In this document: one piece after another, positions 1 through 64,000 of the stretch | Layout: every line of letters begins with the position of its first letter | Numbering within the stretch: position 1 is the stretch's first letter | IMG/VR virus record: IMGVR_UViG_3300008108_004064 | Coordinates: 62,001 to 126,000 of that record | From: a virus | DNA length: 64,000 bases | Reading direction: 5' to 3' (one strand) | Made by a program: the position numbers and the translations under genes | Notes under the pieces: generated by a model | The model's input: only the letters and a program-made list of their open reading frames with translations | What the model was told of the DNA's origin: nothing | Databases searched by the model: none

Positions 1-1
1 C

Positions 2-268
2 GAGGATTTTCTCCTACACATAAAATCAGAAATAAAAGAACAACCTACAACTATTATATTTGGTAGTTTAATAGATAAAGATTTGGAATTACTTAGAAAA
101 ATTTTTCCTACGTGTGAGAACTACGAACAATTTGATGCCCATCACCTATCTCATGCATATGGTTCCTATTTTCAATCTCCATTTAAGGATGCGTTAGTAT
201 TTACTGTTGACGGAGGTGGAAGTGATCTTGGGGCATATACCACTACTAAAGTTTGGAATACCTATTAG
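2..268 (+). pseudogene. Carbamoyltransferase (NodU/CmcH family), N-terminal part, open at left edge and frameshifted
   Basis: The reading frame is open from base 2, so the true start lies outside the window. It contains HHLSHAYGSYFQSPF followed by the ATP-binding-type stretch VDGGGSDLG, both typical of the N-terminal half of NodU/CmcH carbamoyltransferases, which move a carbamoyl group onto a sugar hydroxyl. The frame stops at 266-268. The rest of the protein continues in another frame from about base 250 (next entry). The switch lies between the codons for YTTTK and FGIP. Because the expected spacer between DGGG and the downstream SPG motif looks short, a small deletion that is not a multiple of three fits better than a single-base slip. 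Confidence 0.7.
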
Positions 269-1337
269 TGAAATTAGTCCTGGCAAGGATAACAATGACT
301 TAGGAGTTTTTTTATCCTATGCAGGAAAAATAATGGGATTGTGCGCATATGGAAACATTAATGATAAATGGATTCCTGCGTTCGAAAGCTTTTATTTACA
401 CAGAGATATAAAAAGATTGGGTAGAGAAATAAATTTAGATTTAAGTTTAAATACTATTTCAGGACAACTTGGATATGATTTAGCGGCAACATCCCAGCAT
501 GTTTTTGAAAATCTTTTAATGGAGTTCATGCTAAATATTTTTTATCAAAATAAAAAGAATATTGTCATGACAGGAGGTTGTGCATTAAATGTTTTGTTCA
601 ATCAAAAGTTAAAAAAGATTTTAAATGCTGAAGGATATGATTTATATGTACCTCCGAACCCTAATGATTGTGGACAATCATTAGGACAATATTTGTATAA
701 GACAAAAGAGCATATTGAGCCGTTAGTCTATAGCGGCTTCGATATACTTGATAGAGATAAGTTTGATTTATTTTTATCTAATGGTAAGTATTTTACCGAG
801 GAATCTTCCCCGGAAAAAATAGTTAGTTTAATTAGTGAAGGAAAAATTGGAGGCATCATACAAGGATATTCCGAAGTTGGTCCCAGAGCTTTAGGAAATA
901 GAAGTATTATCTGCGACCCATCTTTTAAGGATATGAAAGATATCCTAAATGCAAAAGTTAAGTTTAGAGAATGGTTTAGGCCATTTGCCCCGGTATGCAG
1001 AGAAGAGGATATGCATAAGTATTTTGATGATGCCTTTGCTTCACATTATATGAGCTATGCTCCTTTGGTTAAAAAGGAATACAGAGATAAACTTCCATCG
1101 ATTACACACTATGATGGAACATCAAGATTACAAACTGTAAATAGTAAACAGCATAAACTATTTTATGATATACTTTCTTGTATGCAAAATACTAAGAAAA
1201 TACCAGTAATATTGAACACATCTTTTAATATTAAGGGAAGACCTATACTAACTAAAATAGAAGACGCCTTTTATGTTTTAGATAATACTGAATTGGATTT
1301 TTTGGTGGTAGAAAATTTACTAGTATTTAAAAAATAA
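207..1337 (+). pseudogene. Carbamoyltransferase (NodU/CmcH family), C-terminal part after the frameshift
   Basis: The recognisable homology starts at FGIPISEISPGKDNNDLG, so the ATG at 207 is probably not a real start; the first residues are a wrong-frame read of the N-terminal half. Family motifs follow in order: KIMGLCAYG, MTGGCALNVLFNQKL, PPNPNDCGQSLGQ, and the C-terminal domain signature SEVGPRALGNRSIICDP with FREWFRPFAPVC. The family adds carbamoyl groups to sugars or antibiotics. Beside glycosyltransferase, methyltransferase and UDP-xylose synthase genes, a role in decorating phage or host glycans is likely. The gene would be inactive as written unless the lesion is a sequence error. Confidence 0.75.
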
Positions 1338-1340
1338 ATT

Positions 1341-2156
1341 ATGAATGACTTCTTAAGCCATGTTCATTTTGCAAATTTAGCTGACTATGTTTTTGCAAGA
1401 AATATTTTTCCTGATACTCCCGGGGAAGGAATAATCACTGTAGGATTAAATACTAGTTTTAATATAAAGAGTGGGGATATTGTTTATTCCAAGTATGAAT
1501 TTTTAGGCCCGTTACTAGAAATTTTATCTAGACAAAATTCTTTAACTGATCTAAAACTAATAAGTCATGAGAGCGATAGGGGAGTCACAAAAGAATTATT
1601 TGATCTTAAACCTACGTGTATAACTAAGTGGTATGCGCAAAATGTAGAATATGAGCATAGGGATTTAATACCAATTCCTTTAGGATTATCTGCTAGTTAT
1701 TATAGTAAAACCCATATGGTTTCTCCCCCCGAAAAAAAGTTTGACGGACCTAAAGAAACACTTCTTTATATAAACCATAGAATAGAAACTCATCCTACTT
1801 CTAGACAATGGATTTACGATCACTTTAAAAACGTAGATTGGTGTACTGTAGACTTACCAAATTTAAAAAAAGAAGAATATCTTAAAAGATTAGAAACTCA
1901 TAAGTTTATTTTATGTCCAAGGGGAAATGGTGTCGATACTTGTAGATTGTGGGAATCTTTATATTATGGTATGATACCGATTGTTGAAGATCATTTAACA
2001 TACAAAACTTTGGATGATTTGCCCGCAATAAGAGTCAAAAGTTTTAAGGACGTGAATAAAGATTTTCTTTTGAAAAAGGAAGAGGAATTTAAAAACAGAA
2101 AATTTAATTTGGATAAATTAAAGGCCTCGTGGTGGATAAATTTAATTAGAAAGTAG
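1341..2156 (+). CDS. Exostosin-like glycosyltransferase
   Basis: A 271-residue protein. The C-terminal segment LCPRGNGVDTCRLWESLYYGMIPIV matches the conserved nucleotide-sugar-binding region of exostosin (GT47-like) glycosyltransferases: CPRG, R-WE and a G-P-IV run. No signal peptide or membrane segment is seen, so it should act in the cytoplasm. It begins 3 bases after the carbamoyltransferase stop and is followed closely by a methyltransferase and UDP-xylose synthase, so these genes look co-transcribed and act on one glycan. Donor and acceptor cannot be told from sequence. UDP-xylose is an attractive guess because its synthase is two genes away. Confidence 0.7.
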   Translation: MNDFLSHVHFANLADYVFARNIFPDTPGEGIITVGLNTSFNIKSGDIVYSKYEFLGPLLEILSRQNSLTDLKLISHESDRGVTKELFDLKPTCITKWYAQNVEYEHRDLIPIPLGLSASYYSKTHMVSPPEKKFDGPKETLLYINHRIETHPTSRQWIYDHFKNVDWCTVDLPNLKKEEYLKRLETHKFILCPRGNGVDTCRLWESLYYGMIPIVEDHLTYKTLDDLPAIRVKSFKDVNKDFLLKKEEEFKNRKFNLDKLKASWWINLIRK

Positions 2157-2164
2157 AAAATGAA

Positions 2165-2821
2165 ATGCAAAATTTTACTATAGATTATAGCGGAAACTGG
2201 GATTCGGAGTATTCTAAAATTATAAAGAACTCTGTAAAAAAAGCTTTAGACAATGATACTAAATTGTCTAATGAAATTTTTCAGATGCCAGGATATTCGA
2301 ATGTTTACAATAGGATTATTTTAAATACTATAGTTGAACAGACTTCAGATGCAAGATATTTGGAAATAGGTTGTTGGCAAGGATCGACAACATGTTCTGC
2401 AATTTACAAAAATACAGTTAAAGTTGTTTGTATAGATAATTTTTCTGAACCAGATCTTGGTATCGCAACTGAAAAAATTTTAATTGAGAACTTAGAAAAA
2501 TATAAGAATGAAAATGCTTATTATCAATTTATAAATTCTGATTTTAGAAATGTGGATTATACAACCTTAGAAAAACATAACATCTATCTGTATGATGGCG
2601 CACATGAAAAAACAGATCACTATGATTCCTTAGTTTATCCGTTAGCTGCATTAGAAGACACATTCATTCTTATTGTTGATGATTGGAATTGGAGTCATGT
2701 TAGAGAGGGAACTTTAGATTCTATATCTGATAATAAACTTAATATAGTGTCTGATATTCGAGTTATATCAGACACCATAAAATGGAACAACGGTTATTAT
2801 ATGGCAGTTATTCAAAAATAA
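2165..2821 (+). CDS. Class I SAM-dependent methyltransferase (Methyltransf_24 type)
   Basis: A 218-residue protein with a Rossmann SAM-binding motif [14 protein letters not shown] near residue 60, an acidic end of strand 2 (VVCIDNF), and [15 protein letters not shown], the D-G-H/S-Y element of the Methyltransf_24 family that often methylates sugars or cell-surface compounds. IVDDWNW near residue 175 fits the family's later metal- or substrate-binding region. The gene lies 8 bases after the glycosyltransferase and ends 1 base before the UDP-xylose synthase start, consistent with one sugar operon. The substrate is unknown. Confidence 0.7.
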
Positions 2822-2822
2822 T

Positions 2823-3767
2823 ATGAAAAAAATATTAGTGACAGGTGGTGCAGGATTTTTAGGTTCGCATTTATGCGAAAAACTTTTAAATCAAGGACAT
2901 CATGTTTTATGTGTGGACAATTATTTTACCGGCTCTAGAAAAAACATTGAACATCTGTTAGATTTTAAAAATTTTGAAATTATTAGACAAGATATTTGTT
3001 TTCCGCTGTACGTAGAGGTTGATGAGATTTATAATTTGGCTTGCCCTGCTAGCCCACCTCTTTATCAAACAGATCCAATACAAACTCTAAAAACTAGTGT
3101 GTTGGGAGCTTATAATTTATTAGGATTAGCTAAAAGAACTAAAGCTAAAATATTACAAGCTAGTACAAGTGAAATTTATGGTGACCCCAAGGTTCATCCT
3201 CAAGACGAAGAATATTGGGGAAATGTTAATCCAATAGGCATTCGCAGTTGTTATGACGAGGGAAAGCGCGCTGCAGAAACTCTTTTTATGGACTATCACA
3301 GAATACATAATGTTAAAGTGAAAATTATAAGAATATTTAATACGTATGGTCCAAGAATGGCAGAGAATGACGGTAGAGTAGTTAGTAATTTTATTGTTCA
3401 AGCGCTACGTGGTCAGGATATTACCATATATGGAAAGGGAAATCAAACCAGAAGTTTTTGTTACGTAGATGATTTGCTAGAAGGTATGATGCTAACTATG
3501 GAAAAAACCAAAGCAGATTTTGTCGGTCCCCTAAACTTAGGAAATCCAAATGAGATATCAATACTAGATCTAAGTAAAAAGATTATAGAATTAACTAATT
3601 CTAAAAGTAAAATAGTTTTTAAACCTTTGCCTTTAGATGATCCAAGACAAAGGCAACCAAATATAGACAAAGCAAAAGAAGTTTTGGATTGGAAACCCCA
3701 CACTAAAATAGAAGATGGTTTATTGAAAACAATACAGTACTTTAAAAATATTGAGAGGAAGATATAA
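2823..3767 (+). CDS. uxs: UDP-glucuronate decarboxylase (UDP-xylose synthase)
   Basis: A 314-residue extended short-chain dehydrogenase. The NAD-binding GGAGFLGSH is at residues 8-16. The diagnostic UXS block [13 protein letters not shown], then [19 protein letters not shown], carries the catalytic Y-x-x-x-K around residue 143. The family converts UDP-glucuronate to UDP-xylose with release of CO2. A UDP-glucose dehydrogenase gene at 20158, which makes the substrate, completes a two-step route in the same genome. The length is that of bacterial UXS. The next gene starts one base after the stop. The signature is distinctive, so I am confident of the family; RmlB or GalE are less likely because of the DPKVHP/YWGNVNP motif. 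Confidence 0.88.
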
Positions 3768-3768
3768 A

Positions 3769-4047
3769 ATGATAGAATATAAGTATAATGAGGGTGAGCT
3801 ATTAAAACAATTTAAAGAATATATCGATGCAACTTATAATCAACACTATTCTATGAATAGGTATCAGGCTACCGAATTTATTATTGATAATGGACATGGT
3901 GTAGGATTTACCGCAGGCAATGTCATGAAATATGTTCAAAGATACGGAAAGAAAGCCGGAAGGAATAGACAAGACTTGCTAAAGGTGTTACACTATGCAT
4001 TAATGCTGTTGTATGTGCATGACATTGAAACTAAGGAGACTAAATAA
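3769..4047 (+). CDS. DUF3310-type small phage protein
   Basis: The ATG at 3769 is preferred over an in-frame ATG at 3751, because GAGAGGAAG sits just upstream and the shorter form does not run into the synthase gene. The 92-residue product has the DUF3310 pattern: YQATEFIIDNG, then GNVMKYVQRYGKK, then DLLKVLHYALML. These small proteins are common in phages and sometimes listed as nucleotide-kinase-like, but the biochemical role is not established. The stop overlaps the start of the clamp gene by one base (TAATG), implying translational coupling with the replication operon. Confidence 0.65.
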   Translation: MIEYKYNEGELLKQFKEYIDATYNQHYSMNRYQATEFIIDNGHGVGFTAGNVMKYVQRYGKKAGRNRQDLLKVLHYALMLLYVHDIETKETK

Positions 4048-4703
4048 TGCAGATTAGTAATGATACAATTCAAGTTCTAAAGAACTTTGCTACTATTAAT
4101 TCGAATCTTATGATTCGAAAAGGTAAACGTTTGGCAACAATTAGTACAGCAAAAAACATTTTTGCTAAAGCGGAAGTTGCTGAAGAGTTCCCTGTAGAGC
4201 TTGCAATCTATGATTTGAATTCCCTTCTTGCTCTATTGACATTGATGGAAAATCAAAATGTAGAATTCGGTGAAAAGAGCCTAACCATTTCTAAAGACAA
4301 TGGTAAGTTTGAATATTTCTATGCATCGCAAAATGTGATTGTAGCTGCCCCTGAAAAGGATATTGAACTTGATACACATTATCAGTTTAAGCTTACCTCA
4401 GAAGATGTGAACATGATTATGAAAGCGGCTGCTATTACAGGCGCGCCGACTATTTCTATTGTTAGTAAAAATGGTACAGTTAATCTAACAGTAGGTGATC
4501 GTAAGAATGATACGGCAAATAATTATAAGAAAACGATTGGCTCAAGTGAAGAAACTTTCGATTGCCACATGGCAGTAGAAAACTTTAAGGTCATCCCTGA
4601 TGCATATAATGTAATTATTTCTAAGAAGAAAGCATTCTTATTCAAGAGTGAAACTAAATCTACTGAGTATTTTATTGCAATGGAAACCGATTCTGTAGTT
4701 TAA
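4047..4703 (+). CDS. 45: Sliding clamp, DNA polymerase accessory protein gp45
   Basis: A 218-residue protein whose N-terminus (LKNFATINSNLMIRKGK) aligns by eye with T4 gp45 (LLKNFATINSGIMLKSG), as does the AIYDLNSLLALL segment. The C-terminus ends in YFIAMETDS, similar to T4's YVVALEADS. gp45 forms the trimeric ring that tethers gp43 to DNA, and in T4 it also activates late transcription from TATAAATA promoters, which are abundant here. It is followed by the clamp-loader ATPase, as in T4. Length is close to the 228 residues of T4 gp45. Confidence 0.9.
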   Translation: MQISNDTIQVLKNFATINSNLMIRKGKRLATISTAKNIFAKAEVAEEFPVELAIYDLNSLLALLTLMENQNVEFGEKSLTISKDNGKFEYFYASQNVIVAAPEKDIELDTHYQFKLTSEDVNMIMKAAAITGAPTISIVSKNGTVNLTVGDRKNDTANNYKKTIGSSEETFDCHMAVENFKVIPDAYNVIISKKKAFLFKSETKSTEYFIAMETDSVV

Positions 4704-4729
4704 TAGTTATATAATATTATGGAGTTGTC

Positions 4730-5671
4730 ATGGAATATCGTGAAGATGAATTTCTCTGGGTTGAAAAGTTTCGTCCCAGAAAATTAGATGATTGTATTCT
4801 CCCACCTAGCCAGAAGAAAGTTTTTCAGGAAATGCTGGCAAAGGGGGAGATACAAAATATGCTTTTGTGTGGCGGAGCTGGCATGGGCAAGACTACTGTT
4901 GCAAGAGCATTGTGTGAAGAACTACAAACTGATTACATTGTCATTAATGGTTCGGAAGAATCTGGTATTGATGTTCTTCGTACAAAAATTAAACAGTTTG
5001 CGTCGGCGGTTTCTTTTAGCGGCAAGCCAAAGGTTGTAATTTTAGATGAGGCAGACTATCTAAATCCAAATTCTACACAACCTGCTCTTAGAGCTTTTAT
5101 TGAAGAATTTTCTTCAAATTGCAGATTTATTCTTACTTGTAACTTTAAGAATAGAATCATTCCTCCCCTACATTCGAGAACTGCGGTTATTGAATTTAAA
5201 TTACCTAAGACAGAAAAACCTAAAATTGCTGCAGCATTTTTTAAACGAGTAAATGAAATACTTGAGATTGAAAAGGTAGAAGCAGATGGAAAGGTAATTG
5301 CAAAGGTAATTGAAAAGCATTTCCCTGATTATCGCAGAATTTTAAATGAACTTCAGAGATACAGCGGTTCAGGTAAAATCGATGAGGGCATCTTTACTAG
5401 TCTAGGTGAAAGCAATATGCAAGAGCTTATTGCAACACTAAAGGATAAAGACTGGAAGAAGATGCGAACCTGGGTGGTCAATAATATTGATAATGACCCA
5501 CAGACAATTTTTAGAAAAATGTATGATACTTTATGCGATGAAGTAGTTCAGATTCCTCAATTAGTATTATTACTTGCCGACTATCAGTATAAGTCTGCTT
5601 TCTGTGCAGACCAAGAAATCAATCTTGTTGCTTGCCTTACAGAAATTATGGCAGCAGTGGAGTTTAAATGA
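4730..5671 (+). CDS. 44: Clamp loader large subunit gp44 (AAA+ ATPase)
   Basis: A 313-residue AAA+ protein with N-terminal LWVEKFRPRKLDDCILP, the usual RFC/gp44 opening. Walker A GGAGMGKTT is near residue 48 and Walker B VVILDEADYL near residue 102. The RFC-box SRC is represented by HSRTAV around residue 145. With gp62 it opens gp45 and loads it on primer-template junctions. A TATAAT-like box lies just upstream in the short gap after gene 45. The next gene overlaps its stop by four bases (ATGA) but is a sugar dehydratase rather than gp62, an unusual interruption of the T4 order 45-44-62. Confidence 0.93.
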   Translation: MEYREDEFLWVEKFRPRKLDDCILPPSQKKVFQEMLAKGEIQNMLLCGGAGMGKTTVARALCEELQTDYIVINGSEESGIDVLRTKIKQFASAVSFSGKPKVVILDEADYLNPNSTQPALRAFIEEFSSNCRFILTCNFKNRIIPPLHSRTAVIEFKLPKTEKPKIAAAFFKRVNEILEIEKVEADGKVIAKVIEKHFPDYRRILNELQRYSGSGKIDEGIFTSLGESNMQELIATLKDKDWKKMRTWVVNNIDNDPQTIFRKMYDTLCDEVVQIPQLVLLLADYQYKSAFCADQEINLVACLTEIMAAVEFK

Positions 5672-6669
5672 ATAAAATATTAGTAACCGGCGGTGCGGGA
5701 TTTATTGCACATCATATCATAGAAGATCTATTAGTAAATACTAACTGTAAAATTGTTACTGTAGATAGTTTAGATTTTTCTGGTAATCTAAATCGTTTAT
5801 CTGATATGCTAAAGAATAGACAAGATTTGTCTAATAGAATTGAATATCTGTATCACGATATACGAGCAGAAATTAATCCTACTTTGGCCAAACAAATAGG
5901 GGATGTTGATTATATACTGCACCTCGCAGCGGGCAGTCATGTTGATAGAAGTATTAAAGATCCTCTAAGTTTCGTTTATACGAATGTAGTTGGAACTTGT
6001 AATATTCTTAACTTTGCGAGAACTCAAAAAAATCTAAAAAGATTTTTATATTTTAGCACAGATGAAATTTTTGGCCCAGCACTAAAAGACACAAATTTTT
6101 CAGAATATTCTAGATACAATTCTAGCAATCCTTATAGTGCAACTAAGGCGGGCGGGGAAGAACTTGCGGTAGCATTTCATAACACTTATAATATGCCAGT
6201 GTATATTACGCATTGTATGAATGTATTTGGTGAGAGGCAGCAAGCAGGCGCATTTATTCCGTTATGCATAAGAAAAATATTAAACAACGAAAAACTTACT
6301 ATACATTCAGATGTAACTTTAACTAAATCTCCAATTAGGCATTACATATATGTAAAAGAGGTTGCGAGTGCTATTAGATTTCTTTTAGAAAACAATTTTA
6401 CCAGTAATGATAGTTTAATAAAGGTTCCGAAGTTTAATATTACGGGCAGAGACGAAATTCAAATACTTGAATTGTCTAAAACCATTGCTAAATTATTAAA
6501 TAAAGAATTGCAGTATGAAATGACTTATACCCAAAGACCAGGTGGAGATATGGGATATTCTTTATCAGGCAATCTTTTAAAATCTCTTGGGTGGGAAGCC
6601 AAAAGTAATTTTTCAGATCATATTGAAAAAGTTGTAAATTGGTATGTGGATAATAAAGCCTGGCTATGA
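5668..6669 (+). CDS. NAD-dependent nucleotide-sugar 4,6-dehydratase/epimerase (RmlB-like)
   Basis: A 333-residue extended SDR protein. GGAGFIAHH at residues 8-16 binds NAD. HLAAGSHVDRSIKDP, FSTDEIFG and the catalytic YSATKAGGEE are the characteristic RmlB-like series, where T-D-E acts in dehydration and Y-x-x-x-K in hydride transfer. dTDP- or GDP-sugar 4,6-dehydratase is likeliest; an epimerase is possible. It overlaps gene 44 by four bases and sits inside the clamp-loader operon, so it should be expressed with the replisome. Together with uxs and ugd it shows the phage devotes several genes to sugar nucleotides. The exact substrate is not determined. Confidence 0.78.
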   Translation: MNKILVTGGAGFIAHHIIEDLLVNTNCKIVTVDSLDFSGNLNRLSDMLKNRQDLSNRIEYLYHDIRAEINPTLAKQIGDVDYILHLAAGSHVDRSIKDPLSFVYTNVVGTCNILNFARTQKNLKRFLYFSTDEIFGPALKDTNFSEYSRYNSSNPYSATKAGGEELAVAFHNTYNMPVYITHCMNVFGERQQAGAFIPLCIRKILNNEKLTIHSDVTLTKSPIRHYIYVKEVASAIRFLLENNFTSNDSLIKVPKFNITGRDEIQILELSKTIAKLLNKELQYEMTYTQRPGGDMGYSLSGNLLKSLGWEAKSNFSDHIEKVVNWYVDNKAWL

Positions 6670-6680
6670 GAAAGAAAACT

Positions 6681-6869
6681 ATGAATGATTTCGAAGTACA
6701 TGAACTTGGAACAACGAAAGAAATTCAATTAAGCAGAGCACTTGCTCGTGCTATTCATGATAATGAAGATCGTATTCGTTCCTATAATGTTATGCCAGTT
6801 GATGTTTGGAACGCTTATGTCGCACTTAGAAAACATTACGACTGGCAAATTGAAAATGAAAAAATGTGA
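6681..6869 (+). CDS. Conserved small phage protein, unknown function
   Basis: A 62-residue protein if started at the ATG at 6681; an in-frame ATG at 6666 overlaps the previous stop and would add five residues (MRKKT). The sequence runs DFEVHELGTTKEIQLSR followed by a helical, charged C-terminal half with VWNAYVALRKHYDW. It resembles short hypothetical proteins seen beside clamp-loader genes of aquatic T4-like phages, but I cannot assign a role. A late-promoter match (6887-6894) follows its stop. Confidence 0.5.
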   Translation: MNDFEVHELGTTKEIQLSRALARAIHDNEDRIRSYNVMPVDVWNAYVALRKHYDWQIENEKM

Positions 6870-6886
6870 ACGAGATAGTATATTAC

Positions 6887-6894
6887 TATAAATA
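6887..6894 (+). promoter_or_regulatory. T4-type late promoter, TATAAATA
   Basis: Exact match to the T4 late promoter -10 element TATAAATA, directly before the 6900 ORF. It is so close to that ATG that a transcript starting from it would have almost no leader for 6900 and may mainly serve gene 62 and regA. Confidence 0.45.
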
Positions 6895-6899
6895 CTGAT

Positions 6900-7133
6900 A
6901 TGATTGAGACTCCGTTCCCCTTTCCTATAAGTTCTACTCAAGATGTCTATAGAACAAGAGCTGTGCCTGCATCTGACGGTACTCACATAAGACACACCGT
7001 TATTACTGAAACTAGTTATCCTGAAGGTAACAGTACTAGAAAAGTTGAGACTTATTCCGTTACAGTATACGATGCTACAGGTAGATTAAATTCTTATCTG
7101 TTTGGTTATGATAATGTGAACAGATTAGTATAG
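6900..7133 (+). CDS. Hypothetical protein, 77 aa
   Basis: A small protein beginning MIETPFPFPISSTQDVYRT, with threonine- and serine-rich beta-like sequence (HTVITETSYPEGNST) and no recognisable motif or membrane segment. It lies between a small unknown gene and clamp-loader gene 62 on the same strand. No strong ribosome-binding site is visible upstream, so the start is uncertain. Function unknown. Confidence 0.45.
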   Translation: MIETPFPFPISSTQDVYRTRAVPASDGTHIRHTVITETSYPEGNSTRKVETYSVTVYDATGRLNSYLFGYDNVNRLV

Positions 7134-7143
7134 TGAGAATATT

Positions 7144-7581
7144 ATGAGTTTATTTGGTGAACCGACAGCGCCCGTTGTCGAAGAAACATACAAGTCCCCA
7201 GCAATTACCCCGTTTGAGTTTATCAACGCTATTCATCATAGTAAAGAGAATCTAATTGTTGACGAATGGTCCGAGAAACAATATAATCCCTATATTATAA
7301 ACAAGGGTCTTTCGTATGGACATGATACTGTTATTCCTGCGAATGAGATGAATTCTAGACCTCATTTGGACAAAACCCTTCAATTTCATTTCCTTATAAA
7401 TATTATTAGGCCTAAAAAAAGATTCAATAAATGGATCAAGGCCGAGAAGGTCGATGATTTGGAAACAGTAAAAGAATACTATGGCTACAGCACAGAGAAG
7501 GCCAAACAAATTCTTCCGCTTCTGAATGAATCGATTATAGATGAAATGAGAAAAAGAATAACAAAGGGCGGCAAGAAATGA
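7144..7581 (+). CDS. 62: Clamp loader small subunit gp62
   Basis: A 145-residue protein, shorter than T4 gp62 (187) and similar in length and motifs to the gp62 of marine T4-like phages: FEFINAIHHSKENL, YNPYIINKGLSY, then RPKKRFNKWIKAEK and VKEYYGYSTEKAKQIL. It partners the gp44 tetramer in loading gp45. The position just before regA is the T4 order (62-regA), even though three other genes separate it from gene 44. Its stop overlaps regA by four bases. Confidence 0.8.
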   Translation: MSLFGEPTAPVVEETYKSPAITPFEFINAIHHSKENLIVDEWSEKQYNPYIINKGLSYGHDTVIPANEMNSRPHLDKTLQFHFLINIIRPKKRFNKWIKAEKVDDLETVKEYYGYSTEKAKQILPLLNESIIDEMRKRITKGGKK

Positions 7582-8012
7582 ATACAGATATTATTTCCAT
7601 TAATTACCCGGGGTATAATCCCCTGGAAGTGATTCTTAAAGAACCCGACGATTTTCTAAAGGTAAGAGAGACCTTGACAAGAATCGGCGTTGCTTCGAGA
7701 AAAGATAAAACCCTATATCAGTCGTGCCACATTTTACATAAGCAGGGAAGATACTTTATTGTACACTTTAAAGAGCTATTTGCTTTAGATGGTAAAGTCG
7801 CAGATTTAACTGATAATGATTTACAGCGTAGAAATACTATTGCCAAGTTGCTGGTAGACTGGGGTTTGATAGAAATTAATAATTCGCACCTATTTACAGA
7901 TTATGCTCCCCTTTCCCAGATCAAAGTCATTTCCCATAAGGAAAAGGATGATTGGAAATTGGAAACAAAATATAATATTGGTAAGAAAAAATTAAGTGGT
8001 GCATATAAATAA
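7578..8012 (+). CDS. regA: RegA translational repressor
   Basis: A 144-residue protein. The core LKEPDDFLKVRETLTRIGVASRKDK, LYQSCHILHKQGRYFIVHFKEL and LLVDWGLIEI aligns closely by eye with T4 RegA (LKKPEDFLKVKETLTRMG, YQSCHILQKKG, LLEDWGLIEI). RegA binds ribosome-binding regions of early phage mRNAs, including clamp-loader mRNA, and blocks translation. There are about 14 extra N-terminal residues relative to T4. It overlaps gene 62 by four bases (ATGA), so it is likely translationally coupled and self-regulated as in T4. A late promoter overlaps the last codons. Confidence 0.9.
   Translation: MNTDIISINYPGYNPLEVILKEPDDFLKVRETLTRIGVASRKDKTLYQSCHILHKQGRYFIVHFKELFALDGKVADLTDNDLQRRNTIAKLLVDWGLIEINNSHLFTDYAPLSQIKVISHKEKDDWKLETKYNIGKKKLSGAYK
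8004..8011 (+). promoter_or_regulatory. T4-type late promoter, TATAAATA (pqqA/hsp20 block)
   Basis: Exact TATAAATA at the very end of regA, about 100 bases before the PqqA-like ORF. It would start a late transcript carrying the PqqA-like peptide, phasin-like protein, Hsp20 and downstream genes. Confidence 0.5.
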
Positions 8013-8110
8013 TTTGTAGTTCGATAATGATCTCAAATTGGACCTTGCTACAGCATCTCCAATGAACTGATCGTAACAGCAGTACTTTTTAATCTTTCAA
8101 GGAGACTATT

Positions 8111-8182
8111 ATGTGGACTAAACCTACAGCAAAAGATATGCGTTTTGGATTTGAAATCACAATGTATATCGCAAATAGATAA
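8111..8182 (+). CDS. pqqA: PqqA-like precursor peptide (23 aa)
   Basis: The ORF reads MWTKPTAKDM then RFGFEITMYIANR. It follows the bacterial PqqA pattern residue for residue: opening MW-KP, D/R-x-G-(F/L)-E, and the essential Glu15 and Tyr19 in E-x-x-x-Y spacing, ending in NR at the standard 23-24 residue length. PqqA is the substrate that PqqE/PqqD cross-link between Glu and Tyr on the way to pyrroloquinoline quinone, the cofactor of methanol and glucose dehydrogenases. A strong AAGGAG lies seven bases upstream. No pqqB-E genes are visible, so the peptide would feed host enzymes. Two hairpins follow the stop at once. Confidence 0.82.
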   Translation: MWTKPTAKDMRFGFEITMYIANR

Positions 8183-8183
8183 T

Positions 8184-8230
8184 CATCCCTTCGGGATGGG
8201 ACTGGTTGGCAGTTCCAGTTAAAACTGCCA
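8184..8230 (+). terminator. Twin hairpins after the pqqA-like gene
   Basis: Two stems follow the stop directly: CATCCC/GGGATG (8184-8189 with 8193-8198) and TGGCAGTT/AACTGCCA (8207-8214 with 8223-8230). Neither has a U-run, so they are more likely mRNA stabilisers or processing sites that set separate levels for the peptide and the downstream genes than true terminators. Confidence 0.45.
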
Positions 8231-8327
8231 TCTAAAGAAAGGACTATGCCGAATGGATAGTTTAATTTCGCAGTTTGTTTTTGGTACCCCAGCATGGGGA
8301 AATAACTCGCTTAATAAGGAGACCGAT

Positions 8328-8549
8328 ATGTTGTATTACGCTAATATGGCCATTGATGCCATCCAGTCAGGAAAAACCACGTGGCTTCAAACTTTCGTCA
8401 AGGAAGAACAAGTACGCAAACCTCTTCAACAGTTTGTAGATGCACAGACAGCCTACACAAAACAGATTACCAAGACATGGTATGATGTAACAGGTGCTGC
8501 TGCAAAAGCAACAGTTGATAAAGTATTTTCTAAGGAGGTGAAAGAATGA
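8328..8549 (+). CDS. Phasin-like small helical protein
   Basis: The start at 8328 is chosen because AAGGAG lies at the right distance (8316-8321); an in-frame ATG at 8253 would add 25 residues. The 73-residue product is amphipathic helix throughout: MAIDAIQSGKTTWLQTF, then LQQFVDAQTAYTKQITKTW and a V-rich tail. The Q-x-Y-T-K helical spacing recalls phasins (granule-coating proteins), but no family is proven. It overlaps the Hsp20 gene by four bases, and chaperone-like association with phasin-like partners would fit. Function is inference. Confidence 0.45.
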   Translation: MLYYANMAIDAIQSGKTTWLQTFVKEEQVRKPLQQFVDAQTAYTKQITKTWYDVTGAAAKATVDKVFSKEVKE

Positions 8550-9037
8550 ACTGGCTGCTATCCAATGTACCAAAAGACTTTGACAAATTTTTTGTAGGCT
8601 TTGACGAACAGTTCAATCGCCTGGCAAAAATGCATGATGATATCACAAAGAACATTCCTAATTATCCTCCATACAATATCAAAAAAACAGGTGACAATAC
8701 ATACCTGATTGAAGTTGCTGTCGCAGGTTTTGCGAAGCAAGATATTGAGATTGAGTTAGTTGACGGCAAGATGGTCGTTACTGGCAAAACTCATAGTGAT
8801 GATGATAGCAGTTTCTTATTCAGAGGAATTGCAAATAGAGCATTTACTCGCACTTTTGCTTTAGATGATCAAATCGAAGTTAAAGATGCAGAAATGTTTA
8901 ATGGTATGTTAAAGATTTTCTTGGAGCGTATTATTCCCGAGCATAAGAAGCCTAAGAAAATTGATGTTAAAGATACTAGTGAAACTTCTAAACCTAGCAA
9001 AAAGTCTAAAGAACTTTTACTAGAAGAAGACAAGTAA
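8546..9037 (+). CDS. hsp20: Small heat shock protein, Hsp20/alpha-crystallin family
   Basis: A 163-residue protein. The alpha-crystallin domain spans roughly residues 38-130: YNIKKTGDNTYLIEVAVAG, then FAKQDIEIELVDGKMVVTGK, and the late beta strands around FLFRGIANRAFTRTFAL and FNGMLKIFLERIIPE. The G-x-L signature appears as NGMLKIFL. A lysine/serine-rich tail follows. Hsp20 proteins hold unfolded proteins for refolding and are common in T4-like aquatic phages. It is translationally coupled to the preceding gene, preceded by a late promoter 0.5 kb upstream, and closed by a GC hairpin. Confidence 0.88.
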   Translation: MNWLLSNVPKDFDKFFVGFDEQFNRLAKMHDDITKNIPNYPPYNIKKTGDNTYLIEVAVAGFAKQDIEIELVDGKMVVTGKTHSDDDSSFLFRGIANRAFTRTFALDDQIEVKDAEMFNGMLKIFLERIIPEHKKPKKIDVKDTSETSKPSKKSKELLLEEDK

Positions 9038-9040
9038 TTT

Positions 9041-9058
9041 AGGGGGCTTCGGCCCCCT
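9041..9058 (+). terminator. GC-rich hairpin with UUCG loop
   Basis: AGGGGGC-TTCG-GCCCCCT, a perfect 7-bp stem with a UUCG tetraloop three bases after the Hsp20 stop. There is no T-run, so termination may be weak, but the position and stability support a 3' end or RNA-stabilising element. Confidence 0.6.
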
Positions 9059-9064
9059 GTACAT

Positions 9065-9160
9065 ATGATCAAAAAATGGTTTAAAAAATTTTTTAAGTGG
9101 TGGAGCGACTCTATCATTCATATAAGAAAGTATGATAGAGATACGCCGCCCTGGTATTGA
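9065..9160 (+). CDS. Small cationic aromatic peptide, 31 aa
   Basis: The ORF starts MIKKWFKKFFKWW, continues with a mixed polar stretch and ends DTPPWY. The N-terminal half would form a strongly basic amphipathic helix with four Trp/Phe pairs, like membrane-active peptides. It lies between the Hsp20 hairpin and the Sm-like gene. No clear ribosome-binding site is visible, since the hairpin occupies that position, so expression is uncertain. It could be a small membrane or regulatory peptide, or not a gene at all. Confidence 0.35.
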   Translation: MIKKWFKKFFKWWSDSIIHIRKYDRDTPPWY

Positions 9161-9173
9161 TAAAGGATAAAAA

Positions 9174-9509
9174 ATGGTAAAGCTACTTAAACTAATCACA
9201 AGTGAAGAAATTGTAGGGAATTGCACAAAGAAGGGATCTAAGATTTACATAGACAAACCATGTGCTATTATGTTAATTTCCTCAAAGTCTACTCCAGACC
9301 AACATTCAATGGCATTGATTCCCTACGCTGCATATGCGAAGGATCATAAAATAGAAATTGAAAAGCGTCAAGTTGTATGGGAAGCAGATCTAGAAGATGA
9401 TGTGTTGAATCAATACAATGCTATCTTCGGTTCAGGTATTCAAATTGTATCTGGAGATGTACCTAGAAACATTCCGAATATTTCCCAGCTTAGTGTTGTT
9501 GGGTCTTAA
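9174..9509 (+). CDS. Sm-like fold protein of T4-like aquatic phages
   Basis: A 111-residue protein. LLKLITSEEIVGNC and IYIDKPCAIMLI are short beta strands like an Sm/LSm barrel, followed by the conserved phrase STPDQHSMALIPYAAYAKDHKIEI. I recall a structurally described Sm-like protein family of cyanophage origin with this pattern; recall, not search, is my only basis. Such a protein might bind RNA or form rings, but function is unproven. AAAGGA lies upstream of the ATG. Its stop overlaps, tail to tail, the end of the minus-strand gene at 9506. Confidence 0.6.
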   Translation: MVKLLKLITSEEIVGNCTKKGSKIYIDKPCAIMLISSKSTPDQHSMALIPYAAYAKDHKIEIEKRQVVWEADLEDDVLNQYNAIFGSGIQIVSGDVPRNIPNISQLSVVGS

Positions 9510-9808
9510 GAGTTTTTATCTTTTCCCGAACCAATAATACAACCCTCACCCCCAAAGGCTGGATCATCGCTATATTCTATAATAGTCCATGATCCAGTTT
9601 CTTTGTTTCTATACATAACAATTTTAGTGAGAAAATCATTATATACTTGATTGGTTACTAGAAACTCTAACTTTTCCCCATAATTAGTTTTTAAATTATT
9701 TAGCATTTCGGATAGAGGCGAACACAATACAGGTTTATGTCTCTGGGATATCTGAGAATAAGCCAGAGGTGAAATTAAAATCATAAACAAAAGAATTAAG
9801 GTTTTCAT
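9506..9808 (-). CDS. Secreted small protein of the lysis cassette
   Basis: The start at 9808 is preferred over 9835: AAAGGA is at good spacing and a clean signal peptide follows, MKTLILLFMILISPLAYSQ, with cleavage after AYS. The mature part contains LCSPLSEMLNNLKTNYGEKLEF and ETGSWTIIEY. Similar small periplasmic proteins of unknown role occur in aquatic T4-like phages. It is the last gene of the minus-strand block and overlaps the upstream membrane-protein gene by about 74 bases in another frame. Confidence 0.6.
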   Translation of the reverse strand: MKTLILLFMILISPLAYSQISQRHKPVLCSPLSEMLNNLKTNYGEKLEFLVTNQVYNDFLTKIVMYRNKETGSWTIIEYSDDPAFGGEGCIIGSGKDKNS

Positions 9809-10535
9809 TTCGTATCCTTTGCGTTGTTTTTTCACAATCCACCCATTTTAGATTGTTGTAATGTTGATAGGGCCATGTGCCTTTGGGTAACAAACATACT
9901 CCTAATTCTGGGCTATTTTCTATTCTTACCTGAACTATAGCCCAGACTAACCATGCAAAATATAGAACTGTTAAACTAGTTAAACACCAGCATAAAATTT
10001 TATACTGCAATCTTTTCTTTTTTCTTGCATTTATTTTAGCAAGCTCTCTTTCACGCTGCAATAGCGTACCAAGTTCGGGTGGGCTGTTATAGACCATGAT
10101 TTCGCGCAGTTCTTCGCCCATGTGCTGAAGCTGCTTTTTAAGTAAAACACGCTGTAGAGCACGTTTACCTAGACTGTCTTCTCCATGATAAACTTCTGTT
10201 TTACTACGTCGTTCTTCTTCTTCAAATATGGCCTTGCACTTGTAGTAGTTGTCAAAGTATGCACCTAGTTGCTGTCCAATTTCTGTGTAGATATTAGTTG
10301 TATCACCCGACTTCTTGTTTAATTCTATTATGCGATTTTTTTCTTCAATGTACTGATTGCGTTCCTGAACCGTAGGTTGGCGATCTTTAAATTTATTATG
10401 AAATTGATCGTCAAGATCTTTGAGGACCTCCTTGACATCCCCAGCCGCACCTTTAATATCCTTATAAAGTTTACAGCCTTCCTTGACGAGTTTAACTGCT
10501 CCGTTTGCTAAAGCAAACAGTGTTAATGGATCCAT
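9735..10535 (-). CDS. Membrane-anchored coiled-coil protein, unknown function
   Basis: A 266-residue protein. The N-terminal ~175 residues are charged and helical (KLVKEGCKLYKDIKGAAGDV near the start, many E/K/R repeats), likely coiled coil. One membrane segment follows at about residues 184-206 (YKILCWCLTSLTVLYFAWLV) and then an outer part with two cysteines. Long conserved proteins of this layout sit near lysis genes in aquatic T4-like phages. A role in lysis timing or membrane remodelling is conceivable but not shown. The end overlaps the next gene downstream. Confidence 0.55.
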   Translation of the reverse strand: MDPLTLFALANGAVKLVKEGCKLYKDIKGAAGDVKEVLKDLDDQFHNKFKDRQPTVQERNQYIEEKNRIIELNKKSGDTTNIYTEIGQQLGAYFDNYYKCKAIFEEEERRSKTEVYHGEDSLGKRALQRVLLKKQLQHMGEELREIMVYNSPPELGTLLQRERELAKINARKKKRLQYKILCWCLTSLTVLYFAWLVWAIVQVRIENSPELGVCLLPKGTWPYQHYNNLKWVDCEKTTQRIRNENLNSFVYDFNFTSGLFSDIPET

Positions 10536-10541
10536 TTTCTT

Positions 10542-10754
10542 TTATTTTTTATCCCTGTTCTTCACGGCCTCTTTTAACATAGATTTAATCATTAGTAAAA
10601 CTCTTCCCTTTTCTCTTTCGGTAAGATGTTTGACTAACATCAGTTTGTCATCATAACTTTTAGCACCATCTAAAAAGTCGGCAGGAACAGATATCTTTTT
10701 CTTTTTCTTAAATTTCTTTAATTCGTTTTTTAGCTTATCTTGTTCCTCCGACAT
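10542..10754 (-). CDS. Small lysine-rich protein
   Basis: A 70-residue, highly charged protein with KKFKKKKK near residue 15 and a helical second half (LMLVKHLTEREKGRVLLMIK). It starts eleven bases after the secreted 58-aa gene on the minus strand and ends six bases before the coiled-coil protein, so it is part of the lysis-side operon. No family recognised. Confidence 0.5.
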   Translation of the reverse strand: MSEEQDKLKNELKKFKKKKKISVPADFLDGAKSYDDKLMLVKHLTEREKGRVLLMIKSMLKEAVKNRDKK

Positions 10755-10765
10755 TTTTTCTTCTC

Positions 10766-10942
10766 TTATTTTTTCTCTGGAATCTTAGTGCCTTCTAACT
10801 TTTTATGCACTTTGATTGTTTTACAAACTTCTTTTTCTTTTTTAGTCTTGTTATCAAACTCTTTGACACAGACTTTTTTTTCTTCTGCCGCATAAGCCAA
10901 TGGCATTGTTGCGATTAATAACGCTGTAATTAAATTTTTCAT
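10766..10942 (-). CDS. Secreted 58-aa protein
   Basis: A short minus-strand ORF with a signal peptide MKNLITALLIATMPLAYAAE (cleavage after AYA) and a charged mature part of about 38 residues containing two cysteines (KVCVKEF and EVCKTI). AAAGGAAA precedes the ATG. Its start overlaps the stop of the upstream holin-like gene by four bases, so translation is coupled. Possibly a periplasmic helper of lysis; unknown. Confidence 0.55.
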   Translation of the reverse strand: MKNLITALLIATMPLAYAAEEKKVCVKEFDNKTKKEKEVCKTIKVHKKLEGTKIPEKK

Positions 10943-11163
10943 TTCTTTTCCTTTGAAGTAAATTTTTCAGATGCGGTAAATCCAAGACCACCGATGACGA
11001 TATACATCATATATTCATAGGTGGTAGGATTTACTTTTCTTTCAAAAAACATTTCTGCAATAAACCCAATGGCTAGCAAAGCAAATGCCAAAAAGGTTAT
11101 TACTCTTTTGCTGCTTGGATTTTGCTCTCCTTCACCGGAGAGCATTTTGGCCAGAAAGTTCAT
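10939..11163 (-). CDS. Two-helix membrane protein, holin-like
   Basis: A 74-residue protein with a short soluble start (MNFLAKMLSGEGEQNPSSK), a hydrophobic helix VITFLAFALLAIGFIAEMF, a short linker, a second helix YMMYIVIGGLGFTA, and a lysine tail. Size, two membrane helices and position beside the endolysin suit a class II holin. Another two-helix protein lies directly upstream (11164-11649), so which one is the holin cannot be decided from sequence. Confidence 0.5.
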   Translation of the reverse strand: MNFLAKMLSGEGEQNPSSKRVITFLAFALLAIGFIAEMFFERKVNPTTYEYMMYIVIGGLGFTASEKFTSKEKK

Positions 11164-11649
11164 TTATAGCTCCGGATGTGGAGGTTGTGCTGGTGCTTCT
11201 TTACCACCAAAGCCTGCAGCAACATTAGGCGCAAAGCTTGCAAACGCATCAGGTGCTGCTGCAAATGGGCTTGCTGTAGATGTTGCTACTGCCGCACTAC
11301 CTAGTGATATTGAGGCACTCAACCCGTTAACCGGAGGTGTAGGTGGCGGAGTATATGGTTTGTTCGCTGCATCTAATGCTTTAGCTCTTAAATCCTTATC
11401 GTCACCTGCTAGCATAATGCCAGACAATGTACCAGTTAAGAATGTAGCAATCGGAATAATTAATTCAAAGAACTTATTATCCACTGGGCTCATACCATTC
11501 ATTGGTTGAGTAACAAAGATTAAACTATATAGAACAACAAAAACAATTCCAAATAGTGTTAACCCTAAAACGATACCAATAAAGAATTTTAATCTCGCGT
11601 TTAATTCTTCAGTTGTATATCTTGGTCCTTCCCATATATCTTTAATCAT
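11164..11649 (-). CDS. Two-helix membrane protein with Ala/Pro-rich tail, holin or antiholin candidate
   Basis: A 161-residue protein. Membrane helices at about residues 22-45 (FFIGIVLGLTLFGIVFVVLY) and 64-82 (IIPIATFLTGTLSGIML) are followed by a 75-residue alanine/proline-rich tail (TPPPTPPV, GFGGKEAPAQPPHPEL). It lies between the lipoprotein and the smaller two-helix protein with 0-4 base gaps. The long disordered tail is unlike small holins and could face the periplasm or cytoplasm. Lysis role is inferred from neighbours. Confidence 0.5.
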   Translation of the reverse strand: MIKDIWEGPRYTTEELNARLKFFIGIVLGLTLFGIVFVVLYSLIFVTQPMNGMSPVDNKFFELIIPIATFLTGTLSGIMLAGDDKDLRAKALDAANKPYTPPPTPPVNGLSASISLGSAAVATSTASPFAAAPDAFASFAPNVAAGFGGKEAPAQPPHPEL

Positions 11650-11891
11650 TTACATTCTCCTTTTTTCGGCATCTGTTGTGCAGGCTGCGCTATATTTGTA
11701 TTTCCCGGTGCGGCTCCAACCTTATCTTTTTCATATGGAGTCAAATCCTCAGGGCAAGTTCCATTGGCACTACAATATGGTTTTTTACATTCTTTCTTTT
11801 CCCAATTGTCTGGATCTTGACAGGGATAACGATAGTTCTCCGAGCAAGCAACCAGCAAAGGTAATAGTAAAAGTGCTAAATATCTCATCAA
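11646..11891 (-). CDS. Small outer-membrane lipoprotein, o-spanin candidate
   Basis: An 81-residue protein with a lipobox LLVACS (Cys about residue 16) after a short hydrophobic signal. The mature part is cysteine-rich (YPCQDPDNWEKKECKKPYC) and ends in a proline/glutamine-rich segment. Starts at 11891 or 11888 (MM) are both possible. It directly follows the endolysin gene (overlapping starts and stops), the usual place of a spanin lipoprotein that joins inner and outer membranes at lysis. No partner i-spanin is obvious. Confidence 0.6.
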   Translation of the reverse strand: MMRYLALLLLPLLVACSENYRYPCQDPDNWEKKECKKPYCSANGTCPEDLTPYEKDKVGAAPGNTNIAQPAQQMPKKGECK

Positions 11892-12505
11892 TGTCCTCCC
11901 AGAACATGAAGTGCGTGAGCATAATGCTTTTTGCGATCTTCAAGTCCTATGGTCCCACCATTGATTCTTTTTGTCATGGTAAGAATGTCTCCGGTGTCTG
12001 CCCATTGATTTAGTTTATTTGTTTCCCAAAACCAACACGCGGATTGTGCAGCACCCTCAAAAGTCTGAGTATATTCTGCAGCCTCTTCTGGAGAAATTTC
12101 TAATGAAGCGGCAAACCAAGTGTAGTTTGTTTTACCTGTCAATTGAATAAGTCCGCGACCTCGGTATCTCCACCCGTCGCCTGATGCTTCGTCACCGTTG
12201 CCCATACGATTCGCATAGATACGATTCGCAATTTTCTCTGGTTTCTTTTCGTAGGTTTTTGCAGTTGCAATATCCGAAAAGTATTTCCCAAATATTTTTA
12301 CCAGGCTTTCTGCTTTATAATTTAGATTTTCTGTGAGAAAAACAAACCCGCCCGATTCATGTGCACACTGTGCAACGAATGCTGCAATCCTTTGGGGAGT
12401 GTTGATTTCATAATCCGGTAATAATTGACTCAATGCATTATGCCACTGATCAATATAAGGATTCTTAGGTAATAATTGTTTAAGCTGAGCTTTGGTCAGT
12501 TCCAT
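11888..12505 (-). CDS. Endolysin, glycoside hydrolase family 19
   Basis: A 205-residue GH19 enzyme. The catalytic glutamate sits in AQCAHESGGFVFLTENLNY, and the family block YRGRGLIQLTGKTNY is near residue 112-126, with the closing RINGGTIGLEDR. GH19 phage enzymes cut peptidoglycan glycan strands at lysis. No signal peptide is seen, so a holin is required for export. It is the first gene of the minus-strand cassette, preceded by a minus-strand late promoter (12636-12629), consistent with late expression. The opposite orientation to the surrounding replication genes suggests a transplanted cassette. Confidence 0.9.
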   Translation of the reverse strand: MELTKAQLKQLLPKNPYIDQWHNALSQLLPDYEINTPQRIAAFVAQCAHESGGFVFLTENLNYKAESLVKIFGKYFSDIATAKTYEKKPEKIANRIYANRMGNGDEASGDGWRYRGRGLIQLTGKTNYTWFAASLEISPEEAAEYTQTFEGAAQSACWFWETNKLNQWADTGDILTMTKRINGGTIGLEDRKKHYAHALHVLGGH

Positions 12506-12628
12506 TTAGTTTCCTTTAAGTTATGATAATAAAGTCATGTGCTTGACCTTAAGGTTCAACTCAAAAGAAAAACGGACGAAGAATGCCAAAAAGCACGAAA
12601 AAAGGATTACTTTTAGTAATCTCCCTTA

Positions 12629-12636
12629 TATTTATA
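12629..12636 (-). promoter_or_regulatory. Minus-strand T4-type late promoter for the lysis cassette
   Basis: TATTTATA on the plus strand reads TATAAATA on the minus strand, about 125 bases upstream of the endolysin start. It is the only exact match I noticed on this strand and lies where a late promoter of the lysis genes is expected. Confidence 0.45.
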
Positions 12637-12665
12637 TTGCACCCTAGCAATAGATATATTATAAT
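12637..12665 (+). promoter_or_regulatory. Sigma70-type early promoter for gene 43
   Basis: TTGCAC at 12637-12642, 17-base spacer, TATAAT at 12660-12665, followed by GAGGAGC before the polymerase ATG at 12692. It lies in the divergent gap between endolysin and polymerase and slightly overlaps the opposing late promoter. Confidence 0.65.
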
Positions 12666-12691
12666 TAGGCGTTAAACGAGGAGCAAAACTA

Positions 12692-15181
12692 ATGAAATTC
12701 TACACTAGCGTCAATCAGTATGGTAACAATATTTTGGTTAGGGGCGTGAACAATGGCAAAATGGTTCAGGAAAGAATCCCCTTTAAACCGACGCTTTTTG
12801 TCAAATCCAGAGAGGAAAGTAAGTACAAATCCCTATACGGGGAAAATCTTCAATCTATAAATTTTGAGAATATTAACGACGCCAAGGATTATATTTCTCA
12901 GTATAAAGATGTAGAAAACTTTCCGATCTTCGGTAATACCAATTTTGCGTATCAGTATATAACTGAGAACTTTTCTGATAACATAGAATTTGATATTTCT
13001 CAGATTAAAATTTGGTCCTTGGATATTGAAACATCTGCGGACAATGGATTCCCCGATGTATCAAGCGCACAGGAAAAGGTTCTTCTAATTACAATTCAAG
13101 ATTACGAAACGAAGAAACTTACCACATTCGGTCTAAATGATTACGCCCCTAAAACTGAAAAGCATACCTATATTGGATGTAAAGATGAGATAACACTTCT
13201 CACTAAATTTTTAGATTTTATTTCCAGTGATTACCCTCACATCATAACAGGTTGGAACGTAGAATTTTTTGATATCCCGTACCTATGTAATCGCATTCGA
13301 AGAATTCTTGGCGAGGATACACTTAGAACTTTTTCTCCCTGGAGAAATGTCAAGGAAAAAAACATCATCAAATTGAAGAAAGAAAATATTTCTTTTGATC
13401 TTCTCGGCATCGCTATTCTAGATTATTTAGATTTGTACAAGAAGTTTACTTATACAAATCAGGAATCCTACAAACTAGATCACATCGCAAAAGTAGAACT
13501 AGGTAAAGAAAAATTATCCTATGAAGGAACCTTTACAGACTTTTATAAAAATGATTGGGAAAGGTTTGTTGACTATAACATTCGAGATGTGGAACTTGTA
13601 GATGAACTAGAAGAAAAGATGAGACTAATTGAACTCATCTTAACTATGGCTTATGATGCAAAGTGTAATTATATTGATATCTTTTCTGCAGTAAGAACTT
13701 GGGATTGTATTCTTTATAATGAACTATGGAAAAAGAATATTGTAGTCCATCAAAGAGAGAATAGATCTGGCAGACAAATTGCGGGTGCTTATGTCAAGGA
13801 ACCTAAACCTGGTAAGTACAACTGGGTAGTTTCTTTTGATGCTACTAGTCTGTATCCAAGTATTATTATGCAGTATAATATGTCTCCGGAAACTCTAATT
13901 ACAGACTATCCATATCTGTATGATGTTAGTATATCTAAACTTCTGGAGAGTAAAGAAGATCTATCAGAACTTGAAGATAGAGATTATTGTATGACATCAA
14001 ATGGTAGATGTTTCTCCAGAGATAAGCAAGGTGTATTTCCTGAAATTGTTCAAAAGTTATTTGATGATAGAAAGAAATATAAGAAACTGATGTTGGATGC
14101 TCAGAGTCAGTATGAAGAAACTAAAAATAAGCATTGGCTAAAAGAGATATCTAAGTATAATAACTTTCAGATGGCTAGAAAAATTCAAATGAATTCTTTG
14201 TTCGGAGCCATGGCAAATGAATACTTTAGATTTTATGACGACCACATTGCAGAAGGTATTACTTTAACAGGGCAGTATATTATTCAAAGTGTAGGTAAAG
14301 CCTTAGATGATTACCTGAATAAGGTATGCGGCACTAAAGACTTTCCTTATTCTTTTTATTCCGATACTGATTCCTGTTATATCACATTAGATCCCCTGGT
14401 TGAAAAATTCTACAAGAATCAATCCAAGGAAAAGATTGTTGGTATTCTCGACAAGATTTGTGAAACTAAGATTCAGGAAGTTCTAAATAAAGCATGCGAT
14501 GGTATTGCATCCTACACAAATGCCTTTGATAAAAAAATTGTTTTTAAACGAGAGGCAATCGCAGAAACGGGTGTTTGGGTAGCTAAGAAAAGATATGCTT
14601 TGAACGTCTCGAATAATGAAGGGGTTCAATATAAAGAGCCCAAGTTGAAGGTGATGGGATTAGAAATCGTCAGATCATCTACACCTGAGCCTGTAAGAGA
14701 TGCACTTAGAGCGGCAGTTAAACTTGCACTAACCTCTGACGAGGAAACGCTTCAGAATTATATTAGAGACTTTGAATCGGAATACAGAAAAATTAATCCA
14801 GAGGAGATATCCTTCCCTAGGGGAGTAAACGGATTAGATAAATATTCAGATAAAGCAAATATATATAAGCAAGCAACTCCAATGCATGTCCGAGGAGCAT
14901 TGCTTTATAATTTTTACTTGGAAAAATATGATCTAAGTAAAAAGTATCAGAGAATTAAAGAGGGTGACAAAATTAAGTTCATCTATCTCAAGGAACCTAA
15001 TACTATAGGTGAGAACTGTATCGCATTTAACACTGTTATACCTCCAGAAATGGATCTTAGAAAATTTGCAGACTATGATACAATGTTTGCGAAATCCTTT
15101 CTAGAACCTTTAACTACAATATTGGATGGTATTGGTTGGACAGCTAAACCGCAAGCTACATTAGAAGGATTATTCGGATGA
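12692..15181 (+). CDS. 43: Family B DNA polymerase gp43
   Basis: An 829-residue polymerase (T4 gp43 is 898). The 3'-5' exonuclease is shown by WSLDIETS near residue 110 and NVEFFDIPYL near residue 190. Polymerase motif A is FDATSLYPSIIMQY near residue 380, motif B RKIQMNSLFGAMANEYF near residue 495, and motif C YSDTDSCY near residue 555; KKRYAL follows. The C-terminus ends in TLEGLFG, like the clamp-binding tail of T4-type polymerases. It has its own sigma70 promoter and overlaps the following nuclease gene by four bases. Confidence 0.96.
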   Translation: MKFYTSVNQYGNNILVRGVNNGKMVQERIPFKPTLFVKSREESKYKSLYGENLQSINFENINDAKDYISQYKDVENFPIFGNTNFAYQYITENFSDNIEFDISQIKIWSLDIETSADNGFPDVSSAQEKVLLITIQDYETKKLTTFGLNDYAPKTEKHTYIGCKDEITLLTKFLDFISSDYPHIITGWNVEFFDIPYLCNRIRRILGEDTLRTFSPWRNVKEKNIIKLKKENISFDLLGIAILDYLDLYKKFTYTNQESYKLDHIAKVELGKEKLSYEGTFTDFYKNDWERFVDYNIRDVELVDELEEKMRLIELILTMAYDAKCNYIDIFSAVRTWDCILYNELWKKNIVVHQRENRSGRQIAGAYVKEPKPGKYNWVVSFDATSLYPSIIMQYNMSPETLITDYPYLYDVSISKLLESKEDLSELEDRDYCMTSNGRCFSRDKQGVFPEIVQKLFDDRKKYKKLMLDAQSQYEETKNKHWLKEISKYNNFQMARKIQMNSLFGAMANEYFRFYDDHIAEGITLTGQYIIQSVGKALDDYLNKVCGTKDFPYSFYSDTDSCYITLDPLVEKFYKNQSKEKIVGILDKICETKIQEVLNKACDGIASYTNAFDKKIVFKREAIAETGVWVAKKRYALNVSNNEGVQYKEPKLKVMGLEIVRSSTPEPVRDALRAAVKLALTSDEETLQNYIRDFESEYRKINPEEISFPRGVNGLDKYSDKANIYKQATPMHVRGALLYNFYLEKYDLSKKYQRIKEGDKIKFIYLKEPNTIGENCIAFNTVIPPEMDLRKFADYDTMFAKSFLEPLTTILDGIGWTAKPQATLEGLFG

Positions 15182-15612
15182 AAAAATTACTATTATTACT
15201 AGTTGCACTGCCCCTATTTGCATTTGCACAAAAAACACCTCAAGGTGTAACATATGATGCTCAGATTTTAAAAGTTAATGACGGAGATACTATCGTTATT
15301 GCTGCACCGTTTTTGCCTGCTCCCCTAAAACCCCAATTGGCGGTACGTGTCTTCGGGGTAGACACTCCAGAAAAAGGCTTTCGTGCAAAGTGTGAAGCCG
15401 AGAATCAGCGAGGACTTGCAGCCTCAGAGTTTACTAAAAACGCTGTTGCCAAATCAATTAAGCGTCAGGTCATCCTCTACGACTGGGATAAGTTCGGTGG
15501 TCGTGTATTGGGTGATATCATTTTAGATGGACAAAGCTTAAGAGCGATGTTAATTAAGAATGGTTTCGCCAGAGAATATTATGGTGAGGCAAAACAAAGT
15601 TGGTGCGATTAA
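15178..15612 (+). CDS. Secreted staphylococcal-nuclease-like (SNc) thermonuclease
   Basis: A 144-residue protein. A signal peptide, MKKLLLLLVALPLFAFAQ, precedes an SNc domain with ILKVNDGDTIVI, the arginine and acidic metal-site motif RVFGVDTPEKG, and the later YDWDKFGGRVLGDI. SNc enzymes cut DNA and RNA with calcium. Export to the periplasm is unexpected beside the polymerase gene, to which it is joined by ATGA overlap. It could degrade DNA of rival phages during entry or recycle nucleotides. Function beyond nuclease fold is inference. Confidence 0.75.
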   Translation: MKKLLLLLVALPLFAFAQKTPQGVTYDAQILKVNDGDTIVIAAPFLPAPLKPQLAVRVFGVDTPEKGFRAKCEAENQRGLAASEFTKNAVAKSIKRQVILYDWDKFGGRVLGDIILDGQSLRAMLIKNGFAREYYGEAKQSWCD

Positions 15613-15615
15613 TTA

Positions 15616-15644
15616 TAGACTTATTGCATAGATTGCAATATAAT
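15616..15644 (+). promoter_or_regulatory. Sigma70-like promoter before uvsX
   Basis: TAGACT at 15616-15621, 17-base spacer, TATAAT at 15639-15644, then AGGAG before the uvsX ATG at 15670. The same TAGACT-17-TATAAT arrangement occurs before the HTH gene at 30633. Confidence 0.55.
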
Positions 15645-15669
15645 ATAGATTATTACTTTAGGAGATATT

Positions 15670-16140
15670 ATGTCTTTACTTGAAAAATTGAAAAAGAATT
15701 CTACAATCAAAGAAACTGAAATTTTAGAAAAGTCCAAATTCTTTAATAAGAAGGACATGATTCAAACTTCGGTTCCCATGATGAATGTTGCTTTATCCGG
15801 AAGTCTTGAGGGTGGTCTAACTCCGGGACTAACTGTTTTTGCTGGACCATCTAAACATTTTAAAACCGCTTTTTCTTTATTGTTGGCAAAATCTTATTTG
15901 GAAAAATATGAAGATTCTGTTGTATTGTTTTATGACTCTGAGTTTGGCAGCCCTCAGTCTTATTTTGATAGCTTCGGAATTGACACCTCACGTGTACTAC
16001 ACACTCCGATAACGGACATTGAACAATTGAAGTTTGATGTTATGTCGCAGATTAATAATGTAGAGCGAGGCGATCATGTTATTGTTATTGTAGATTCCGT
16101 AGGAAATCTTGCTTCAAAGAACAGAAGTTGTAGGATATAA
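15670..16140 (+). pseudogene. uvsX: UvsX recombinase, N-terminal part (internal deletion and frameshift follow)
   Basis: The first ~150 residues match T4 UvsX: PMMNVALSGSLEGGLTPGL, Walker A GPSKHFKT near residue 58, FYDSEFGSPQSYFDSFGID, and Walker B VIVIVDSVGNLASK near residue 136. The homology then stops abruptly, with a short junk tail NRSCRI. The next recognisable UvsX residues (GYNFIVNVEKSR) lie immediately downstream in another frame. Compared with T4, about 75-85 residues holding the DNA-binding loops are missing. As written the recombinase cannot work. Confidence 0.85.
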
Positions 16141-16486
16141 CTTTATCGTAAATGTAGAAAAGTCCCGTTTCGTAAAAGAAAAGTCAAAGATTCCAGTTGA
16201 AGTTTCTTTTGATGGTGGTATCAGCAGATGGTCAGGATTGCTTGACGTTGCTTTGGAGGGTGGATTTGTAATTAAGCCTTCGAATGGTTGGTACTCTCTA
16301 AAAGGTGATGAAAAGAAATATAGACTAAAGGATACTTATACCAAAGAGTTTTGGTTGCCTGTTTTAACAAATAAAGAGTTTAGAAGTTACATAGAAACAA
16401 GATATCAAGTCGCAGGTGGAAGTATAATGAGTACTTTCAGTGATGACGATTTAACAGAGGAGTTCGAGAATGCAAGTGAAATATGA
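16109..16486 (+). pseudogene. uvsX: UvsX recombinase, C-terminal part
   Basis: From EVVGYNFIVNVEKSRFVKEKSK onward the sequence matches the T4 UvsX C-terminal half (GYQF-LNVEKSRTVKEKSK), with VSFDGGISRWSGLLDVALEGGFV, KPSNGWYSL and a final acidic tail (SDDDLTEEFENASE). The nominal ATG at 16109 belongs to the lesion, not to a true gene start. It shares the operon with the small gene at 16470 and helicase 41, as in T4 (uvsX-40-41). See the finding on the deletion. Confidence 0.85.
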
Positions 16487-16760
16487 ACCTTGGAGCATTC
16501 AAAAGGATGGTAAAGATGCTTGGGGAGTAAAAATCTTAGAAGGCACCTTCAACGAATTGACAATCGCTATTAACGATGTTAAACTTGAGGAAGATGATAA
16601 TGTAGCAGTAGACTACGACATTATTTATTCTTTAGCCCCTACGTCGGAAATAGATGAGAATGAATTCAATGAAGTATTGTCATTTATTATTCAAGACATT
16701 TTAGTAAAGGCAATGAATGCACACGAAGATAGAATGCGTAATCCTCCAGAACTTACTTAA
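16470..16760 (+). CDS. Hypothetical protein between uvsX and gene 41
   Basis: A 96-residue acidic protein: VKYEPWSIQKDGKDAWGVKI, then DVKLEEDDNVAVDYDIIYS and a helical C-terminal half NEVLSFIIQDILVKAM. It occupies the place of T4 gene 40 but shows no membrane helix and no evident similarity to gp40. It overlaps uvsX by 17 bases and gene 41 by 44 bases, indicating tight co-expression with recombination and replication genes. Function unknown. Confidence 0.6.
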   Translation: MQVKYEPWSIQKDGKDAWGVKILEGTFNELTIAINDVKLEEDDNVAVDYDIIYSLAPTSEIDENEFNEVLSFIIQDILVKAMNAHEDRMRNPPELT

Positions 16761-18138
16761 TGATGATGCGTATATGAGGAAAGTAATTCCGTTTTTAAAG
16801 CGGGATTACTTTTTAGAGTCAGGTGAGAAAATTGTATTTGATAAGATTAAATCTTTTATAGATTCCTACAACTCCTTGCCAACCAAAGATGCTTTGGTTA
16901 TCGCATGTCAAAATGATAGATCTTTAAACGAGGATCAATTTCAAGAAGTATTCAATATAGTACAAACTTTAGATCCAACAGAACATAATAAAGAATGGCT
17001 GTATAAGGAAACAGAAAAATTCTGTAAGGACAAAGCAGTTTATAATGCTATTCTTTCCTCGGTTGCTATTCTGGATGGTCGAGATAAAAATAAATCAGAG
17101 GATGGTATTCCTTCGATGCTCCAAGAAGCACTTGGAGTTTGTTTCGATGATACTGTAGGACATGACTATATTAGAAATGCAGATAGCAGATATGATTTCT
17201 ATCATAAGGTAGAAACGAGAATTCCTTTTGATCTGGACTTCTTCAATAAGATCACTAACGGAGGCATGCCGAATAAAACTTTGAATGTAGTTTTGGCAGG
17301 TACAGGGGTTGGTAAATCTTTGTTTATGTGTCATGTAGCAGCATCTGTTCTTGCACAAGGTAAAAATGTTCTTTATATTACTCTTGAGATGGCGGAAGAG
17401 AGAATTGCGGAACGTATTGATGCGAATCTAATGAACATCTCATTAGATCAATTAAAAGAGTTGCCAAAGGCATTATTTGATTCTCGTATCGAAAAGATTA
17501 GAAACAAAACCGAAGGCGCTCTGATCATTAAAGAATATCCTACTACCGGAGCACACTCTGGTCATTTCAAATCTTTATTGAATGAACTGCAGTTAAAGCG
17601 CCAGTTTAAGCCTGATCTAATTGTAATTGACTATCTGAATATTTGTGCAAGTTCTAGATTAAAAGCAGGTGCAGGTGTTAACTCTTATACTTTAGTTAAG
17701 TCTATTGCAGAAGAACTACGAGGACTTGCAGTTGAAGAAAATGTTCCTATTCTAAGTGCGACTCAGACTACTAGAACTGGTTATGGTAATACAGACGTAG
17801 AACTAACAGACACATCTGAATCTTTTGGCTTGCCCGCAACTGTTGACTTTATGTTTGCTTTGATCTCTACAGAAGATCTTGAAAATATGAATCAACTAAT
17901 GGTGAAGCAATTGAAGAATAGATATAACGATCCTACAGTAAATAAAAGATTCGTTATTGGTGTAGATAGATCTAAGATGAAGTTATATGACTTAGAAGCC
18001 TCCGCACAAAAGAACATTGCTGATTCTGGTATTAATCATTCCTCTATGCCTAAGTATGACAAAATGCCTCAAGCAAGAGATATGTTACCAAAAGACTTAT
18101 CACTAAAGGCTAGAGATTTTTCAAAGATTAAACTATGA
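16717..18138 (+). CDS. 41: Replicative DNA helicase gp41 (DnaB family)
   Basis: A 473-residue protein aligned by eye with T4 gp41. The N-terminal domain is VILQNLLNDDAYMRKVIPFL, with VGHDYIRN before the ATPase core. Walker A is AGTGVGKSLF near residue 195, then LYITLEMAEERIAERIDANL, Walker B LIVIDYLNIC near residue 305, and ATQTTR in the DnaB H4-like region. It unwinds the lagging-strand template and pairs with primase. The start within the preceding gene is the only upstream ATG in frame that keeps the whole N-domain. It overlaps the next small gene by four bases. Confidence 0.93.
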   Translation: MHTKIECVILQNLLNDDAYMRKVIPFLKRDYFLESGEKIVFDKIKSFIDSYNSLPTKDALVIACQNDRSLNEDQFQEVFNIVQTLDPTEHNKEWLYKETEKFCKDKAVYNAILSSVAILDGRDKNKSEDGIPSMLQEALGVCFDDTVGHDYIRNADSRYDFYHKVETRIPFDLDFFNKITNGGMPNKTLNVVLAGTGVGKSLFMCHVAASVLAQGKNVLYITLEMAEERIAERIDANLMNISLDQLKELPKALFDSRIEKIRNKTEGALIIKEYPTTGAHSGHFKSLLNELQLKRQFKPDLIVIDYLNICASSRLKAGAGVNSYTLVKSIAEELRGLAVEENVPILSATQTTRTGYGNTDVELTDTSESFGLPATVDFMFALISTEDLENMNQLMVKQLKNRYNDPTVNKRFVIGVDRSKMKLYDLEASAQKNIADSGINHSSMPKYDKMPQARDMLPKDLSLKARDFSKIKL

Positions 18139-18344
18139 AAACTTTAAAAGGAAAACTTCTTTCAAACGGCAATTTAAAGAGTCAGGATATGAATACTATA
18201 TCGGAGATTGATTCGCCGGTACCGATTAATGTTAAAGATCTAAAGTTACCAAGTACAACAAGTGTTGATTCTTCTAAACCTATGAATGAGGAAGATCTAA
18301 AAATTTATATGTTCTGGAAAGAAATATTGGAAAACAATCCATAA
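18135..18344 (+). CDS. Hypothetical 69-aa protein after gene 41
   Basis: A small, low-complexity polar protein (KTLKGKLLSNGNLKSQDM, repeated short D-L-K phrases) ending in a helical YMFWKEILENNP. It is joined to gene 41 by an ATGA overlap, so it is probably translated with the helicase. No motif recognised. The final codons run into a CATAAATA late-promoter-like site. Confidence 0.5.
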   Translation: MKTLKGKLLSNGNLKSQDMNTISEIDSPVPINVKDLKLPSTTSVDSSKPMNEEDLKIYMFWKEILENNP

Positions 18345-18347
18345 ATA
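18340..18347 (+). promoter_or_regulatory. Late promoter variant CATAAATA
   Basis: One mismatch from TATAAATA, at the end of the 69-aa gene and 28 bases before the protease ATG, whose ribosome-binding region (GGAAGG) follows. Confidence 0.35.
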
Positions 18348-18374
18348 ATAGTATAGAAACTTCGGAAGGTTACT

Positions 18375-18860
18375 ATGGAACTTACTGTAGTTGGAGCCAA
18401 AGATCGTAATCTTACCAAAATTTTTAAACTAGCTGCGAACTTCTTTGCAGCTAAACTCTTATCACCTAGAATAGTAAAGAATATAATTCTTAAAATTACT
18501 ATTCGAGATAGTTTAGATGCAGGCGGATATTGCGACTGTATCCCAACAACCAATCCCCCTAGAGTGTTTGTGATAGACATTCTCAGAACCAGAAAAAAGA
18601 TCCATATGTTTACCGCTCTCGCACACGAAATGGTACATTTGAAACAATTGGCAACTGGTGAATTGAAAGATAGAAAACTAAAAACTAAATACATTAGAGT
18701 TTGGAGAGGCGAAATATATGAGGATGATATATCCTATTGGGATCACCCTTGGGAATTTGAAGCATACGGAATGCAGGACAGTCTGGTTGCAAAGTTTTTA
18801 ATAGAACAAAATCAATTTAAAAATTTAAATCAAAGACGACAAGATTGGTATATGCCATAA
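18375..18860 (+). CDS. Zincin-type metalloprotease-like protein (HExxH)
   Basis: A 161-residue protein. ALAHEMVHLKQ gives the zinc-binding HExxH helix near residue 81; WEFEAYGMQ about 50 residues later could supply the third ligand, as in gluzincin-type ExxA helices. Small HExxH proteins of this layout occur in T4-like aquatic phages with no known substrate. No signal peptide is seen, so action is cytoplasmic, possibly in protein turnover or host shut-off. A late-promoter variant precedes it. Confidence 0.62.
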   Translation: MELTVVGAKDRNLTKIFKLAANFFAAKLLSPRIVKNIILKITIRDSLDAGGYCDCIPTTNPPRVFVIDILRTRKKIHMFTALAHEMVHLKQLATGELKDRKLKTKYIRVWRGEIYEDDISYWDHPWEFEAYGMQDSLVAKFLIEQNQFKNLNQRRQDWYMP

Positions 18861-18915
18861 TGCTTAAATTCGGAGGATTCATGATGTAACCTTAGTATAA
18901 AATAAAGGAGAAATT

Positions 18916-19098
18916 ATGGGAGAGAGTATTTTTTCGTTGTATGATATTATACAACTAGGTTTGATGCTTCTAGCTTGCTATTGTTGTAAGGCATATGGAT
19001 ACCAAAAAGGTATTGTGGACACGCTAGAATATTTTGAAAAGAGTGGAGTTATCGAAATCCCAACGGAAGAGCCAGTTGAGGAAAAGGAGAAAAATTAA
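18916..19098 (+). CDS. Small single-span membrane protein
   Basis: A 60-residue protein with one hydrophobic helix (IIQLGLMLLACYCCKAYGY, about residues 11-29) and an acidic tail (PTEEPVEEKEKN). A good AAAGGAG lies upstream. A perfect terminator hairpin follows at 19141. Function unknown; possible membrane-acting early protein. Confidence 0.5.
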   Translation: MGESIFSLYDIIQLGLMLLACYCCKAYGYQKGIVDTLEYFEKSGVIEIPTEEPVEEKEKN

Positions 19099-19140
19099 CA
19101 AACTGATAATATTAGCAAATCAACAATATTATTAAAGTGA

Positions 19141-19174
19141 TAATACCCTAGCGTTTCCCTAGGGTATTATTTTG
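19141..19174 (+). terminator. Rho-independent terminator
   Basis: An 11-bp perfect stem, TAATACCCTAG (19141-19151) with CTAGGGTATTA (19159-19169), 7-base loop, followed by TTTT. It separates the helicase/protease transcript from the early promoter at 19190. Confidence 0.85.
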
Positions 19175-19189
19175 GCTGGAAAAAAGTGC

Positions 19190-19218
19190 TTGACAAGATG
19201 ACCATTTTGTGCTATAAT
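19190..19218 (+). promoter_or_regulatory. Consensus sigma70 early promoter
   Basis: TTGACA (19190-19195), 17-base spacer, TATAAT (19213-19218). Flanks TGC before the -35 box and TATGGTATAG after the -10 box recur at the 19620 and 22664 promoters and partly at 21211. It drives the SWIM-type gene. Confidence 0.85.
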
Positions 19219-19241
19219 TATGGTATAGTGAAAGGTCGGAT

Positions 19242-19616
19242 ATGAACTTTAATGTAGGACAAGACGTAGAGATCCAAACCAAGATGCGGTCACACCGACT
19301 TGGCGTGGACTATGACTATTCTACTTTTAAGGGTAAGGTGGTACCTAATCCTAAATGGATTGATTCGGATTACGTTTGTGTGTACACGGGCGAACCGAAT
19401 TACCCGACCTCAGTAATTCATAAGAGATTTATTGTGGGACACGTGTTCTCACAAGCAAGAACGAACGAGCGTATATTTCAAGTTAAGTCCAAATCAAAGG
19501 GCAAGACATATATGGTCGTATCGAAGGGCGGGGCGATTACGTGCAACTGTACGGGGTTTGGTTTCCGTCGTAAGTGTAGCCATTCGGACAAAGTCCGTCA
19601 GCTTTTGGAAAAATAA
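19242..19616 (+). CDS. SWIM-type zinc-binding protein
   Basis: A 124-residue protein. The C-terminus has ITCNCTGFGFRRKCSHSDKV, the C-x-C...C-x-H pattern of SWIM zinc fingers, which bind nucleic acid or protein. The N-terminal part (FNVGQDVEIQTK, YSTFKGKVV) looks like a small beta barrel. It lies behind a near-perfect early promoter and has higher G+C than its neighbours, which suggests strong early expression and a possible role in taking over the host. No specific target can be named. Confidence 0.65.
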   Translation: MNFNVGQDVEIQTKMRSHRLGVDYDYSTFKGKVVPNPKWIDSDYVCVYTGEPNYPTSVIHKRFIVGHVFSQARTNERIFQVKSKSKGKTYMVVSKGGAITCNCTGFGFRRKCSHSDKVRQLLEK

Positions 19617-19619
19617 TGC

Positions 19620-19648
19620 TTGACTTCTTGTCCATATGGTTATATAAT
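19620..19648 (+). promoter_or_regulatory. Strong sigma70 early promoter
   Basis: TTGACT (19620-19625), 17-base spacer, TATAAT (19643-19648), same TGC and TATGG flanks as the 19190 promoter. GGAG precedes the ATG of the downstream gene at 19704. Confidence 0.8.
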
Positions 19649-19703
19649 TATGGTGTAGTAGTTGAAATTGATTCGTTTATTTTATATCATGGAGATCTAA
19701 ATT

Positions 19704-20084
19704 ATGTCTAAATTTACAGTTGCAGGTGTTTCTACTCAGAACGGTATCACTAAGGTTCGTTTCGCGAATGACATCGTGGCTCGCACCAAGCTGTTGTCCA
19801 AAGGTGGTCACTCTCCCCTAGAACTTGTTGAGCTGCCTAAGGCAATGACCAAGGCAGAAGCTTGTCAGTATCTGCTTGATCTAGGTGGCGTGTTTTCTAG
19901 TTACAAGAGTCTTATTACTGAGACCAAGGACAAGAAAAACGGTGTAGGTCCAGTCAAGGCACCGGCGGCAGTTAAGCCTAGTAAGGCTGCTAAGGTTACT
20001 AAGGCAAAGCCCACTAAGGTTATTGCACCTAAGGTGCAGGAAGAAGATCTTGAGATCACTGAGATCAAAGAACTGGCTGCATAA
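19704..20084 (+). CDS. Basic early protein with Ala/Lys/Pro-rich tail
   Basis: A 126-residue protein. Residues 1-75 look folded (FTVAGVSTQNGITKVRFAND, MTKAEACQYLLDLGGVF). Residues 80-115 are a lysine/alanine/proline-rich, histone-like tail (KAPAAVKPSKAAKVTKAKP), ending acidic (EEDLEITEIKELAA). The basic tail suggests nucleic-acid binding. Strong early promoter, good ribosome-binding site and relatively GC-rich codons suggest abundant early expression. Family not recognised. Confidence 0.6.
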   Translation: MSKFTVAGVSTQNGITKVRFANDIVARTKLLSKGGHSPLELVELPKAMTKAEACQYLLDLGGVFSSYKSLITETKDKKNGVGPVKAPAAVKPSKAAKVTKAKPTKVIAPKVQEEDLEITEIKELAA

Positions 20085-20087
20085 ATA
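20080..20087 (+). promoter_or_regulatory. Late promoter variant CATAAATA
   Basis: Overlaps the stop of the basic protein gene and lies about 70 bases before the UDP-glucose dehydrogenase start, so that gene may be expressed late. Confidence 0.35.
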
Positions 20088-20111
20088 ACCGGAAGGTGTT
20101 ATGAAGTTGAA

Positions 20112-20129
20112 AGCGCCCTTCGGGGCGCT
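20112..20129 (+). terminator. Hairpin with UUCG loop after the basic protein gene
   Basis: AGCGCCC-TTCG-GGGCGCT, a perfect 7-bp stem followed by GTCTTGTCTT. It probably ends the early transcript or protects its 3' end. Confidence 0.6.
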
Positions 20130-20157
20130 GTCTTGTCTTGTATAAAGGATGTTTTTT

Positions 20158-20967
20158 ATGGATGAATATTCAAATTTTTTACCTACGTATGGTATTGTTG
20201 GATTGGGGTTCGTAGGCTCTGCAGTTAAGCATTCAATGCAGGGCAGGGCTAATATTAAAGTAGTCGATGTTGATCCAACCAAATCTTCGCATAGTATAGA
20301 ACAGTTAATAGATTGTGAAGGTGTTTTTGTTTGTGTACCAACACCTCAGGCAGATGATGGAGTGTGCGATACGTCAGCTTTAGAAGATGTTTTGACCAAA
20401 TTAGAATACTACACCGGACCAATTATCAGTAAGTGTACTGCTCCCCCTGCTTTTTATAAAAAGTTGAGCGAGAAGTATATTAATCTGATCCATGCCCCAG
20501 AATTTCTAACTGCGGCAAATGCTAAGCAAGATTATATATTAGGCACTTTTGCTATGATTGGCGGATCATCTAGTGCGTTTAGAGGTGAGGCGGAACGTAT
20601 TATAAGAATTGGGCAAAAGAATTTAAAAGACGTTAGACATTGTAGTGTTGAAGAAGCAGCGTTGGCAAAGTATGGCATTAATACTTTTCTTGCAACCAAG
20701 ATTGTGTTCATGAATGAAATGTATTTGCTTTGTGAAAAGACAGGAGTAGACTTTGATAAGGTTGCCGAGTTAATTAAACTTGATTCTCGTATTGGTTCTA
20801 CTCATATGAAAGTACCAGGACCAGATGGCTTTGGTTTTGCAGGAATGTGTTTTCCTAAAGACACTTCTGCACTATATCATTATGCGAAATCAAATGGTAT
20901 AGAAATGGAACATATGAAAAATGTAATTGAAGTAAACAAAAAGTTAAGAAACATCGGTAAAAACTAA
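20158..20967 (+). CDS. ugd: UDP-glucose 6-dehydrogenase-like protein
   Basis: The ATG at 20158 is preferred over 20149, because AAAGG (20144-20148) abuts the earlier one. The protein has NAD-binding GIVGLGFVGSAV near its start, VFVCVPTP, ISKCTAPP, HAPEFLTAANA, and the catalytic cysteine in GFAGMCFPKD (about residue 231). The family oxidises UDP-glucose to UDP-glucuronate. At about 270 residues it is far shorter than the usual ~400, stopping soon after the catalytic cysteine, so the C-terminal domain is missing; such compact forms occur in phages. Its product is the substrate of the uxs gene at 2823. Confidence 0.85.
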   Translation: MDEYSNFLPTYGIVGLGFVGSAVKHSMQGRANIKVVDVDPTKSSHSIEQLIDCEGVFVCVPTPQADDGVCDTSALEDVLTKLEYYTGPIISKCTAPPAFYKKLSEKYINLIHAPEFLTAANAKQDYILGTFAMIGGSSSAFRGEAERIIRIGQKNLKDVRHCSVEEAALAKYGINTFLATKIVFMNEMYLLCEKTGVDFDKVAELIKLDSRIGSTHMKVPGPDGFGFAGMCFPKDTSALYHYAKSNGIEMEHMKNVIEVNKKLRNIGKN

Positions 20968-20976
20968 GACTTACTG

Positions 20977-20984
20977 TATAAATA
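20977..20984 (+). promoter_or_regulatory. T4-type late promoter before the leader ORF and tRNA array
   Basis: Exact TATAAATA 22-29 bases before the leader ORF start at 21006. Transcripts from it would carry the leader peptide and its attenuator-like fold at the 5' end. Confidence 0.5.
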
Positions 20985-21005
20985 ATTGATACTTTAAGGA
21001 AACAA

Positions 21006-21110
21006 ATGTTTCATCTAATACAAAACCCCAGTGTAAGTTGCAAGTCATATGACAGACAGTCAGAGGCCTTTGCACGCACAAATATTCTATGGAGTTATAT
21101 CGAGGGTTAG
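21006..21110 (+). CDS. Leader peptide containing all 20 amino acids (attenuator leader candidate)
   Basis: A 34-codon ORF with AAGGA five bases before its ATG, starting shortly after a late promoter. The first ten residues, MFHLIQNPSV, are all different; the rest reads SCKSYDRQSEAF then ARTNILWSYIEG. All 20 amino acids occur, in 27 different codons, including rare ATA, AGA and CCC. The last codons and the TAG stop form the 5' arm (21101-21109) of an RNA stem that competes with a downstream terminator. The peptide resembles no protein I know. Coverage of the whole code upstream of a tRNA array suggests a sensor of aminoacyl-tRNA supply. Confidence 0.72.
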   Translation: MFHLIQNPSVSCKSYDRQSEAFARTNILWSYIEG

Positions 21111-21172
21111 AGTATTAAAACGATACTAAGTTTTGATAACCCTCGGCACTCACAAGGTCCCGAGGGTTTTTG
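21101..21172 (+). promoter_or_regulatory. Antiterminator/pseudoknot versus terminator switch (attenuator candidate)
   Basis: Antiterminator: CGAGGGTTA (21101-21109) pairs with TAACCCTCG (21137-21145), 9 bp. Inside it AGTAT (21111-21115) pairs with ATACT (21123-21127), and its loop AAAAC (21117-21121) can pair with GTTTT (21130-21134) as an H-type pseudoknot. Terminator: AACCCTCGG (21138-21146) pairs with CCGAGGGTT (21160-21168), 9 bp, followed by a T-run (21167-21171). The two folds exclude each other. A ribosome at the leader stop codon would cover the first arm and allow the terminator; a ribosome stalled earlier, or no ribosome, would leave the antiterminator. Confidence 0.72.
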
Positions 21173-21210
21173 TTATGAGGTGTTAACACTTTAATAAGTC
21201 AAAAAAGTGC

Positions 21211-21239
21211 TTGACACAGATACCAAGTTGTGCTATAAT
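21211..21239 (+). promoter_or_regulatory. Consensus sigma70 promoter of the tRNA array
   Basis: TTGACA (21211-21216), 17-base spacer, TATAAT (21234-21239), with the AAGTGC flank shared with the 19190 promoter. It lies downstream of the attenuator, so host RNA polymerase can transcribe the tRNAs early without passing the switch. Confidence 0.85.
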
Positions 21240-21317
21240 AAGCACATATTAAAGAAGTAGGCAATGCAAGACAGCGTTGCTTGTAGTAAATGTTATTTAA
21301 CAATTTGTACTAGTTTT

Positions 21318-21394
21318 GCCCACTTAGCTCAGTCGGTTAGAGCACAATCTTGATAAGGTTGGGGTCCCTGGTTCGATTCCAGGAGTGGGTACCA
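21318..21394 (+). tRNA. tRNA-Ile (GAT)
   Basis: Complete cloverleaf, anticodon loop TTGATAA, T-loop TTCGATT, acceptor GCCCACT with AGTGGGT (one G-U pair), CCA encoded. First tRNA after the promoter. Confidence 0.95.
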
Positions 21395-21395
21395 A

Positions 21396-21471
21396 GTCCC
21401 ATTCGTCTAGTGGCCTAGGACATCGCCCTTTCACGGCGGTAACAGGAGTTCGAGTCTCCTATGGGACGCCA
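21396..21471 (+). tRNA. tRNA-Glu (TTC)
   Basis: Complete cloverleaf very similar to the E. coli tRNA-Glu, anticodon in CCCTTTCACGG, CCA encoded. Its CCA end is the start of a 12-bp inverted repeat in the following spacer. Confidence 0.95.
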
Positions 21472-21516
21472 TTTGATATGCCGATTGAGAAATAGTACAG
21501 TCAACATATCAAATGG
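21469..21516 (+). repeat. Spacer inverted repeat A (12 bp) joining tRNA-Glu and tRNA-Cys
   Basis: CCATTTGATATG (21469-21480) pairs perfectly with CATATCAAATGG (21505-21516). The stem includes the CCA of tRNA-Glu and the first two bases of tRNA-Cys; the loop is 24 bases. Confidence 0.85.
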
Positions 21517-21592
21517 TAAGGTGGCTGAGTGGTCCAAAGCAGCAGTCTGCAAAACTGTAAAGCCGCCGGTTCAAATCCGGCCCTTACCTCCA
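21515..21592 (+). tRNA. tRNA-Cys (GCA)
   Basis: Acceptor GGTAAGG with CCTTACC, anticodon loop CTGCAAA, T-loop TTCAAAT, CCA encoded. The first two bases are also part of spacer repeat A. Confidence 0.9.
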
Positions 21593-21597
21593 GATAA

Positions 21598-21672
21598 GGT
21601 CTCAAAGTGTTCATGGACGCACATATGCCTGTCACGCATAAAGAAGGGGATCGTTACCCCTTGAGACCGCCA
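21598..21672 (+). tRNA. tRNA-Asp (GTC), atypical T-loop
   Basis: Acceptor GGTCTCA pairs with TGAGACC, anticodon stem TATGC/GCATA with loop CTGTCAC gives GTC, D-loop has GG. The T-arm is AGGGG/CCCCT with loop ATCGTTA instead of TTCRANN: positions 54 and 58 appear swapped (A and T). CCA is encoded. It may be a working variant or a decaying gene. Confidence 0.7.
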
Positions 21673-21881
21673 GAACCCCCGGGATCCCTTACCCGGTAAT
21701 ATTACTAGGGGGTATTGACAGCCACAATGTCAGGGTGTCGAGATCGGAGCTACCTCAAAACTCCTGGGAAGGAGTGACGAAAAGTCTCGAAGGACAGCGC
21801 TGCAACTGACCTTAATAAAAGCGGACGGACAGTGAAACAACTCAGGAAAGGGCGAGTGCTGGGTGCTCGTAGCTTTCCATT
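21673..21881 (+). ncRNA. Unassigned structured spacer in the tRNA array (209 nt)
   Basis: No ORF or tRNA is seen. Several hairpins are: CCGGG/CCCGG, TGACA/TGTCA (loop GCCACAA), ACTCCT/AGGAGT (loop GGGA), TCGAGA/TCTCGA enclosing that last one, and GGAAAG/CTTTCC enclosing CGAG/CTCG just before tRNA-Leu. The density of stems suggests a folded RNA or a processing spacer. I recognise no known family. Confidence 0.4.
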
Positions 21882-21963
21882 GCCCATGTGGTGAAATGGT
21901 AGACACGCTTGCCTTAGGAGCAAGTACGAGAGTGTGGCGGTTCGAGTCCGTCCATGGGCACCA
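21882..21963 (+). tRNA. tRNA-Leu (TAG)
   Basis: Class II cloverleaf, acceptor GCCCATG/CATGGGC, anticodon loop CTTAGGA, T-loop TTCGAGT, CCA encoded. Its CCA opens spacer repeat B. Confidence 0.93.
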
Positions 21964-22057
21964 TATTGAAGTGTTGTTTAGGGTGGCAGGTAAAAGTTTA
22001 ACAAGACTTTGAGGGCTGGAATTCCCGATCTGTGAACAGCAGAACACTTCAATATGG
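21961..22057 (+). repeat. Spacer inverted repeat B (15 bp) joining tRNA-Leu and tRNA-Ala
   Basis: CCATATTGAAGTGTT (21961-21975) pairs perfectly with AACACTTCAATATGG (22043-22057). It includes the CCA of tRNA-Leu and the first two bases of tRNA-Ala. The 67-base interior has a further AAAGT/ACTTT hairpin. Confidence 0.85.
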
Positions 22058-22130
22058 GGAATTGGCGTAATTGGGAACGCAGTAGCTTTGCAAGCTTCAG
22101 TCAGGAGTTCGAATCTCCTATTCTCCACCA
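22056..22130 (+). tRNA. tRNA-Ala (TGC)
   Basis: Acceptor GGGGAAT/ATTCTCC (one wobble), anticodon loop TTTGCAA, T-loop TTCGAAT, CCA encoded. Confidence 0.9.
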
Positions 22131-22137
22131 AATATTT

Positions 22138-22215
22138 CGGGGAGTAGCTTAGTCCGGTTAAAGCGCCTGCTTTGGGAGCAGGAGATCGAGAGTTCGAATC
22201 CCTCTTCCCCGACCA
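22138..22215 (+). tRNA. tRNA-Pro (TGG)
   Basis: Acceptor CGGGGAG/TTCCCCG, anticodon loop TTTGGGA, T-loop TTCGAAT, CCA encoded. Confidence 0.93.
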
Positions 22216-22222
22216 GTTTTAT

Positions 22223-22297
22223 TCCAGAGTAGCTCAGCGGCAGAGCCGCGGACTGTTAATCCGTTGGTCGTTGGTTCGATCCCAACCTCTGGAGCCA
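22223..22297 (+). tRNA. tRNA-Asn (GTT)
   Basis: Acceptor TCCAGAG/CTCTGGA, anticodon loop CTGTTAA, T-loop TTCGATC, CCA encoded. Confidence 0.93.
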
Positions 22298-22303
22298 GTT
22301 TTA

Positions 22304-22388
22304 GGATGACGAGCAGCATTGGTGACTGCAGCAGACTGTAAATCTGTCGCCTCAGGCATACGGGGTTCGATTCCCTGGTCATCCACCA
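22304..22388 (+). tRNA. tRNA-Tyr (GTA)
   Basis: Acceptor GGATGAC/GTCATCC, anticodon loop CTGTAAA, long variable arm, T-loop TTCGATT, CCA encoded. Confidence 0.93.
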
Positions 22389-22391
22389 TAC

Positions 22392-22466
22392 GGGAGATTA
22401 GCTCAGTGGTAGAGCAGCGCCCTTACAAGGCGAAGGTCAATGGTTCGACCCCGTTATCTCCTACCA
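22392..22466 (+). tRNA. tRNA-Val (TAC)
   Basis: Acceptor GGGAGAT/ATCTCCT (one wobble), anticodon loop CTTACAA, T-loop TTCGACC, CCA encoded. Confidence 0.93.
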
Positions 22467-22474
22467 GATTTTAT

Positions 22475-22551
22475 CTGGCGTTAGCTCAGTTGGATAGAGC
22501 AACAGCCTTCTAAGCTGTGGGTCGGGGGTTCGAATCCCTCACGCCAGGCCA
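22475..22551 (+). tRNA. tRNA-Arg (TCT)
   Basis: Acceptor CTGGCGT/ACGCCAG, anticodon loop CTTCTAA, T-loop TTCGAAT, CCA encoded. It reads AGA, a codon used in the leader peptide and frequent in this genome. Confidence 0.93.
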
Positions 22552-22557
22552 TACAAT

Positions 22558-22631
22558 TGGGGATTAGTGAAATGGTATCACACCGGATTTTGATTCCGAG
22601 GTCGTAAGTTCGATTCTTACATCCCCTGCCA
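22558..22631 (+). tRNA. tRNA-Gln (TTG)
   Basis: Acceptor TGGGGAT/ATCCCCT with an unpaired 1-72 position, as expected for Gln, anticodon loop TTTTGAT, T-loop TTCGATT, CCA encoded. Confidence 0.9.
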
Positions 22632-22663
22632 AATCGTTATTAAAGTGTTAATAAAACAAATGC

Positions 22664-22692
22664 TTGACAAGAAATTGATTCGGTGTTATAAT
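22664..22692 (+). promoter_or_regulatory. Consensus sigma70 early promoter inside the tRNA array
   Basis: TTGACA (22664-22669), 17-base spacer, TATAAT (22687-22692), with TGC before and TATGATATA after, as at 19190 and 19620. AAGGAG and the 46-aa ORF follow. Confidence 0.85.
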
Positions 22693-22721
22693 TATGATAT
22701 AATGTAAATAAGGAGATACAA

Positions 22722-22862
22722 ATGCAACGAAAACGTATCGCCAAGCCCCGTAACCCGCTGGTGGCTTTGGCATTGTTTAAGAAAGCGGGTAAGCATCAAA
22801 AAACAAACAAAGCATTACGTAGGGAATATAGAGCGGGCATAGCTCAGTTGGTAGAGCAGTAG
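22722..22862 (+). CDS. Small basic early protein, 46 aa, overlapping tRNA-Lys
   Basis: The ORF starts MQRKRIAKPRNPLVALALFK, with KKAGKHQKTNKALRREYR in the middle. The pattern R-N-P-x-V-A-x-A-x-F-K-K-x-G-x-H-x-K-x-x-K-A-x-R-R resembles short basic proteins I associate with betaproteobacteria; this is from memory. A consensus promoter and AAGGAG precede it. The last nine codons and the stop fall inside tRNA-Lys, so tRNA processing would cut the mRNA. Probable nucleic-acid or ribosome contact because of charge; function unknown. Confidence 0.65.
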   Translation: MQRKRIAKPRNPLVALALFKKAGKHQKTNKALRREYRAGIAQLVEQ

Positions 22863-22908
22863 ACTTTTAATCTATGTGTCGTGGGTTCGAATCCCTCTGC
22901 CCGTACCA
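22833..22908 (+). tRNA. tRNA-Lys (TTT)
   Basis: Acceptor GCGGGCA/TGCCCGT, anticodon loop CTTTTAA, T-loop TTCGAAT, CCA encoded. Its 5' part overlaps the end of the 46-aa ORF; its CCA opens spacer repeat C. Confidence 0.93.
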
Positions 22909-22991
22909 TATTAAAACACATTTCGAGCGGTGTTCCGATATCGGCCAGCCCGCCCCAAAGTAGATGTCTAGGGTAGTGTGTTTTAATATGG
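22906..22991 (+). repeat. Spacer inverted repeat C (15 bp) after tRNA-Lys
   Basis: CCATATTAAAACACA (22906-22920) pairs perfectly with TGTGTTTTAATATGG (22977-22991), with a 56-base interior. It starts at the CCA of tRNA-Lys like repeats A and B, but no tRNA follows directly. Confidence 0.85.
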
Positions 22992-23343
22992 TGAAGAAGC
23001 AAGGTTGGGATTTCGTCAGATAATGACGGTGCGCTGAAAAAACCCAGTAATGCGAAGCCGAAAGGCATCCTTGCGGTAAGCAGAAAGTTGGCGTGGCGAC
23101 CAATCATCATAAAGTTCCGGTTACTACTTTCCTGAAAGTAGCGTATGGTAAACGAGAAAGTCCCGGTGGCTATGGCACCGTTAGCGAGACATAGACTCTG
23201 TATTTCGATGCGGTGTCTCCGGTGTCTCAGACAACATAGCAACGTGGACACTACGCAGCAAACCGCTATTAGTGTTTGGACAGGGCAACAACTCCAGCAT
23301 AGGGGCGATCTGTGGAAAGACGTGGCCTAAGCAAGAATACGAT
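22992..23343 (+). ncRNA. Unassigned structured non-coding stretch before tRNA-His (352 nt)
   Basis: No convincing gene. Local stems: CGTCA/TGACG (loop GATAA), GCC-GAAA-GGC with a GNRA loop, TTGG/CCAA, CTACTT/AAGTAG, CGGTG/CACCG, AGACA/TGTCT and ACACTA/TAGTGT enclosing AGCAAACC. The stem density and position inside a phage tRNA array recall large ornate tRNA-associated RNAs (GOLLD, ROOL), but I cannot align it to either. Short ORFs across it lack ribosome-binding sites. Confidence 0.4.
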
Positions 23344-23419
23344 GGTGTCTATAGTGTAGTGGTCTGCACGCCAGATTGTGGGCCTGGCAGTATGAGTTCA
23401 ATCCTCATTAGACACCCCA
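23344..23419 (+). tRNA. tRNA-His (GTG)
   Basis: Anticodon loop TTGTGGG, an extra 5' G facing the C before CCA as in tRNA-His, acceptor GTGTCTA/TAGACAC, T-loop TTCAATC, CCA encoded. Confidence 0.9.
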
Positions 23420-23441
23420 AAGTTAATCGCGTGTGAGGCGT

Positions 23442-23455
23442 GGGGCTTCGGCCCC
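23442..23455 (+). terminator. GGGGC-TTCG-GCCCC hairpin between tRNA-His and tRNA-Ser
   Basis: Perfect 5-bp stem with UUCG loop, no T-run. Probably a processing or stabilising hairpin. Confidence 0.5.
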
Positions 23456-23473
23456 TAACCTATTTGTACTTGT

Positions 23474-23563
23474 GGAAGTGTGGCAGAGTCCGGTTTATTG
23501 CAACAGTCTTGAAAACTGTCGAACAGAAATGTTCCGTGAGTTCGAATCTCACCGCTTCCGCCA
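23474..23563 (+). tRNA. tRNA-Ser (TGA)
   Basis: Class II, acceptor GGAAGTG/CGCTTCC, anticodon loop CTTGAAA, long variable arm, T-loop TTCGAAT, CCA encoded. Confidence 0.93.
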
Positions 23564-23576
23564 CTAAGGAGTAATT

Positions 23577-23726
23577 ATGCCAATGTATGAAACAACAGTA
23601 AGAACGCCACAGGGTGAAGTAAAAGATAGAGTGTTTGCAAAAGATTTACAAGAAGCAAGAATGCTTTTTGAACAAAGACACGGACCTAGAAACGTACCAT
23701 ATATACCTAAAGTAATTCCAAGTTAG
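23577..23726 (+). CDS. Conserved small phage protein, 49 aa
   Basis: The ORF starts MPMYETTVRTPQGEVKDRVF, with ARMLFEQRHGPRNVPYIPK near the end. AAGGAG precedes the ATG. The phrase LFEQRHGPRNVP is one I associate with short conserved proteins of aquatic T4-like phages. It looks like a small beta-alpha fold (T-P-x-G strand pair then helix). It lies between tRNA-Ser and the metallophosphoesterase. Function unknown. Confidence 0.6.
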   Translation: MPMYETTVRTPQGEVKDRVFAKDLQEARMLFEQRHGPRNVPYIPKVIPS

Positions 23727-23738
23727 AAGGAGAAACAA

Positions 23739-24302
23739 ATGCCTGCAATTTTTTTAGTTAGTGATACTCATTTCGGCCATGCAGGCGTTTGTAAATTTCT
23801 ACGTGACGATGGCACTAAATTACGTCCATGGGATAACCCCGAGGACATGGATGAAGAAATGGTCAAGCGGTGGAATGAAACTGTTAGACCAAAAGATAAA
23901 GTTTATCATTTAGGAGATGTAGTTATTAATCGAAAGGCTTTAAAAACGCTTAGTAGATTAAACGGTGAAAAGGTCTTAATCAAAGGTAATCACGACATCT
24001 TTAAACTTGAAGAATACACTGAGTATTTTAAAGATGTTCGAGGTTATCATGTACTGAATGGAATGATTCTAAGCCACATTCCTATTCATGAAGAAAGCCT
24101 TGCGAGGTTCGGGACTAATATTCATGGACATCTACATTACAATCGTGTAAAGAAAAATGAAGTCATTGATCCTCGTTATCACTGCGTATGTGTAGAGCAT
24201 ACCGACTACCGCCCAATTCTTTTTGAGGATGTCATTAAAAAGATTCAAGAAGAGGGTGGGCATATTGGATTTAAAAATGGCAATGGACCTATTATAGATT
24301 GA
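23739..24302 (+). CDS. Calcineurin-like metallophosphoesterase
   Basis: A 187-residue protein with the full set of metal-binding motifs: SDTHFGHAG near residue 8, YHLGDVVI near residue 61, KGNHDIF near residue 85, LSHIPIH near residue 109 and HGHLHYN near residue 128. Such enzymes hydrolyse phosphomonoesters or phosphodiesters with two metal ions. Small phage members of this type are common in T4-like phages, and a nucleic-acid or nucleotide substrate is likely. AGGAG precedes the start. The next gene starts ten bases later. Confidence 0.85.
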   Translation: MPAIFLVSDTHFGHAGVCKFLRDDGTKLRPWDNPEDMDEEMVKRWNETVRPKDKVYHLGDVVINRKALKTLSRLNGEKVLIKGNHDIFKLEEYTEYFKDVRGYHVLNGMILSHIPIHEESLARFGTNIHGHLHYNRVKKNEVIDPRYHCVCVEHTDYRPILFEDVIKKIQEEGGHIGFKNGNGPIID

Positions 24303-24312
24303 GGAGTTTGAA

Positions 24313-24519
24313 TTGAATACTAAGTTGAAAGCAATTAAACAGACAGCTATGATGGTAGTTATCATATGTCTTATTCCTATGATTCTAACGTTTTTGTTTA
24401 CTTCCGAGATAGCATCTTATATTTTTATCATAGGTATGGTAGCATTTTTTATATACATTATGTATTCTGTAAATCTAGCATTTATAGAATTTGAGGAAAA
24501 GTTTAAAAATAAGGAGTAA
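24313..24519 (+). CDS. Two-helix small membrane protein
   Basis: A 68-residue protein with helices at about residues 11-29 (TAMMVVIICLIPMILTFLF) and 34-53 (SYIFIIGMVAFFIYIMY) and a charged C-terminus. GAGGAG precedes it. It ends six bases before tRNA-Ser(GCT). No family recognised. Confidence 0.5.
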   Translation: MNTKLKAIKQTAMMVVIICLIPMILTFLFTSEIASYIFIIGMVAFFIYIMYSVNLAFIEFEEKFKNKE

Positions 24520-24525
24520 GTATTT

Positions 24526-24620
24526 GGAGCGTTGGCCGAGTTGGTCGAAGGCACTTTCCTGCTAAGAAAGCATCTGGGCAAAAACCTGGATCATTGGTTC
24601 GAATCCAATACGCTCCGCCA
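24526..24620 (+). tRNA. tRNA-Ser (GCT)
   Basis: Class II, acceptor GGAGCGT/ACGCTCC, anticodon loop CTGCTAA, long variable arm, T-loop TTCGAAT, CCA encoded. Confidence 0.93.
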
Positions 24621-24625
24621 GCAAT

Positions 24626-24716
24626 GCCCCCGTAGTTTAATGGTAAAACAGCGGATTTATATCCCGTAGCGTCAGATAAACGGCCAATATCGGTTCGACT
24701 CCGGTCGGGGGCACCA
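24626..24716 (+). tRNA. tRNA with anticodon TAT and an unusually long variable arm
   Basis: Acceptor GCCCCCG/CGGGGGC, D-arm GTTT/AAAC, anticodon loop TTTATAT giving TAT (reads AUA, Ile), one A-C mismatch at the loop-closing pair, T-loop TTCGACT, CCA encoded. The variable region is about 21 bases with a CGT/ACG stem, a class II feature not normal for isoleucine tRNAs. Identity (Ile or other) is therefore uncertain. Confidence 0.75.
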
Positions 24717-24718
24717 GA

Positions 24719-24793
24719 GGTAATGTAGCATAACGGTAGTGCACCGCCTTCATACGGCGCAAGGTATAGGTTCAAATCCTATCATTACCACCA
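24719..24793 (+). tRNA. tRNA-Met (CAT), elongator or Ile2
   Basis: Acceptor GGTAATG/CATTACC, anticodon loop TTCATAC, T-loop TTCAAAT, CCA encoded. Without modification data a CAT anticodon may also be lysidine-modified Ile2. Confidence 0.88.
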
Positions 24794-24803
24794 TAGTTTC
24801 AGA

Positions 24804-24879
24804 CGCGGATTAGGGAAGAGGTCATCCCGCTAGGCTCATAACCTGGAGATCGCTGGTTCGAATCCGGCATCCGCAACCA
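24804..24879 (+). tRNA. Initiator tRNA-fMet (CAT)
   Basis: Starts CGCGGAT and ends ATCCGCA-ACCA, with the C1-A72 mismatch that marks initiators. The anticodon stem CTAGG/CCTGG has only two of the three expected G-C pairs. Anticodon loop CTCATAA, CCA encoded. Confidence 0.85.
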
Positions 24880-24887
24880 GTTTATAA

Positions 24888-25475
24888 ATGAATATGAAAA
24901 TTTATGATAATGTTTTACCGAATCAAACTTTTTCTAATTTAAAAAATAGAATTTTTGATTCCAATTTCCCTTGGTTTTTTAGTAGAACTTCTGTAGAAAA
25001 TCCTATAGAGGATAATATTTTAACCTATAGTTTTTCTCATGCGGTTATGAATCACGGTGTGCCAAATTCTATAATATTTGACACAATTAATAGTTGCATC
25101 TTAACCATGTTAGATAATTGTAATATAAAACTAAATATGTTATTAAGTATTAGACTTGGATTACTACAACCAGTGTCTAGAGAAAATCATAGTAATGATC
25201 CGCACGTGGATAGTCAAGAAAAACACAAGGTGGGTTTATTCTATTTAAATACTACAGATGGCGCAACAACAGTATATAATGAAAAGTACGATCCTTCTAC
25301 AAAGATGGATCCAACAGAATATTATAGATCGGTTCTAAATAGAAATCTTTCTATTCAGTCCAAAGTAGAATGCACTGAAAATAGATTAGTTATTTTTGAT
25401 GGTATGTATTATCATTCAAGTACTACTCCTACCGATGTACCTAGGAGAGTAGCATTAAATTTTAATTTTGTATGA
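24888..25475 (+). CDS. 2-oxoglutarate/Fe(II) oxygenase-like protein
   Basis: A 195-residue protein. The iron-binding pattern is H-x-D in DPHVDSQEKHKVGLFYLNT near residue 105, with the distal histidine in MYYHSSTTPTDVPRRVALN near residue 173 and the arginine there as the 2-oxoglutarate anchor. Strand TDGATTVYNEKY sits between them. Such enzymes hydroxylate proteins, nucleic acids or metabolites and are frequent in aquatic T4-like phages. No strong ribosome-binding site is visible; the ATG at 24888 or 24894 may be used. It lies between tRNA-fMet and tRNA-Arg. Confidence 0.75.
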   Translation: MNMKIYDNVLPNQTFSNLKNRIFDSNFPWFFSRTSVENPIEDNILTYSFSHAVMNHGVPNSIIFDTINSCILTMLDNCNIKLNMLLSIRLGLLQPVSRENHSNDPHVDSQEKHKVGLFYLNTTDGATTVYNEKYDPSTKMDPTEYYRSVLNRNLSIQSKVECTENRLVIFDGMYYHSSTTPTDVPRRVALNFNFV

Positions 25476-25477
25476 TA

Positions 25478-25555
25478 CCGCCATTAGCTCAATTGGAATA
25501 GAGCGCAACGCTACGGACGTTGAGGTTAGGGGTTCGAGTCCTTTATGGCGGGCCA
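25478..25555 (+). tRNA. tRNA-Arg (ACG)
   Basis: Acceptor CCGCCAT/ATGGCGG, anticodon loop CTACGGA, T-loop TTCGAGT, CCA encoded. Its 3' end overlaps, in antisense, the last codons of the J-domain gene. Confidence 0.93.
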
Positions 25556-26133
25556 GTTTCTGAAGGTGGAATTGCTATTAATTCTTCAATACCAAAGTAA
25601 TAGTCTTTAAGAATTTCTGACATTAGATCGCATATTTTTATATTTTTTTCAAAACCAGCAAGATCATTTTTTCTACCTTCTATTTGCTTTTCAACAAGTT
25701 CAAGTATTAAATTTTTTCTTTTGGTTTTAGAATTTACTCGACGTAGTACTTGTTTTAAATGTTCGAGATGAACATTACATACATTAATATTGTGGTGCAT
25801 ATCTGTTCGTATTTTTATAACCTCATCCTGCATTAGGACAATTAGATCATCTGTTTCTGGGTTTAAGTTAGGAACAAGTCTTGACACCATCTGAGAAATA
25901 TGTTCTAATGCAGCATTGCGAAGAGTTAGATCTTCTGAGGACTCACCTAACAGATCAAATTCTTTTCTTCGAATAGGATCGATTAGAATTTCATATGCAA
26001 GTTTAATACGAACGAATATTTGTTCATCCCCACCCTTGTCGGGATGATGCACTTGAGCCAATGAACGAAATTTTATTTTAATTTCTTCATCTGTTGCATC
26101 AATCGGAATATCTAATTCGATGTAAGGATTCAT
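25543..26133 (-). CDS. J-domain (DnaJ-like) co-chaperone
   Basis: A 196-residue protein. The J-domain fills residues 1-65: PYIELDIPIDATDEEIKIKF, the HPD tripeptide in LAQVHHPDKGGDEQIF, and YEILIDPIRRKEFD. The rest is a long helical, charged region without G/F or zinc-finger parts, so it is a class III J-protein that would direct host DnaK to a phage-chosen client. It lies alone on the minus strand among plus-strand genes. Its last four codons overlap tRNA-Arg, so the natural C-terminus may have been reshaped by that tRNA. Confidence 0.85.
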   Translation of the reverse strand: MNPYIELDIPIDATDEEIKIKFRSLAQVHHPDKGGDEQIFVRIKLAYEILIDPIRRKEFDLLGESSEDLTLRNAALEHISQMVSRLVPNLNPETDDLIVLMQDEVIKIRTDMHHNINVCNVHLEHLKQVLRRVNSKTKRKNLILELVEKQIEGRKNDLAGFEKNIKICDLMSEILKDYYFGIEELIAIPPSETGPP

Positions 26134-26171
26134 GGCTATAAATTATTTTATAGTATTTATTAGGAGATAGT

Positions 26172-26354
26172 ATGTCAGGAAAAGGATCTAAACCAAGACC
26201 ATTTGCAATAACCAGGGAACACTTTGTAGAAAACTGGGATATGATTTTTAACAAAGAAAACAATACTGGTACAGATAAAAATGAGTATCAAGACATTCTT
26301 TCAACCGAGGAAGCAGTATTATCAGCTTTCGAAAACTTAAAGGAAGTAAAATGA
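26172..26354 (+). CDS. Conserved small phage protein, 60 aa
   Basis: Starts MSGKGSKPRPFAITREHF then VENWDMIF, a phrase I associate with short conserved proteins of T4-like and other phages. AGGAG precedes the ATG. An acidic helical tail (EEAVLSAFENLKEVK) follows. Its stop overlaps the ATG at 26351 (ATGA), and tRNA-Trp begins right after the stop. Function unknown. Confidence 0.6.
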   Translation: MSGKGSKPRPFAITREHFVENWDMIFNKENNTGTDKNEYQDILSTEEAVLSAFENLKEVK

Positions 26355-27250
26355 ATCTCGCTGGTGTTAACGGCAGCATAGCGGTCTCCAAAACCGAAGG
26401 ACGGGGTTCGAATCCCTGGCGGGGTGCCAAATATATTGCTCTACTACTTGCATTCGTAACTTGCTTTGCGTCTGCGCATGAGCCTAAAAAGAAAAAGAAA
26501 AAGAAAGTAGTTACTGCGGAAACTGCAAGCTATGTGGTGTACAACAATACAAAAGATGCTTACGAGTATATTAGAGAAAAAGAAAAGGTTCGCCCAATAG
26601 CAAGTGTCACTAAGCTAATGACGGCAATGGTTGCTCTAAATTATGATTTGAATTTAAATCGAGAACTTAAAATTCAATCTAAGGTAGGTGGGACTTTACC
26701 GAGAAACAAAAGTTATACTAGGCAAGAATTGTTTGGAGCAATGCTTGTTCGAAGTGATAACTCCGCGGCAGAAACTTTGGCTAGTGATTTTCCTGGAGGT
26801 AGAGAAGCCTTTATTCGTGAGATGAATAAATTTGCAAACTATATCGGTATGCGAGATACAAACTTCGATGATCCAACAGGACTGAGCGCTGCAAATACTT
26901 CGACAGCCACAGATGTTGCGGCGATGGTTGCACATGCAGCACAATATACTTTGATTCGAGAAACTAGTACAAAGAAGCAGGTTGAAATTGATACTCAATA
27001 TAAGAGAAAAATTAGAAAACTTGTTTTAAACAATACAAACAAACCTGTTCTTTTTAACTTTGATGATATTGTCGTTAGTAAAACAGGCTTTACCTCCAGA
27101 GCAGGATATTGTTTGGCTTTGGCAGTTGAACGAAACAATCAAAGATATTCTGTAGTTATTTTGGGTTCTAGAAATAAGCAAGCTAGAATTCATAAAGCCG
27201 AGGACATTTTGTATAATCATATTGCATACAAAGATATTGACACTAATTAA
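26351..27250 (+). CDS. D-alanyl-D-alanine carboxypeptidase/endopeptidase (peptidase S11), 5' end overlaps tRNA-Trp
   Basis: Penicillin-binding-protein motifs are complete: S-x-x-K in IASVTKLMTAM near residue 84, SDN in LVRSDNSAAE near residue 136, and KTG in VSKTGFTSRAGY near residue 242. A signal segment IALLLAFVTCFASA (about residues 29-42) sends it to the periplasm, where it would trim or cut peptidoglycan cross-links. No ATG, GTG or TTG lies in frame between 26351 and the signal, so the first ~27 codons are the tRNA-Trp gene read as protein. Either this odd N-terminus is real or translation starts at a non-standard codon such as ATT at about 26435. Confidence 0.85.
   Translation: MNLAGVNGSIAVSKTEGRGSNPWRGAKYIALLLAFVTCFASAHEPKKKKKKKVVTAETASYVVYNNTKDAYEYIREKEKVRPIASVTKLMTAMVALNYDLNLNRELKIQSKVGGTLPRNKSYTRQELFGAMLVRSDNSAAETLASDFPGGREAFIREMNKFANYIGMRDTNFDDPTGLSAANTSTATDVAAMVAHAAQYTLIRETSTKKQVEIDTQYKRKIRKLVLNNTNKPVLFNFDDIVVSKTGFTSRAGYCLALAVERNNQRYSVVILGSRNKQARIHKAEDILYNHIAYKDIDTN
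26355..26429 (+). tRNA. tRNA-Trp (CCA)
   Basis: Acceptor ATCTCGC/GCGGGGT (wobble pairs), anticodon loop CTCCAAA, T-loop TTCGAAT, CCA encoded. The whole gene lies within the reading frame of the D,D-peptidase. Confidence 0.9.
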
Positions 27251-27265
27251 GAAAGAATATATAAT
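27237..27265 (+). promoter_or_regulatory. Consensus sigma70 promoter before the YkuK-like gene
   Basis: TTGACA (27237-27242), 17-base spacer, TATAAT (27260-27265). The -35 box overlaps the last codons of the D,D-peptidase gene; AGGGG precedes the ATG at 27289. Confidence 0.7.
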
Positions 27266-27288
27266 TAGACTAGTTCAAAGGGGAAGTT

Positions 27289-27762
27289 ATGAGAAAAAAG
27301 TTGGACATTCAAGAAATCAAAAGTTTCATTGAATCGCAAAGCCCGGAAACTAAAATTTATCTTGGAGCGGACTCTGAACGATATAAACATAATGGTAAAT
27401 GGTATGCGGATTATACTATTGCAGTTGTAGTTCATATTGATGGTCGCCATGGGTGTAAAATTTTTGGTGAGGTTCAAACTGAACTAGATTATGATGCAAA
27501 AAACAGCAAACCATCTATGCGTTTGATGAATGAGGTCTACAAGGTTGCAGAATTGTATCAAAAGATTGTGGATGTCGTCGAGGACAGACACGTAGAAATA
27601 CATTTGGATATTAACCCAGATGAAAAACATAACAGTAGTATTGTGATTCAGCAAGCAGTTGGTTATATCAAAGGTATGTGTAATGTGGTACCTATGGTTA
27701 AACCAAAAGCATTTGCCGCAAGTTATGCAGCAGATAGACTTAAAGAATTGCTTGCAGCATGA
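27289..27762 (+). CDS. RNase H-fold YkuK-like protein
   Basis: A 157-residue protein. IYLGADSERYKHNGKWY near residue 24 is the first acidic strand, followed by YTIAVVVHIDGRHG, HVEIHLDINPDE near residue 100, and a C-terminal helix KAFAASYAADRLK. This is the DUF458/YkuK pattern, a family predicted to be RNase H-like with acidic active-site residues; the biochemical role is not settled. It has its own sigma70 promoter, so early expression is likely. Confidence 0.7.
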   Translation: MRKKLDIQEIKSFIESQSPETKIYLGADSERYKHNGKWYADYTIAVVVHIDGRHGCKIFGEVQTELDYDAKNSKPSMRLMNEVYKVAELYQKIVDVVEDRHVEIHLDINPDEKHNSSIVIQQAVGYIKGMCNVVPMVKPKAFAASYAADRLKELLAA

Positions 27763-27767
27763 AATTC

Positions 27768-27841
27768 GCCCTCTTAGTTAAATGGTATAACAGTTGATTT
27801 GTAATCATCTATTGGCAGTTCGATTCTGTCAGAGGGCACCA
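27768..27841 (+). tRNA. tRNA-Thr (TGT)
   Basis: Acceptor GCCCTCT/AGAGGGC, anticodon loop TTTGTAA, T-loop TTCGATT, CCA encoded. Confidence 0.93.
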
Positions 27842-27857
27842 TTTTAGAAAGGTCGGT

Positions 27858-28058
27858 ATGTTAGGATTGGAACAGGCAGGTGTATTTTTAGGAGCAACAA
27901 TTCTTATTGGCTTTGGTATAGCATTTATTGGAATGGTTGTGATTTTTCTTAATAACATGATTCATAGATTTTGGAAGCCGTTAAACTGGTTCGGAAAGTA
28001 TTTTAACTTTAACGAGCCAACCAACCCTGAGCCTCCAAAAACTAAACCTTCATTATAA
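27858..28058 (+). CDS. Small membrane protein, 66 aa
   Basis: One long hydrophobic segment, possibly two helices with a tight turn (GVFLGATILIGFGIAFIGMV then VIFLNNM), is followed by an aromatic basic stretch HRFWKPLNWFGKYF and a proline-rich tail. AAAGG precedes the ATG. Unknown function. Confidence 0.5.
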   Translation: MLGLEQAGVFLGATILIGFGIAFIGMVVIFLNNMIHRFWKPLNWFGKYFNFNEPTNPEPPKTKPSL

Positions 28059-28067
28059 GGAGTTTGT

Positions 28068-28220
28068 ATGCAAAAGGAATTACTAAAAGAAAATGGACCT
28101 AAGTGTGGTTGTGGTCGTAGCCCAAGTGGGTATTGCATTGGTTGGCATGGACTTTCTGAATCGGAATATAAAGAGCGTTTGGAACAATACAAGCAAGATC
28201 TAGGCGAGAACGACAAATAA
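28068..28220 (+). CDS. CDGSH-like small metal-binding protein, 50 aa
   Basis: The middle reads KCGCGRSPSGYCIGWHGL. The spacing C-x-C-x-x-S...C-x-G-x-H matches the 2Fe-2S-binding CDGSH motif (C-x-C-x-x-S/T-x-x-x-P-x-C-D-G-S-H), with D replaced by I and S by W, so it could bind iron-sulfur or zinc. AAGGAG precedes the ATG. The C-terminal half is a charged helix. It lies between a small membrane protein and tRNA-Gly. Function unknown. Confidence 0.6.
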   Translation: MQKELLKENGPKCGCGRSPSGYCIGWHGLSESEYKERLEQYKQDLGENDK

Positions 28221-28223
28221 ATA
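28216..28223 (+). promoter_or_regulatory. Late promoter variant AATAAATA
   Basis: One mismatch from TATAAATA, eight bases before tRNA-Gly and about 90 before the 95-aa gene. Confidence 0.3.
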
Positions 28224-28230
28224 GTTACAT

Positions 28231-28304
28231 GCGGGATTAGTTTAATGGTAAAACGAAAGCCTTCCAAGCTCTAATCATCGGTTCGATTCCGATATCCCGC
28301 TCCA
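28231..28304 (+). tRNA. tRNA-Gly (TCC)
   Basis: Acceptor GCGGGAT/ATCCCGC, anticodon loop CTTCCAA, T-loop TTCGATT, CCA encoded. Confidence 0.93.
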
Positions 28305-28308
28305 TAAT

Positions 28309-28596
28309 ATGCGTATTCAAAAAGATGAGACTTACGAGCAATGGTCAGAAAAGGTTCGTCTTTTTGAATATGGAGTTGCACTGCAAAGAATTGCTAAAGG
28401 CGACGATATAGATATTGTTTTGGAGTCTATGTCGAAAAAAATTAATCAAAAACTTTTGCATCCTTTGATCGAAAGCATCAAACAATCATGTCAAATAGAT
28501 TATGATCCTTTGATCGCAAGAAAAAATTACGAAGAAAATTACTTAGGAAAAGCAAATCCTGTAGCAGATCATATGAATGATGTAGACTTCTATTAA
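28309..28596 (+). CDS. Conserved helical phage protein, 95 aa
   Basis: Starts MRIQKDETYEQWSEKVRLFE, with LESMSKKINQKLLHPLIESIK and a final DHMNDVDF. Similar small proteins in T4-like cyanophages have been labelled as resembling the glutamyl-tRNA reductase dimerisation domain; I recall this from annotations and do not consider it functional evidence. The start lies five bases after tRNA-Gly without a clear ribosome-binding site. Confidence 0.55.
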   Translation: MRIQKDETYEQWSEKVRLFEYGVALQRIAKGDDIDIVLESMSKKINQKLLHPLIESIKQSCQIDYDPLIARKNYEENYLGKANPVADHMNDVDFY

Positions 28597-28597
28597 T

Positions 28598-28622
28598 CAC
28601 AAAGACCCCCTTAAACTTTGTG
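28598..28622 (+). terminator. Hairpin between the 95-aa gene and the HNH late promoter
   Basis: CACAAAG (28598-28604) pairs with CTTTGTG (28616-28622), 7 bp, loop of 11. No T-run follows; it may be a weak terminator or insulator. Confidence 0.35.
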
Positions 28623-28626
28623 TCTA

Positions 28627-28634
28627 TATAAATA
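28627..28634 (+). promoter_or_regulatory. T4-type late promoter before the HNH endonuclease
   Basis: Exact TATAAATA 18-25 bases before the ATG at 28652, with AAAGGAGG between, a typical late gene start. Confidence 0.55.
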
Positions 28635-28651
28635 GATATAAAGGAGGGTCT

Positions 28652-29080
28652 ATGATAGATATTAATGAATTCATTAAAACTAGTAAACAAGAACGGCAAT
28701 CTCATTTATTATTATCTGAAAAATGTATTGAACGTGGGGGAAATTCGACCAATCACAAGGGGGTATTAGCTCAGTATTTGAATACCTCTATCCCTTCGGG
28801 TAGAATACTTTTATGCCATGCGTGCAACAATGAAAAATGTAGTAATCCAAAACATTTATATTGGGGTACAGACAAAGAAAATATTACTGAAGATAATAAA
28901 AAATGGAAATCTGTTTGGGAAAGAACCATTGAAAAATATGGATATGAGGAAGCCTGCAGGATAAATTCTCGTAAGCAAATTGGAAACAAAAATGGTTCGG
29001 GCAATAAAGGTAAATCTAAAACTGAAGAACATAAAAAAAAGATAGCAAAGTCTATTAAAAGCAATTATAATAAGATGTGA
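28652..29080 (+). CDS. HNH homing endonuclease with NUMOD3-like tail
   Basis: A 142-residue protein. The HNH core is ILLCHACNNEKCSNPKHLYW then GTDKENI, with the H-x-x-C, N-P-x-H-L and G-T-x-x-E-N signature of the HNH_3 group. The C-terminal NGSGNKGKSKTEEHKKKIA repeat resembles NUMOD3 DNA-binding modules of homing endonucleases. Free-standing homing nucleases spread between phages by cutting sites in rivals. It has its own late promoter and excellent ribosome-binding site. It lies just before tRNA-Leu(TAA), a plausible insertion neighbour. Confidence 0.82.
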   Translation: MIDINEFIKTSKQERQSHLLLSEKCIERGGNSTNHKGVLAQYLNTSIPSGRILLCHACNNEKCSNPKHLYWGTDKENITEDNKKWKSVWERTIEKYGYEEACRINSRKQIGNKNGSGNKGKSKTEEHKKKIAKSIKSNYNKM

Positions 29081-29090
29081 TGTATTTAAT

Positions 29091-29176
29091 GCGAGTGTGG
29101 TGGAACGGTATACACTTTGGACTTAAAATCCAACGCCCGTAAGGGATTGAGGGTTCAAATCCCTCCACTCGTACCA
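29091..29176 (+). tRNA. tRNA-Leu (TAA)
   Basis: Class II, acceptor GCGAGTG/CACTCGT, anticodon loop CTTAAAA, T-loop TTCAAAT, CCA encoded. Confidence 0.93.
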
Positions 29177-29207
29177 GTGTTTTATATTTTTATTTTAAGG
29201 AGATTGA

Positions 29208-29744
29208 ATGAAAACAGTAGGTGATAAACTTGAATCATTTTCAGTTACCGGTGTTAATCCCGGTAAGGATGATTTCTTTACTATTACAGAAAAATCTTTT
29301 GAAGGTAAGTGGAAAGTAATTGTTTACTATCCAAAAGATTTTACATTCGTATGCCCAACAGAAATCGTAGCATATGATAAATTGTTCCAAGACTTTGCAG
29401 ATCGTGATGCAGTATTGTTGACAGGTTCAACAGATAATGAATTCTGCAAACTAGCATGGCAACGTAGTCATGAAGATCTTTCAAAGATCAAGCATATTCA
29501 ATTTGCTGACACCGCACGTGAATGGGGCGTATCTTTGATCGAGCAATTGGGTGTGTTCTACGCACCGGCAGGCGCAGCACTTCGTGCAACCTTTATCGTT
29601 GATCCAGAGAACACCATTCAGCACGTTACCGTAAACAACTTGAACGTTGGTCGTAGCCCAGAAGAAACACTTCGTATTCTTGATGCGCTACAAACTGGTG
29701 AACTATGTGCATGCAATCGCACAATCGGCGGAGAGACTCTATAA
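29208..29744 (+). CDS. ahpC: Peroxiredoxin AhpC-type
   Basis: A 178-residue 2-Cys peroxiredoxin. The peroxidatic cysteine is in YPKDFTFVCPTEIVAYD near residue 50; the resolving cysteine region is GELCACNRTIGGETL at the C-terminus. FIVDPENTIQHVTVNNLNVGR is the family's central strand block. It reduces hydrogen and organic peroxides. The gene is followed with a one-base overlap by ahpD, the disulfide reductase that can recharge it, so the two form an antioxidant pair. G+C is higher than in flanking genes, suggesting bacterial acquisition. Confidence 0.93.
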   Translation: MKTVGDKLESFSVTGVNPGKDDFFTITEKSFEGKWKVIVYYPKDFTFVCPTEIVAYDKLFQDFADRDAVLLTGSTDNEFCKLAWQRSHEDLSKIKHIQFADTAREWGVSLIEQLGVFYAPAGAALRATFIVDPENTIQHVTVNNLNVGRSPEETLRILDALQTGELCACNRTIGGETL

Positions 29745-30262
29745 TGACTGCTTGGGTAGATACACTAAAAGAAGTAAGTATTCCTGAGTATGCCAAGGAT
29801 ACTAAACTTAATTTAGATGCGGTTATCAAACGTAGTTCACTACCCGCAGAAGAGGCGGAGGCAATTGCTCTTGCAGCTGCCTTTGCTACAGGTAATAGTA
29901 AACTATGGACATGGCTTCACGATCAACTTACAGATCGTAAAGAGGCAGATGCCGCTCTTACCGCAGGCGCAATCATGGCACAAAATAATGTATGGTATCC
30001 ATATGTTGAAATGGCAGATGATGCGAACCTAAAAGGTCTTCCTGCTCAACTTCGTATGAATGCAATTGCAAGCCATGGTGGTACAACAAAGGCAAGGTTT
30101 GAAGCATATAGTCTTGCAGCAAGTATTGTGGGCAAGTGTCATTTTTGTGTAAAAGCGCATTACGAAACTTTGAAGCAAGAAGGTTATACTGTAGAACAAT
30201 TACGAGACATTGGTCGTATTGCTGCAGTAATGAAAAGTGTTGCAAGTGTTTTAGCTAATTAA
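29744..30262 (+). CDS. ahpD: Alkylhydroperoxidase AhpD-like protein
   Basis: Start taken at 29744 (TAATG overlap with ahpC); earlier codons in this frame are antisense to ahpC coding sense. The 172-residue product has the AhpD catalytic C-x-x-C with nearby His: GKCHFCVKAHYETLKQEGY near residue 132. AhpD reduces oxidised AhpC, using lipoylated proteins in known bacteria. Mostly helical, as expected. Presence of the pair in a phage suggests protection of the infected cell from peroxide. Confidence 0.9.
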   Translation: MTAWVDTLKEVSIPEYAKDTKLNLDAVIKRSSLPAEEAEAIALAAAFATGNSKLWTWLHDQLTDRKEADAALTAGAIMAQNNVWYPYVEMADDANLKGLPAQLRMNAIASHGGTTKARFEAYSLAASIVGKCHFCVKAHYETLKQEGYTVEQLRDIGRIAAVMKSVASVLAN

Positions 30263-30269
30263 AGCACAA

Positions 30270-30346
30270 GGGCCGGAAGCTTAATTGGTATAAGCGTCCG
30301 ACTCATAATCGGGGGACAGTGAGTTCGAGTCTCACCCGGCCCACCA
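30270..30346 (+). tRNA. tRNA-Met or Ile2 (CAT)
   Basis: Acceptor GGGCCGG/CCGGCCC, anticodon loop CTCATAA in stem CCGA/TCGG, T-loop TTCGAGT, CCA encoded. It is the third CAT tRNA in the window; one elongator copy may be Ile2. Confidence 0.9.
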
Positions 30347-30360
30347 TTTAAGGAGAAGTT

Positions 30361-30621
30361 ATGCTAGGTATTATAGAAAATGATCGTGTAGATAAAGGTA
30401 GATATACCTCGCAAGAAGCAGCAAATAAAGTAGGTGGCATTTATAATTTGGTTTTAATTGCAAGTGCCAGAGCACGAGAACTAAAAAAACATCAATCCGC
30501 AGATACTGCAAGAACTATGATTGTTGCGGCACTCGCAGATGTTGAAGATGGTAAGGTAGGTGCAGATTATCTGCGTAGGCATCAAAAAGATATTGACAAA
30601 CAATATCGCAAAAGCAAATGA
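30361..30621 (+). CDS. rpoZ: RNA polymerase omega subunit-like protein
   Basis: An 86-residue protein. NKVGGIYNLVLIASARARELK aligns by eye with bacterial omega ([21 protein letters not shown]), followed by MIVAALADVEDGKV matching the family's TVIALREIEEGLI. A basic tail replaces the usual C-terminus. Omega stabilises the beta-prime subunit of host RNA polymerase. A phage copy might alter promoter choice or response to (p)ppGpp; that is inference. AAGGAG precedes the start. Confidence 0.75.
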   Translation: MLGIIENDRVDKGRYTSQEAANKVGGIYNLVLIASARARELKKHQSADTARTMIVAALADVEDGKVGADYLRRHQKDIDKQYRKSK

Positions 30622-30632
30622 ACAACTTGTGA

Positions 30633-30661
30633 TAGACTTTTTCCGAAAAGTATATTATAAT
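30633..30661 (+). promoter_or_regulatory. Sigma70-like promoter before the HTH gene
   Basis: TAGACT (30633-30638), 17-base spacer, TATAAT (30656-30661), the same arrangement as before uvsX. Confidence 0.6.
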
Positions 30662-30708
30662 TGTACTGTAGTTAAATGCTACATTTTTTTATTTTAATGG
30701 AGATCAAT

Positions 30709-30960
30709 ATGTTGAAAGAACGTATTTTGAAAGTACTTAAGTCTGGTCGCCAATACACTCCTGCTCAACTCGCAGGTTTGACTGGCACTTCTGAGGATTC
30801 TATTCGTCCTCGTATCAGCGAGCTTCGTTCTGAAGGCTTCGCAATCTACACTAACAGCACCAAGAATGGCAAGACTGCATATCGCCTAGGCACTCCTAGT
30901 CGTAAGATGGTTGCTGCTGCTTATCATCTTTATGGCAGCGAGGCATTTGCTCGGGTATAA
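30709..30960 (+). CDS. Winged helix-turn-helix protein
   Basis: The start at 30709 is chosen for its GGAG site; in-frame codons from 30676 lack one. The 83-residue product reads as a small winged helix: ERILKVLKSGRQYTPAQLAG (helices 1-2), TSEDSIRPRISELRSEGF (recognition helix) and AIYTNSTKNGKTAYRLG (wing). It is probably a DNA-binding regulator. Its own sigma70-like promoter and relatively GC-rich codons suggest early, strong expression. Confidence 0.72.
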   Translation: MLKERILKVLKSGRQYTPAQLAGLTGTSEDSIRPRISELRSEGFAIYTNSTKNGKTAYRLGTPSRKMVAAAYHLYGSEAFARV

Positions 30961-30988
30961 TCTAATCCTTATTGCCTAAACTTATATT

Positions 30989-31537
30989 ATGAATATCAAT
31001 TTTTCCGATCCTTCAGTTAAGAAAGAGATGAACAAACTAGTCGCTGCCAAGCGCAGTGGTCTAGTCAAGTTGACGCAAGATCAGCTTGAGAGTATCGCCC
31101 AATACTCTAAGTGGAAATATGAAGAGAAGAAGGCTTCTTTATCTCCTCAAAAGAAAGCAGCTCTTCGCAAAAAGACTCGTGCAGCTCACAGAGCTAAAAA
31201 AGCAGACCCATCTAAATTCGGAAAGACCGAATACACCGCTCTAAAGACCAGAGCGAAAGAAAAGAATCTGCCATTTGATCTAACTCCAAGCTTTTTGCAG
31301 GATCTCTTTGATACGACAAACGGTGTTTGTCAACAAACAGGTATTCCTTTTGATATGACTTTAGGCACTAAAAAGAATAGAAACCCGTTGCGGCCTAGCA
31401 TTGATCGTATATCCTCAGATGGCGGATATACTCAGGACAATGTGCGAGTAGTCCTTACACTGGTAAATATTGCGAAAGCTGATTTTTCAGATGACGTAGT
31501 AAATCTGGTAATTAAGGCCTGGGCTGAAAAAATTTAG
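30989..31537 (+). CDS. HNH-type (His-Me finger) endonuclease
   Basis: A 182-residue protein. The N-terminal ~85 residues are lysine/alanine-rich and basic, likely DNA-binding. The C-terminal domain has GVCQQTGIPFDM, then RPSIDRISSDGGYTQDNVRV and the closing VNIAKADF. This C-x-x-T-G / S-I-D-R-I / G-Y-x-x-x-N-V-R series is common in phage HNH-like nucleases. It could be a homing or packaging-related nuclease. A strong terminator follows. Confidence 0.65.
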   Translation: MNINFSDPSVKKEMNKLVAAKRSGLVKLTQDQLESIAQYSKWKYEEKKASLSPQKKAALRKKTRAAHRAKKADPSKFGKTEYTALKTRAKEKNLPFDLTPSFLQDLFDTTNGVCQQTGIPFDMTLGTKKNRNPLRPSIDRISSDGGYTQDNVRVVLTLVNIAKADFSDDVVNLVIKAWAEKI

Positions 31538-31552
31538 AGTTAGATCCCCTTG

Positions 31553-31577
31553 GGGCGACGAAAGTCGCCCTTTTTTT
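31553..31577 (+). terminator. Strong Rho-independent terminator
   Basis: GGGCGAC-GAAA-GTCGCCC, 7 bp with GNRA loop, followed by seven T. It closes the tRNA/early region before the virion genes. Confidence 0.93.
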
Positions 31578-31594
31578 GTCTCGTATTTTCTAGA

Positions 31595-31602
31595 TATAAA
31601 TA
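31595..31602 (+). promoter_or_regulatory. T4-type late promoter before the internal-protein genes
   Basis: Exact TATAAATA about 30 bases before the first gene of the virion block, directly after the terminator. Confidence 0.55.
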
Positions 31603-31630
31603 TTATTAAATTAATATTTGGATGGAACTT

Positions 31631-32647
31631 ATGATTCAAGCATTTAAAGAATTCCTCACAGAAGCCAGAGAAACCGGCAAAGCCTCAGACGCAGAGGGCA
31701 AATTGCATGAACTTCTAACCGGTTTTCATTTCAATAAAAAGAAACACGTAGAATCATATCGTGAAGAAGGTCAAACACCTCAAGAAGTTCACGATAGATT
31801 AAAGTCCGAAGTTAGTGCTGCAACTTATGATAGAATTCATAAGCATGCTAATGAAATGGCTAATCATCTACATAACTTTATTAAAGCATCGGGCTTTAAA
31901 GGTAAAGTAGGTAAAACAGCCTGGACATCTCAGACATCGGACATTGAGCATTTTACGGGAAAGAAAGATCCGAATAATGAATCAGATCTGATGACTACTT
32001 TGGTTCACGGAAAAGGCTCTACTAAACCTGAAGGCACCACTGAGCATATTGGCTTTAGTATGAAATATGCAGATAATGCTCCAACATTAAAAAATAAAAC
32101 TCCAAAGACAATGGCTGAAAGCTATAACATGGATCATAAAACCTTAGCTGAACCTCACGAAGAACATATGAAAAATGTTAGAGTTCATCTTCGTGCAGGC
32201 GAAAAAACTTCTGCGGCAGAAATGCATAAGAAGTTTAAAGAATTAAAAGGTACAGATAAAGGTAATGCGATAGAAAAAACTTCTAACTCTTCTCGTATTG
32301 AGATGATCGGTAGACTTCATGATCACCTTGCTAAAATGAATCCGCAAGAATTGCACGATCATATATTGAATCATATTGCAGGACCAACCAACTCTACTGT
32401 TATTATGGCAAGTACCTCAAGCGAAGGTAAACATCATATTCTTGATACCAGAGAGCACTACAAAAAAATATTAGCAGAACATAAAGATAGTTTATCTGTT
32501 AAAAAGGGTACAGGTACAACGATGTCTATTATCGGAAAAGAAGGTAAGCCATTACTAAATTTCCAAGCTGTTAATAAAGGCAGACCAACTAAGACACCTG
32601 AGTTTATTGCTAAACCTGGTGCAGCTCTAATGAAAACCTCAGTATGA
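31631..32647 (+). CDS. Putative packaged nuclease-like protein with capsid-targeting N-terminus
   Basis: The ATG at 31631 is favoured by GGATGG upstream and gives MIQAFKEFLTEARETG, resembling the T4 capsid-targeting peptide MKTYQEFIAEA with a gp21-like L-x-E cleavage site. An in-frame ATG at 31622 would add three residues. Later, ESDLMTTL around residue 115 and HIGFSMKYA around residue 135 fit a PD-(D/E)XK arrangement (D then x-x-K). Histidine/lysine-rich throughout. It could be an injected nuclease. Both the packaging and nuclease ideas are inference; no family is firmly recognised. Confidence 0.5.
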   Translation: MIQAFKEFLTEARETGKASDAEGKLHELLTGFHFNKKKHVESYREEGQTPQEVHDRLKSEVSAATYDRIHKHANEMANHLHNFIKASGFKGKVGKTAWTSQTSDIEHFTGKKDPNNESDLMTTLVHGKGSTKPEGTTEHIGFSMKYADNAPTLKNKTPKTMAESYNMDHKTLAEPHEEHMKNVRVHLRAGEKTSAAEMHKKFKELKGTDKGNAIEKTSNSSRIEMIGRLHDHLAKMNPQELHDHILNHIAGPTNSTVIMASTSSEGKHHILDTREHYKKILAEHKDSLSVKKGTGTTMSIIGKEGKPLLNFQAVNKGRPTKTPEFIAKPGAALMKTSV

Positions 32648-33819
32648 AAAACTTTTTATCCTTCCTAGCAGAACAAGTTGCACCCGAAAAGTCTAAAGCG
32701 GTTAAACACCTTTCGCATTTGGGAGGTGAAGCTCATTTCAATAGTAAAGAAGAATCTGAAGCTGATCTAAAACGATTAGAAGATCTGCACAAATATCTAA
32801 AGGGCGACCAATCTACAACTAAAAGTGTGGTGATTAAAGCAGACGGTTCACCTTCATTTGAAATGGGGCATGTCAAAAATCCTGAAACAGGACAAAGAGA
32901 ATTTGGTGTAGCATATAAAGGTGCTTCTAAAGGATATGCCTTCAATCAGAAAGACATAGATGAGAAGTTTGGACACTCTGAAGGTTTACATTCTAAGATG
33001 TCTCAGCTATTAGAACACGGCAAAAAAGTTTTAAGTCCATTACATGGAGTCTATCAAGGCGACTTCATGGGCAGTTCTAAGGATGGTACGATTAAAAAAG
33101 AAGGCGATGAGATTACTCATAAAGAGAATTTAATTAAGTATCATTACCCTGCAAATTCAGAAGAAGGTAAGGCAGTAAAGCGAGCAAAAATTAGTCTATC
33201 TTTACACACTCGTATAGATAAAGAACAGCCTGAATATGAAGTAGACACATCTAAATTTTATTCTCATCCTGATGTTCATATCTTCAATAACAAATTGAAC
33301 AAAAGAAATCTTAACTATAATTTAGATGATAGAAAAGATTTCGAAAAGCATTACACCAAGGCGATGCAGCATTTTGCCAACATAGATAACCATGATGAGT
33401 TAATACAAGGTCACAGTCAGCATCTACACACATATATTAATAAAACAGTTAGAACGGGAACCGCACCTTCGCCTGCAGGCTATAAGAAACATTTAGATAC
33501 TGTGCTACAAAAAGAAGTAGAAAAAGTAAAGAAGCCTGAGACTAAGATGAAAAAGTTCAACGATAAATTAGCAATGATGCATCATGTGGAAACCAATAAA
33601 CAACAATTCGGCGAACTGTTTAATGCTCACAGAAGTCTTGATAGAGCAAAAAATATTTTGTTAAAGACTTTAGAAAACTCTGGGCAAAATCAAAAACATA
33701 CTATTGATGGCCAACATACTAACCCAGAAGGATTTGTTGTTGCATATAAAGATGGCTCTGTAGCAAAGGTGGTAAATAGAAGTAAAGAAGGATTTTCAGG
33801 AAAGAATTTAAATAAATGA
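32644..33819 (+). CDS. Ligase-like nucleotidyltransferase with capsid-targeting N-terminus
   Basis: A 391-residue protein. Opening MKNFLSFLAEQ fits the capsid-targeting pattern. The nucleotidyltransferase motif I is VVIKADGSPSFEM (K-x-D-G) near residue 64; GVYQGDFMG near residue 139 resembles motif III; EGFVVAYKDGSVAKVVNR at the C-terminus matches motifs IV and V. This is the covalent nucleotidyltransferase layout of RNA/DNA ligases. The HAD phosphatase gene is next, a pairing seen in nucleic-acid end repair. The substrate is unknown. Confidence 0.68.
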   Translation: MKNFLSFLAEQVAPEKSKAVKHLSHLGGEAHFNSKEESEADLKRLEDLHKYLKGDQSTTKSVVIKADGSPSFEMGHVKNPETGQREFGVAYKGASKGYAFNQKDIDEKFGHSEGLHSKMSQLLEHGKKVLSPLHGVYQGDFMGSSKDGTIKKEGDEITHKENLIKYHYPANSEEGKAVKRAKISLSLHTRIDKEQPEYEVDTSKFYSHPDVHIFNNKLNKRNLNYNLDDRKDFEKHYTKAMQHFANIDNHDELIQGHSQHLHTYINKTVRTGTAPSPAGYKKHLDTVLQKEVEKVKKPETKMKKFNDKLAMMHHVETNKQQFGELFNAHRSLDRAKNILLKTLENSGQNQKHTIDGQHTNPEGFVVAYKDGSVAKVVNRSKEGFSGKNLNK

Positions 33820-34589
33820 TAAGTTTCAAATCCTACTTAGCTGAAGATACTACCAAGCATACACTTCATGTCTTTGATATAGACGACACGCTGTTACATA
33901 CGACTGCCAAAATACACGTAAGAAATAAAGAAGGTAAAGTAGTAGACACTCTTACCAACCAACAGTTCAACGATCACAAATTGCCTGCAGGACATAGTTA
34001 TGACTTTAGTGAATTTAGAAATGCTGCAAAGTTTAGAAAAGAATCTAAACCTATTCATTCTATGATTAACAAAGTTAAGTCCGTAGCAAGCAAACCCGGT
34101 CACCATGTTATATTCAATACCGCAAGAGCAAACTTTGATGATAAGAATACCTTCTTAGGTGCCTTCAAAGATCACGGCATACCTATGCATAAAATCCATG
34201 TTATCAGAGCAGGCAACATTAATATGGAAGGCCCTCCCGCGGAAAAGAAAGCCGTAGTTATTCATGGCTATATAAAGAAACATAAGTACAATGATGTACA
34301 CATGTATGACGATAGCAAAACGAATTTAAGATCGTTTCTATCTTTAAGAAATAAACATCCGAATACAAACTTCCATGCACATCACATTGTTGGTTCGGAT
34401 GCTAAACGCTTTGTGAATGAAAACTTTGCTGATGGTCGTAACCCAGAAGACAAGGGTGACAGCAAACGCTACAAAGTACCTACTAAAGCTAGTATTACAA
34501 CCTTGCGTCGTGTTGCTAAAGAAGGAGGACGTAGAGGACAATTAGCGCATTGGATGGCTAATATGAAGAGCGGTAAACGTAAAGCCTAG
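33816..34589 (+). CDS. HAD-superfamily phosphatase-like protein with capsid-targeting N-terminus
   Basis: A 257-residue protein opening MISFKSYLAEDTTKH, then the HAD nucleophile motif HVFDIDDTLLHTTAKIHV (D-x-D-x-T) near residue 23. FNTARANFDDK near residue 105 fits motif II, and DVHMYDDSKTNLRSF near residue 162 fits the acidic motif IV. The arrangement recalls the 3'-phosphatase half of polynucleotide kinase. The final segment is very basic (RRGQLAHWMANMKSGKRKA). It overlaps the ligase-like gene by four bases. Confidence 0.72.
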   Translation: MISFKSYLAEDTTKHTLHVFDIDDTLLHTTAKIHVRNKEGKVVDTLTNQQFNDHKLPAGHSYDFSEFRNAAKFRKESKPIHSMINKVKSVASKPGHHVIFNTARANFDDKNTFLGAFKDHGIPMHKIHVIRAGNINMEGPPAEKKAVVIHGYIKKHKYNDVHMYDDSKTNLRSFLSLRNKHPNTNFHAHHIVGSDAKRFVNENFADGRNPEDKGDSKRYKVPTKASITTLRRVAKEGGRRGQLAHWMANMKSGKRKA

Positions 34590-34641
34590 CATTATTAATA
34601 GGGTACATAGCAAAGTATAATTTCGTGTCAATGGAAAGTCA

Positions 34642-35442
34642 ATGAAAAGTATTAAAGAAAAGCAAAATTTGGTCAACTTGGCTAAAGCATTGGGTCAGAA
34701 TGCTGACCCTACTTTGGTTAAAGAACTTGCTGCTTTCAATGCCATTAAGCAAGACGCTCATGCATCAATTAAAAAAACTGCGTTGAAAGATCTGACGGAG
34801 GCATTTAAAAAAGTAGATTTGGAAAAAGAAATACAACAGGTTATCGAATATCCTGTTCCTCCAACTTTAGATGAGGTGTTACAAACTTTAAAAGAAGAGG
34901 ATAACACAAATGAGCTGGTACAACCACAAACCGAAGAAGCACCCATCCGAGAATCAGAAACAACCGACCCCGAACCAACCCTCGCCGAAAGAGCCGCAAA
35001 GGTAATTAGCGAAGCTCCGAAAAAAGATAGCTTTCAACAACCTGATCCTGATCCAGTAGAAAAGAATTTTAGAGATGTACAATTAAAATTAAAATTCTTA
35101 GAACAAGCTATTGGTAAAATTGCAGCATATGGACCAGGCGGCGGTGCGGGCGATACAACATCAATTACATCGTATACGAAGTTAGTAACCTCTTCTACTT
35201 ATGTGGTTAGTAGAAAAGATTACTATGTAGGAATAAATTACTCGGGTGCTACTACTATAACTCTACCTTCTATAAATGTGGAGAATGGTAGACAGTTGGT
35301 AATTAAAGATGAATCTGGTAATGCAAGTTTAAATCCAATTACTGTTTTGGGTAATGTAGACAATGATCCGAATGGATTTATTATAAAAATAAACAATGGC
35401 GGAATACAATTAATTTATAGAAATGGTTGGAGAATAATATGA
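34642..35442 (+). CDS. Virion structural protein with fibre-like C-terminal domain
   Basis: A 266-residue protein: helical N-terminal ~60 residues, an acidic low-complexity region, a helix LKFLEQAIGKIAAYGPGGGAG as linker, and a beta-rich C-terminal domain (YYVGINYSGATTITLP, GRQLVIKDESGN, IQLIYRNGWRII) of the type found at the ends of phage fibres. The stop overlaps the next gene's start (ATGA). It is likely a head or tail decoration protein. Confidence 0.6.
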   Translation: MKSIKEKQNLVNLAKALGQNADPTLVKELAAFNAIKQDAHASIKKTALKDLTEAFKKVDLEKEIQQVIEYPVPPTLDEVLQTLKEEDNTNELVQPQTEEAPIRESETTDPEPTLAERAAKVISEAPKKDSFQQPDPDPVEKNFRDVQLKLKFLEQAIGKIAAYGPGGGAGDTTSITSYTKLVTSSTYVVSRKDYYVGINYSGATTITLPSINVENGRQLVIKDESGNASLNPITVLGNVDNDPNGFIIKINNGGIQLIYRNGWRII

Positions 35443-36800
35443 CATATCTTTTTAGTAATACCGTCATTGTTGCTAATGAAGTGGAAATAAAAAATGATGC
35501 AGCTAACACTTTACCTATAAGTATAATACATGAGGGAAATGTTGTAAATCATTATAATGAGCTTCCTGTAACATTGTCAGCAGGTGCATCTGACGCATTT
35601 GGTAGATTGAGAATTAGTAATCCTTACACATTGGGAGATTACAAACACTTATATGGCATCGATCCCAATTTTATAGATAAACTTGATAACGGCGGAACCA
35701 TTGCGTTCGTTAGAAATCAAGCATGCGCAAAGCTAGCCACAAATGCACACCCCCATAGTAATGTTATACATCAAACTAAAATGTATCATCATTATATGCC
35801 GGGCAAGAGTCAGTTAATAAAAAGCACCTTTAATTTTTATTCTAACACCACAAACGTAATTAAACGTACCGGATATTTTGACGAGTATAATGGTATTTAT
35901 TTTGAACAAGATGGCAATGGAGTTCTAAGTTTTTGTATAAGAACAGATGTATCTGGTTCAGCAAGTGATGCTAGAAAGATACCACAAAGTCAATGGAATG
36001 TAGACAAATGTGATGGTACGGGACCTTCAAAGTTTAACCTAGATATCACAAAGACACAAATTCTTTTTATAGATTTTCAGTGGTTAGGCGTTGGTAGAGT
36101 ACGCTGTGGATTTGTGCATGATGGTATTTTTATATCCGCCCATGAATTTTATAACAGTAATAACTTAGATGTAGTTTATATGAGTAATCCTAATCTACCA
36201 GTTAGATGTGAGATTAGAAATGTTGGTGCTACCACCGGAGCGAATCTAGATCAAATTTGTTCTACTGTAATTAGTGAAGGCGGTTATGTGGAATCGGGAC
36301 AGGATTGGGGGGTAACTAGTCCTAGTTCCCGTTCGCTAAATTCTGGTAATACTTTACCAATTATGGCAATTAAACTAGCACCAACTCTGCGAGGATATCC
36401 GAATCGAGAAACCGTAAGAATGGGGCAAATAAGTTTATACAGTTCTGCTAGTACAATTAAATATAAACTGATAAAGCTTCCAAACGAAGGTTTTTTAATA
36501 GGTGGCGACTGGGCAAATGTTAATATAGAAAGCGGAGTTTTATATAACTCAAATGCGACTCTGTCTATTGATGGCGAAGAAATTGATAATGGGTTCATAA
36601 CCGCAACTGCTGGTTCGGGGTCATCGGGTAAAGCGACTGCGGGAACTGCAACACCAAATGCCCCAAGTGTTGCTAAGAAAAATTTCATTACGCAGAATTA
36701 CTTCAATTCTAATAGCGAAGTTTTTGTAGTAGTCGTTACCAATATTGGGCCAGATCCAACAACTGTGGAAGCTGGGGTGCAATGGCGTGAGATTTACTGA
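35439..36800 (+). CDS. Virion structural protein, 453 aa
   Basis: Start at 35439, overlapping the previous stop (ATGATG context). Long beta-rich protein: SAGASDAFGRLRISNPYTLG near the start is a phrase common in structural proteins of aquatic T4-like phages. GRVRCGFVHDGIFISAHEF is in the middle and a serine/glycine/alanine-rich linker (GSGSSGKATAGTATP) precedes the last domain. Possible capsid-surface or neck fibre protein; exact place in the virion unknown. Confidence 0.6.
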   Translation: MTYLFSNTVIVANEVEIKNDAANTLPISIIHEGNVVNHYNELPVTLSAGASDAFGRLRISNPYTLGDYKHLYGIDPNFIDKLDNGGTIAFVRNQACAKLATNAHPHSNVIHQTKMYHHYMPGKSQLIKSTFNFYSNTTNVIKRTGYFDEYNGIYFEQDGNGVLSFCIRTDVSGSASDARKIPQSQWNVDKCDGTGPSKFNLDITKTQILFIDFQWLGVGRVRCGFVHDGIFISAHEFYNSNNLDVVYMSNPNLPVRCEIRNVGATTGANLDQICSTVISEGGYVESGQDWGVTSPSSRSLNSGNTLPIMAIKLAPTLRGYPNRETVRMGQISLYSSASTIKYKLIKLPNEGFLIGGDWANVNIESGVLYNSNATLSIDGEEIDNGFITATAGSGSSGKATAGTATPNAPSVAKKNFITQNYFNSNSEVFVVVVTNIGPDPTTVEAGVQWREIY

Positions 36801-36816
36801 TCCAAATATCAAAACA

Positions 36817-36824
36817 TATAAATA
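36817..36824 (+). promoter_or_regulatory. T4-type late promoter before the NMN-adenylyltransferase-like gene
   Basis: Exact TATAAATA 27-34 bases before the ATG at 36851. Confidence 0.55.
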
Positions 36825-36850
36825 ATAAGAATTATATTCTGATAGAGCTC

Positions 36851-38686
36851 ATGAAATTTAAAGATTACATCCGAGAAGAAGCCAGCAAACCTGATACCAT
36901 AGTAGTCCTTAATGGCCGCATGAATCCAATGACTCGTGGCCACGAGGAAAATATAAATGGTATGCTAAAATTTGCCAAAAATCACAAAGCTGATCATTTG
37001 GTAATCGCTTCCCATTCTCATGATAGTAAGAAAAATCCATTAACTCCAGAACAAAAATTAAAGCATCTTAAAAGAGCTTTTCCCGGGGTTAATATAAAAA
37101 CGTCATCTAAAGAACATCCTACAATATTTCATCAGCTATCTCAGGTACATTCTCAGGGGTATTCCCATGTGGTATTGCCCTCCGGTTCCGACCGCACTGA
37201 GGATTATGATAGAATAAAAGAATATAATGGTAAGCATGGCAAACATGGTTACTATAACTTTAAGACAATTACAACTGCCAGCACCGGAGAAAGACAAGAA
37301 GGTATCTCAGGAACAGACATGAGAAATCATGTTACTAATAATAATTTTAAAAAGTTCAGAGAAAATCTTCCTTCTAAATTATCTGCAAATGAACAGCATG
37401 CCAGAGAAGTGTTTAATGATGTAAAGACTGGGCTGACACCAAAGAAAAAAGTTACCGAGGATTATGAAAATCCAAATCGCTTTGATTGGGGCACTCCTGG
37501 CGGTACTAAGTATATGCAGAAAATGACTCCGAATAAACCTATTGAGTGCGTAACGCCCAATGAGGTCTGGAGCGAAAAGATGGGAATGTGTGTTCCTATT
37601 AGAGAAGCATATATTAATAATGAAATTTTTAAATTGGATGAAATCGTTGAAGCAAAAAATGGTGACAAAGGTCCTATCGTATTTCGAGGATCAACCTATG
37701 TTACTATAAAATTAAACGAAGGTGTTACTGTTAAGCACTGGCTTAAAGATATTAAAGAGTCAACCGGCAAACTTGTTGAAAAGAAAACTACTGAGCCTGT
37801 TGTAACTTATAAGAAAAGATTTAGCGAAAAGAGAATACCTGCCTTATTAATGACTAAGGAACAACTTGTAGAAATGAATAAAGAAAATTCTCAAATTACC
37901 TACATGGGATATAAGACAGAGCATTTTGATATGTGCCCCTCTGCACATGCTTTATTCACCAAATTAATGACTTTAGATAAATTAAATCCTAAGTACATTC
38001 TTCAAGCAATGCAGGCAACAGATCACTATTTGGGTATAGAAAAAAATGCACAGGCGAAAGGATTCGCTAACGAACAAATGGTACATGACTTTAATATGAA
38101 ATTTGCTATTGCACATGACACCTTAAATATGTTATACGTTGAAGATAAAGATTTAGAATTCATGCAAGATCATCTTAAGATTATGTCTGATTTAAGTATG
38201 CATAGAGACGGAACCTTTGCGAATGAACCTTTAGGTACAGTAACTGTACAAGGTACAAGTATGGAAGAAAGTTCAGACAGCGCTGATTATAAAATTGTTA
38301 TAGAACCCGGCGGTAGAAAACGTAAAGTTCGTATGTTTAAAGAACAAAGAAAGACAATAACTATGAATAACAAATATTCTAATCTTCGTAAAAGAATTCA
38401 AGAACTTTACGAACCAGATGCTCCTACCCATAACCGAGACATTAATTTCTCAAACGAAAAAGATGTGTTCCATGGTATAGATCACCCAATTGCTGACCAA
38501 CACGTAGATGGAAAAGCTGTTGGAATGGTATCTTTTAAATCTTTTATGAATGATCCTGTTAATCAAAGGGTGGCAGCAGAGCACGAGAAAGATAGACAAG
38601 ATGTGCATAGAGCTCAAACTCAATTAGGATTGAATCCAAGCCCTGCATATAAGCAGATGAAAAAAGTAAAACAACTGGAGCCATAG
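36851..38686 (+). CDS. NMN adenylyltransferase-like protein with large C-terminal extension and capsid-targeting N-terminus
   Basis: A 611-residue protein. MKFKDYIREEASK is a capsid-targeting-like start. The nucleotidyltransferase core has VVLNGRMNPMTRGHEENI near residue 18 (the GH of the H/T-x-G-H motif), HVVLPSGSDRTEDY and the C-terminal signature EGISGTDMR near residue 155, as in I-S-x-T-x-x-R. The remaining ~400 residues include a helical domain (HFDMCPSAHALFTKLM, YILQAMQATDHYLGIE) of unknown role. It may make NAD or modify nucleotides; injection with DNA is inferred from the N-terminus only. Confidence 0.68.
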   Translation: MKFKDYIREEASKPDTIVVLNGRMNPMTRGHEENINGMLKFAKNHKADHLVIASHSHDSKKNPLTPEQKLKHLKRAFPGVNIKTSSKEHPTIFHQLSQVHSQGYSHVVLPSGSDRTEDYDRIKEYNGKHGKHGYYNFKTITTASTGERQEGISGTDMRNHVTNNNFKKFRENLPSKLSANEQHAREVFNDVKTGLTPKKKVTEDYENPNRFDWGTPGGTKYMQKMTPNKPIECVTPNEVWSEKMGMCVPIREAYINNEIFKLDEIVEAKNGDKGPIVFRGSTYVTIKLNEGVTVKHWLKDIKESTGKLVEKKTTEPVVTYKKRFSEKRIPALLMTKEQLVEMNKENSQITYMGYKTEHFDMCPSAHALFTKLMTLDKLNPKYILQAMQATDHYLGIEKNAQAKGFANEQMVHDFNMKFAIAHDTLNMLYVEDKDLEFMQDHLKIMSDLSMHRDGTFANEPLGTVTVQGTSMEESSDSADYKIVIEPGGRKRKVRMFKEQRKTITMNNKYSNLRKRIQELYEPDAPTHNRDINFSNEKDVFHGIDHPIADQHVDGKAVGMVSFKSFMNDPVNQRVAAEHEKDRQDVHRAQTQLGLNPSPAYKQMKKVKQLEP

Positions 38687-38687
38687 A

Positions 38688-39122
38688 ATGGATGAATTGA
38701 AAACAGCGTTAACTAAAGTTTTAGCAAATACTTTCGTTATGTACTTTAAAGCACATGCATATCATTGGAATGTAGAGGGAATGTTTTTCCCCCAGTTCCA
38801 TGAATTTTTCGGAAACCTATACGAAGAACTACACGGTGCAGTCGATCCTATTGCTGAACACATTAGAGCAATTGACGGTTACGCTCCAGCATCCTTATCA
38901 GATATAAAGTCTGCTTCTGTGATAGCAGAAAGTATGCTCATAACAGAACCTAAACAAATGATTAGTAATTTAATTTCTGATAATAATTTAGTTATTATTT
39001 CTTTAATGCAAGCGTATCAGGAAGCAGAAAAGGTTTCGGAAATAGGGTTGGCAAATTTCCTACAAGACAGAATCGACATTCATCAAAAACATGGTTGGAT
39101 GCTAAAGGCTAGTGCAAAATGA
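38688..39122 (+). CDS. dps: Dps/ferritin-like protein
   Basis: A 144-residue four-helix protein. FKAHAYHWNVEGMFFPQFHEFF near residue 20 holds the Dps ferroxidase histidine and following residues, and LYEELHGAVDPIAEHIRAIDGY the second half of the intersubunit site. Dps proteins oxidise Fe(II) with peroxide and coat DNA as dodecamers. It lies one base after a putative packaged-protein gene and overlaps the next by four bases, so it is expressed late with virion genes. With AhpC/AhpD it adds to an oxidative-stress set. Confidence 0.88.
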   Translation: MDELKTALTKVLANTFVMYFKAHAYHWNVEGMFFPQFHEFFGNLYEELHGAVDPIAEHIRAIDGYAPASLSDIKSASVIAESMLITEPKQMISNLISDNNLVIISLMQAYQEAEKVSEIGLANFLQDRIDIHQKHGWMLKASAK

Positions 39123-39562
39123 TTACATTTAAAAATTTTACTCAGGAAATTTCAGAAGAAGATATCGATAATCTAATCGAATCTTTAGAATGGGAAGATG
39201 TCATTGAGCTTTTTGATGAGGAAAATTTTATATTAGACGAGGCTATCTCCGCAACTGAAAGACTTAAGCGTGGGCAAAAGATGCGCTCAAGAAAAGAGAT
39301 GCTTAAGATTGCAAGAAATATTAAGTTAAAAAGAGCTGCAAATACAGATGTTTTAAAAAGAAGATCTAAAGTGTCTGCAAGAAAACTTCTTATGAGAAAG
39401 TTTCTGAAGGGAAGAAGCAAGTCTGATCTTTCCGCAGGAGAAAAAAGTGCGTTGGAAGCTAGAATTTCTGCAGCGCTAAAAATGGCGAAAAATCTTCCAG
39501 ATAGATTAATGCCAAAGGTTAGAGATATTGAAAGAAAACGTTTGCATAGTAGGGGAAAATGA
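39119..39562 (+). CDS. Small basic virion-associated protein candidate
   Basis: A 147-residue protein. The start MITFKNFTQEISEEDIDNL resembles the capsid-targeting peptide pattern of neighbouring genes, with an I-S-E cleavage-like triplet. The C-terminal ~90 residues are strongly basic and helical (RSRKEMLKIARNIKLKRA, KFLKGRSKSDLSAGE), suited to DNA binding inside the head. The gene overlaps its neighbours by four bases on both sides. No family recognised. Confidence 0.5.
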   Translation: MITFKNFTQEISEEDIDNLIESLEWEDVIELFDEENFILDEAISATERLKRGQKMRSRKEMLKIARNIKLKRAANTDVLKRRSKVSARKLLMRKFLKGRSKSDLSAGEKSALEARISAALKMAKNLPDRLMPKVRDIERKRLHSRGK

Positions 39563-39564
39563 GC

Positions 39565-40383
39565 ATGAAGTTTAAAGAACTCAGAGAAAGTATTACCTCT
39601 AGAATGATATCCATGGCGGTGAAACATACTACACCAAAGAAAAAATCCATGGTGAAAGAAGGTGAGGCAGAGGATTCTTTAGCTAAATCGGATAAAGACA
39701 AGTTTAAGTCCAAATCTTATATGGATAATGATGGCGGTGCGGCGGTACCAAAGAACTTTAATGGTGCTGACAAATATATGGATAAAGGCCCTGCTAGCGG
39801 TACTGTAAAGAAAACTTATATGGATAAAGGCCCGGCTACTCCTCCTGTAGTAAAAGAGGAATATCCGCAAATAGGAGATGGAATTTATCTAGAATTAGAT
39901 GATGTTTTAATTGAAACAGAAATTATAGATGAAACCGAAGATGGTTTTATTATTTACATGGATGAGCAAAGTGAAACTTTAGTATCAAAAATTCCTGAGT
40001 TTATTTTTGGGAAAGATACTGTTGATTCTTTGAAAAGAATTAAAGATAGGGATCGTGAAAATCAGGATCCTATGAAGAAAACTGCAGCTGCTGCAGATTT
40101 TTGGAGTAAAAGATTAAACAATCCTACAGGAAAAAATGTTAATGAAGCAGAGTATCAGGGTCGGGATGTTTCATTAAATAAACCAATGGCGGGCGATGTA
40201 GCTAAATCAAAAGTTTATGTTAAGGGGCCCAGCGGAAGAGTAGTGAAAGTAAATTTCGGTGATAAAAATCTTAGTATTAAAAAGCATATTCCTGCCAGAA
40301 GAAAATCTTTTAGAGCAAGGCACAAATGCGAAACCCCTGGACCAAAACACAAAGCAAGGTATTGGTCGTGTAAAGCTTGGTAA
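39565..40383 (+). CDS. Virion-associated protein with Cys-rich C-terminal domain
   Basis: Start at 39565 fits AGGGGAAA better than 39559, which overlaps the previous stop. The start MKFKELRESITSR has the targeting-like pattern and L-R-E. Residues 45-80 carry two short Y-M-D-K-G-P repeats. The C-terminal KSFRARHKCETPGPKHKARY then WSCKAW is a small Cys/His-containing module that recurs in virion proteins of aquatic T4-like phages. Function unknown; possible core or scaffold-associated protein. Confidence 0.58.
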   Translation: MKFKELRESITSRMISMAVKHTTPKKKSMVKEGEAEDSLAKSDKDKFKSKSYMDNDGGAAVPKNFNGADKYMDKGPASGTVKKTYMDKGPATPPVVKEEYPQIGDGIYLELDDVLIETEIIDETEDGFIIYMDEQSETLVSKIPEFIFGKDTVDSLKRIKDRDRENQDPMKKTAAAADFWSKRLNNPTGKNVNEAEYQGRDVSLNKPMAGDVAKSKVYVKGPSGRVVKVNFGDKNLSIKKHIPARRKSFRARHKCETPGPKHKARYWSCKAW

Positions 40384-40401
40384 TAGGCATCATTTTTTAA
40401 T

Positions 40402-40409
40402 AATAAATA
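40402..40409 (+). promoter_or_regulatory. Late promoter variant AATAAATA
   Basis: One mismatch from TATAAATA, about 30 bases before the ATG at 40438, where AAAAGGAAAT follows as ribosome-binding region. Confidence 0.4.
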
Positions 40410-40437
40410 ATTTAAGTAACATTAAAAGGAAATAAAA

Positions 40438-41742
40438 ATGGCACGTATAACAAACAACTTATTTGAATCAATTCAAAAAGTGACTGCCGGCGAAGTCGTA
40501 GAAAGTTCGGTAGATAAAGCTCATTACTGCGCTACACACGTAGAACACGCTCTTTTGGGCTATGGACAATGTATTTCAGAACAACATGCTGAACCAGATG
40601 AGAATGGCGATATTGCATGGTATACTGTTCAATTCCCAACGGGAACTCATAAAATTTCTACAAACCAACTTAGAGTTGTAGAAGGCAAATCTCATATGCA
40701 TTCTAAGAAGATGGCTGAAGATACCGAAGCCATCGAGGAAGCTGAAGGCGGAATTCCAAAGACCGACAGACATAAAAAATTAGCATCGCATTATGGCGAT
40801 CCAAATCGCATTACCAGAGGCGATGTCATCACTGCTGCTAAAAAGAATGCAATGAAGGAAGCTAAAGATGTAAGCGCTTTCGATTGGAAGAGTAAATCTA
40901 AGGCACCTGAAAGTAAATTTTCGGCTAAGAAAACTGCTTCCGGAACCATTTATACTAAAAAGTATAAAGAGGAAAAGGATGATGATGATTTAAAATCACC
41001 TTCAAGAAGAGCTAGAGATTCTGCAGCAGTTCTCGGTAAAGGTGAAGTAAGAAAACAAAAATCCATGAAAGAGGGAACCATGCAAACAGTTATTAACCAT
41101 AATGACTTCGTATTAGAAGTCACAGACAATCCTACGTTTAAAGATTATTTTGCAGCAATGCAAGCAATTGTTCCTTCTCTTGACGAGAACGTACAACAAG
41201 AAATGATTACAATTGCGACTGAAGCCTACAAAGAAGGTTACATTGACGTAATCTTAGAATCAATGGCAAAACAGGCATTTACTGATAGGATAAATAATTA
41301 TAGAAAAGCAGGCTATGAAGTATATAATGAAAAGTATGTAGTGAATTCTGGCGATCCATACGTAGAATATACTGTAGAAAAGAACGGCGAAGTAACGAAG
41401 TATGTACATACCGGTGTTGCTATGCAAGTTAGTGAAGAAGATGAGATTCAGACTTCTGTAGATTCTCAGGGTCGTATTCGTTATATGAAAGATCCAAAGA
41501 ATCCTAGTCCACAAAAATCATCTGTAGATGATAAAGGTAGACTACAATATAAGGATACAGACAGACCAAATTCTTCTTCCGTAGATGATCAAGGTCGTAT
41601 TCAGTATATGAGAGATCCAAATAATCCTACTCCTCAGTATTCTTCAGTTGATTCTAAGGGTAGACTACAGTACAAGGGACCTACTGCTGGTCCTCAGCAA
41701 ACTACTGTAGATGACAAAGATAGAATTATCTTCCGTAAGTAA
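40438..41742 (+). CDS. Virion protein with tandem SSVDxxGRxQY repeats
   Basis: A 434-residue protein. The first ~75 residues form a small domain (CATHVEHALLGYGQCIS, TVQFPTGTHKISTNQLRV). A middle helix region has RHKKLASHYGDPNRITRGDV. The last ~100 residues hold about five copies of a repeat, [S/T]SVDxxGRxQYM-DPxNPxPQ, at spacing of roughly 20 residues. Such repeats often build fibres or bind partners. AAAAGGAAAT precedes the start. Its role in the virion is not known. Confidence 0.55.
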   Translation: MARITNNLFESIQKVTAGEVVESSVDKAHYCATHVEHALLGYGQCISEQHAEPDENGDIAWYTVQFPTGTHKISTNQLRVVEGKSHMHSKKMAEDTEAIEEAEGGIPKTDRHKKLASHYGDPNRITRGDVITAAKKNAMKEAKDVSAFDWKSKSKAPESKFSAKKTASGTIYTKKYKEEKDDDDLKSPSRRARDSAAVLGKGEVRKQKSMKEGTMQTVINHNDFVLEVTDNPTFKDYFAAMQAIVPSLDENVQQEMITIATEAYKEGYIDVILESMAKQAFTDRINNYRKAGYEVYNEKYVVNSGDPYVEYTVEKNGEVTKYVHTGVAMQVSEEDEIQTSVDSQGRIRYMKDPKNPSPQKSSVDDKGRLQYKDTDRPNSSSVDDQGRIQYMRDPNNPTPQYSSVDSKGRLQYKGPTAGPQQTTVDDKDRIIFRK

Positions 41743-41750
41743 TGGCGTAA

Positions 41751-41766
41751 GCCCGACAGGTCGGGG
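41751..41766 (+). terminator. CCCGA/TCGGG hairpin
   Basis: GCCCGACAGGTCGGGG, a 5-6 bp stem directly after the repeat-protein gene and before AAGGAG of the next gene. There is no immediate T-run; weak terminator or mRNA stabiliser. Confidence 0.4.
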
Positions 41767-41802
41767 TCGTTAGCCCGATCAAAAAATAATAAGGAGAGCA
41801 AA

Positions 41803-42657
41803 ATGTCTCAATGGGGCAATTTAGATTACAAAGAATTGTTGGGAACCGCGGCAGTAGTTGAGGGCGCAACTAACGTAACAACAACAATCGGTAGCTTTAC
41901 TACAGCTAACGTAAGACCAGGAGACGCTCTTCTGATTTCGAACGTTAAGTATAGAGTAGCAGCTATTACTTCTAATACAACTTTAACACTAAGTAATGCC
42001 TATACTGCAGCAACAGGTGCAGGCAGGGCAATGGCTATACAACAATCGCCTAAAGATCTTCTAACCTATGGTTGGACGTCAAACGTTAATTACGATAACC
42101 TAGTAGGTAAGCGTAATGTATTTGGTGTAGATAAATTAGAAGTTCAAAATCCTGATGTAAAAGCCAAAGGTATTAACTCACCAGGCTGGGTGCATTATAA
42201 GACTTGGACAAACACTCAGGGCTCTACTCGTCACAGAGCAGAAACTTTAGTTGCAATGTCGAAGAACTTTAATAGTAATGCTATTCCTTCACTGCAACTT
42301 GATGCACCAGATGATGCAACAATTCCTGATTATGGTGTAACCGTTTCAACAGTTAGTGCAACTAAGACAGGTACTGCGGCATCACCAAGTGCAATTTATG
42401 CGGCAACAGGAACAGTTATTCCTTCAGGTCCGACCCCAACATATACATGGCAGTTCTCGCCAAATAATATCGTTTGGGTAGGTCTATTGAACAACGATGG
42501 TCCGGTAAACACAGGAAATGCTACATCGTCAATAACTCTATCTAATATCTACGCAACACCTAATGTTATTAGTGGTTATGTAAGAGTTGTAGTTGGTGCA
42601 GCAGGAACAACTGATACAGCAACATCTGCAGCATTCCAGATTGTAGCAGGTTCCTAA
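41803..42657 (+). CDS. Virion surface protein with Ig-like C-terminal domain
   Basis: A 284-residue protein. The N-terminal half starts MSQWGNLDYKELLGTAAVVE and contains RPGDALLISNVKYRVAAITS, typical of structural proteins in aquatic T4-like phages. The C-terminal ~95 residues (TPTYTWQFSPNNIVWVGL, SITLSNIYATPNVISGYVRV) read as an Ig-like beta sandwich of the kind displayed on capsids and tails. AAGGAG precedes the start. Confidence 0.62.
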   Translation: MSQWGNLDYKELLGTAAVVEGATNVTTTIGSFTTANVRPGDALLISNVKYRVAAITSNTTLTLSNAYTAATGAGRAMAIQQSPKDLLTYGWTSNVNYDNLVGKRNVFGVDKLEVQNPDVKAKGINSPGWVHYKTWTNTQGSTRHRAETLVAMSKNFNSNAIPSLQLDAPDDATIPDYGVTVSTVSATKTGTAASPSAIYAATGTVIPSGPTPTYTWQFSPNNIVWVGLLNNDGPVNTGNATSSITLSNIYATPNVISGYVRVVVGAAGTTDTATSAAFQIVAGS

Positions 42658-42683
42658 TTAGTGAAATAAATTAAAAGAAAATA

Positions 42684-45587
42684 ATGGCAGATCTAAAATT
42701 ATCTGATTTACTTGCCGCGACCGCTATATCTGAAGATACCTTCATTTATGGTATTCAAAACGGCATAAGTAAAAAGATTGGTTCAAATGTTTTATTCCAA
42801 AATCTAACCGACCCTATTCTTAAAGGTAGGGTCGTTTTAGATGGTGTGCAATTAATTAAGGGAACCGATACTAATCAAACTATTAGTGTAACTAAATCAA
42901 GAACTGAATTTAGTACAGGTTCTCTTGTGATGTACCCTAGTCTGCCAGAACCTTCTATTGATGGCGTTATTAAAATTCTAACCTTGGCAAATACGCAAGG
43001 TGGCAGAGTTGAAATAACTACAGCAAATTCTAGAATATTTCCTAATGTCTCAATTACTATGGATAAGCGTGGCGAGAGCCTTATGCTTATCTATAGTAGT
43101 AATTCTTATTCTAATGGCTGGGTTATCTTAGGAACAACACCTGGTCTGAAAACAAGTTTAGAATTACCTGAAGCAAATATTAGTGATCAAAGAATTCGTA
43201 GAGCTATTAGTGCGGGCAACGAAACTATAATTTATGATGAAGCTAACGGTAAAATTCGCATAGGCGATCTTTCTAATACTGTAGCGCAAATTAGTTTAGC
43301 CAATGTAACAACTGACGATTTACGTGAAGGTAACATCAACTTATACTTCACAAATAATAGAGCAGTAACTGCTCTAATTCCGGATTTAAATCAACTTAGA
43401 AAACCTAACGCAAATGTAATATACGTTTCAGTAAATGGTGATGACCGTTTAGACGGTTTAACAATGCCGAATGCTATTGCAAATATTCATGTTGCATTAA
43501 GTAGAGTTAACGCATATTGGACTGTTAAAGTTTTCCCAGGCGTTTATACGTTATATGGAAATCCTGTTACTATTCCAAGAAAAGTTTCTTTGATCGGTAA
43601 TGATTTAAGAACTTGTGATATCTATCCTGAGAATCAAACCGAAGACATGTTCTATATGAACAACGGAGCATATGTCAATGGGTTTACATTCAGAGGGCAT
43701 AGAGCAGCAAATCCGAATGATATTAAAAACGGATCTGCAGTATTCTCCTACAATCCCGATGGGTCTGCAGGAAATATTACAACCAGTCCATATATTCAGA
43801 ATTGTTCGTCTATTACCACTACCGGCACTGGCGTAAGAGTAAATGGTAATTACGTGGGCGGACTACGTTCAATGGTTCTTGATGCCTATACGCAGTTTAA
43901 TCAGGGTGGCATAGGTGTACACCTGTTGAACAAGGGATATATGCAGTTAGTATCTCTATTCACAATTTGCTGCGAATATTCCGTTCTTGCAGAACATGGT
44001 GGTTTTGGTTCCATTACTAACTCTAATAGCTCATTTGGTAATTTTGGTTTAGTTGCAGATGGTGCAAGTGAAACTTTATATTCTGCAAAAATAATTAGGC
44101 AAATTTCAAGTAGAGCAGTTGAAATAGAAACAACAGTTAAGCCAAATATTCAAGATAGATTATTAATGGCTAACTATAATCAAGAAAAATGTTTTAGAGA
44201 CACTGGTCTAATTGTAGATTCCTTAGCGTTAGATTTAGCATATCAATCAAATACTCAGTCAAGATTCGCAGGATTACAGTACTGGGCACAGAGCGTATCT
44301 AAAGTATTAGATCAAAAAAATGAAGTTTCATCTACACTTAGATATCTAAAGACCTTAGCTACGAACGTAGTAATTAACAGTACTAACTGGGATAATGCTG
44401 CCAATGTACCTTTTCAGGGAACAAATACACAAGTTATTTTGGGCGCCGCTCCCGGCGATGGCAACACTTCTAATTTGGTTGCAGGTGCGTTTGATTTATT
44501 TTTAGATGTTTATGAAAATGGTTTATTTGGCGTTACTGACAGGATAATACCTAATTCATATCCCGCAAATTCAAATCCAGTCATTCAAAATACTGCAAAT
44601 TTACTTATTGCAAATAAGAACTTCATGCAGTCTGAAGCGCAGGCATTTTTGACAACAAATTTTCCATACGCGACATATATTCCCGGAACAAGTATGTTCC
44701 TAGATGCGGGTAAACTTATAGATGCTATAACTTTTGATGTTTTACATGGCGGTAATAGACAAACTATTACCAGGGCAATATTATATTATGATTATATACA
44801 GGATTCAACCGCAGTTAGAAATCAAAGGGTTCAAACCAGCGGAGCTTTCTCCTTTATTAAAACCTTTATAGACGATATTCTAACTCTAACGCCTATTGCA
44901 AATACTTATCAAACTACTTATACTCAAAATACTACTATAGGTAATGCAGTAACCAGTAGCGAAGTTTTATATGTAAGAAATAGGATTGATGACATAACAA
45001 ATATTATTGATAACGGTCCTGATTATGAAAATGTTCAATATAATATTGAACCGATCTCGCTTACCGCAAATACTAACCCCAATGTAGTTCTCGCCACTCA
45101 GATTATTCTGGCAAACAGAGATTTTATTAGAGCAGAAGTACTTGAGTATGTAAATCAAAATTGGAAAGATTTAAGTAATGGTACAAGAAACTTCTATACA
45201 GTAAACGAATCAACTGACGTATCTTCTAACCTTTGCATTGTTACTTTTGATGAGAAAATTCTTGCCGTAGATAGACCTTTGGCAAATAATAGAATTAGTT
45301 TTTATCAGGGAAGTTACATATCAGGTTCTAGTCATACTTTTGAATATGTAGGTGCGGGAACTCAATTATTGCCTGCCTTACCAATGAATGGCGGCATACC
45401 TGTACAAGACCATGAAGTTGTTGAAACTCGTGGAGGTTCAGTATACTATACAAGTACAGACCATAAGGGTGATTTTAGAATTGGTAACGAACTACTAATT
45501 AATAGAGCAACTGGTACGATCAACGGTAGAACATTTAATAAGAGCTTGTTCGCGGTTATGACCCCGTACATTTTGGCATTACAATAA
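42684..45587 (+). CDS. Large tail fibre/adhesin with beta-helix domain (copy 1)
   Basis: A 967-residue protein. The N-terminal ~150 residues are a fibre-base domain (LKLSDLLAATAISEDTFIYG). Around residue 245, VIYVSVNGDDRLDGLTMPNA begins a right-handed beta-helix like pectate-lyase/tailspike domains, with PYIQNCSSITTTGTGVRVNG and LVSLFTICC. A further repeat unit is YNQEKCFRDTGLIVDSLALD near residue 500. The end, GDFRIGNELLINRATGTING, matches the end of the 53063 gene. It probably binds or degrades host surface sugar. First gene of a duplicated three-gene module. Confidence 0.75.
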   Translation: MADLKLSDLLAATAISEDTFIYGIQNGISKKIGSNVLFQNLTDPILKGRVVLDGVQLIKGTDTNQTISVTKSRTEFSTGSLVMYPSLPEPSIDGVIKILTLANTQGGRVEITTANSRIFPNVSITMDKRGESLMLIYSSNSYSNGWVILGTTPGLKTSLELPEANISDQRIRRAISAGNETIIYDEANGKIRIGDLSNTVAQISLANVTTDDLREGNINLYFTNNRAVTALIPDLNQLRKPNANVIYVSVNGDDRLDGLTMPNAIANIHVALSRVNAYWTVKVFPGVYTLYGNPVTIPRKVSLIGNDLRTCDIYPENQTEDMFYMNNGAYVNGFTFRGHRAANPNDIKNGSAVFSYNPDGSAGNITTSPYIQNCSSITTTGTGVRVNGNYVGGLRSMVLDAYTQFNQGGIGVHLLNKGYMQLVSLFTICCEYSVLAEHGGFGSITNSNSSFGNFGLVADGASETLYSAKIIRQISSRAVEIETTVKPNIQDRLLMANYNQEKCFRDTGLIVDSLALDLAYQSNTQSRFAGLQYWAQSVSKVLDQKNEVSSTLRYLKTLATNVVINSTNWDNAANVPFQGTNTQVILGAAPGDGNTSNLVAGAFDLFLDVYENGLFGVTDRIIPNSYPANSNPVIQNTANLLIANKNFMQSEAQAFLTTNFPYATYIPGTSMFLDAGKLIDAITFDVLHGGNRQTITRAILYYDYIQDSTAVRNQRVQTSGAFSFIKTFIDDILTLTPIANTYQTTYTQNTTIGNAVTSSEVLYVRNRIDDITNIIDNGPDYENVQYNIEPISLTANTNPNVVLATQIILANRDFIRAEVLEYVNQNWKDLSNGTRNFYTVNESTDVSSNLCIVTFDEKILAVDRPLANNRISFYQGSYISGSSHTFEYVGAGTQLLPALPMNGGIPVQDHEVVETRGGSVYYTSTDHKGDFRIGNELLINRATGTINGRTFNKSLFAVMTPYILALQ

Positions 45588-45597
45588 AGGATTAAAA

Positions 45598-45960
45598 ATG
45601 GCAACGTTAGTTCCCTTAAATACTTTTAAAACAATTGCGGCAAATATTACTACGAATCAAACATTACTCTATACTACTCCTGAAGAAGTCGCAACAATTA
45701 TTCTTACAGCTCAGGTAAGTAATACGGGAAGCGCCGACGCTAATGTTACATTTATTCATAGATCCAATGTATTAGTAGGTGGCACTAGAGTAATTACTGA
45801 TACAGAATTGGTTAAAGATTTTGACATCCCTACAAAAGATGCATCATCAGTTATTGTAGGTAAAATTGTTTTAGAAGAAAATCAGGCAGTTCTGGTTAGA
45901 GGTAGCGCAAATGCTACTCTAAAAATTCTTTTAAGCTTGTTAGAAACTTCATTAGTATAA
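45598..45960 (+). CDS. Small adhesin-module protein (copy 1)
   Basis: A 120-residue beta-rich protein starting [20 protein letters not shown], with a paralogue at 57215. Both lie between a beta-helix fibre gene and a gene starting with an SGR motif, so it is likely a fibre-connecting or chaperone-like structural part. Gaps to neighbours are 4-10 bases. Confidence 0.6.
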
Positions 45961-45964
45961 AAAA

Positions 45965-47068
45965 ATGTCCTTAAAAAGTCTAAGCGGAAGAGTAAGGGTA
46001 AAAAACCCGGCAAGTGCGGATCCGGCACGATATAGCTATTTAAACGTAGAAAATGCGGAACCTAATTTAGGGTTACCGGATGCAGATGGCTACATTTTAA
46101 AGGGTGATGTAAACGGAAGACGATATTGGACTGCAGGTGCTGCCAACGTAAGACCTTCTCTTAGATATGACTACATTGCAAGCGAAGGGCAAAATGTTTT
46201 TAGTAATACTACCGTAAGTTTAACAGGTAGATCTTTATTCTTTGCAAATACAGATGTAGTTTTAGTTCATATCAACGGGGTATTACTTTCTCCAACTGGT
46301 AATGTTCTTTTAGGTGCAGAACAGATACCTGACTACACCTTGGGCGATAGTTCTATAACATTGTCCGAAGCTGCATCCGCAGGCGATATTGTTACAATTA
46401 TGCCTGTTCTTGGTGGGTCTAGTGGAGATCGAGGACCAGCTGGACCAACAGGCCCGCAGGGTGCTACGGGTGCAACTCTTTTAGTTGGTGGACCTACAGG
46501 TGCAACCGGAGTTCGAGGAGCAACAGGTGCCACTGGTGCAACAGGACCTACGGGACCGCAAGGCTCTACAGGATTAGGTGCCACAGGCGCAACAGGGCCA
46601 ACCGGTCCGACGGGACCTACGGGGCCTACAGGCCCCGCAGCAGCGACAGGTGCAGAAGGTTCGACCGGAGCCACAGGCCCAACCGGTGCTACGGGAATTG
46701 GTGCAACAGGTCCAACAGGTGCCACGGGTGCGACAGGTCCTAGCGGCCCATCGGGATTTATAGGACCATCTGGGCCTTCGGGTCCTACAGGATCTACAGG
46801 TTCGACCGGAGCCACCGGACCTACGGGACCAACAGGGCCTTCGGGACCAACAGGACCATCTGGACCCACTGGCCCATCCGGATTTATCGGACCTACCGGA
46901 CCAAGCGGACCTACCGGACGGACTTCAAGGACTTCAAGGAATACAAGGAATACAAGGATTGCAAGGAAATCCTGGCTCCCAAGGTATTCAAGGGCCAACA
47001 GGACCTACTGGGCCCACTGGGCTTACTCCCGCAATAGGCGGATCGACTACGCATATACAGTACAATAA
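45965..47068 (+). pseudogene. Collagen-like tail fibre, N-terminal part up to a 4-bp duplication
   Basis: Residues 1-150 form a fibre-base domain ([39 protein letters not shown]), paralogous to the start of the 57549 gene. Then about 55 G-x-y triplets (GPTGPTGPS type) build a collagen-like triple helix. At 46916-46923 GGAC is present twice in tandem; the second copy shifts the frame, and the product ends in a nonsense arginine/threonine tail. Removing one GGAC restores G-L-Q-G-L-Q triplets into the next entry, giving one protein of about 550 residues. Confidence 0.8.
46916..46923 (+). repeat. Tandem GGAC duplication causing a frameshift
   Basis: GGAC-GGAC inside G-x-y coding repeats. One copy fits the reading frame, two do not. 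Confidence 0.75.
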
Positions 47069-47621
47069 CAACGGATCCCTATCCGGAGATTCAAACTTAA
47101 CATGGACGGCTAGCGGATCAGGTAGAAATTTAATAGTTGGTGGATCAGATGGCACAGCAAATCATGGAATAGTTTCTAGATTCTTTAATTTCAATTCTTC
47201 CGGCACGACGATATATTATAACGTCGCATCGACTTGGATTTCTTTTGATATTGCAAGTGGGCAAAAATTCCGAATCGCAAACAACGGAGACGTAACTGCG
47301 GCGGGTGACGTTATTGCGTATGGTGTATCTGATATTAGACTAAAGAATAATATTAAGGTTATAGACAAGGCGTTAAATAAAGTATTACAGCTAGAAGGTA
47401 TAACTTATAATTGGAACAATATTGCTGCTGAAAAAATAGAAAAATCTACAACAGAAAGAGAATCTGGTATTATTGCACAACAAGTTAAAGAAGTTTTGCC
47501 TGAGGCTGTTTCTGAAAGAGCAGATGGTTATTTAGGAGTACGTTACGAAAAACTAATACCTCTTTTAGTTCAAGCAATTAAGGAGTTGAAGGAAGAAGTA
47601 GAAGAACTTAAAAATCGTTAA
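46959..47621 (+). pseudogene. Collagen-like tail fibre, C-terminal part with S74 self-cleaving chaperone domain
   Basis: Frame continuation of the 45965 gene: G-L-Q, G-I-Q and G-P-T triplets already run from 46920. Then [20 protein letters not shown], a fibre-tip domain, and a C-terminal intramolecular chaperone (peptidase S74): SDIRLKNNIKVIDKALNKVL, GITYNW, SGIIAQQVKEVLPEAV and YEKLIPLLVQAIKELKEE. The S74 domain trimerises the fibre and then cuts itself off. The ATG at 46959 is not a natural start. Confidence 0.8.
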
Positions 47622-47639
47622 TTTTATTGAAAGTATATT

Positions 47640-49325
47640 ATGAGATTTCATATTTTGGGAATACCTCATACGGTAACATCTAAAGAATATAATGCCTGCG
47701 CATATACGCAAAAGGTTGTTAAATTTGGTAAGATGATGACACAGAGAGGGCATACTGTTATTCATTATGGGCATGAAGATTCTGATCTTATTTGTTCTGA
47801 ACACGTTAGTGTAATTACAAACAAAGATTTAGAAATTGCATATGGTAATTATGATTGGAGAAAAAACTTTTTTAAGTTTGACGTAAATGATCATGCTTAT
47901 CAAACATTCTACAAAAATGCAATTGCTGAAGTAGGTAAAAGAAAGCAAAAGAATGATTTTATTTTACCTTTTTGGGGGCATGGTGTAAGACCTATTTGCG
48001 ACGCTCATCAGCATGATATGATTGTAGTTGAGCCAGGTATAGGATACGCCGGCGGACATTGGGCAAGATGGAAAGTATTTGAATCCTATTCTATAATGCA
48101 CGCATTTTATGGAATGCAGGGAGTCGGGCATTGTCAGTCTGATTGGTATGATGTAGTTATACCAAATTACTTTGACGAAGAAGATTTTATTTATTCTGAG
48201 GAAAAAGAAGATTATATTTTGTTTTTGAGCAGGGTGTACGAAGGCAAGGGTATTCATATTGCAGTACAAGCAGCACAAGCAGCGGGAGTTAAGTTAATTG
48301 TTGCAGGTCAAAATCCAGACAATCTTCAATTCCCTGATAATGTTACTTACGTTGGTTATGCAGATGTAGAAACAAGAAAAAGATTGATGGCAAAAGCCAA
48401 AGGATTAATTGTAGCATCGTTGTATATGGAACCATTTGGTGGTGTGCAAATAGAAAGTTTATTATCCGGAACACCGACTATTACTACAGATTGGGGCGCA
48501 TTTACAGAAAATAATATACAAGGTGTTACTGGATATAGATGCAGAACATTTGCAGATTTTGTAAACGCAATGAAAAATGTGGACAAAATCAAATCATCGG
48601 ATTGTAGAAAACAAGGGGAAAGATTTTTACTTCAGAATGTTGCCCCAATGTATGAGAAGTATTTTCAAGATGTGCTAAATGTATATACCGGAAAAGGCTG
48701 GTATGAAATTAAAAAGAAAAAGGAACCAAAAAAAATTTTTATAGACTGCGGAACACATATGTTCCAAGGATTTGAGAAACACAGATTAAATTTAAACATA
48801 GATAATAAATGGGTAATACATGGGTTTGAAGCTAATCCATATGTTTACGAAGCAGCAAAAGATTTAAGAAAAAATTACATATCTGAAGGTTTAAATTTTA
48901 ATCATCATAATCTAGCGGTAGGAACTAAAACTAAATCATCCACAGTTAATTGTGCTTGGGCAGGATATTTGGGAGGGTTTTTGCACGTTGGATCCAACAC
49001 GTTAAAAAATCCTCCAGCAGTTGATACAGTTTTTGGTGAGAATTTTGATTATGTGGAAAAAAGAATACATGAAATTAATTTTTCAGACTTTGTTAAAAAC
49101 ATATGTGATGACGAAGATTATTCAATTTTAAAAATGGATATTGAGGGTTCGGAATTTGAGGTTTTGGATCATATGATATTAACGGGCGCTATTAAATTAT
49201 TCAAAGAGGTTTATATAGAATTTCATCAAAGATTTTTTGATAATCCCTCTTTTTATGAACAAAAAATTCTAAAGTATAAAGAATTTTTTAAAGAAAATAA
49301 TATAATTCTAAGGGAAGATGGATAA
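47640..49325 (+). CDS. Glycosyltransferase (GT4) fused to FkbM methyltransferase
   Basis: A 561-residue protein. Residues 1-360 are a GT4-type glycosyltransferase: EKEDYILFLSRVYEGKGIHI near residue 185, VAGQNPD, then EPFGGVQIESLLSGTPTITT, the E-x7-E nucleotide-sugar motif. Residues 362-555 are an FkbM-family methyltransferase: KKIFIDCGTHMFQGFEK, VIHGFEANPYVYEA, SILKMDIEGSEFEVLDHM, VYIEFHQRFF. The two activities would add and then methylate a sugar. It stands between tail-fibre genes, so a fibre may be its target; the left-edge sugar genes could supply substrate. Confidence 0.85.
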   Translation: MRFHILGIPHTVTSKEYNACAYTQKVVKFGKMMTQRGHTVIHYGHEDSDLICSEHVSVITNKDLEIAYGNYDWRKNFFKFDVNDHAYQTFYKNAIAEVGKRKQKNDFILPFWGHGVRPICDAHQHDMIVVEPGIGYAGGHWARWKVFESYSIMHAFYGMQGVGHCQSDWYDVVIPNYFDEEDFIYSEEKEDYILFLSRVYEGKGIHIAVQAAQAAGVKLIVAGQNPDNLQFPDNVTYVGYADVETRKRLMAKAKGLIVASLYMEPFGGVQIESLLSGTPTITTDWGAFTENNIQGVTGYRCRTFADFVNAMKNVDKIKSSDCRKQGERFLLQNVAPMYEKYFQDVLNVYTGKGWYEIKKKKEPKKIFIDCGTHMFQGFEKHRLNLNIDNKWVIHGFEANPYVYEAAKDLRKNYISEGLNFNHHNLAVGTKTKSSTVNCAWAGYLGGFLHVGSNTLKNPPAVDTVFGENFDYVEKRIHEINFSDFVKNICDDEDYSILKMDIEGSEFEVLDHMILTGAIKLFKEVYIEFHQRFFDNPSFYEQKILKYKEFFKENNIILREDG

Positions 49326-49412
49326 CAATTGAGATATAATTTTGGCGAGTAACCTATAGTAATTGAATTCTTTTTTTCATGAAATGCTATCTACTATCCA
49401 ATTTTGGATTAA

Positions 49413-49420
49413 TATAAATA
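49413..49420 (+). promoter_or_regulatory. T4-type late promoter before the second fibre block
   Basis: Exact TATAAATA 25-32 bases before the ATG at 49445, in a 119-base gap after the glycosyltransferase fusion. Confidence 0.55.
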
Positions 49421-49444
49421 ATAGAGAAAAGTCTTGGAAAAAGA

Positions 49445-52400
49445 ATGACAAGAGCACGAGTATTTTCAAAAGGTTTGGGTGGCGGAGGCGGAGCAAATGC
49501 TAATATAAATTTAGCAGATGTCCTACCTCTTCTTACTACTGCTAATGTAATTGAGATTTTCCCAAATGTTTACTACAGTAATGCTAGAGTATTTGCAAAT
49601 ATTAATCTTGCAAGTCTAGATGATCTGTTTGATGTAGGAAATACTACTGGTAAGGTCGCAGGACAAGGGCTAGTTTGGAATGGAAATGTTTGGACATTTG
49701 GTAACATTTCTGCAAATTTAAGTCTATTTACTACTGACGATTTACCTCAGGGCAATACCAATTTTTACTTCTCTAATGCTCTGGCTAGACGAGCATTTAC
49801 TGCAGGAACCCCTTCAATTGTAATCGACTGGAATCTAGGTACCATTTCGGCTAACCTAGAAGCAGTTGCTGCGTCTGCAAATACAACTGATACATTACCA
49901 GAAGGCGCTGTTAATCTTTACTATAGAGACTCGAGAGCGCACGCTAATTTAAAATTAGCTAGACTTTCTGATTTAAGTGATGTATATACAAAAGGTGATA
50001 TCCTACCAACAGGTCATCCTGGGGCAGGAACTCCCTTAACTCAAGTAAATACCGGATATACTTTAGTTTGGCATGAAGAATCTAATTCATGGATTGCCGG
50101 CAGAGTAGTATCTGAAGAATCAAATGTTGCTAATTCTGCAATAGAAGCCAATACTGTATTAAGTCTTGGTAATCTTACAACAAATGATTTAGCTGAAGGC
50201 AATGTAAATTTCTATTTTACCAATGCTCGTGTTTTAGCCAATGTAGAAAGAATGAGTATCAACGTATTGGCAGATGTCAATACTTCAGATAGTCAAGAAG
50301 GTTACATACTTACTTACATTGGATCTACTTGGGTTGCAAGATCTCTAGGTAATATCTCAAATATTGATATTGTAGTATCCACAAACTTCGCAAACACCGC
50401 AGGGTTAGCTAATGTTGCTCTAATAGCCAATACTGCAAATTTAGCTTTAGTAGCTAGTGTTGCAAACTTAGCCCTTAATACCCAATTAGCTAATTCTGCG
50501 ACCTTCGCATTTACTGCAAACGTTGCGAACCTTGCGTTAGTAGCATTGACTGCTTTAACAACAAATGCGGCAACACAGGTTCAGAATTTAAATAATTTTA
50601 CTACTGCTAATTTAGCAGAAGGTGTAAATCTTTACTATACAAATGCAAGAGTTCTATCTAATGTAGAACAAATGAGTATTAATGTATTGGCAGATGTCAA
50701 TACAACAAATGTTTCCGTTGGTACAGGCATTGGCTATGTTTTAACTTGGACAGGTTCAGAATGGGCGCCTAATGCCTTGCCCGGTGCAAGCGATACTTCA
50801 GGTTTTGCAGAAAGATCCAATGTAGCTAACGTAGCGTTGTCCGCAGTATCTACAGAAAGAGCTAATGTAGCAAATACTGTTTTAACGCTAAGTAATTTTA
50901 CAACTGCGGATTTACGCGAATCTTTTAGCAATCTTTATTACACATCTCAAAGAGTACGAGATGATATTCAAAATGCTATTCTCAATAAAGATATTGAGAT
51001 AGGCGATGCAATTGTTAATGGTAATCTTAATGTTAGGGGAAATTTAACATTACTAAATAGCGATAATGTTTTAGTTAAAGCCAGAAGAATAACTTTAGCT
51101 TCACAGGCATCTGGAGTATCCCAGGCAGAAGGCGCTGGCATCTATATTGAAGGTGCCAATGTAGCATTCGCATATAGTCAGACAAATGATGGTTGGGGTT
51201 TAGATAAAAATCTAACCATCAATGGTAACCTATTACCTGCAGTAAATGGACAATATAACTTAGGTCAACCCGGAAAGTTATGGAGAGGCGTTTATATTGG
51301 CGCCCAAACCATCTTCTTAGGCAATACCTCTATTGGTGAAAATCCAACGGGCGGATTAATCGTTCAAGATCAGTTTGGTAATCCTGCAGGAATTGATTTA
51401 TCTAATATTGTTGGTACCGAATATGTTTCGATTAACAGATTAATAGGTAATACAAACCCCGAAATAGAAAATCAAGCCTATATCGGCGGTAATGTTAAGC
51501 AATTCACATCCGGCAAGACGGGTAATATTTACTTTGGTATTTTAAAGGATGGAACTGTTAACGAATTCGCAGGTATGCGAGTTATTGAAGCCAATATTGA
51601 TGGTAATGTAAGAAGTGATGTTCTATTCTACAATGATTATGAAAATAGAAATAATTCTACAATTAGATTGGGATTATATGGTGATGGTAATATTGGTTTA
51701 ACAAGTAATCTTGTTATATTCAATAACATTAATTTAATTGATAGATTTGGTAATTTTGTAGGTAACGCATTCTTAGGTACTACAGACGTAGCAATAGAAA
51801 AAGGCGGCACCGGCGCTAACACCCGACCAAATGCAAGAAGAAATCTATTCTCAGATTTCTCGGGCGGCCTTGTAGCTAAGATTGGCGGAGCAACAAATAC
51901 ACTTGTAGCAACATCTATTGTTGCAGGTACAGGTGTTTATGTAACGGATGGTGATGCACAGAATGGTAGTCCAACTATTGCTATTGGTCAGAACGTACAT
52001 CCTACTGCATCAGTTATATTTAGTAACGTTACTGTTAATGGACAATTAAACAGCGATGACATTACTGCGGCAGTTATTACCGCAAGAACAGATTTAATTG
52101 TTCAAGGTAATTTGACAATTCGTGGTAATATTACTACAATTAATTCTACCACAGTAGTAATTGATGATAAGAATTTAGTACTTGCGAATAATGCGATCGA
52201 TGCATCGCAAGCGGATGGTGCGGGCATTACAATTAATGGTGCCAATGCTACAATTAATTACGCAAGTGGCGGCGACAAGTTTGTAGTAAATAAAGCATTA
52301 GAAGTACAAGGCAATTTAACTTTAGGTTCGTATTCTGTTACCGCAGAACAAGTTAATGTTACTGGCGATAAAGTAATTCTTCTTTCATCGGTTGCAGGAT

Positions 52401-53059
52401 CACCAACTTCCAATGCAAGCTTAGTAGTAAATAGAGGATCCAGTCCAGATGTAGATTTAAAATGGAATGAATCTACTGATCGTTGGGAATTTACTAACGA
52501 CGGCACAAACTATTTTGTTTTACCCAGACCAGAAGAATATGACAATGTAATATATGATGTTTCAATACAGAGTGGAACCACTCCTGCTCTAAGTGCTAAT
52601 TTAATTCTAAATGGAAGAAAATCTGGTAATGTAATTTCTACAGATAGAATTGAAATTGTTGGTTCTGGTTTAGTAAAAGTAACAAGAACAAATGATGACA
52701 AGTTAAATATTGCAGCAGGCGTTGGTACAATTACAGTAACAAATATTGATAATGCCGGAAATTATGTTCTAGATCAATTTCCGCTAGGAACCTATAGATC
52801 AGCAAAGTACGTTTATAGTGCTTTAACGACATCATATATTTCTGGCGGCCCACATCACGCAACAGGAGAAATTTTAGTATTGCATGATGGTGCAAATGCG
52901 TATATTACTCAGTATGCAATGTTGACGTCTACAGACGATGATGTAATTAATTTGGACGCCGACATAAATAGTGGGAACCTAAGATTGTTAGCAACTGCAA
53001 CGTCGGGTGGTCATTTGGTTACCTTAAAATTAACTGGTATAACTTATACTGAAATATAA
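49445..53059 (+). CDS. Very long repetitive tail fibre, 1204 aa
   Basis: After a glycine-rich start (GLGGGGGANANINLADVLPL), the protein repeats a unit of the type T-T[17 protein letters not shown], followed by NVEQMSINVLADVNT or alanine/asparagine-rich NVALIANTANLALV runs. Later come the phrases VQGNLTIRGNITTINSTTVV and DDKNLVLANNAIDASQADGAG, shared with the next two fibre genes, and a beta-rich tip. The pattern is that of long trimeric tail fibres in aquatic T4-like phages. It is the first gene of the block behind the 49413 late promoter. Confidence 0.75.
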   Translation: MTRARVFSKGLGGGGGANANINLADVLPLLTTANVIEIFPNVYYSNARVFANINLASLDDLFDVGNTTGKVAGQGLVWNGNVWTFGNISANLSLFTTDDLPQGNTNFYFSNALARRAFTAGTPSIVIDWNLGTISANLEAVAASANTTDTLPEGAVNLYYRDSRAHANLKLARLSDLSDVYTKGDILPTGHPGAGTPLTQVNTGYTLVWHEESNSWIAGRVVSEESNVANSAIEANTVLSLGNLTTNDLAEGNVNFYFTNARVLANVERMSINVLADVNTSDSQEGYILTYIGSTWVARSLGNISNIDIVVSTNFANTAGLANVALIANTANLALVASVANLALNTQLANSATFAFTANVANLALVALTALTTNAATQVQNLNNFTTANLAEGVNLYYTNARVLSNVEQMSINVLADVNTTNVSVGTGIGYVLTWTGSEWAPNALPGASDTSGFAERSNVANVALSAVSTERANVANTVLTLSNFTTADLRESFSNLYYTSQRVRDDIQNAILNKDIEIGDAIVNGNLNVRGNLTLLNSDNVLVKARRITLASQASGVSQAEGAGIYIEGANVAFAYSQTNDGWGLDKNLTINGNLLPAVNGQYNLGQPGKLWRGVYIGAQTIFLGNTSIGENPTGGLIVQDQFGNPAGIDLSNIVGTEYVSINRLIGNTNPEIENQAYIGGNVKQFTSGKTGNIYFGILKDGTVNEFAGMRVIEANIDGNVRSDVLFYNDYENRNNSTIRLGLYGDGNIGLTSNLVIFNNINLIDRFGNFVGNAFLGTTDVAIEKGGTGANTRPNARRNLFSDFSGGLVAKIGGATNTLVATSIVAGTGVYVTDGDAQNGSPTIAIGQNVHPTASVIFSNVTVNGQLNSDDITAAVITARTDLIVQGNLTIRGNITTINSTTVVIDDKNLVLANNAIDASQADGAGITINGANATINYASGGDKFVVNKALEVQGNLTLGSYSVTAEQVNVTGDKVILLSSVAGSPTSNASLVVNRGSSPDVDLKWNESTDRWEFTNDGTNYFVLPRPEEYDNVIYDVSIQSGTTPALSANLILNGRKSGNVISTDRIEIVGSGLVKVTRTNDDKLNIAAGVGTITVTNIDNAGNYVLDQFPLGTYRSAKYVYSALTTSYISGGPHHATGEILVLHDGANAYITQYAMLTSTDDDVINLDADINSGNLRLLATATSGGHLVTLKLTGITYTEI

Positions 53060-53062
53060 TAA

Positions 53063-56000
53063 ATGCAAGATTTTAGAGTAAAATCCGGACTAAGAGTCGA
53101 TGGTAATGTATATGGCGTTACCAATTTAACCGTTACCTATAGCGGTTCCTTTGGTAATATTAGAGTTACCGGAGATATTGTAGGTAATGTTGTTGGCACA
53201 GTTAGTAGCTTAGCCAATCATACTACATCAAATCTTGCAGAGGGTAACAATCTATATTATACAAATGCCAGAGCATACGCTAATTTAACTTTAGCCAGTA
53301 TCAATGCTCTGGCGGATGTTGATACTGTTAATGTTTCTCCGCTATTAGGATATGGATTACTTTGGGACGGTTCAAAATGGGCGCCAAACGTAATCACAGT
53401 TTCAGATACAGAATTAGCGAATGTTGCTAATAGTGTTCTTGGTATTGTACAACAATCTATTTCATCATTCCAAGCAAATGCTGCTCTCGTATCGGAAGAA
53501 GCAAACGTTGCTAATGTTGTTAGAACTTTAGCGAATTTCACTACTGCAAACTTAGCAGAAGGTACTAATCTTTACTTTACTTCTGAAAGAGTGCTAGATG
53601 CCTTAGAAGGCAATAATGTTACAGTTAATAATTTAACTGTATCTGGTGATTTAGAAGTACAAGGAAATATTGTAACTATTAATACTGCAACACTAGTTGT
53701 AGAAGATAAAAATATTCTTCTTGCGAACGGTGCAATTAATGCCGGCCAAGCTAACGGTGCAGGTATTACCATTGCGGGTGCAAATGCATCCATTACATAT
53801 GATTCAGCCAACGATCAATTTGAAACTAATAAAGATTTAGAAGTACAAGGTAATGTAAATATTGCCGCAGCAACTGAAGCAGCAAATGGATCGACTACTG
53901 GCGCACTAACAGTTACAGGTGGCGCATATATTGCTGGTAATTTGAATGTTGCTGGTGCAATATTCTCAGAAGCAGAGCCGGTAATTAATTTAAGTGCAAT
54001 GAATCAGAGCTTGGCGGTATTAAGATCGCAAGTTCTCGCACCTTCAAGTAACGTATTATATGTAAATGGCAACGGTGATGATGCAAACGATGGTTTCTCA
54101 TATGCAAACGCTCTTGCTAATATTCACACTGCATTAAATCGCGCACAACCTTGGACAACAGTTTTTGTTAAGAGCGGCGATTATGTACTTTATAATCAGC
54201 CAGTAACAATTAAGCAAAGAGTTGGTTTGGTTGGTGATAACTTAAGAACAACAACTGTTAGACCAAGTCAAGCAAACGTAGATATGTTCTACGTTGAAAA
54301 CGCATCATATGTAACAGGAATTACATTTAGAGATCATATTGCACCTGCTGCAGTATTCTCATATAATCCAGATGGTTCCGCTGGAACTATTGTAACAAGC
54401 CCGTACATCCAAAATTGCTCATCCATTACAACTACCGGTACAGGTATGCGTGTAAATGGTAATTATGTAAGCGGATTACGTTCAATGGTTTGTGATTCTT
54501 ATACCAATACTAATGAAGGTGGTATAGGAATTCATATGTTGAACAGAGGCTATACTCAGTTAGTTTCTGTATTTACTATTTGCTGTGATATTGCTGTACT
54601 TTGCGAGGATGGAGGTTTCTGTTCTATCACAAACTCCAACGCATCGTTTGGTAGATTGGGTCTATTAGCAAGAGGTGTTAGCCAGCCGCTAAACTTCGGA
54701 AAGTTCGATTCAATCGTAGATACGGATGAAGGAACCAAATATTTAATTAAGGATTTGAATTCAAGACCGAACTATGGTGACGCAGTTCTGTTTGCCAATT
54801 ACAATCAAGAAAAATGTTCTAGAGACACAGGTTTAATTGTAGATTCATTGGCATTTGATTTGGCATATCAGTCAAATACACAATCTGCTTTCTCTGGTTT
54901 ACAATATTGGGCACAAGCAGAATCTGCTATTCCAAACCAGGCAGAGGAAACAATTGCCGCATTTAATTATGCTAAAGATTTAGCAACGAATGTTGCATTA
55001 AATATTACCATTACATCTCCAAGACAAGCAAATGTTACCCAAACATCTGGCACTGCTGGGGCATGGGTATCGAGAATTTCTGACGGATTTGATTTAGTTG
55101 CAAATATTATTACCGGCGGAACGATAGGTGTAACTGATAGAATTATTCCAAATGGATTCCCTGCAAATACAAATGTAGCTGTTAATGATGCAGCCAATTT
55201 AGTTCTTCTGAACAAGTCATTTATTCAGAAAGAAGTAATTGCATTTGTTAATCAAGAATATCCAGGATTCTTTAGTAATGCAAGTAATTTTATTGATGCA
55301 GCAAATGCTGCATCAAAATGCGAAAGAGATACAGGTTACTTACTTGATAGTATAGTATTTGACTTCCTACATAATGGTAATAGACAAGCTATTACTTCGG
55401 GTGTATATTATTATAATAATGATTTCAATACTACACAAATTGCCAATCAAATTCCGCAAACAACTGCGGCATATGATTTTATTGGATCCATAGTTGATGA
55501 TATTGTAAGAAATAAAAAGGTTGCGGCATATAATCAAGAAAAATGTGAAAGAGATACTGGTCTAATCGTAGATTCTCTAGCATTTGATTTAGCTTATAAT
55601 AGTAATACGCAATCCAACTTCGCAGGTTTACAATACTGGTCTCAGACATCTTCGGCAATCCCTAACCAGTCTGAAGAAACTGTGGCAGCAATTAATCATG
55701 CCAAAGTATTAGCTGCAAATGTTGCACAAAATATTACTATTGCTTCTCCAAAGCAAGCTAATATTCTGCAAGTATCTGGTACAGGTGGTAGCGCACTAGA
55801 GTCAAATACAATTACTAATAATTATAACTTAATTATTGATATTATTAATAATGGAACTGTTGGTGTAACTGATAGAATTGTTCCTAACAGATTCCCCGCT
55901 AATTCTGATGTAAATGTTAATAATGCTGCGAATTTAATTCTTTTGAATAGATCATTTATCCAGGCAGAAACAATTGCGTATATAAATCAAACATACCCAG

Positions 56001-57208
56001 GATTCTTTGCTAACGCTAATAACTTTATTGATCCTGTAAATGCAGAAGCAAAATGTTCAAGAGACGTTGGATTCATTTTAGATAGCGTAGCTTTTGATTT
56101 AAGACATGATGGTAATAGACAATCGATTCAATCGGGTGTGTTCTACTATAACTTCAGTGCAAACACAACTCAAATTAATGATCAGATTGTACAGACCGGC
56201 GCAGCATATAATTTTATTGGTAGTATCATAGATGAGGTTGTAAGAGGAGTTCCTGTAGCAAATGTAAGGCAAAATGTCTATACTCAAAATACTACAGCAG
56301 CGACTGCCGCAACCTTTGAAGAAGCAAACATTGTTCTGCAGAAAATTAGTTTAATTAATAATATTATTACTAGTGGGCCAAATGTTGCTCTGGCCAAAAC
56401 ATCATTAAGCGGAAATGTTATTACAATCTCCACAAATGTGTCAAATGCAGTTAAATTAATTTTAGCAAACAAAGATTTTATTAGAGCAGAGACAATTGAA
56501 TTTGTAAATGCTACATTGTTCGATCCTCCGTATCAGTCTGTTTATAGACAAAATACTACAGCTTTCCCTGCGGCAAGTTTAACCGAAGCAAACTTAGTAT
56601 TAAATAATATAGATCTAATTACAAATATTATTGAGAATGGTGCAAATGCTGCTCCTGCTAGAAGACCAATATCTTATAGTACGTTAAGTAATGACTCAAA
56701 TGTAATTAATGCAGCTAAAATTATTCTATCTAATAGAGACTTTATTGTTGCAGAAGTAAATGGATACATTAATAGAAATTGGGCAAATATTAGTAATGGA
56801 ACAGTTGCTTTCTATACAGTAGCTAACAGCACACCGCTTGTAGGAAATACTTCGTTAGTTACTTTCCTTGAGGGTGCGATAGAAGATATTACTCCGATAG
56901 CAAATTCTACAGTGAGTTTCCATCAACCAAGTTATATTTCTGCGTTGGGTTACACATTTGAATATATTGGTTCGGGCACTAATTTACAAACGGCATTACC
57001 GTATAATGGCGGATTCCCGATTCAAGAAAATGAAGTTACTGAAGAAAAAGGCGGAAGAGTTTATTTCACAAGTACAGACCAACAGGGCGACTTTAGAATT
57101 GGTACAGAACTAGTTTTCAATAGAGTAGATGGAACAATTTCAGGTAGAACATTTACCAAGGCATTGTTCTCAGTTATGACACCATATATATTAGCAGTCG
57201 AAGGATAA
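53063..57208 (+). CDS. Large tail fibre/adhesin with beta-helix domain (copy 2), 1381 aa
   Basis: Starts QDFRVKSGLRVDGNVYGVTN with the same N-Y-Y-T-N-A-R repeat units as its neighbours. From about residue 330, VLYVNGNGDDANDGFSYANA opens a beta-helix clearly paralogous to the 42684 gene (SYNPDGSAG, PYIQNCSSITTTGTG, GLRSMV, FTICC). The unit YNQEKCSRDTGLIVDSLAFD occurs near residues 581 and 822, with related copies between, so the adhesin has grown by internal duplication. The end, GDFRIGTELVFNRVDGTISG, also matches the first copy. Confidence 0.75.
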   Translation: MQDFRVKSGLRVDGNVYGVTNLTVTYSGSFGNIRVTGDIVGNVVGTVSSLANHTTSNLAEGNNLYYTNARAYANLTLASINALADVDTVNVSPLLGYGLLWDGSKWAPNVITVSDTELANVANSVLGIVQQSISSFQANAALVSEEANVANVVRTLANFTTANLAEGTNLYFTSERVLDALEGNNVTVNNLTVSGDLEVQGNIVTINTATLVVEDKNILLANGAINAGQANGAGITIAGANASITYDSANDQFETNKDLEVQGNVNIAAATEAANGSTTGALTVTGGAYIAGNLNVAGAIFSEAEPVINLSAMNQSLAVLRSQVLAPSSNVLYVNGNGDDANDGFSYANALANIHTALNRAQPWTTVFVKSGDYVLYNQPVTIKQRVGLVGDNLRTTTVRPSQANVDMFYVENASYVTGITFRDHIAPAAVFSYNPDGSAGTIVTSPYIQNCSSITTTGTGMRVNGNYVSGLRSMVCDSYTNTNEGGIGIHMLNRGYTQLVSVFTICCDIAVLCEDGGFCSITNSNASFGRLGLLARGVSQPLNFGKFDSIVDTDEGTKYLIKDLNSRPNYGDAVLFANYNQEKCSRDTGLIVDSLAFDLAYQSNTQSAFSGLQYWAQAESAIPNQAEETIAAFNYAKDLATNVALNITITSPRQANVTQTSGTAGAWVSRISDGFDLVANIITGGTIGVTDRIIPNGFPANTNVAVNDAANLVLLNKSFIQKEVIAFVNQEYPGFFSNASNFIDAANAASKCERDTGYLLDSIVFDFLHNGNRQAITSGVYYYNNDFNTTQIANQIPQTTAAYDFIGSIVDDIVRNKKVAAYNQEKCERDTGLIVDSLAFDLAYNSNTQSNFAGLQYWSQTSSAIPNQSEETVAAINHAKVLAANVAQNITIASPKQANILQVSGTGGSALESNTITNNYNLIIDIINNGTVGVTDRIVPNRFPANSDVNVNNAANLILLNRSFIQAETIAYINQTYPGFFANANNFIDPVNAEAKCSRDVGFILDSVAFDLRHDGNRQSIQSGVFYYNFSANTTQINDQIVQTGAAYNFIGSIIDEVVRGVPVANVRQNVYTQNTTAATAATFEEANIVLQKISLINNIITSGPNVALAKTSLSGNVITISTNVSNAVKLILANKDFIRAETIEFVNATLFDPPYQSVYRQNTTAFPAASLTEANLVLNNIDLITNIIENGANAAPARRPISYSTLSNDSNVINAAKIILSNRDFIVAEVNGYINRNWANISNGTVAFYTVANSTPLVGNTSLVTFLEGAIEDITPIANSTVSFHQPSYISALGYTFEYIGSGTNLQTALPYNGGFPIQENEVTEEKGGRVYFTSTDQQGDFRIGTELVFNRVDGTISGRTFTKALFSVMTPYILAVEG

Positions 57209-57214
57209 AATCAA

Positions 57215-57556
57215 ATGGCAACCGCATTAAACGTATTCAGAACAGTTACAGCAGACCTTACAACCGAAGATAAGTTGTTATATACTGCACCAAGCAGAAA
57301 AACATCTATTTTCCTTTCGGTTCAGGCTACTAATCTAACTAATAATACTGTTCAAGTATCTTTTTATCATGGATCAACTGCAAATGTAAAGACTGCTCTT
57401 GCTAAAAACTTCAAAATTCCAACAGGCGATTCTATGGCAGTTATCAGCGCGGGTGCTAAGTTGGTGTTAGAAACAGGACAAAAAGTATATTCAAGCGCAA
57501 GCGCAAACAATTCAGTTCAATTAGTAATGAGCGTACTAGAATCAGCAAATGACTAA
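57215..57556 (+). CDS. Small adhesin-module protein (copy 2)
   Basis: A 113-residue paralogue of the 45598 product (MATALNVFRTVTADLTTEDK, KLVLETGQKVYSSASANN) in the same position between a beta-helix fibre and an SGR-start fibre. It overlaps the next gene by eight bases. Confidence 0.6.
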   Translation: MATALNVFRTVTADLTTEDKLLYTAPSRKTSIFLSVQATNLTNNTVQVSFYHGSTANVKTALAKNFKIPTGDSMAVISAGAKLVLETGQKVYSSASANNSVQLVMSVLESAND

Positions 57557-60500
57557 ACTAATATCGGGAAGAATTGCTAAAGTAGACAGCGCTAATGTCA
57601 GTGCTGATCGTTATCAATTCATAGAGCTTTCAGAAACAGAACCAGATTTAGGCCTACCTTCTGAGTTAGGTCAAATATTCACCTCAGACTTATCCGGTAA
57701 CAGATATTGGGTTCGTTTAGATACTGCAAACGTAACAGAACTTAATAATCTATATTTTACCAATACTAGAGTTATAAGTGCTCTTGTTGGTGCAAATGTA
57801 TCTTTAAATAATTTAATTGTATCCGGTGATCTAGAAGTACAAGGCAATCTTGTAACTTTAAATGTGGTTTCCGTTTCAATTGAAGATAAGAATTTATTAC
57901 TGGCAAATGGTGCCACTAATTCAGCCGCAGCAGATGGCGCAGGAATCACTATTGCGGGTGCTAATGCTGAAATAACATATCAAAATACCGGCGATAGAAT
58001 TAATTTCAACAAACCGGTTAATGTTCAAGGCAATTTAACGATCGATGGTTCGTTTGTTGGCAATGGCTTAATAATTAGAAACATTGCTGTTACTGATGAA
58101 ATATTAACAGGAAATATTTTAGGTCAAGGGTTTACATCTAATACAATTGTTGTATCCGAAACCTTAACTGGTAATATAATCACTGCAAATGTAGTAACTT
58201 CAAAAGAATGGTATGGCATTTATACTGCCAACGTACTAGAAACTTCGGGCAACCTGTACTATACAAATGATAGAGTATTCTCATTTGTAACAGGAATGTC
58301 TATAGGTGACCTTGTAGATGTTGCAAATATCTATACCCACAATGGCGGAGCTTATGTAGGTATACAGGAAGGACAAGCTTTAGTTTGGGATGGTAATGTA
58401 TTTATTCCAGTATTCGTTAATAGTGAAGTTGCAAACGTAGCAGATCTTGCTGTTAAGGTTCTAAATTTAGAAAATCAAACTACTGCCAATGTCCGTGAAG
58501 CAGCATCCAATCTATACTTTACAAATACTAGAGTATTAGATGCGATTTCACTTGCAACTATTAATCCAAATAATATTAACGCAAATAATATTGTTGTAGA
58601 TAGTATTACTGCAAATATTTGGAACAGAATATATACGGCAAATGTAATTGAAACTGCAGGTAATTTATATTTTACCACACAAAGAGCTAGAAGTTCCGTT
58701 TCAAACAGTACAGGTGTTTATTATAGTTCAGACAATGGGGTGTTCTCAATTGGACAAGATGTTGCAATAACATCCGATGTTCAATTTAGAGATTTAACAC
58801 TATCAGGTAATTTATTCATATTAGGTAATGTCGCAATTATTGCAGCCAATACCTTAGAAATTAATGATCCGATTATACATCTTGGTTTAGGTAATCCAGG
58901 TGATCAGTGGGATATTGGATTCGTTGGGCATTATGTAGACGCCGGGGACAGACACACAGGTCTCTTTAGAGATGCAACTGATAAGAAATTTAAATTTTTC
59001 AGCAATACAACTGTAGATCCTAGTAATGTAAATTATATCGATACTACTGAAGATTCATTTAGATTAGCTTCAGTTGTTGCAGAGACATTTGAAGGTAATG
59101 TAATTGGTACTGTAAGCAGTATCGCCAATCATAATACTGATGCTCTTGCTGAAGGCGTAAATAACCTTTACTATACCAATGCAAGAACTGTCCAAACAGT
59201 AACACCATTATTAACTACTGCAAATGTAGTAGAATTAACTAATCAATATTTTACTAACGTTAGAGTTCTACAAGCAGTAGAACCAAGATTAACTACTGCA
59301 AATGTAGTAGAATTAACTAATCAATATTTTACTAACGTTAGAGTTCTACAAGCAGTAGAACCAAGATTAACTACTGCTAATGTAACAGAACTAGATAATC
59401 TATATTTTACCAATGCTCGTGTTCTAGCTAATGTAGAACAAATGAGTGTTAATGTGTTTGCTGATGTTGATATTTCAGGTGTTGCTGTAAATGCAACATT
59501 AGTTTGGGATGGTACGAAGTTTGTTCCAGGTTCTACAGATACGTCTTTAAGATCTAACTTCGCAAATGCTGCAACTTTTGCTAACATTGCAGGATCATCT
59601 AATGTTGCCCTACTTGCAGACTTAGCTAATTTAGTATCTTCGTTAAGTAATCATAATACTTCGAATCTTGCTGAAGGTACTAACTTATATTATACAAATA
59701 GTAGAGTTTTATCAGCATTAGTTTTTGCAAATGTTTTAGTTGCGGATTTAACAGCAGCAGGTAATCTTGTTGCAAATGGTCTAATCATCCGCGGTATTAA
59801 TGTTAATGATAATTTTCTGACGGGCAATATTAACATTACGAATATTGCCGCAGCAAATGTAATTAATGCAAATATTATTTCTGCGCAGCAATGGCAAGGA
59901 ATTTATACTGCCAATGTAATTGAATCGCCAACAAATTTATACTTTACTAATACCAGAGCAATTTCTGTAGTAACGCCTTTATTAACTACGGCGAATGTAA
60001 ATGAATTTGGATCGAATCTTTACTTTACACCTGAAAGAGTAGTTCAGACAGTAACGCCTTTATTAACTACAGCAAACGTAAATGAAACAGGTGCAAATCT
60101 ATATTTTACCCCTACAAGAGTAGTTCAAACAGTAACGCCTCTATTAACTACAGCAAACGTAAATGAAACAGGTGCAAATCTATATTTTACAAATGCGAGA
60201 GTTTTAGCTTCTCTTGTTAATGCAAATGTTCTAGTTGCAGATTTAACAGCAGCAGGTAATTTAGTAGCAAATGGTTTAATTATTCGCGGTATTAATGTTA
60301 CTGATGCTGTACTAACAGGCAATCTTACCGTTACTAATATTACAAATGGTAATGTAATTATTGCGAATGTTATTTCTTCACAAGTTTGGCAGAATTTATA
60401 TTCCGGCAACATAATTGAATCCACAAATCTATTCTTCTCAAATGCAAGAGTAAATGTAGCAGTTCGTCCGATGATGACGACTGCAAATGTGGTAGAAAAG

Positions 60501-61874
60501 GATAACCTATATTTTACAATTCAACGAGTATTTGATACCTTATCATATGCAAATTTAGGATTAAACAATCTAACAGTTATCGGTGATTTAGAAGTACTTG
60601 GGAATACCGTTACTCTAAATACCGGTATTCTTACTGTTGAAGATAAAAACATTACGCTGGCAAATGGATCTACTTCTGCTGCGGTAGCAGATGGTGCAGG
60701 TATTCATGTCGCCGGCGCCGGCGCCAATATCATTTATGAAGTCGCAGGTGATGTTTGGGGCTTTAATAAAGATATTAGAGTTACCGGCAATATAATTGCA
60801 ACCGCAAACTTAATTGCGAATGGCTTAATAATCAGAAACATTAACGTATCTGATACTGTTCTTGCAGGTAACGTAACAGGTACGGCTGTTACTGGAGCAA
60901 ATTTATTAGCTGATAGTGTAACAGCTAATATTTGGAATAGATTATATACTGCAAATGTAATTGAAACTGCAGGTAATTTATATTTCACAACTGCAAGGGC
61001 AAGAGCATCCTTTACTGCTGGCGAAAATGTTACGATTACTGATGGTGAAATTTCAGCACAATTAGGATCTACAGTTGTAGTTAATGATAGCACAACAGTT
61101 GTGGCTGCAGCAAATACTTTAACCTATTCAATGGGTAGAAATATAACTGATCCAAGAAACGTATTAGTTATTATCGAAGGTTTATTGCAGATACCTACAA
61201 CAGATTATACTGTTAGTGGTTCTAGTTTAACATTAACCTCGCAGCCTCCGGTTGGTACTAGTATTGAAATAAGATTCTTTGGTACTGAGGCATTTAGATC
61301 TACTACACCATCAACACTTGCTACAGTTAATACATTTGTTGGTAACGGAGCAAATTCTAGTTTCAATTTAACAGTTAGTCCTCCAAGTAAATCATATGTT
61401 ACCGTAGTTATTGACGGTGTTACGCAATTAGCTGAAGCATATGAAATAGTAGGTACAACTTTAATTTTAGATGAAGCACCAGATAATTCTGCAAATATTG
61501 ATGTAAGAATTATAACCGGTGTTGGTACAGGTGCATTCAACACCAGAACATTTAATGGCGACGGTGCCAATACTAATTTTACAATTACTTCAGGGTTTTC
61601 CAACGATACTATACTTGTATTTGAGAATGGTGTTGCGCAGGTACCTGTTACCGATTATAATGTTTCAGGAACCACATTACAATTTACAACAGCACCCGCA
61701 CCAAATGTAATTGTTCAAATTAGGGAATTAGGAGTGGTTCCGAACGTAAGTCAACAATCTAATAATTTAGTTTTTGTTATGGCAAATTCATTACATTGGC
61801 AAGGCGAAACTATTACAACAGTTTCTGCAGCATTAAATCAATTAGCAGCTAGACTATACACCGCAGGTTATTAA
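57549..61874 (+). CDS. Very long repetitive tail fibre, 1441 aa (SGR-start copy 2)
   Basis: The N-terminal domain (TKLISGRIAKVDSANVSADR, DLGLPSELGQIFTSDLSGNR) is paralogous to the start of the collagen fibre at 45965. The body is a long series of T-T-A-N-V-x-E-x-x-N-L-Y-F-T-N-x-R-V units, with two identical 78-bp repeats at 59211-59366 and longer duplications such as LVADLTAAGNLVANGLIIRG. The last ~200 residues have three similar beta domains (GNGANSSFNLTVSPPSKSYV, GDGANTNFTITSGFSNDTIL) and a short helical end. Likely a trimeric long tail fibre. Confidence 0.75.
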   Translation: MTKLISGRIAKVDSANVSADRYQFIELSETEPDLGLPSELGQIFTSDLSGNRYWVRLDTANVTELNNLYFTNTRVISALVGANVSLNNLIVSGDLEVQGNLVTLNVVSVSIEDKNLLLANGATNSAAADGAGITIAGANAEITYQNTGDRINFNKPVNVQGNLTIDGSFVGNGLIIRNIAVTDEILTGNILGQGFTSNTIVVSETLTGNIITANVVTSKEWYGIYTANVLETSGNLYYTNDRVFSFVTGMSIGDLVDVANIYTHNGGAYVGIQEGQALVWDGNVFIPVFVNSEVANVADLAVKVLNLENQTTANVREAASNLYFTNTRVLDAISLATINPNNINANNIVVDSITANIWNRIYTANVIETAGNLYFTTQRARSSVSNSTGVYYSSDNGVFSIGQDVAITSDVQFRDLTLSGNLFILGNVAIIAANTLEINDPIIHLGLGNPGDQWDIGFVGHYVDAGDRHTGLFRDATDKKFKFFSNTTVDPSNVNYIDTTEDSFRLASVVAETFEGNVIGTVSSIANHNTDALAEGVNNLYYTNARTVQTVTPLLTTANVVELTNQYFTNVRVLQAVEPRLTTANVVELTNQYFTNVRVLQAVEPRLTTANVTELDNLYFTNARVLANVEQMSVNVFADVDISGVAVNATLVWDGTKFVPGSTDTSLRSNFANAATFANIAGSSNVALLADLANLVSSLSNHNTSNLAEGTNLYYTNSRVLSALVFANVLVADLTAAGNLVANGLIIRGINVNDNFLTGNINITNIAAANVINANIISAQQWQGIYTANVIESPTNLYFTNTRAISVVTPLLTTANVNEFGSNLYFTPERVVQTVTPLLTTANVNETGANLYFTPTRVVQTVTPLLTTANVNETGANLYFTNARVLASLVNANVLVADLTAAGNLVANGLIIRGINVTDAVLTGNLTVTNITNGNVIIANVISSQVWQNLYSGNIIESTNLFFSNARVNVAVRPMMTTANVVEKDNLYFTIQRVFDTLSYANLGLNNLTVIGDLEVLGNTVTLNTGILTVEDKNITLANGSTSAAVADGAGIHVAGAGANIIYEVAGDVWGFNKDIRVTGNIIATANLIANGLIIRNINVSDTVLAGNVTGTAVTGANLLADSVTANIWNRLYTANVIETAGNLYFTTARARASFTAGENVTITDGEISAQLGSTVVVNDSTTVVAAANTLTYSMGRNITDPRNVLVIIEGLLQIPTTDYTVSGSSLTLTSQPPVGTSIEIRFFGTEAFRSTTPSTLATVNTFVGNGANSSFNLTVSPPSKSYVTVVIDGVTQLAEAYEIVGTTLILDEAPDNSANIDVRIITGVGTGAFNTRTFNGDGANTNFTITSGFSNDTILVFENGVAQVPVTDYNVSGTTLQFTTAPAPNVIVQIRELGVVPNVSQQSNNLVFVMANSLHWQGETITTVSAALNQLAARLYTAGY
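59211..59366 (+). repeat. Two identical 78-bp tandem repeats in a fibre gene
   Basis: Unit begins TTAACTACTG at 59211 and again at 59289; a third, diverged copy starts at 59367. Each unit codes 26 residues (LTTANVVELTNQYFTNVRVL plus six). The identity implies recent duplication. Confidence 0.8.
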
Positions 61875-61875
61875 A

Positions 61876-61883
61876 CATAAATA
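61876..61883 (+). promoter_or_regulatory. Late promoter variant CATAAATA
   Basis: One mismatch from TATAAATA, only seven bases before the ATG at 61890, so it might serve the gene at 62320 rather than its immediate neighbour. Confidence 0.3.
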
Positions 61884-61889
61884 ATTTAT

Positions 61890-62300
61890 ATGGCAAGAAG
61901 AATAAGCAGATTACAAATAGAAACAAGTGCAGCTAGTAACAATGACATACTGGTTGTGGAGGCTGGCGACTTTGTTTTTAAGAATCTTGCCAATGTCTAC
62001 GCTGGCATTAGTCCAAATTCAAATGTGGAAGGTAATATTAGATTTACCGGTTCGGTAACTGCTAATTCTTTTGCTTCTGCAGGCACGGGTACTCCCACAG
62101 TAAGTTCTGAAACAAGTATTAATCTAAGTGCTAATGGTGCAAATGGTGGCGCAGTAGTAGTACAAAATTCAGCCTTAAGATTAAGATCATATTCTACTGG
62201 AAATTTATCCTCTCTTACTGCAGTTGAGGGAGATCTAGTTTACAATAATACAACTAAAACTCTCCAATTTTATAATGGTACAGTTTGGGCAAACGTCTAA
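61890..62300 (+). CDS. Small fibre-associated structural protein, 136 aa
   Basis: Starts ARRISRLQIETSAASNNDIL, then NVEGNIRFTGSVTANSFASA, and ends with LTAVEGDLVYNNTTKTLQFY then NGTVWANV, a short fibre-tip motif widely seen in phage structural proteins. It lies between two long fibre genes and may be a connector or short fibre. Confidence 0.55.
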   Translation: MARRISRLQIETSAASNNDILVVEAGDFVFKNLANVYAGISPNSNVEGNIRFTGSVTANSFASAGTGTPTVSSETSINLSANGANGGAVVVQNSALRLRSYSTGNLSSLTAVEGDLVYNNTTKTLQFYNGTVWANV

Positions 62301-62319
62301 GAATTAGATAAAGAATCAA

Positions 62320-64000
62320 ATGGCAAAACTAAAGATATCAGAATTATCAAAGATTACAACAGCAAATCCAACCGATTTACTGTATATCGTTCAGTCTAAT
62401 GCGAGTAGAAGCATTAGCGTAAACGATTTACTTAAGAACTTTGCCAGTCAAACCTTAAGCGGTAATGTATCTTTTGGTGGCACTCCTCAGGTAATTAATG
62501 GCGCAGGCACAGTAGATTTAACTACTCCGATAACCTTTATTAGAGTCGGCGGTTCATTACAAACAGTTTCTATTCCCCGTGGTGCTAATGGACAGTTAAA
62601 ACTTGTTACGACAGTTAGTACCTCCGGCGGAGTTTCAAGACTTTCAGGAAATATCTCAGGCGTAGATTTAAATTTCTCGGCAGTTGGCGATAACGCTCTT
62701 CTAGTATATACGGGTGGCGAATGGAGAGTTATTGCACAATCAGAATTTAGATCAGCAAACTCATATGTAACTTCTGTAAACGGCGAAGGTCCTGGTACTG
62801 TAGTTTTAACCACGGCAAATATTGCAGAAGGTGTAAATCTTTACTATACAAATTCAAGAGTTAGATCAGCTATTACTGTTTTAGGTGATGCAACCTACAA
62901 TCAAGCAAACGGTATTTTAACTGTTCTTGGCGGTGTAACTTCAGTCAATGGATCGAACGGTGCAGTAGTTCTAACTACATCAAATATTTCTGAAGGTGTA
63001 AATTTATACTACACCAACGCAAGAGTAAGATCTGCCTTCACTATTACAGGCACAGGTTCTTATGATCAGGCAAATGGCATTATCAACGTAGTAGGTGGAG
63101 TAACCTCCGTCAATGGTGCAACGGGTGCAGTAGTTTTAGATACAGATGATGTTGCCGAAGGCCCTAATAGTCTTTACTATACAAATAGCAGAGTAATTTC
63201 AGCAGTCAGCGCACCGGATAATATCTTCTTTGGTAATCTAATACCGAAGGGCAATGAGCTTTATAATTTAGGTTCTCCTACAAATAGATGGAAAACTCTT
63301 TTCATTGCAGCAAATACCATTGACTTAGGTGGTGTCACAATTTCCGCAGGAGACGGTGGCATAAGTCTACCAGTAGGTTCAACCATTGGTGGAGTTAACC
63401 CTGGTGCGATTCAAATTAAGGGCGAACTTGCAGATGCGAATTTATTGCCAATTACGGCAACTGCAGGCGATGGCTATTTAATTACAAGTAATTTGTATGT
63501 TTGGAATAGTACATCTTGGTCTAATTTAGGAAGAATTGAGGGACCAAAAGGTGCAACAGGTCCGATTGGCCCCGTAGGAGCAACAGGTCCACAAGGTTCT
63601 ACTGGTGCAGCAGGTACTAGCGTAACAATTGTAGGTACGGTTGCCAATGTAGATTTACTTCCCCCATCTGCTCCCGATGGCGCAGGTTATCTGATTGAAG
63701 GTAACCTATATGTTTACTCAGCAAATATTGTAACAAACGTAGGTAGAATTGAAGGCCCAATGGGGGCGACAGGCCCAACAGGTAACACAGGAGCTACCGG
63801 CCCAATTGGTATAACTGGTGCAACCGGATTGCACATTGTTACTGCGAATCTAATCGCAAGTAATTTAATTATTACTCTTAATGATTCAAATACGATTAAT
63901 GCCGGAATAGTTGTAGGTGCAACAGGTTCTACTGGACCGCAAGGTTCTACAGGACCCGAAGGCCCAACCGGTGCCACCGGTTTAGTAGGTCCAACAGGAA
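62320..64000 (+). CDS. Collagen-like tail fibre, cut by the right edge
   Basis: Open from ATG 62320 to the window end (about 560 residues seen). Start [20 protein letters not shown], a beta domain, then the repeated phrase V-T-S-V-N-G-x-x-G-x-V-V-L followed by E-G-V-N-L-Y-Y-T-N-x-R-V at roughly 55-60 residue spacing (three copies). Next come [14 protein letters not shown], and two blocks of G-x-y collagen triplets ([39 protein letters not shown]) separated by a 40-residue domain L-L-P-x-x-A-x-x-G-x-G-Y-L-I seen twice. Probably a host-binding fibre. Confidence 0.8.

Follow-up and report, generated by a model that had tools for sequence, protein, structure and literature searches.

A putative transcription attenuator whose leader peptide carries all 20 amino acids precedes a tRNA array in a T4-like freshwater virus

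IMGVR_UViG_3300008108_004064 is a 126-kb record of an uncultivated virus. We analyzed a window of 64,000 nucleotides from this record (bases 62001-126000), which comes from a T4-like freshwater virus. The window encodes a T4-type gp41 helicase, and the best isolate hits for this protein are from cyanophages and Methylophilales phages (~62-64% identity). One IMG/VR contig (L001/L004) has complete identity to it over 8.8 kb and was counted as the same population. At the locus that we describe, a UDP-glucose-dehydrogenase-like gene is followed by a late-promoter box, a leader ORF, a terminator, a perfect sigma70 promoter, and an array of 25 tRNAs. An earlier note on this DNA had interpreted the leader as part of an attenuator, and the positions that it gave for the box, the AAGGA, the ORF, and arms A, B, and C were all exact when we rechecked them. 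The features are (in coordinates of the window):

19704-20084: gene for a small conserved protein (MSKFTVAGVST..TKVRFAND.., with a Lys/Ala-rich tail); most of these viruses encode it 5' of their tRNA arrays
20149-20967: UDP-glucose dehydrogenase-like gene, directly 5' of the leader in the window's group
20977-20984, + strand: T4-type late promoter box TATAAATA, upstream of the leader
20996-21000, + strand: AAGGA, Shine-Dalgarno-like, 5 nt 5' of the leader's ATG
21006-21110, + strand: leader ORF (ATG...TAG) encoding MFHLIQNPSVSCKSYDRQSEAFARTNILWSYIEG; 34 codons, 27 distinct codons, all 20 amino acids
21044-21067, + strand: hairpin within the ORF, with core TGAC-AGACA-GTCA at 21050-21062; proposed RNA-polymerase pause hairpin
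21066-21076, + strand: conserved GCCTTTGCACG, just 3' of that hairpin, found by alignment; encodes AFAR in most families
21090-21092, + strand: the single Trp codon (codon 29, or -6 relative to the stop), on the edge of the putative sensing zone
21101-21109, + strand: arm A, CGAGGGTTA, the 5' arm of the putative antiterminator; overlaps the last leader codons and the stop
21137-21145, + strand: arm B, TAACCCTCG, the 3' arm of the putative antiterminator; exact reverse complement of arm A
21138-21146, + strand: arm B as AACCCTCGG, the 5' arm of the predicted intrinsic terminator; pairs perfectly with CCGAGGGTT (hairpin of -17.0 kcal/mol)
21160-21172, + strand: arm C, CCGAGGGTT, the 3' arm of the terminator (21160-21168), and then the start of a short T-run
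21211-21239, + strand: perfect sigma70 promoter TTGACA-17-TATAAT, between the attenuator and the array; a bypass in this virus
21318-30346, + strand: array of 25 tRNAs for 19 amino acids, interspersed with small ORFs

The UDP-glucose dehydrogenase-like gene does not seem to be part of the switch, as other relatives carry different genes at that place. For the small conserved protein, we found no PHROG match and no function. The array covers 19 amino acids, as the earlier note had stated, and has no tRNA-Phe.

That the 34 residues of the leader include all 20 amino acids, in 27 different codons, was the earlier note's central observation. It is correct as a count, but the only Met is the start codon, so elongator Met would not be sensed. 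Similarly, Gly is not expected to be sensed because it is the last codon, as the earlier note had cautioned; its similar caution about Trp does not hold in our model, in which a stall at codon 29 still switches the fold. A random 34-residue peptide with this virus's composition would contain 15.4 distinct amino acids on average and would contain all 20 with a probability of 5e-4. Because this is a single sequence, we needed relatives to decide whether the composition is meaningful.

We gathered ~245 loci by scans with the helicase, with a pattern for the terminator, and with the conserved protein that is encoded just upstream in many relatives, and we read the stretch from the upstream gene to the first tRNA directly. 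We also ran an architecture-only search that was blind to amino-acid content, so that it would not select for the property under test. In 249 loci (2.15 Mb, both strands, 880 ATAAATA sites), this search required an ATAAATA box, an ORF of 24-45 codons that starts at most 45 nt away, and a GC-rich hairpin with a T-rich tail 10-75 nt past the stop codon. It returned 38 distinct ORFs, every one of which is a leader before a tRNA array or before the end of the contig, and all 38 encode 18-20 distinct amino acids. The leader of L085, which has TATATATA in place of the ATAAATA box, was added by hand. In total, related IMG/VR contigs have at least 39 different leaders, each flanked by a late-promoter box and a tRNA array, and families with little similarity to each other (L188, L151, L137, L067, and L102) share one common design. 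The earlier note would have been refuted by homologous loci that lacked the ORF or its spread of amino acids; instead, both are conserved.

Not every tRNA array in these viruses has such a leader. Relatives with small arrays and no such leader are L007 and L011 (9 tRNAs), L072 (11 tRNAs), and L074 (10 tRNAs); L081 (17 tRNAs) also lacks one. We found no comparable ORF in six other phages with tRNA genes, except for one in Vibrio phage RYC (42 codons, 19 amino acids) that we take to be due to chance. A tblastn search of sequenced phage isolates with one leader gave only chance-level matches and no related leader, and a further search of contigs gave just two loci, which were uninformative.

Among 37 distinct leader peptides, 24 have the full set of 20 amino acids, 11 lack one, and 2 lack two. 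Given the same composition and 33 residues, chance would give a mean of ~15.3 distinct amino acids and P(20) = 2.7e-4. Furthermore, of 1676 other ORFs of 29-36 codons from the same DNA, none has 20 amino acids and 7 have 19. The 37 peptides are related and are not 37 independent events: they form 10 clusters at 60% identity, most of which hold a member with all 20 amino acids.

As a stronger test, of whether full coverage is maintained, we redealt the residues within alignment columns. The observed mean coverage was 19.58 amino acids versus 17.37 (sd 0.25) after shuffling, and none of 5000 shuffles reached the observed value. This implies that the loss of an amino acid at one site is compensated at another. 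Also, in most close pairs of leaders, non-synonymous codon differences are at least as many as synonymous ones, and simulated deep drift from the window's leader left ~17.4 amino acids after 20 changes. Together, these results indicate selection on the set of amino acids and not on the sequence of the peptide. A drift test with close pairs (11 of 18 stay at 20 amino acids versus 7.9 ± 1.9 expected) is by itself only suggestive, and in the L156 group the coverage (18-20) appears to be relaxed. Met is usually present only as the start codon; 16 of the 37 leaders have an internal Met.

The codons are spread across boxes as well. Among representative leaders, 17 of 17 cover both Ser boxes (12.7-13.5 expected), 16 of 17 cover both Arg boxes (9.2-10.9 expected), and 12 of 13 cover both Ile boxes (6.0-7.7 expected), while for Leu there was no excess (9 of 16 versus about 10). 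As these sequences are related, the counts are only suggestive.

In leaders generally, one arm competes with the terminator, and the stop codon is within this arm or close to it. Divergent families were misaligned by MAFFT across the A-B-C region, so we relied on duplex energies and on swaps. Across leaders, the A:B duplex has a median energy of -13.8 kcal/mol and a median z of -2.6; for 18 families, the Stouffer z versus shuffles is -11. The leaders' own A:B duplexes are better than swapped ones, with just 1 in 10,000 permutations as good. A gapless 8-nt test of A:B in each leader has low power and gave p ≤ 0.05 for 13 of 39. The stems differ between families while their roles stay the same: A and B are GGGTTAGTT and AACTAACCC in L188, GGGGTTAG and CTAACCCC in L151, and CGAGGGTTA and TAACCCTCG in the window. 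In L036, the three arms are CGAGGTT, AACCTCG, and CCGAGGTT, of which A and C have each lost one G and B has lost one C, and in L005, arms B and C are altered together. Such concerted changes in three strands are the covariation of the two competing stems that the earlier note called for. A real caveat is that the L045/L046/L062 and L067/L118 groups have only a weak A:B duplex. Another proposal of the earlier note, an H-type pseudoknot between A and B, was dropped because the spacer sequence is not conserved among relatives.

The loop of the terminator, CGGTACCCCTAAAGTCCG, is almost invariant in most relatives (for example, L021 11154-11177), and many of the T-runs are interrupted (TTTCCTTT). 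This loop may be recognized by a protein or other factor.

In a model of the ribosome's footprint that puts its downstream edge at A-site +12, 31 leaders have a clean switch point, and for 20 of these the last stall that would still allow A:B pairing is at codon -6. Of the 35 leaders that contain Trp, 26 have it at this position. The scarcest codon is therefore at the edge of the useful zone. The other 8 of 39 leaders have no clean switch point in the model: L046 stays below 4 A:B pairs throughout, and L067, L100, and five leaders of the L137 type are predicted to retain some A:B pairing even when the ribosome has reached the stop codon.

The hairpin within the ORF was absent from the earlier note. 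All 25 leaders that we folded have a hairpin at about codons 12-21 (Stouffer z of -6.4 versus shuffles), and its core has double-sided changes at 2 of 3 aligned pairs. The window's own copy is unremarkable by itself (z of 0). By analogy, it resembles an RNA-polymerase pause hairpin, and the adjacent GCCTTTGCACG is possibly the pause site; both are inferences. We found no sign of a protector pairing between the early leader and arm A (1:2), which was no better than in shuffles (median z of -0.7). A conserved AACCC near codons 5-8, considered as a protector of arm A, was also not better than shuffles. Without a protector, an untranslated transcript should also read through, unlike in trp.

The late-promoter box was at the same place in 38 of 38 leaders from the architecture search, but the box was a criterion of that search; without this criterion, it is at the same place in most of the leaders that we read directly. 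With both sets, the earlier note's late promoter is conserved in position in nearly all relatives. TATAAATA is not enriched in the window (9 sites versus 10.5 expected), so this conserved position is its only support. In L039, L042, L059, L067, L093, and L005, the leader's ATG is just 5-6 nt past the TATAAATA box, and their late transcripts may therefore be leaderless. In other relatives, the box and the ATG are 17-25 nt apart, with a Shine-Dalgarno sequence.

The + strand of the window has 4 perfect sigma70 promoters (19190-19218, 21211-21239, 22664-22692, and 27237-27265), while 0.16 are expected. The ones at 19190 and 21211 share 90% identity across 39 nt and form a repeated early-promoter cassette. 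Like the window, most relatives have a perfect sigma70 promoter between the terminator and the array, which implies that early expression would bypass the switch and that the attenuator would gate transcription from the late promoter. The earlier note had pointed to this bypass. It is present in the window at 21211, but it is not general. L151 has a perfect sigma70 promoter upstream of the leader and just 32 nt, with no sigma70 promoter, between the terminator and the first tRNA; L194 has 20 nt there and no sigma70 promoter; and L188 has no good sigma70 promoter past the terminator and a better one (10/12) upstream. In these three relatives, the array appears to be reachable only through the switch.

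Comparison of sequences thus establishes the architecture, the preserved set of amino acids, the competing arms, the placement of Trp, and the genomic position. We think it likely that the phage's tRNA array is controlled by a ribosome-mediated transcription attenuator, of which the leader is a part and which senses nearly every tRNA. Transcription that starts upstream (from the late promoter, or in some relatives from a sigma70 promoter as well) would produce the leader, and the hairpin within the ORF probably pauses RNA polymerase so that the ribosome can catch up. If arm B paired with arm C, the terminator would form and the array would not be read from the upstream promoter. If instead a tRNA were short (uncharged, cleaved, or degraded), a ribosome would stall at one of 20 kinds of codons, upstream of about -6; arm A would be left free to pair with arm B, and transcription would continue into the tRNA genes. 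The virus probably detects a shortage of almost any tRNA and answers with more tRNAs, although no experiment has addressed this. The attenuation reading of the earlier note is supported; transcription, translation, and switching have not been shown experimentally. Function, termination, and the physiological trigger are likewise inferred, without transcript, ribosome-profiling, or reporter data.

This arrangement resembles the trp and his attenuators and the multivalent ilvGMEDA and thr attenuators of E. coli, which also have a short leader ORF whose stop codon is in or near the 5' arm of the antiterminator. As in attenuators of the trp/his type, the antiterminator and the terminator exclude each other, a hairpin lies early in the leader, and the supply of the sensed item is what is controlled. 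More specifically, the phage leaders have the short ORF and ribosome-binding site directly after a promoter, and they have an antiterminator and a terminator that share an arm, with the stop at or near the 5' arm (weakly so in L045/L046/L062 and L067/L118). They lack the 1:2 protector pairing that terminates transcription in the absence of translation, they are driven by a T4-type late promoter, and the target is a viral tRNA array instead of a biosynthetic operon. Attenuation leaders known so far respond to one amino acid or to a few, and the classical ones are rich in 1-3 amino acids that are products of the operon; in contrast, the phage leader has about one of each of the 20. It would work like the trp/his attenuators but fails this feature of theirs. 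It is nevertheless matched to its product, in that the arrays supply tRNAs for as many as 20 amino acids: among relatives with array sequence, the arrays of L095, L025, L036, L046, L102, and L103 cover all 20. Leaders without F (the L039 type) precede arrays with no annotated tRNA-Phe, but there is no strict link between an amino acid missing from the leader and a missing tRNA, as the leaders of the window and of L069 contain F and their arrays lack tRNA-Phe. T-box riboswitches also give read-through of transcription in response to uncharged tRNA. However, a T-box binds one tRNA directly and does not need translation, while the sensor of the phage leader is an ORF. No T-box (specifier loop or antiterminator consensus) was among the Rfam 15 matches up to E = 10 for 20900-22000 of the window, and no cis-regulatory family of Rfam 15 reached its gathering score in the leader region; a sub-threshold match to His_leader (E = 2.4) is on the correct strand and at the correct spot.

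We considered simpler accounts of the locus. The B:C hairpin is a plain intrinsic terminator, and most relatives have a perfect sigma70 promoter 3' of it, so it could be an ordinary terminator that separates a late gene from the early promoter of a tRNA operon, with an incidental short ORF that has its 20 amino acids by chance. We give this very little weight: the position, the ORF, arm A, and the content of 18-20 amino acids recur in the 38 architecture-only matches and in leaders of unrelated sequence, and chance content is contradicted by the coverage statistics and by the column-shuffle control. In L151, moreover, the sigma70 promoter precedes the leader, and a plain terminator there would only silence the array. 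It is similarly hard to believe that the leader is a functional small protein that merely overlaps a terminator. Most families do have a conserved AFAR...W motif, but the AFAR stretch coincides with the conserved nucleotides beside the in-ORF hairpin, and families such as L188 and L067 retain only the composition. Also, the leader has no PHROG match, and within groups, non-synonymous differences again equal or outnumber synonymous ones.

An attenuator might instead sense a general arrest of translation (due to a drug, host shut-off, or lack of ribosomes), with the diversity of amino acids as a by-product. This fits with the absence of a 1:2 protector structure, as loss of translation should then give read-through too. 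Yet such a sensor requires no particular set of amino acids, and the set is kept against drift; the rare Trp is placed at the last effective codon; and both codon boxes of Ser, Arg, and Ile are covered more often than expected. We therefore consider this explanation improbable, and we prefer an attenuator that responds to individual tRNAs.

What kind of shortage would operate such an attenuator is less certain. Theory indicates that having few regulatory codons among many gives low sensitivity to mild shortage (PMC1183508). With 1-3 codons per amino acid, the leader should respond poorly to mild shortage, and it is better suited to the severe loss of a tRNA. It is known that phage tRNAs can restore translation in hosts that cut their own (PMC10264068, PMC11555353), so the leader could plausibly be an alarm for tRNA damage. 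We tentatively suggest that it is a universal alarm that reads isoacceptor classes and not just amino acids, although we would not call this probable. On this reading, any host tRNA that was lost to an anticodon nuclease would cause a stall in the leader and turn on replacement tRNAs, as a regulated counter-defence. In favor of the alarm, we count the coverage of Ser, Arg, and Ile boxes above expectation (but not of Leu boxes) and the use of one codon per tRNA, which is a better match to all-or-none loss than to mild starvation. The trigger could still be amino-acid starvation. If the alarm exists, then the virus would not need to know which tRNA is attacked.

The known phage tRNAs that replace those cut by defences are similar to this proposal in that tRNA genes restore translation after host tRNAs are destroyed; in a word search, the texts of PMC10264068 and PMC11555353 describe the tRNAs and do not mention a leader or an attenuator. 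In the open literature (subscription papers were mostly not covered), we found no description of an all-amino-acid leader or of attenuation of phage tRNA arrays. To our knowledge, no leader that is selected to contain every amino acid has been known. The proposal gives a concrete and testable answer to the long-standing question of when and why phages make tRNA arrays, for codon compensation or to replace destroyed tRNAs. It also provides a simple sequence signature for finding such sensors, and the leader could serve as a generic reporter of tRNA shortage.

Elsewhere in the window, 41453-41677 and 50187-62862 contain many DNA repeats, tandem or dispersed, with 72-90% identity.
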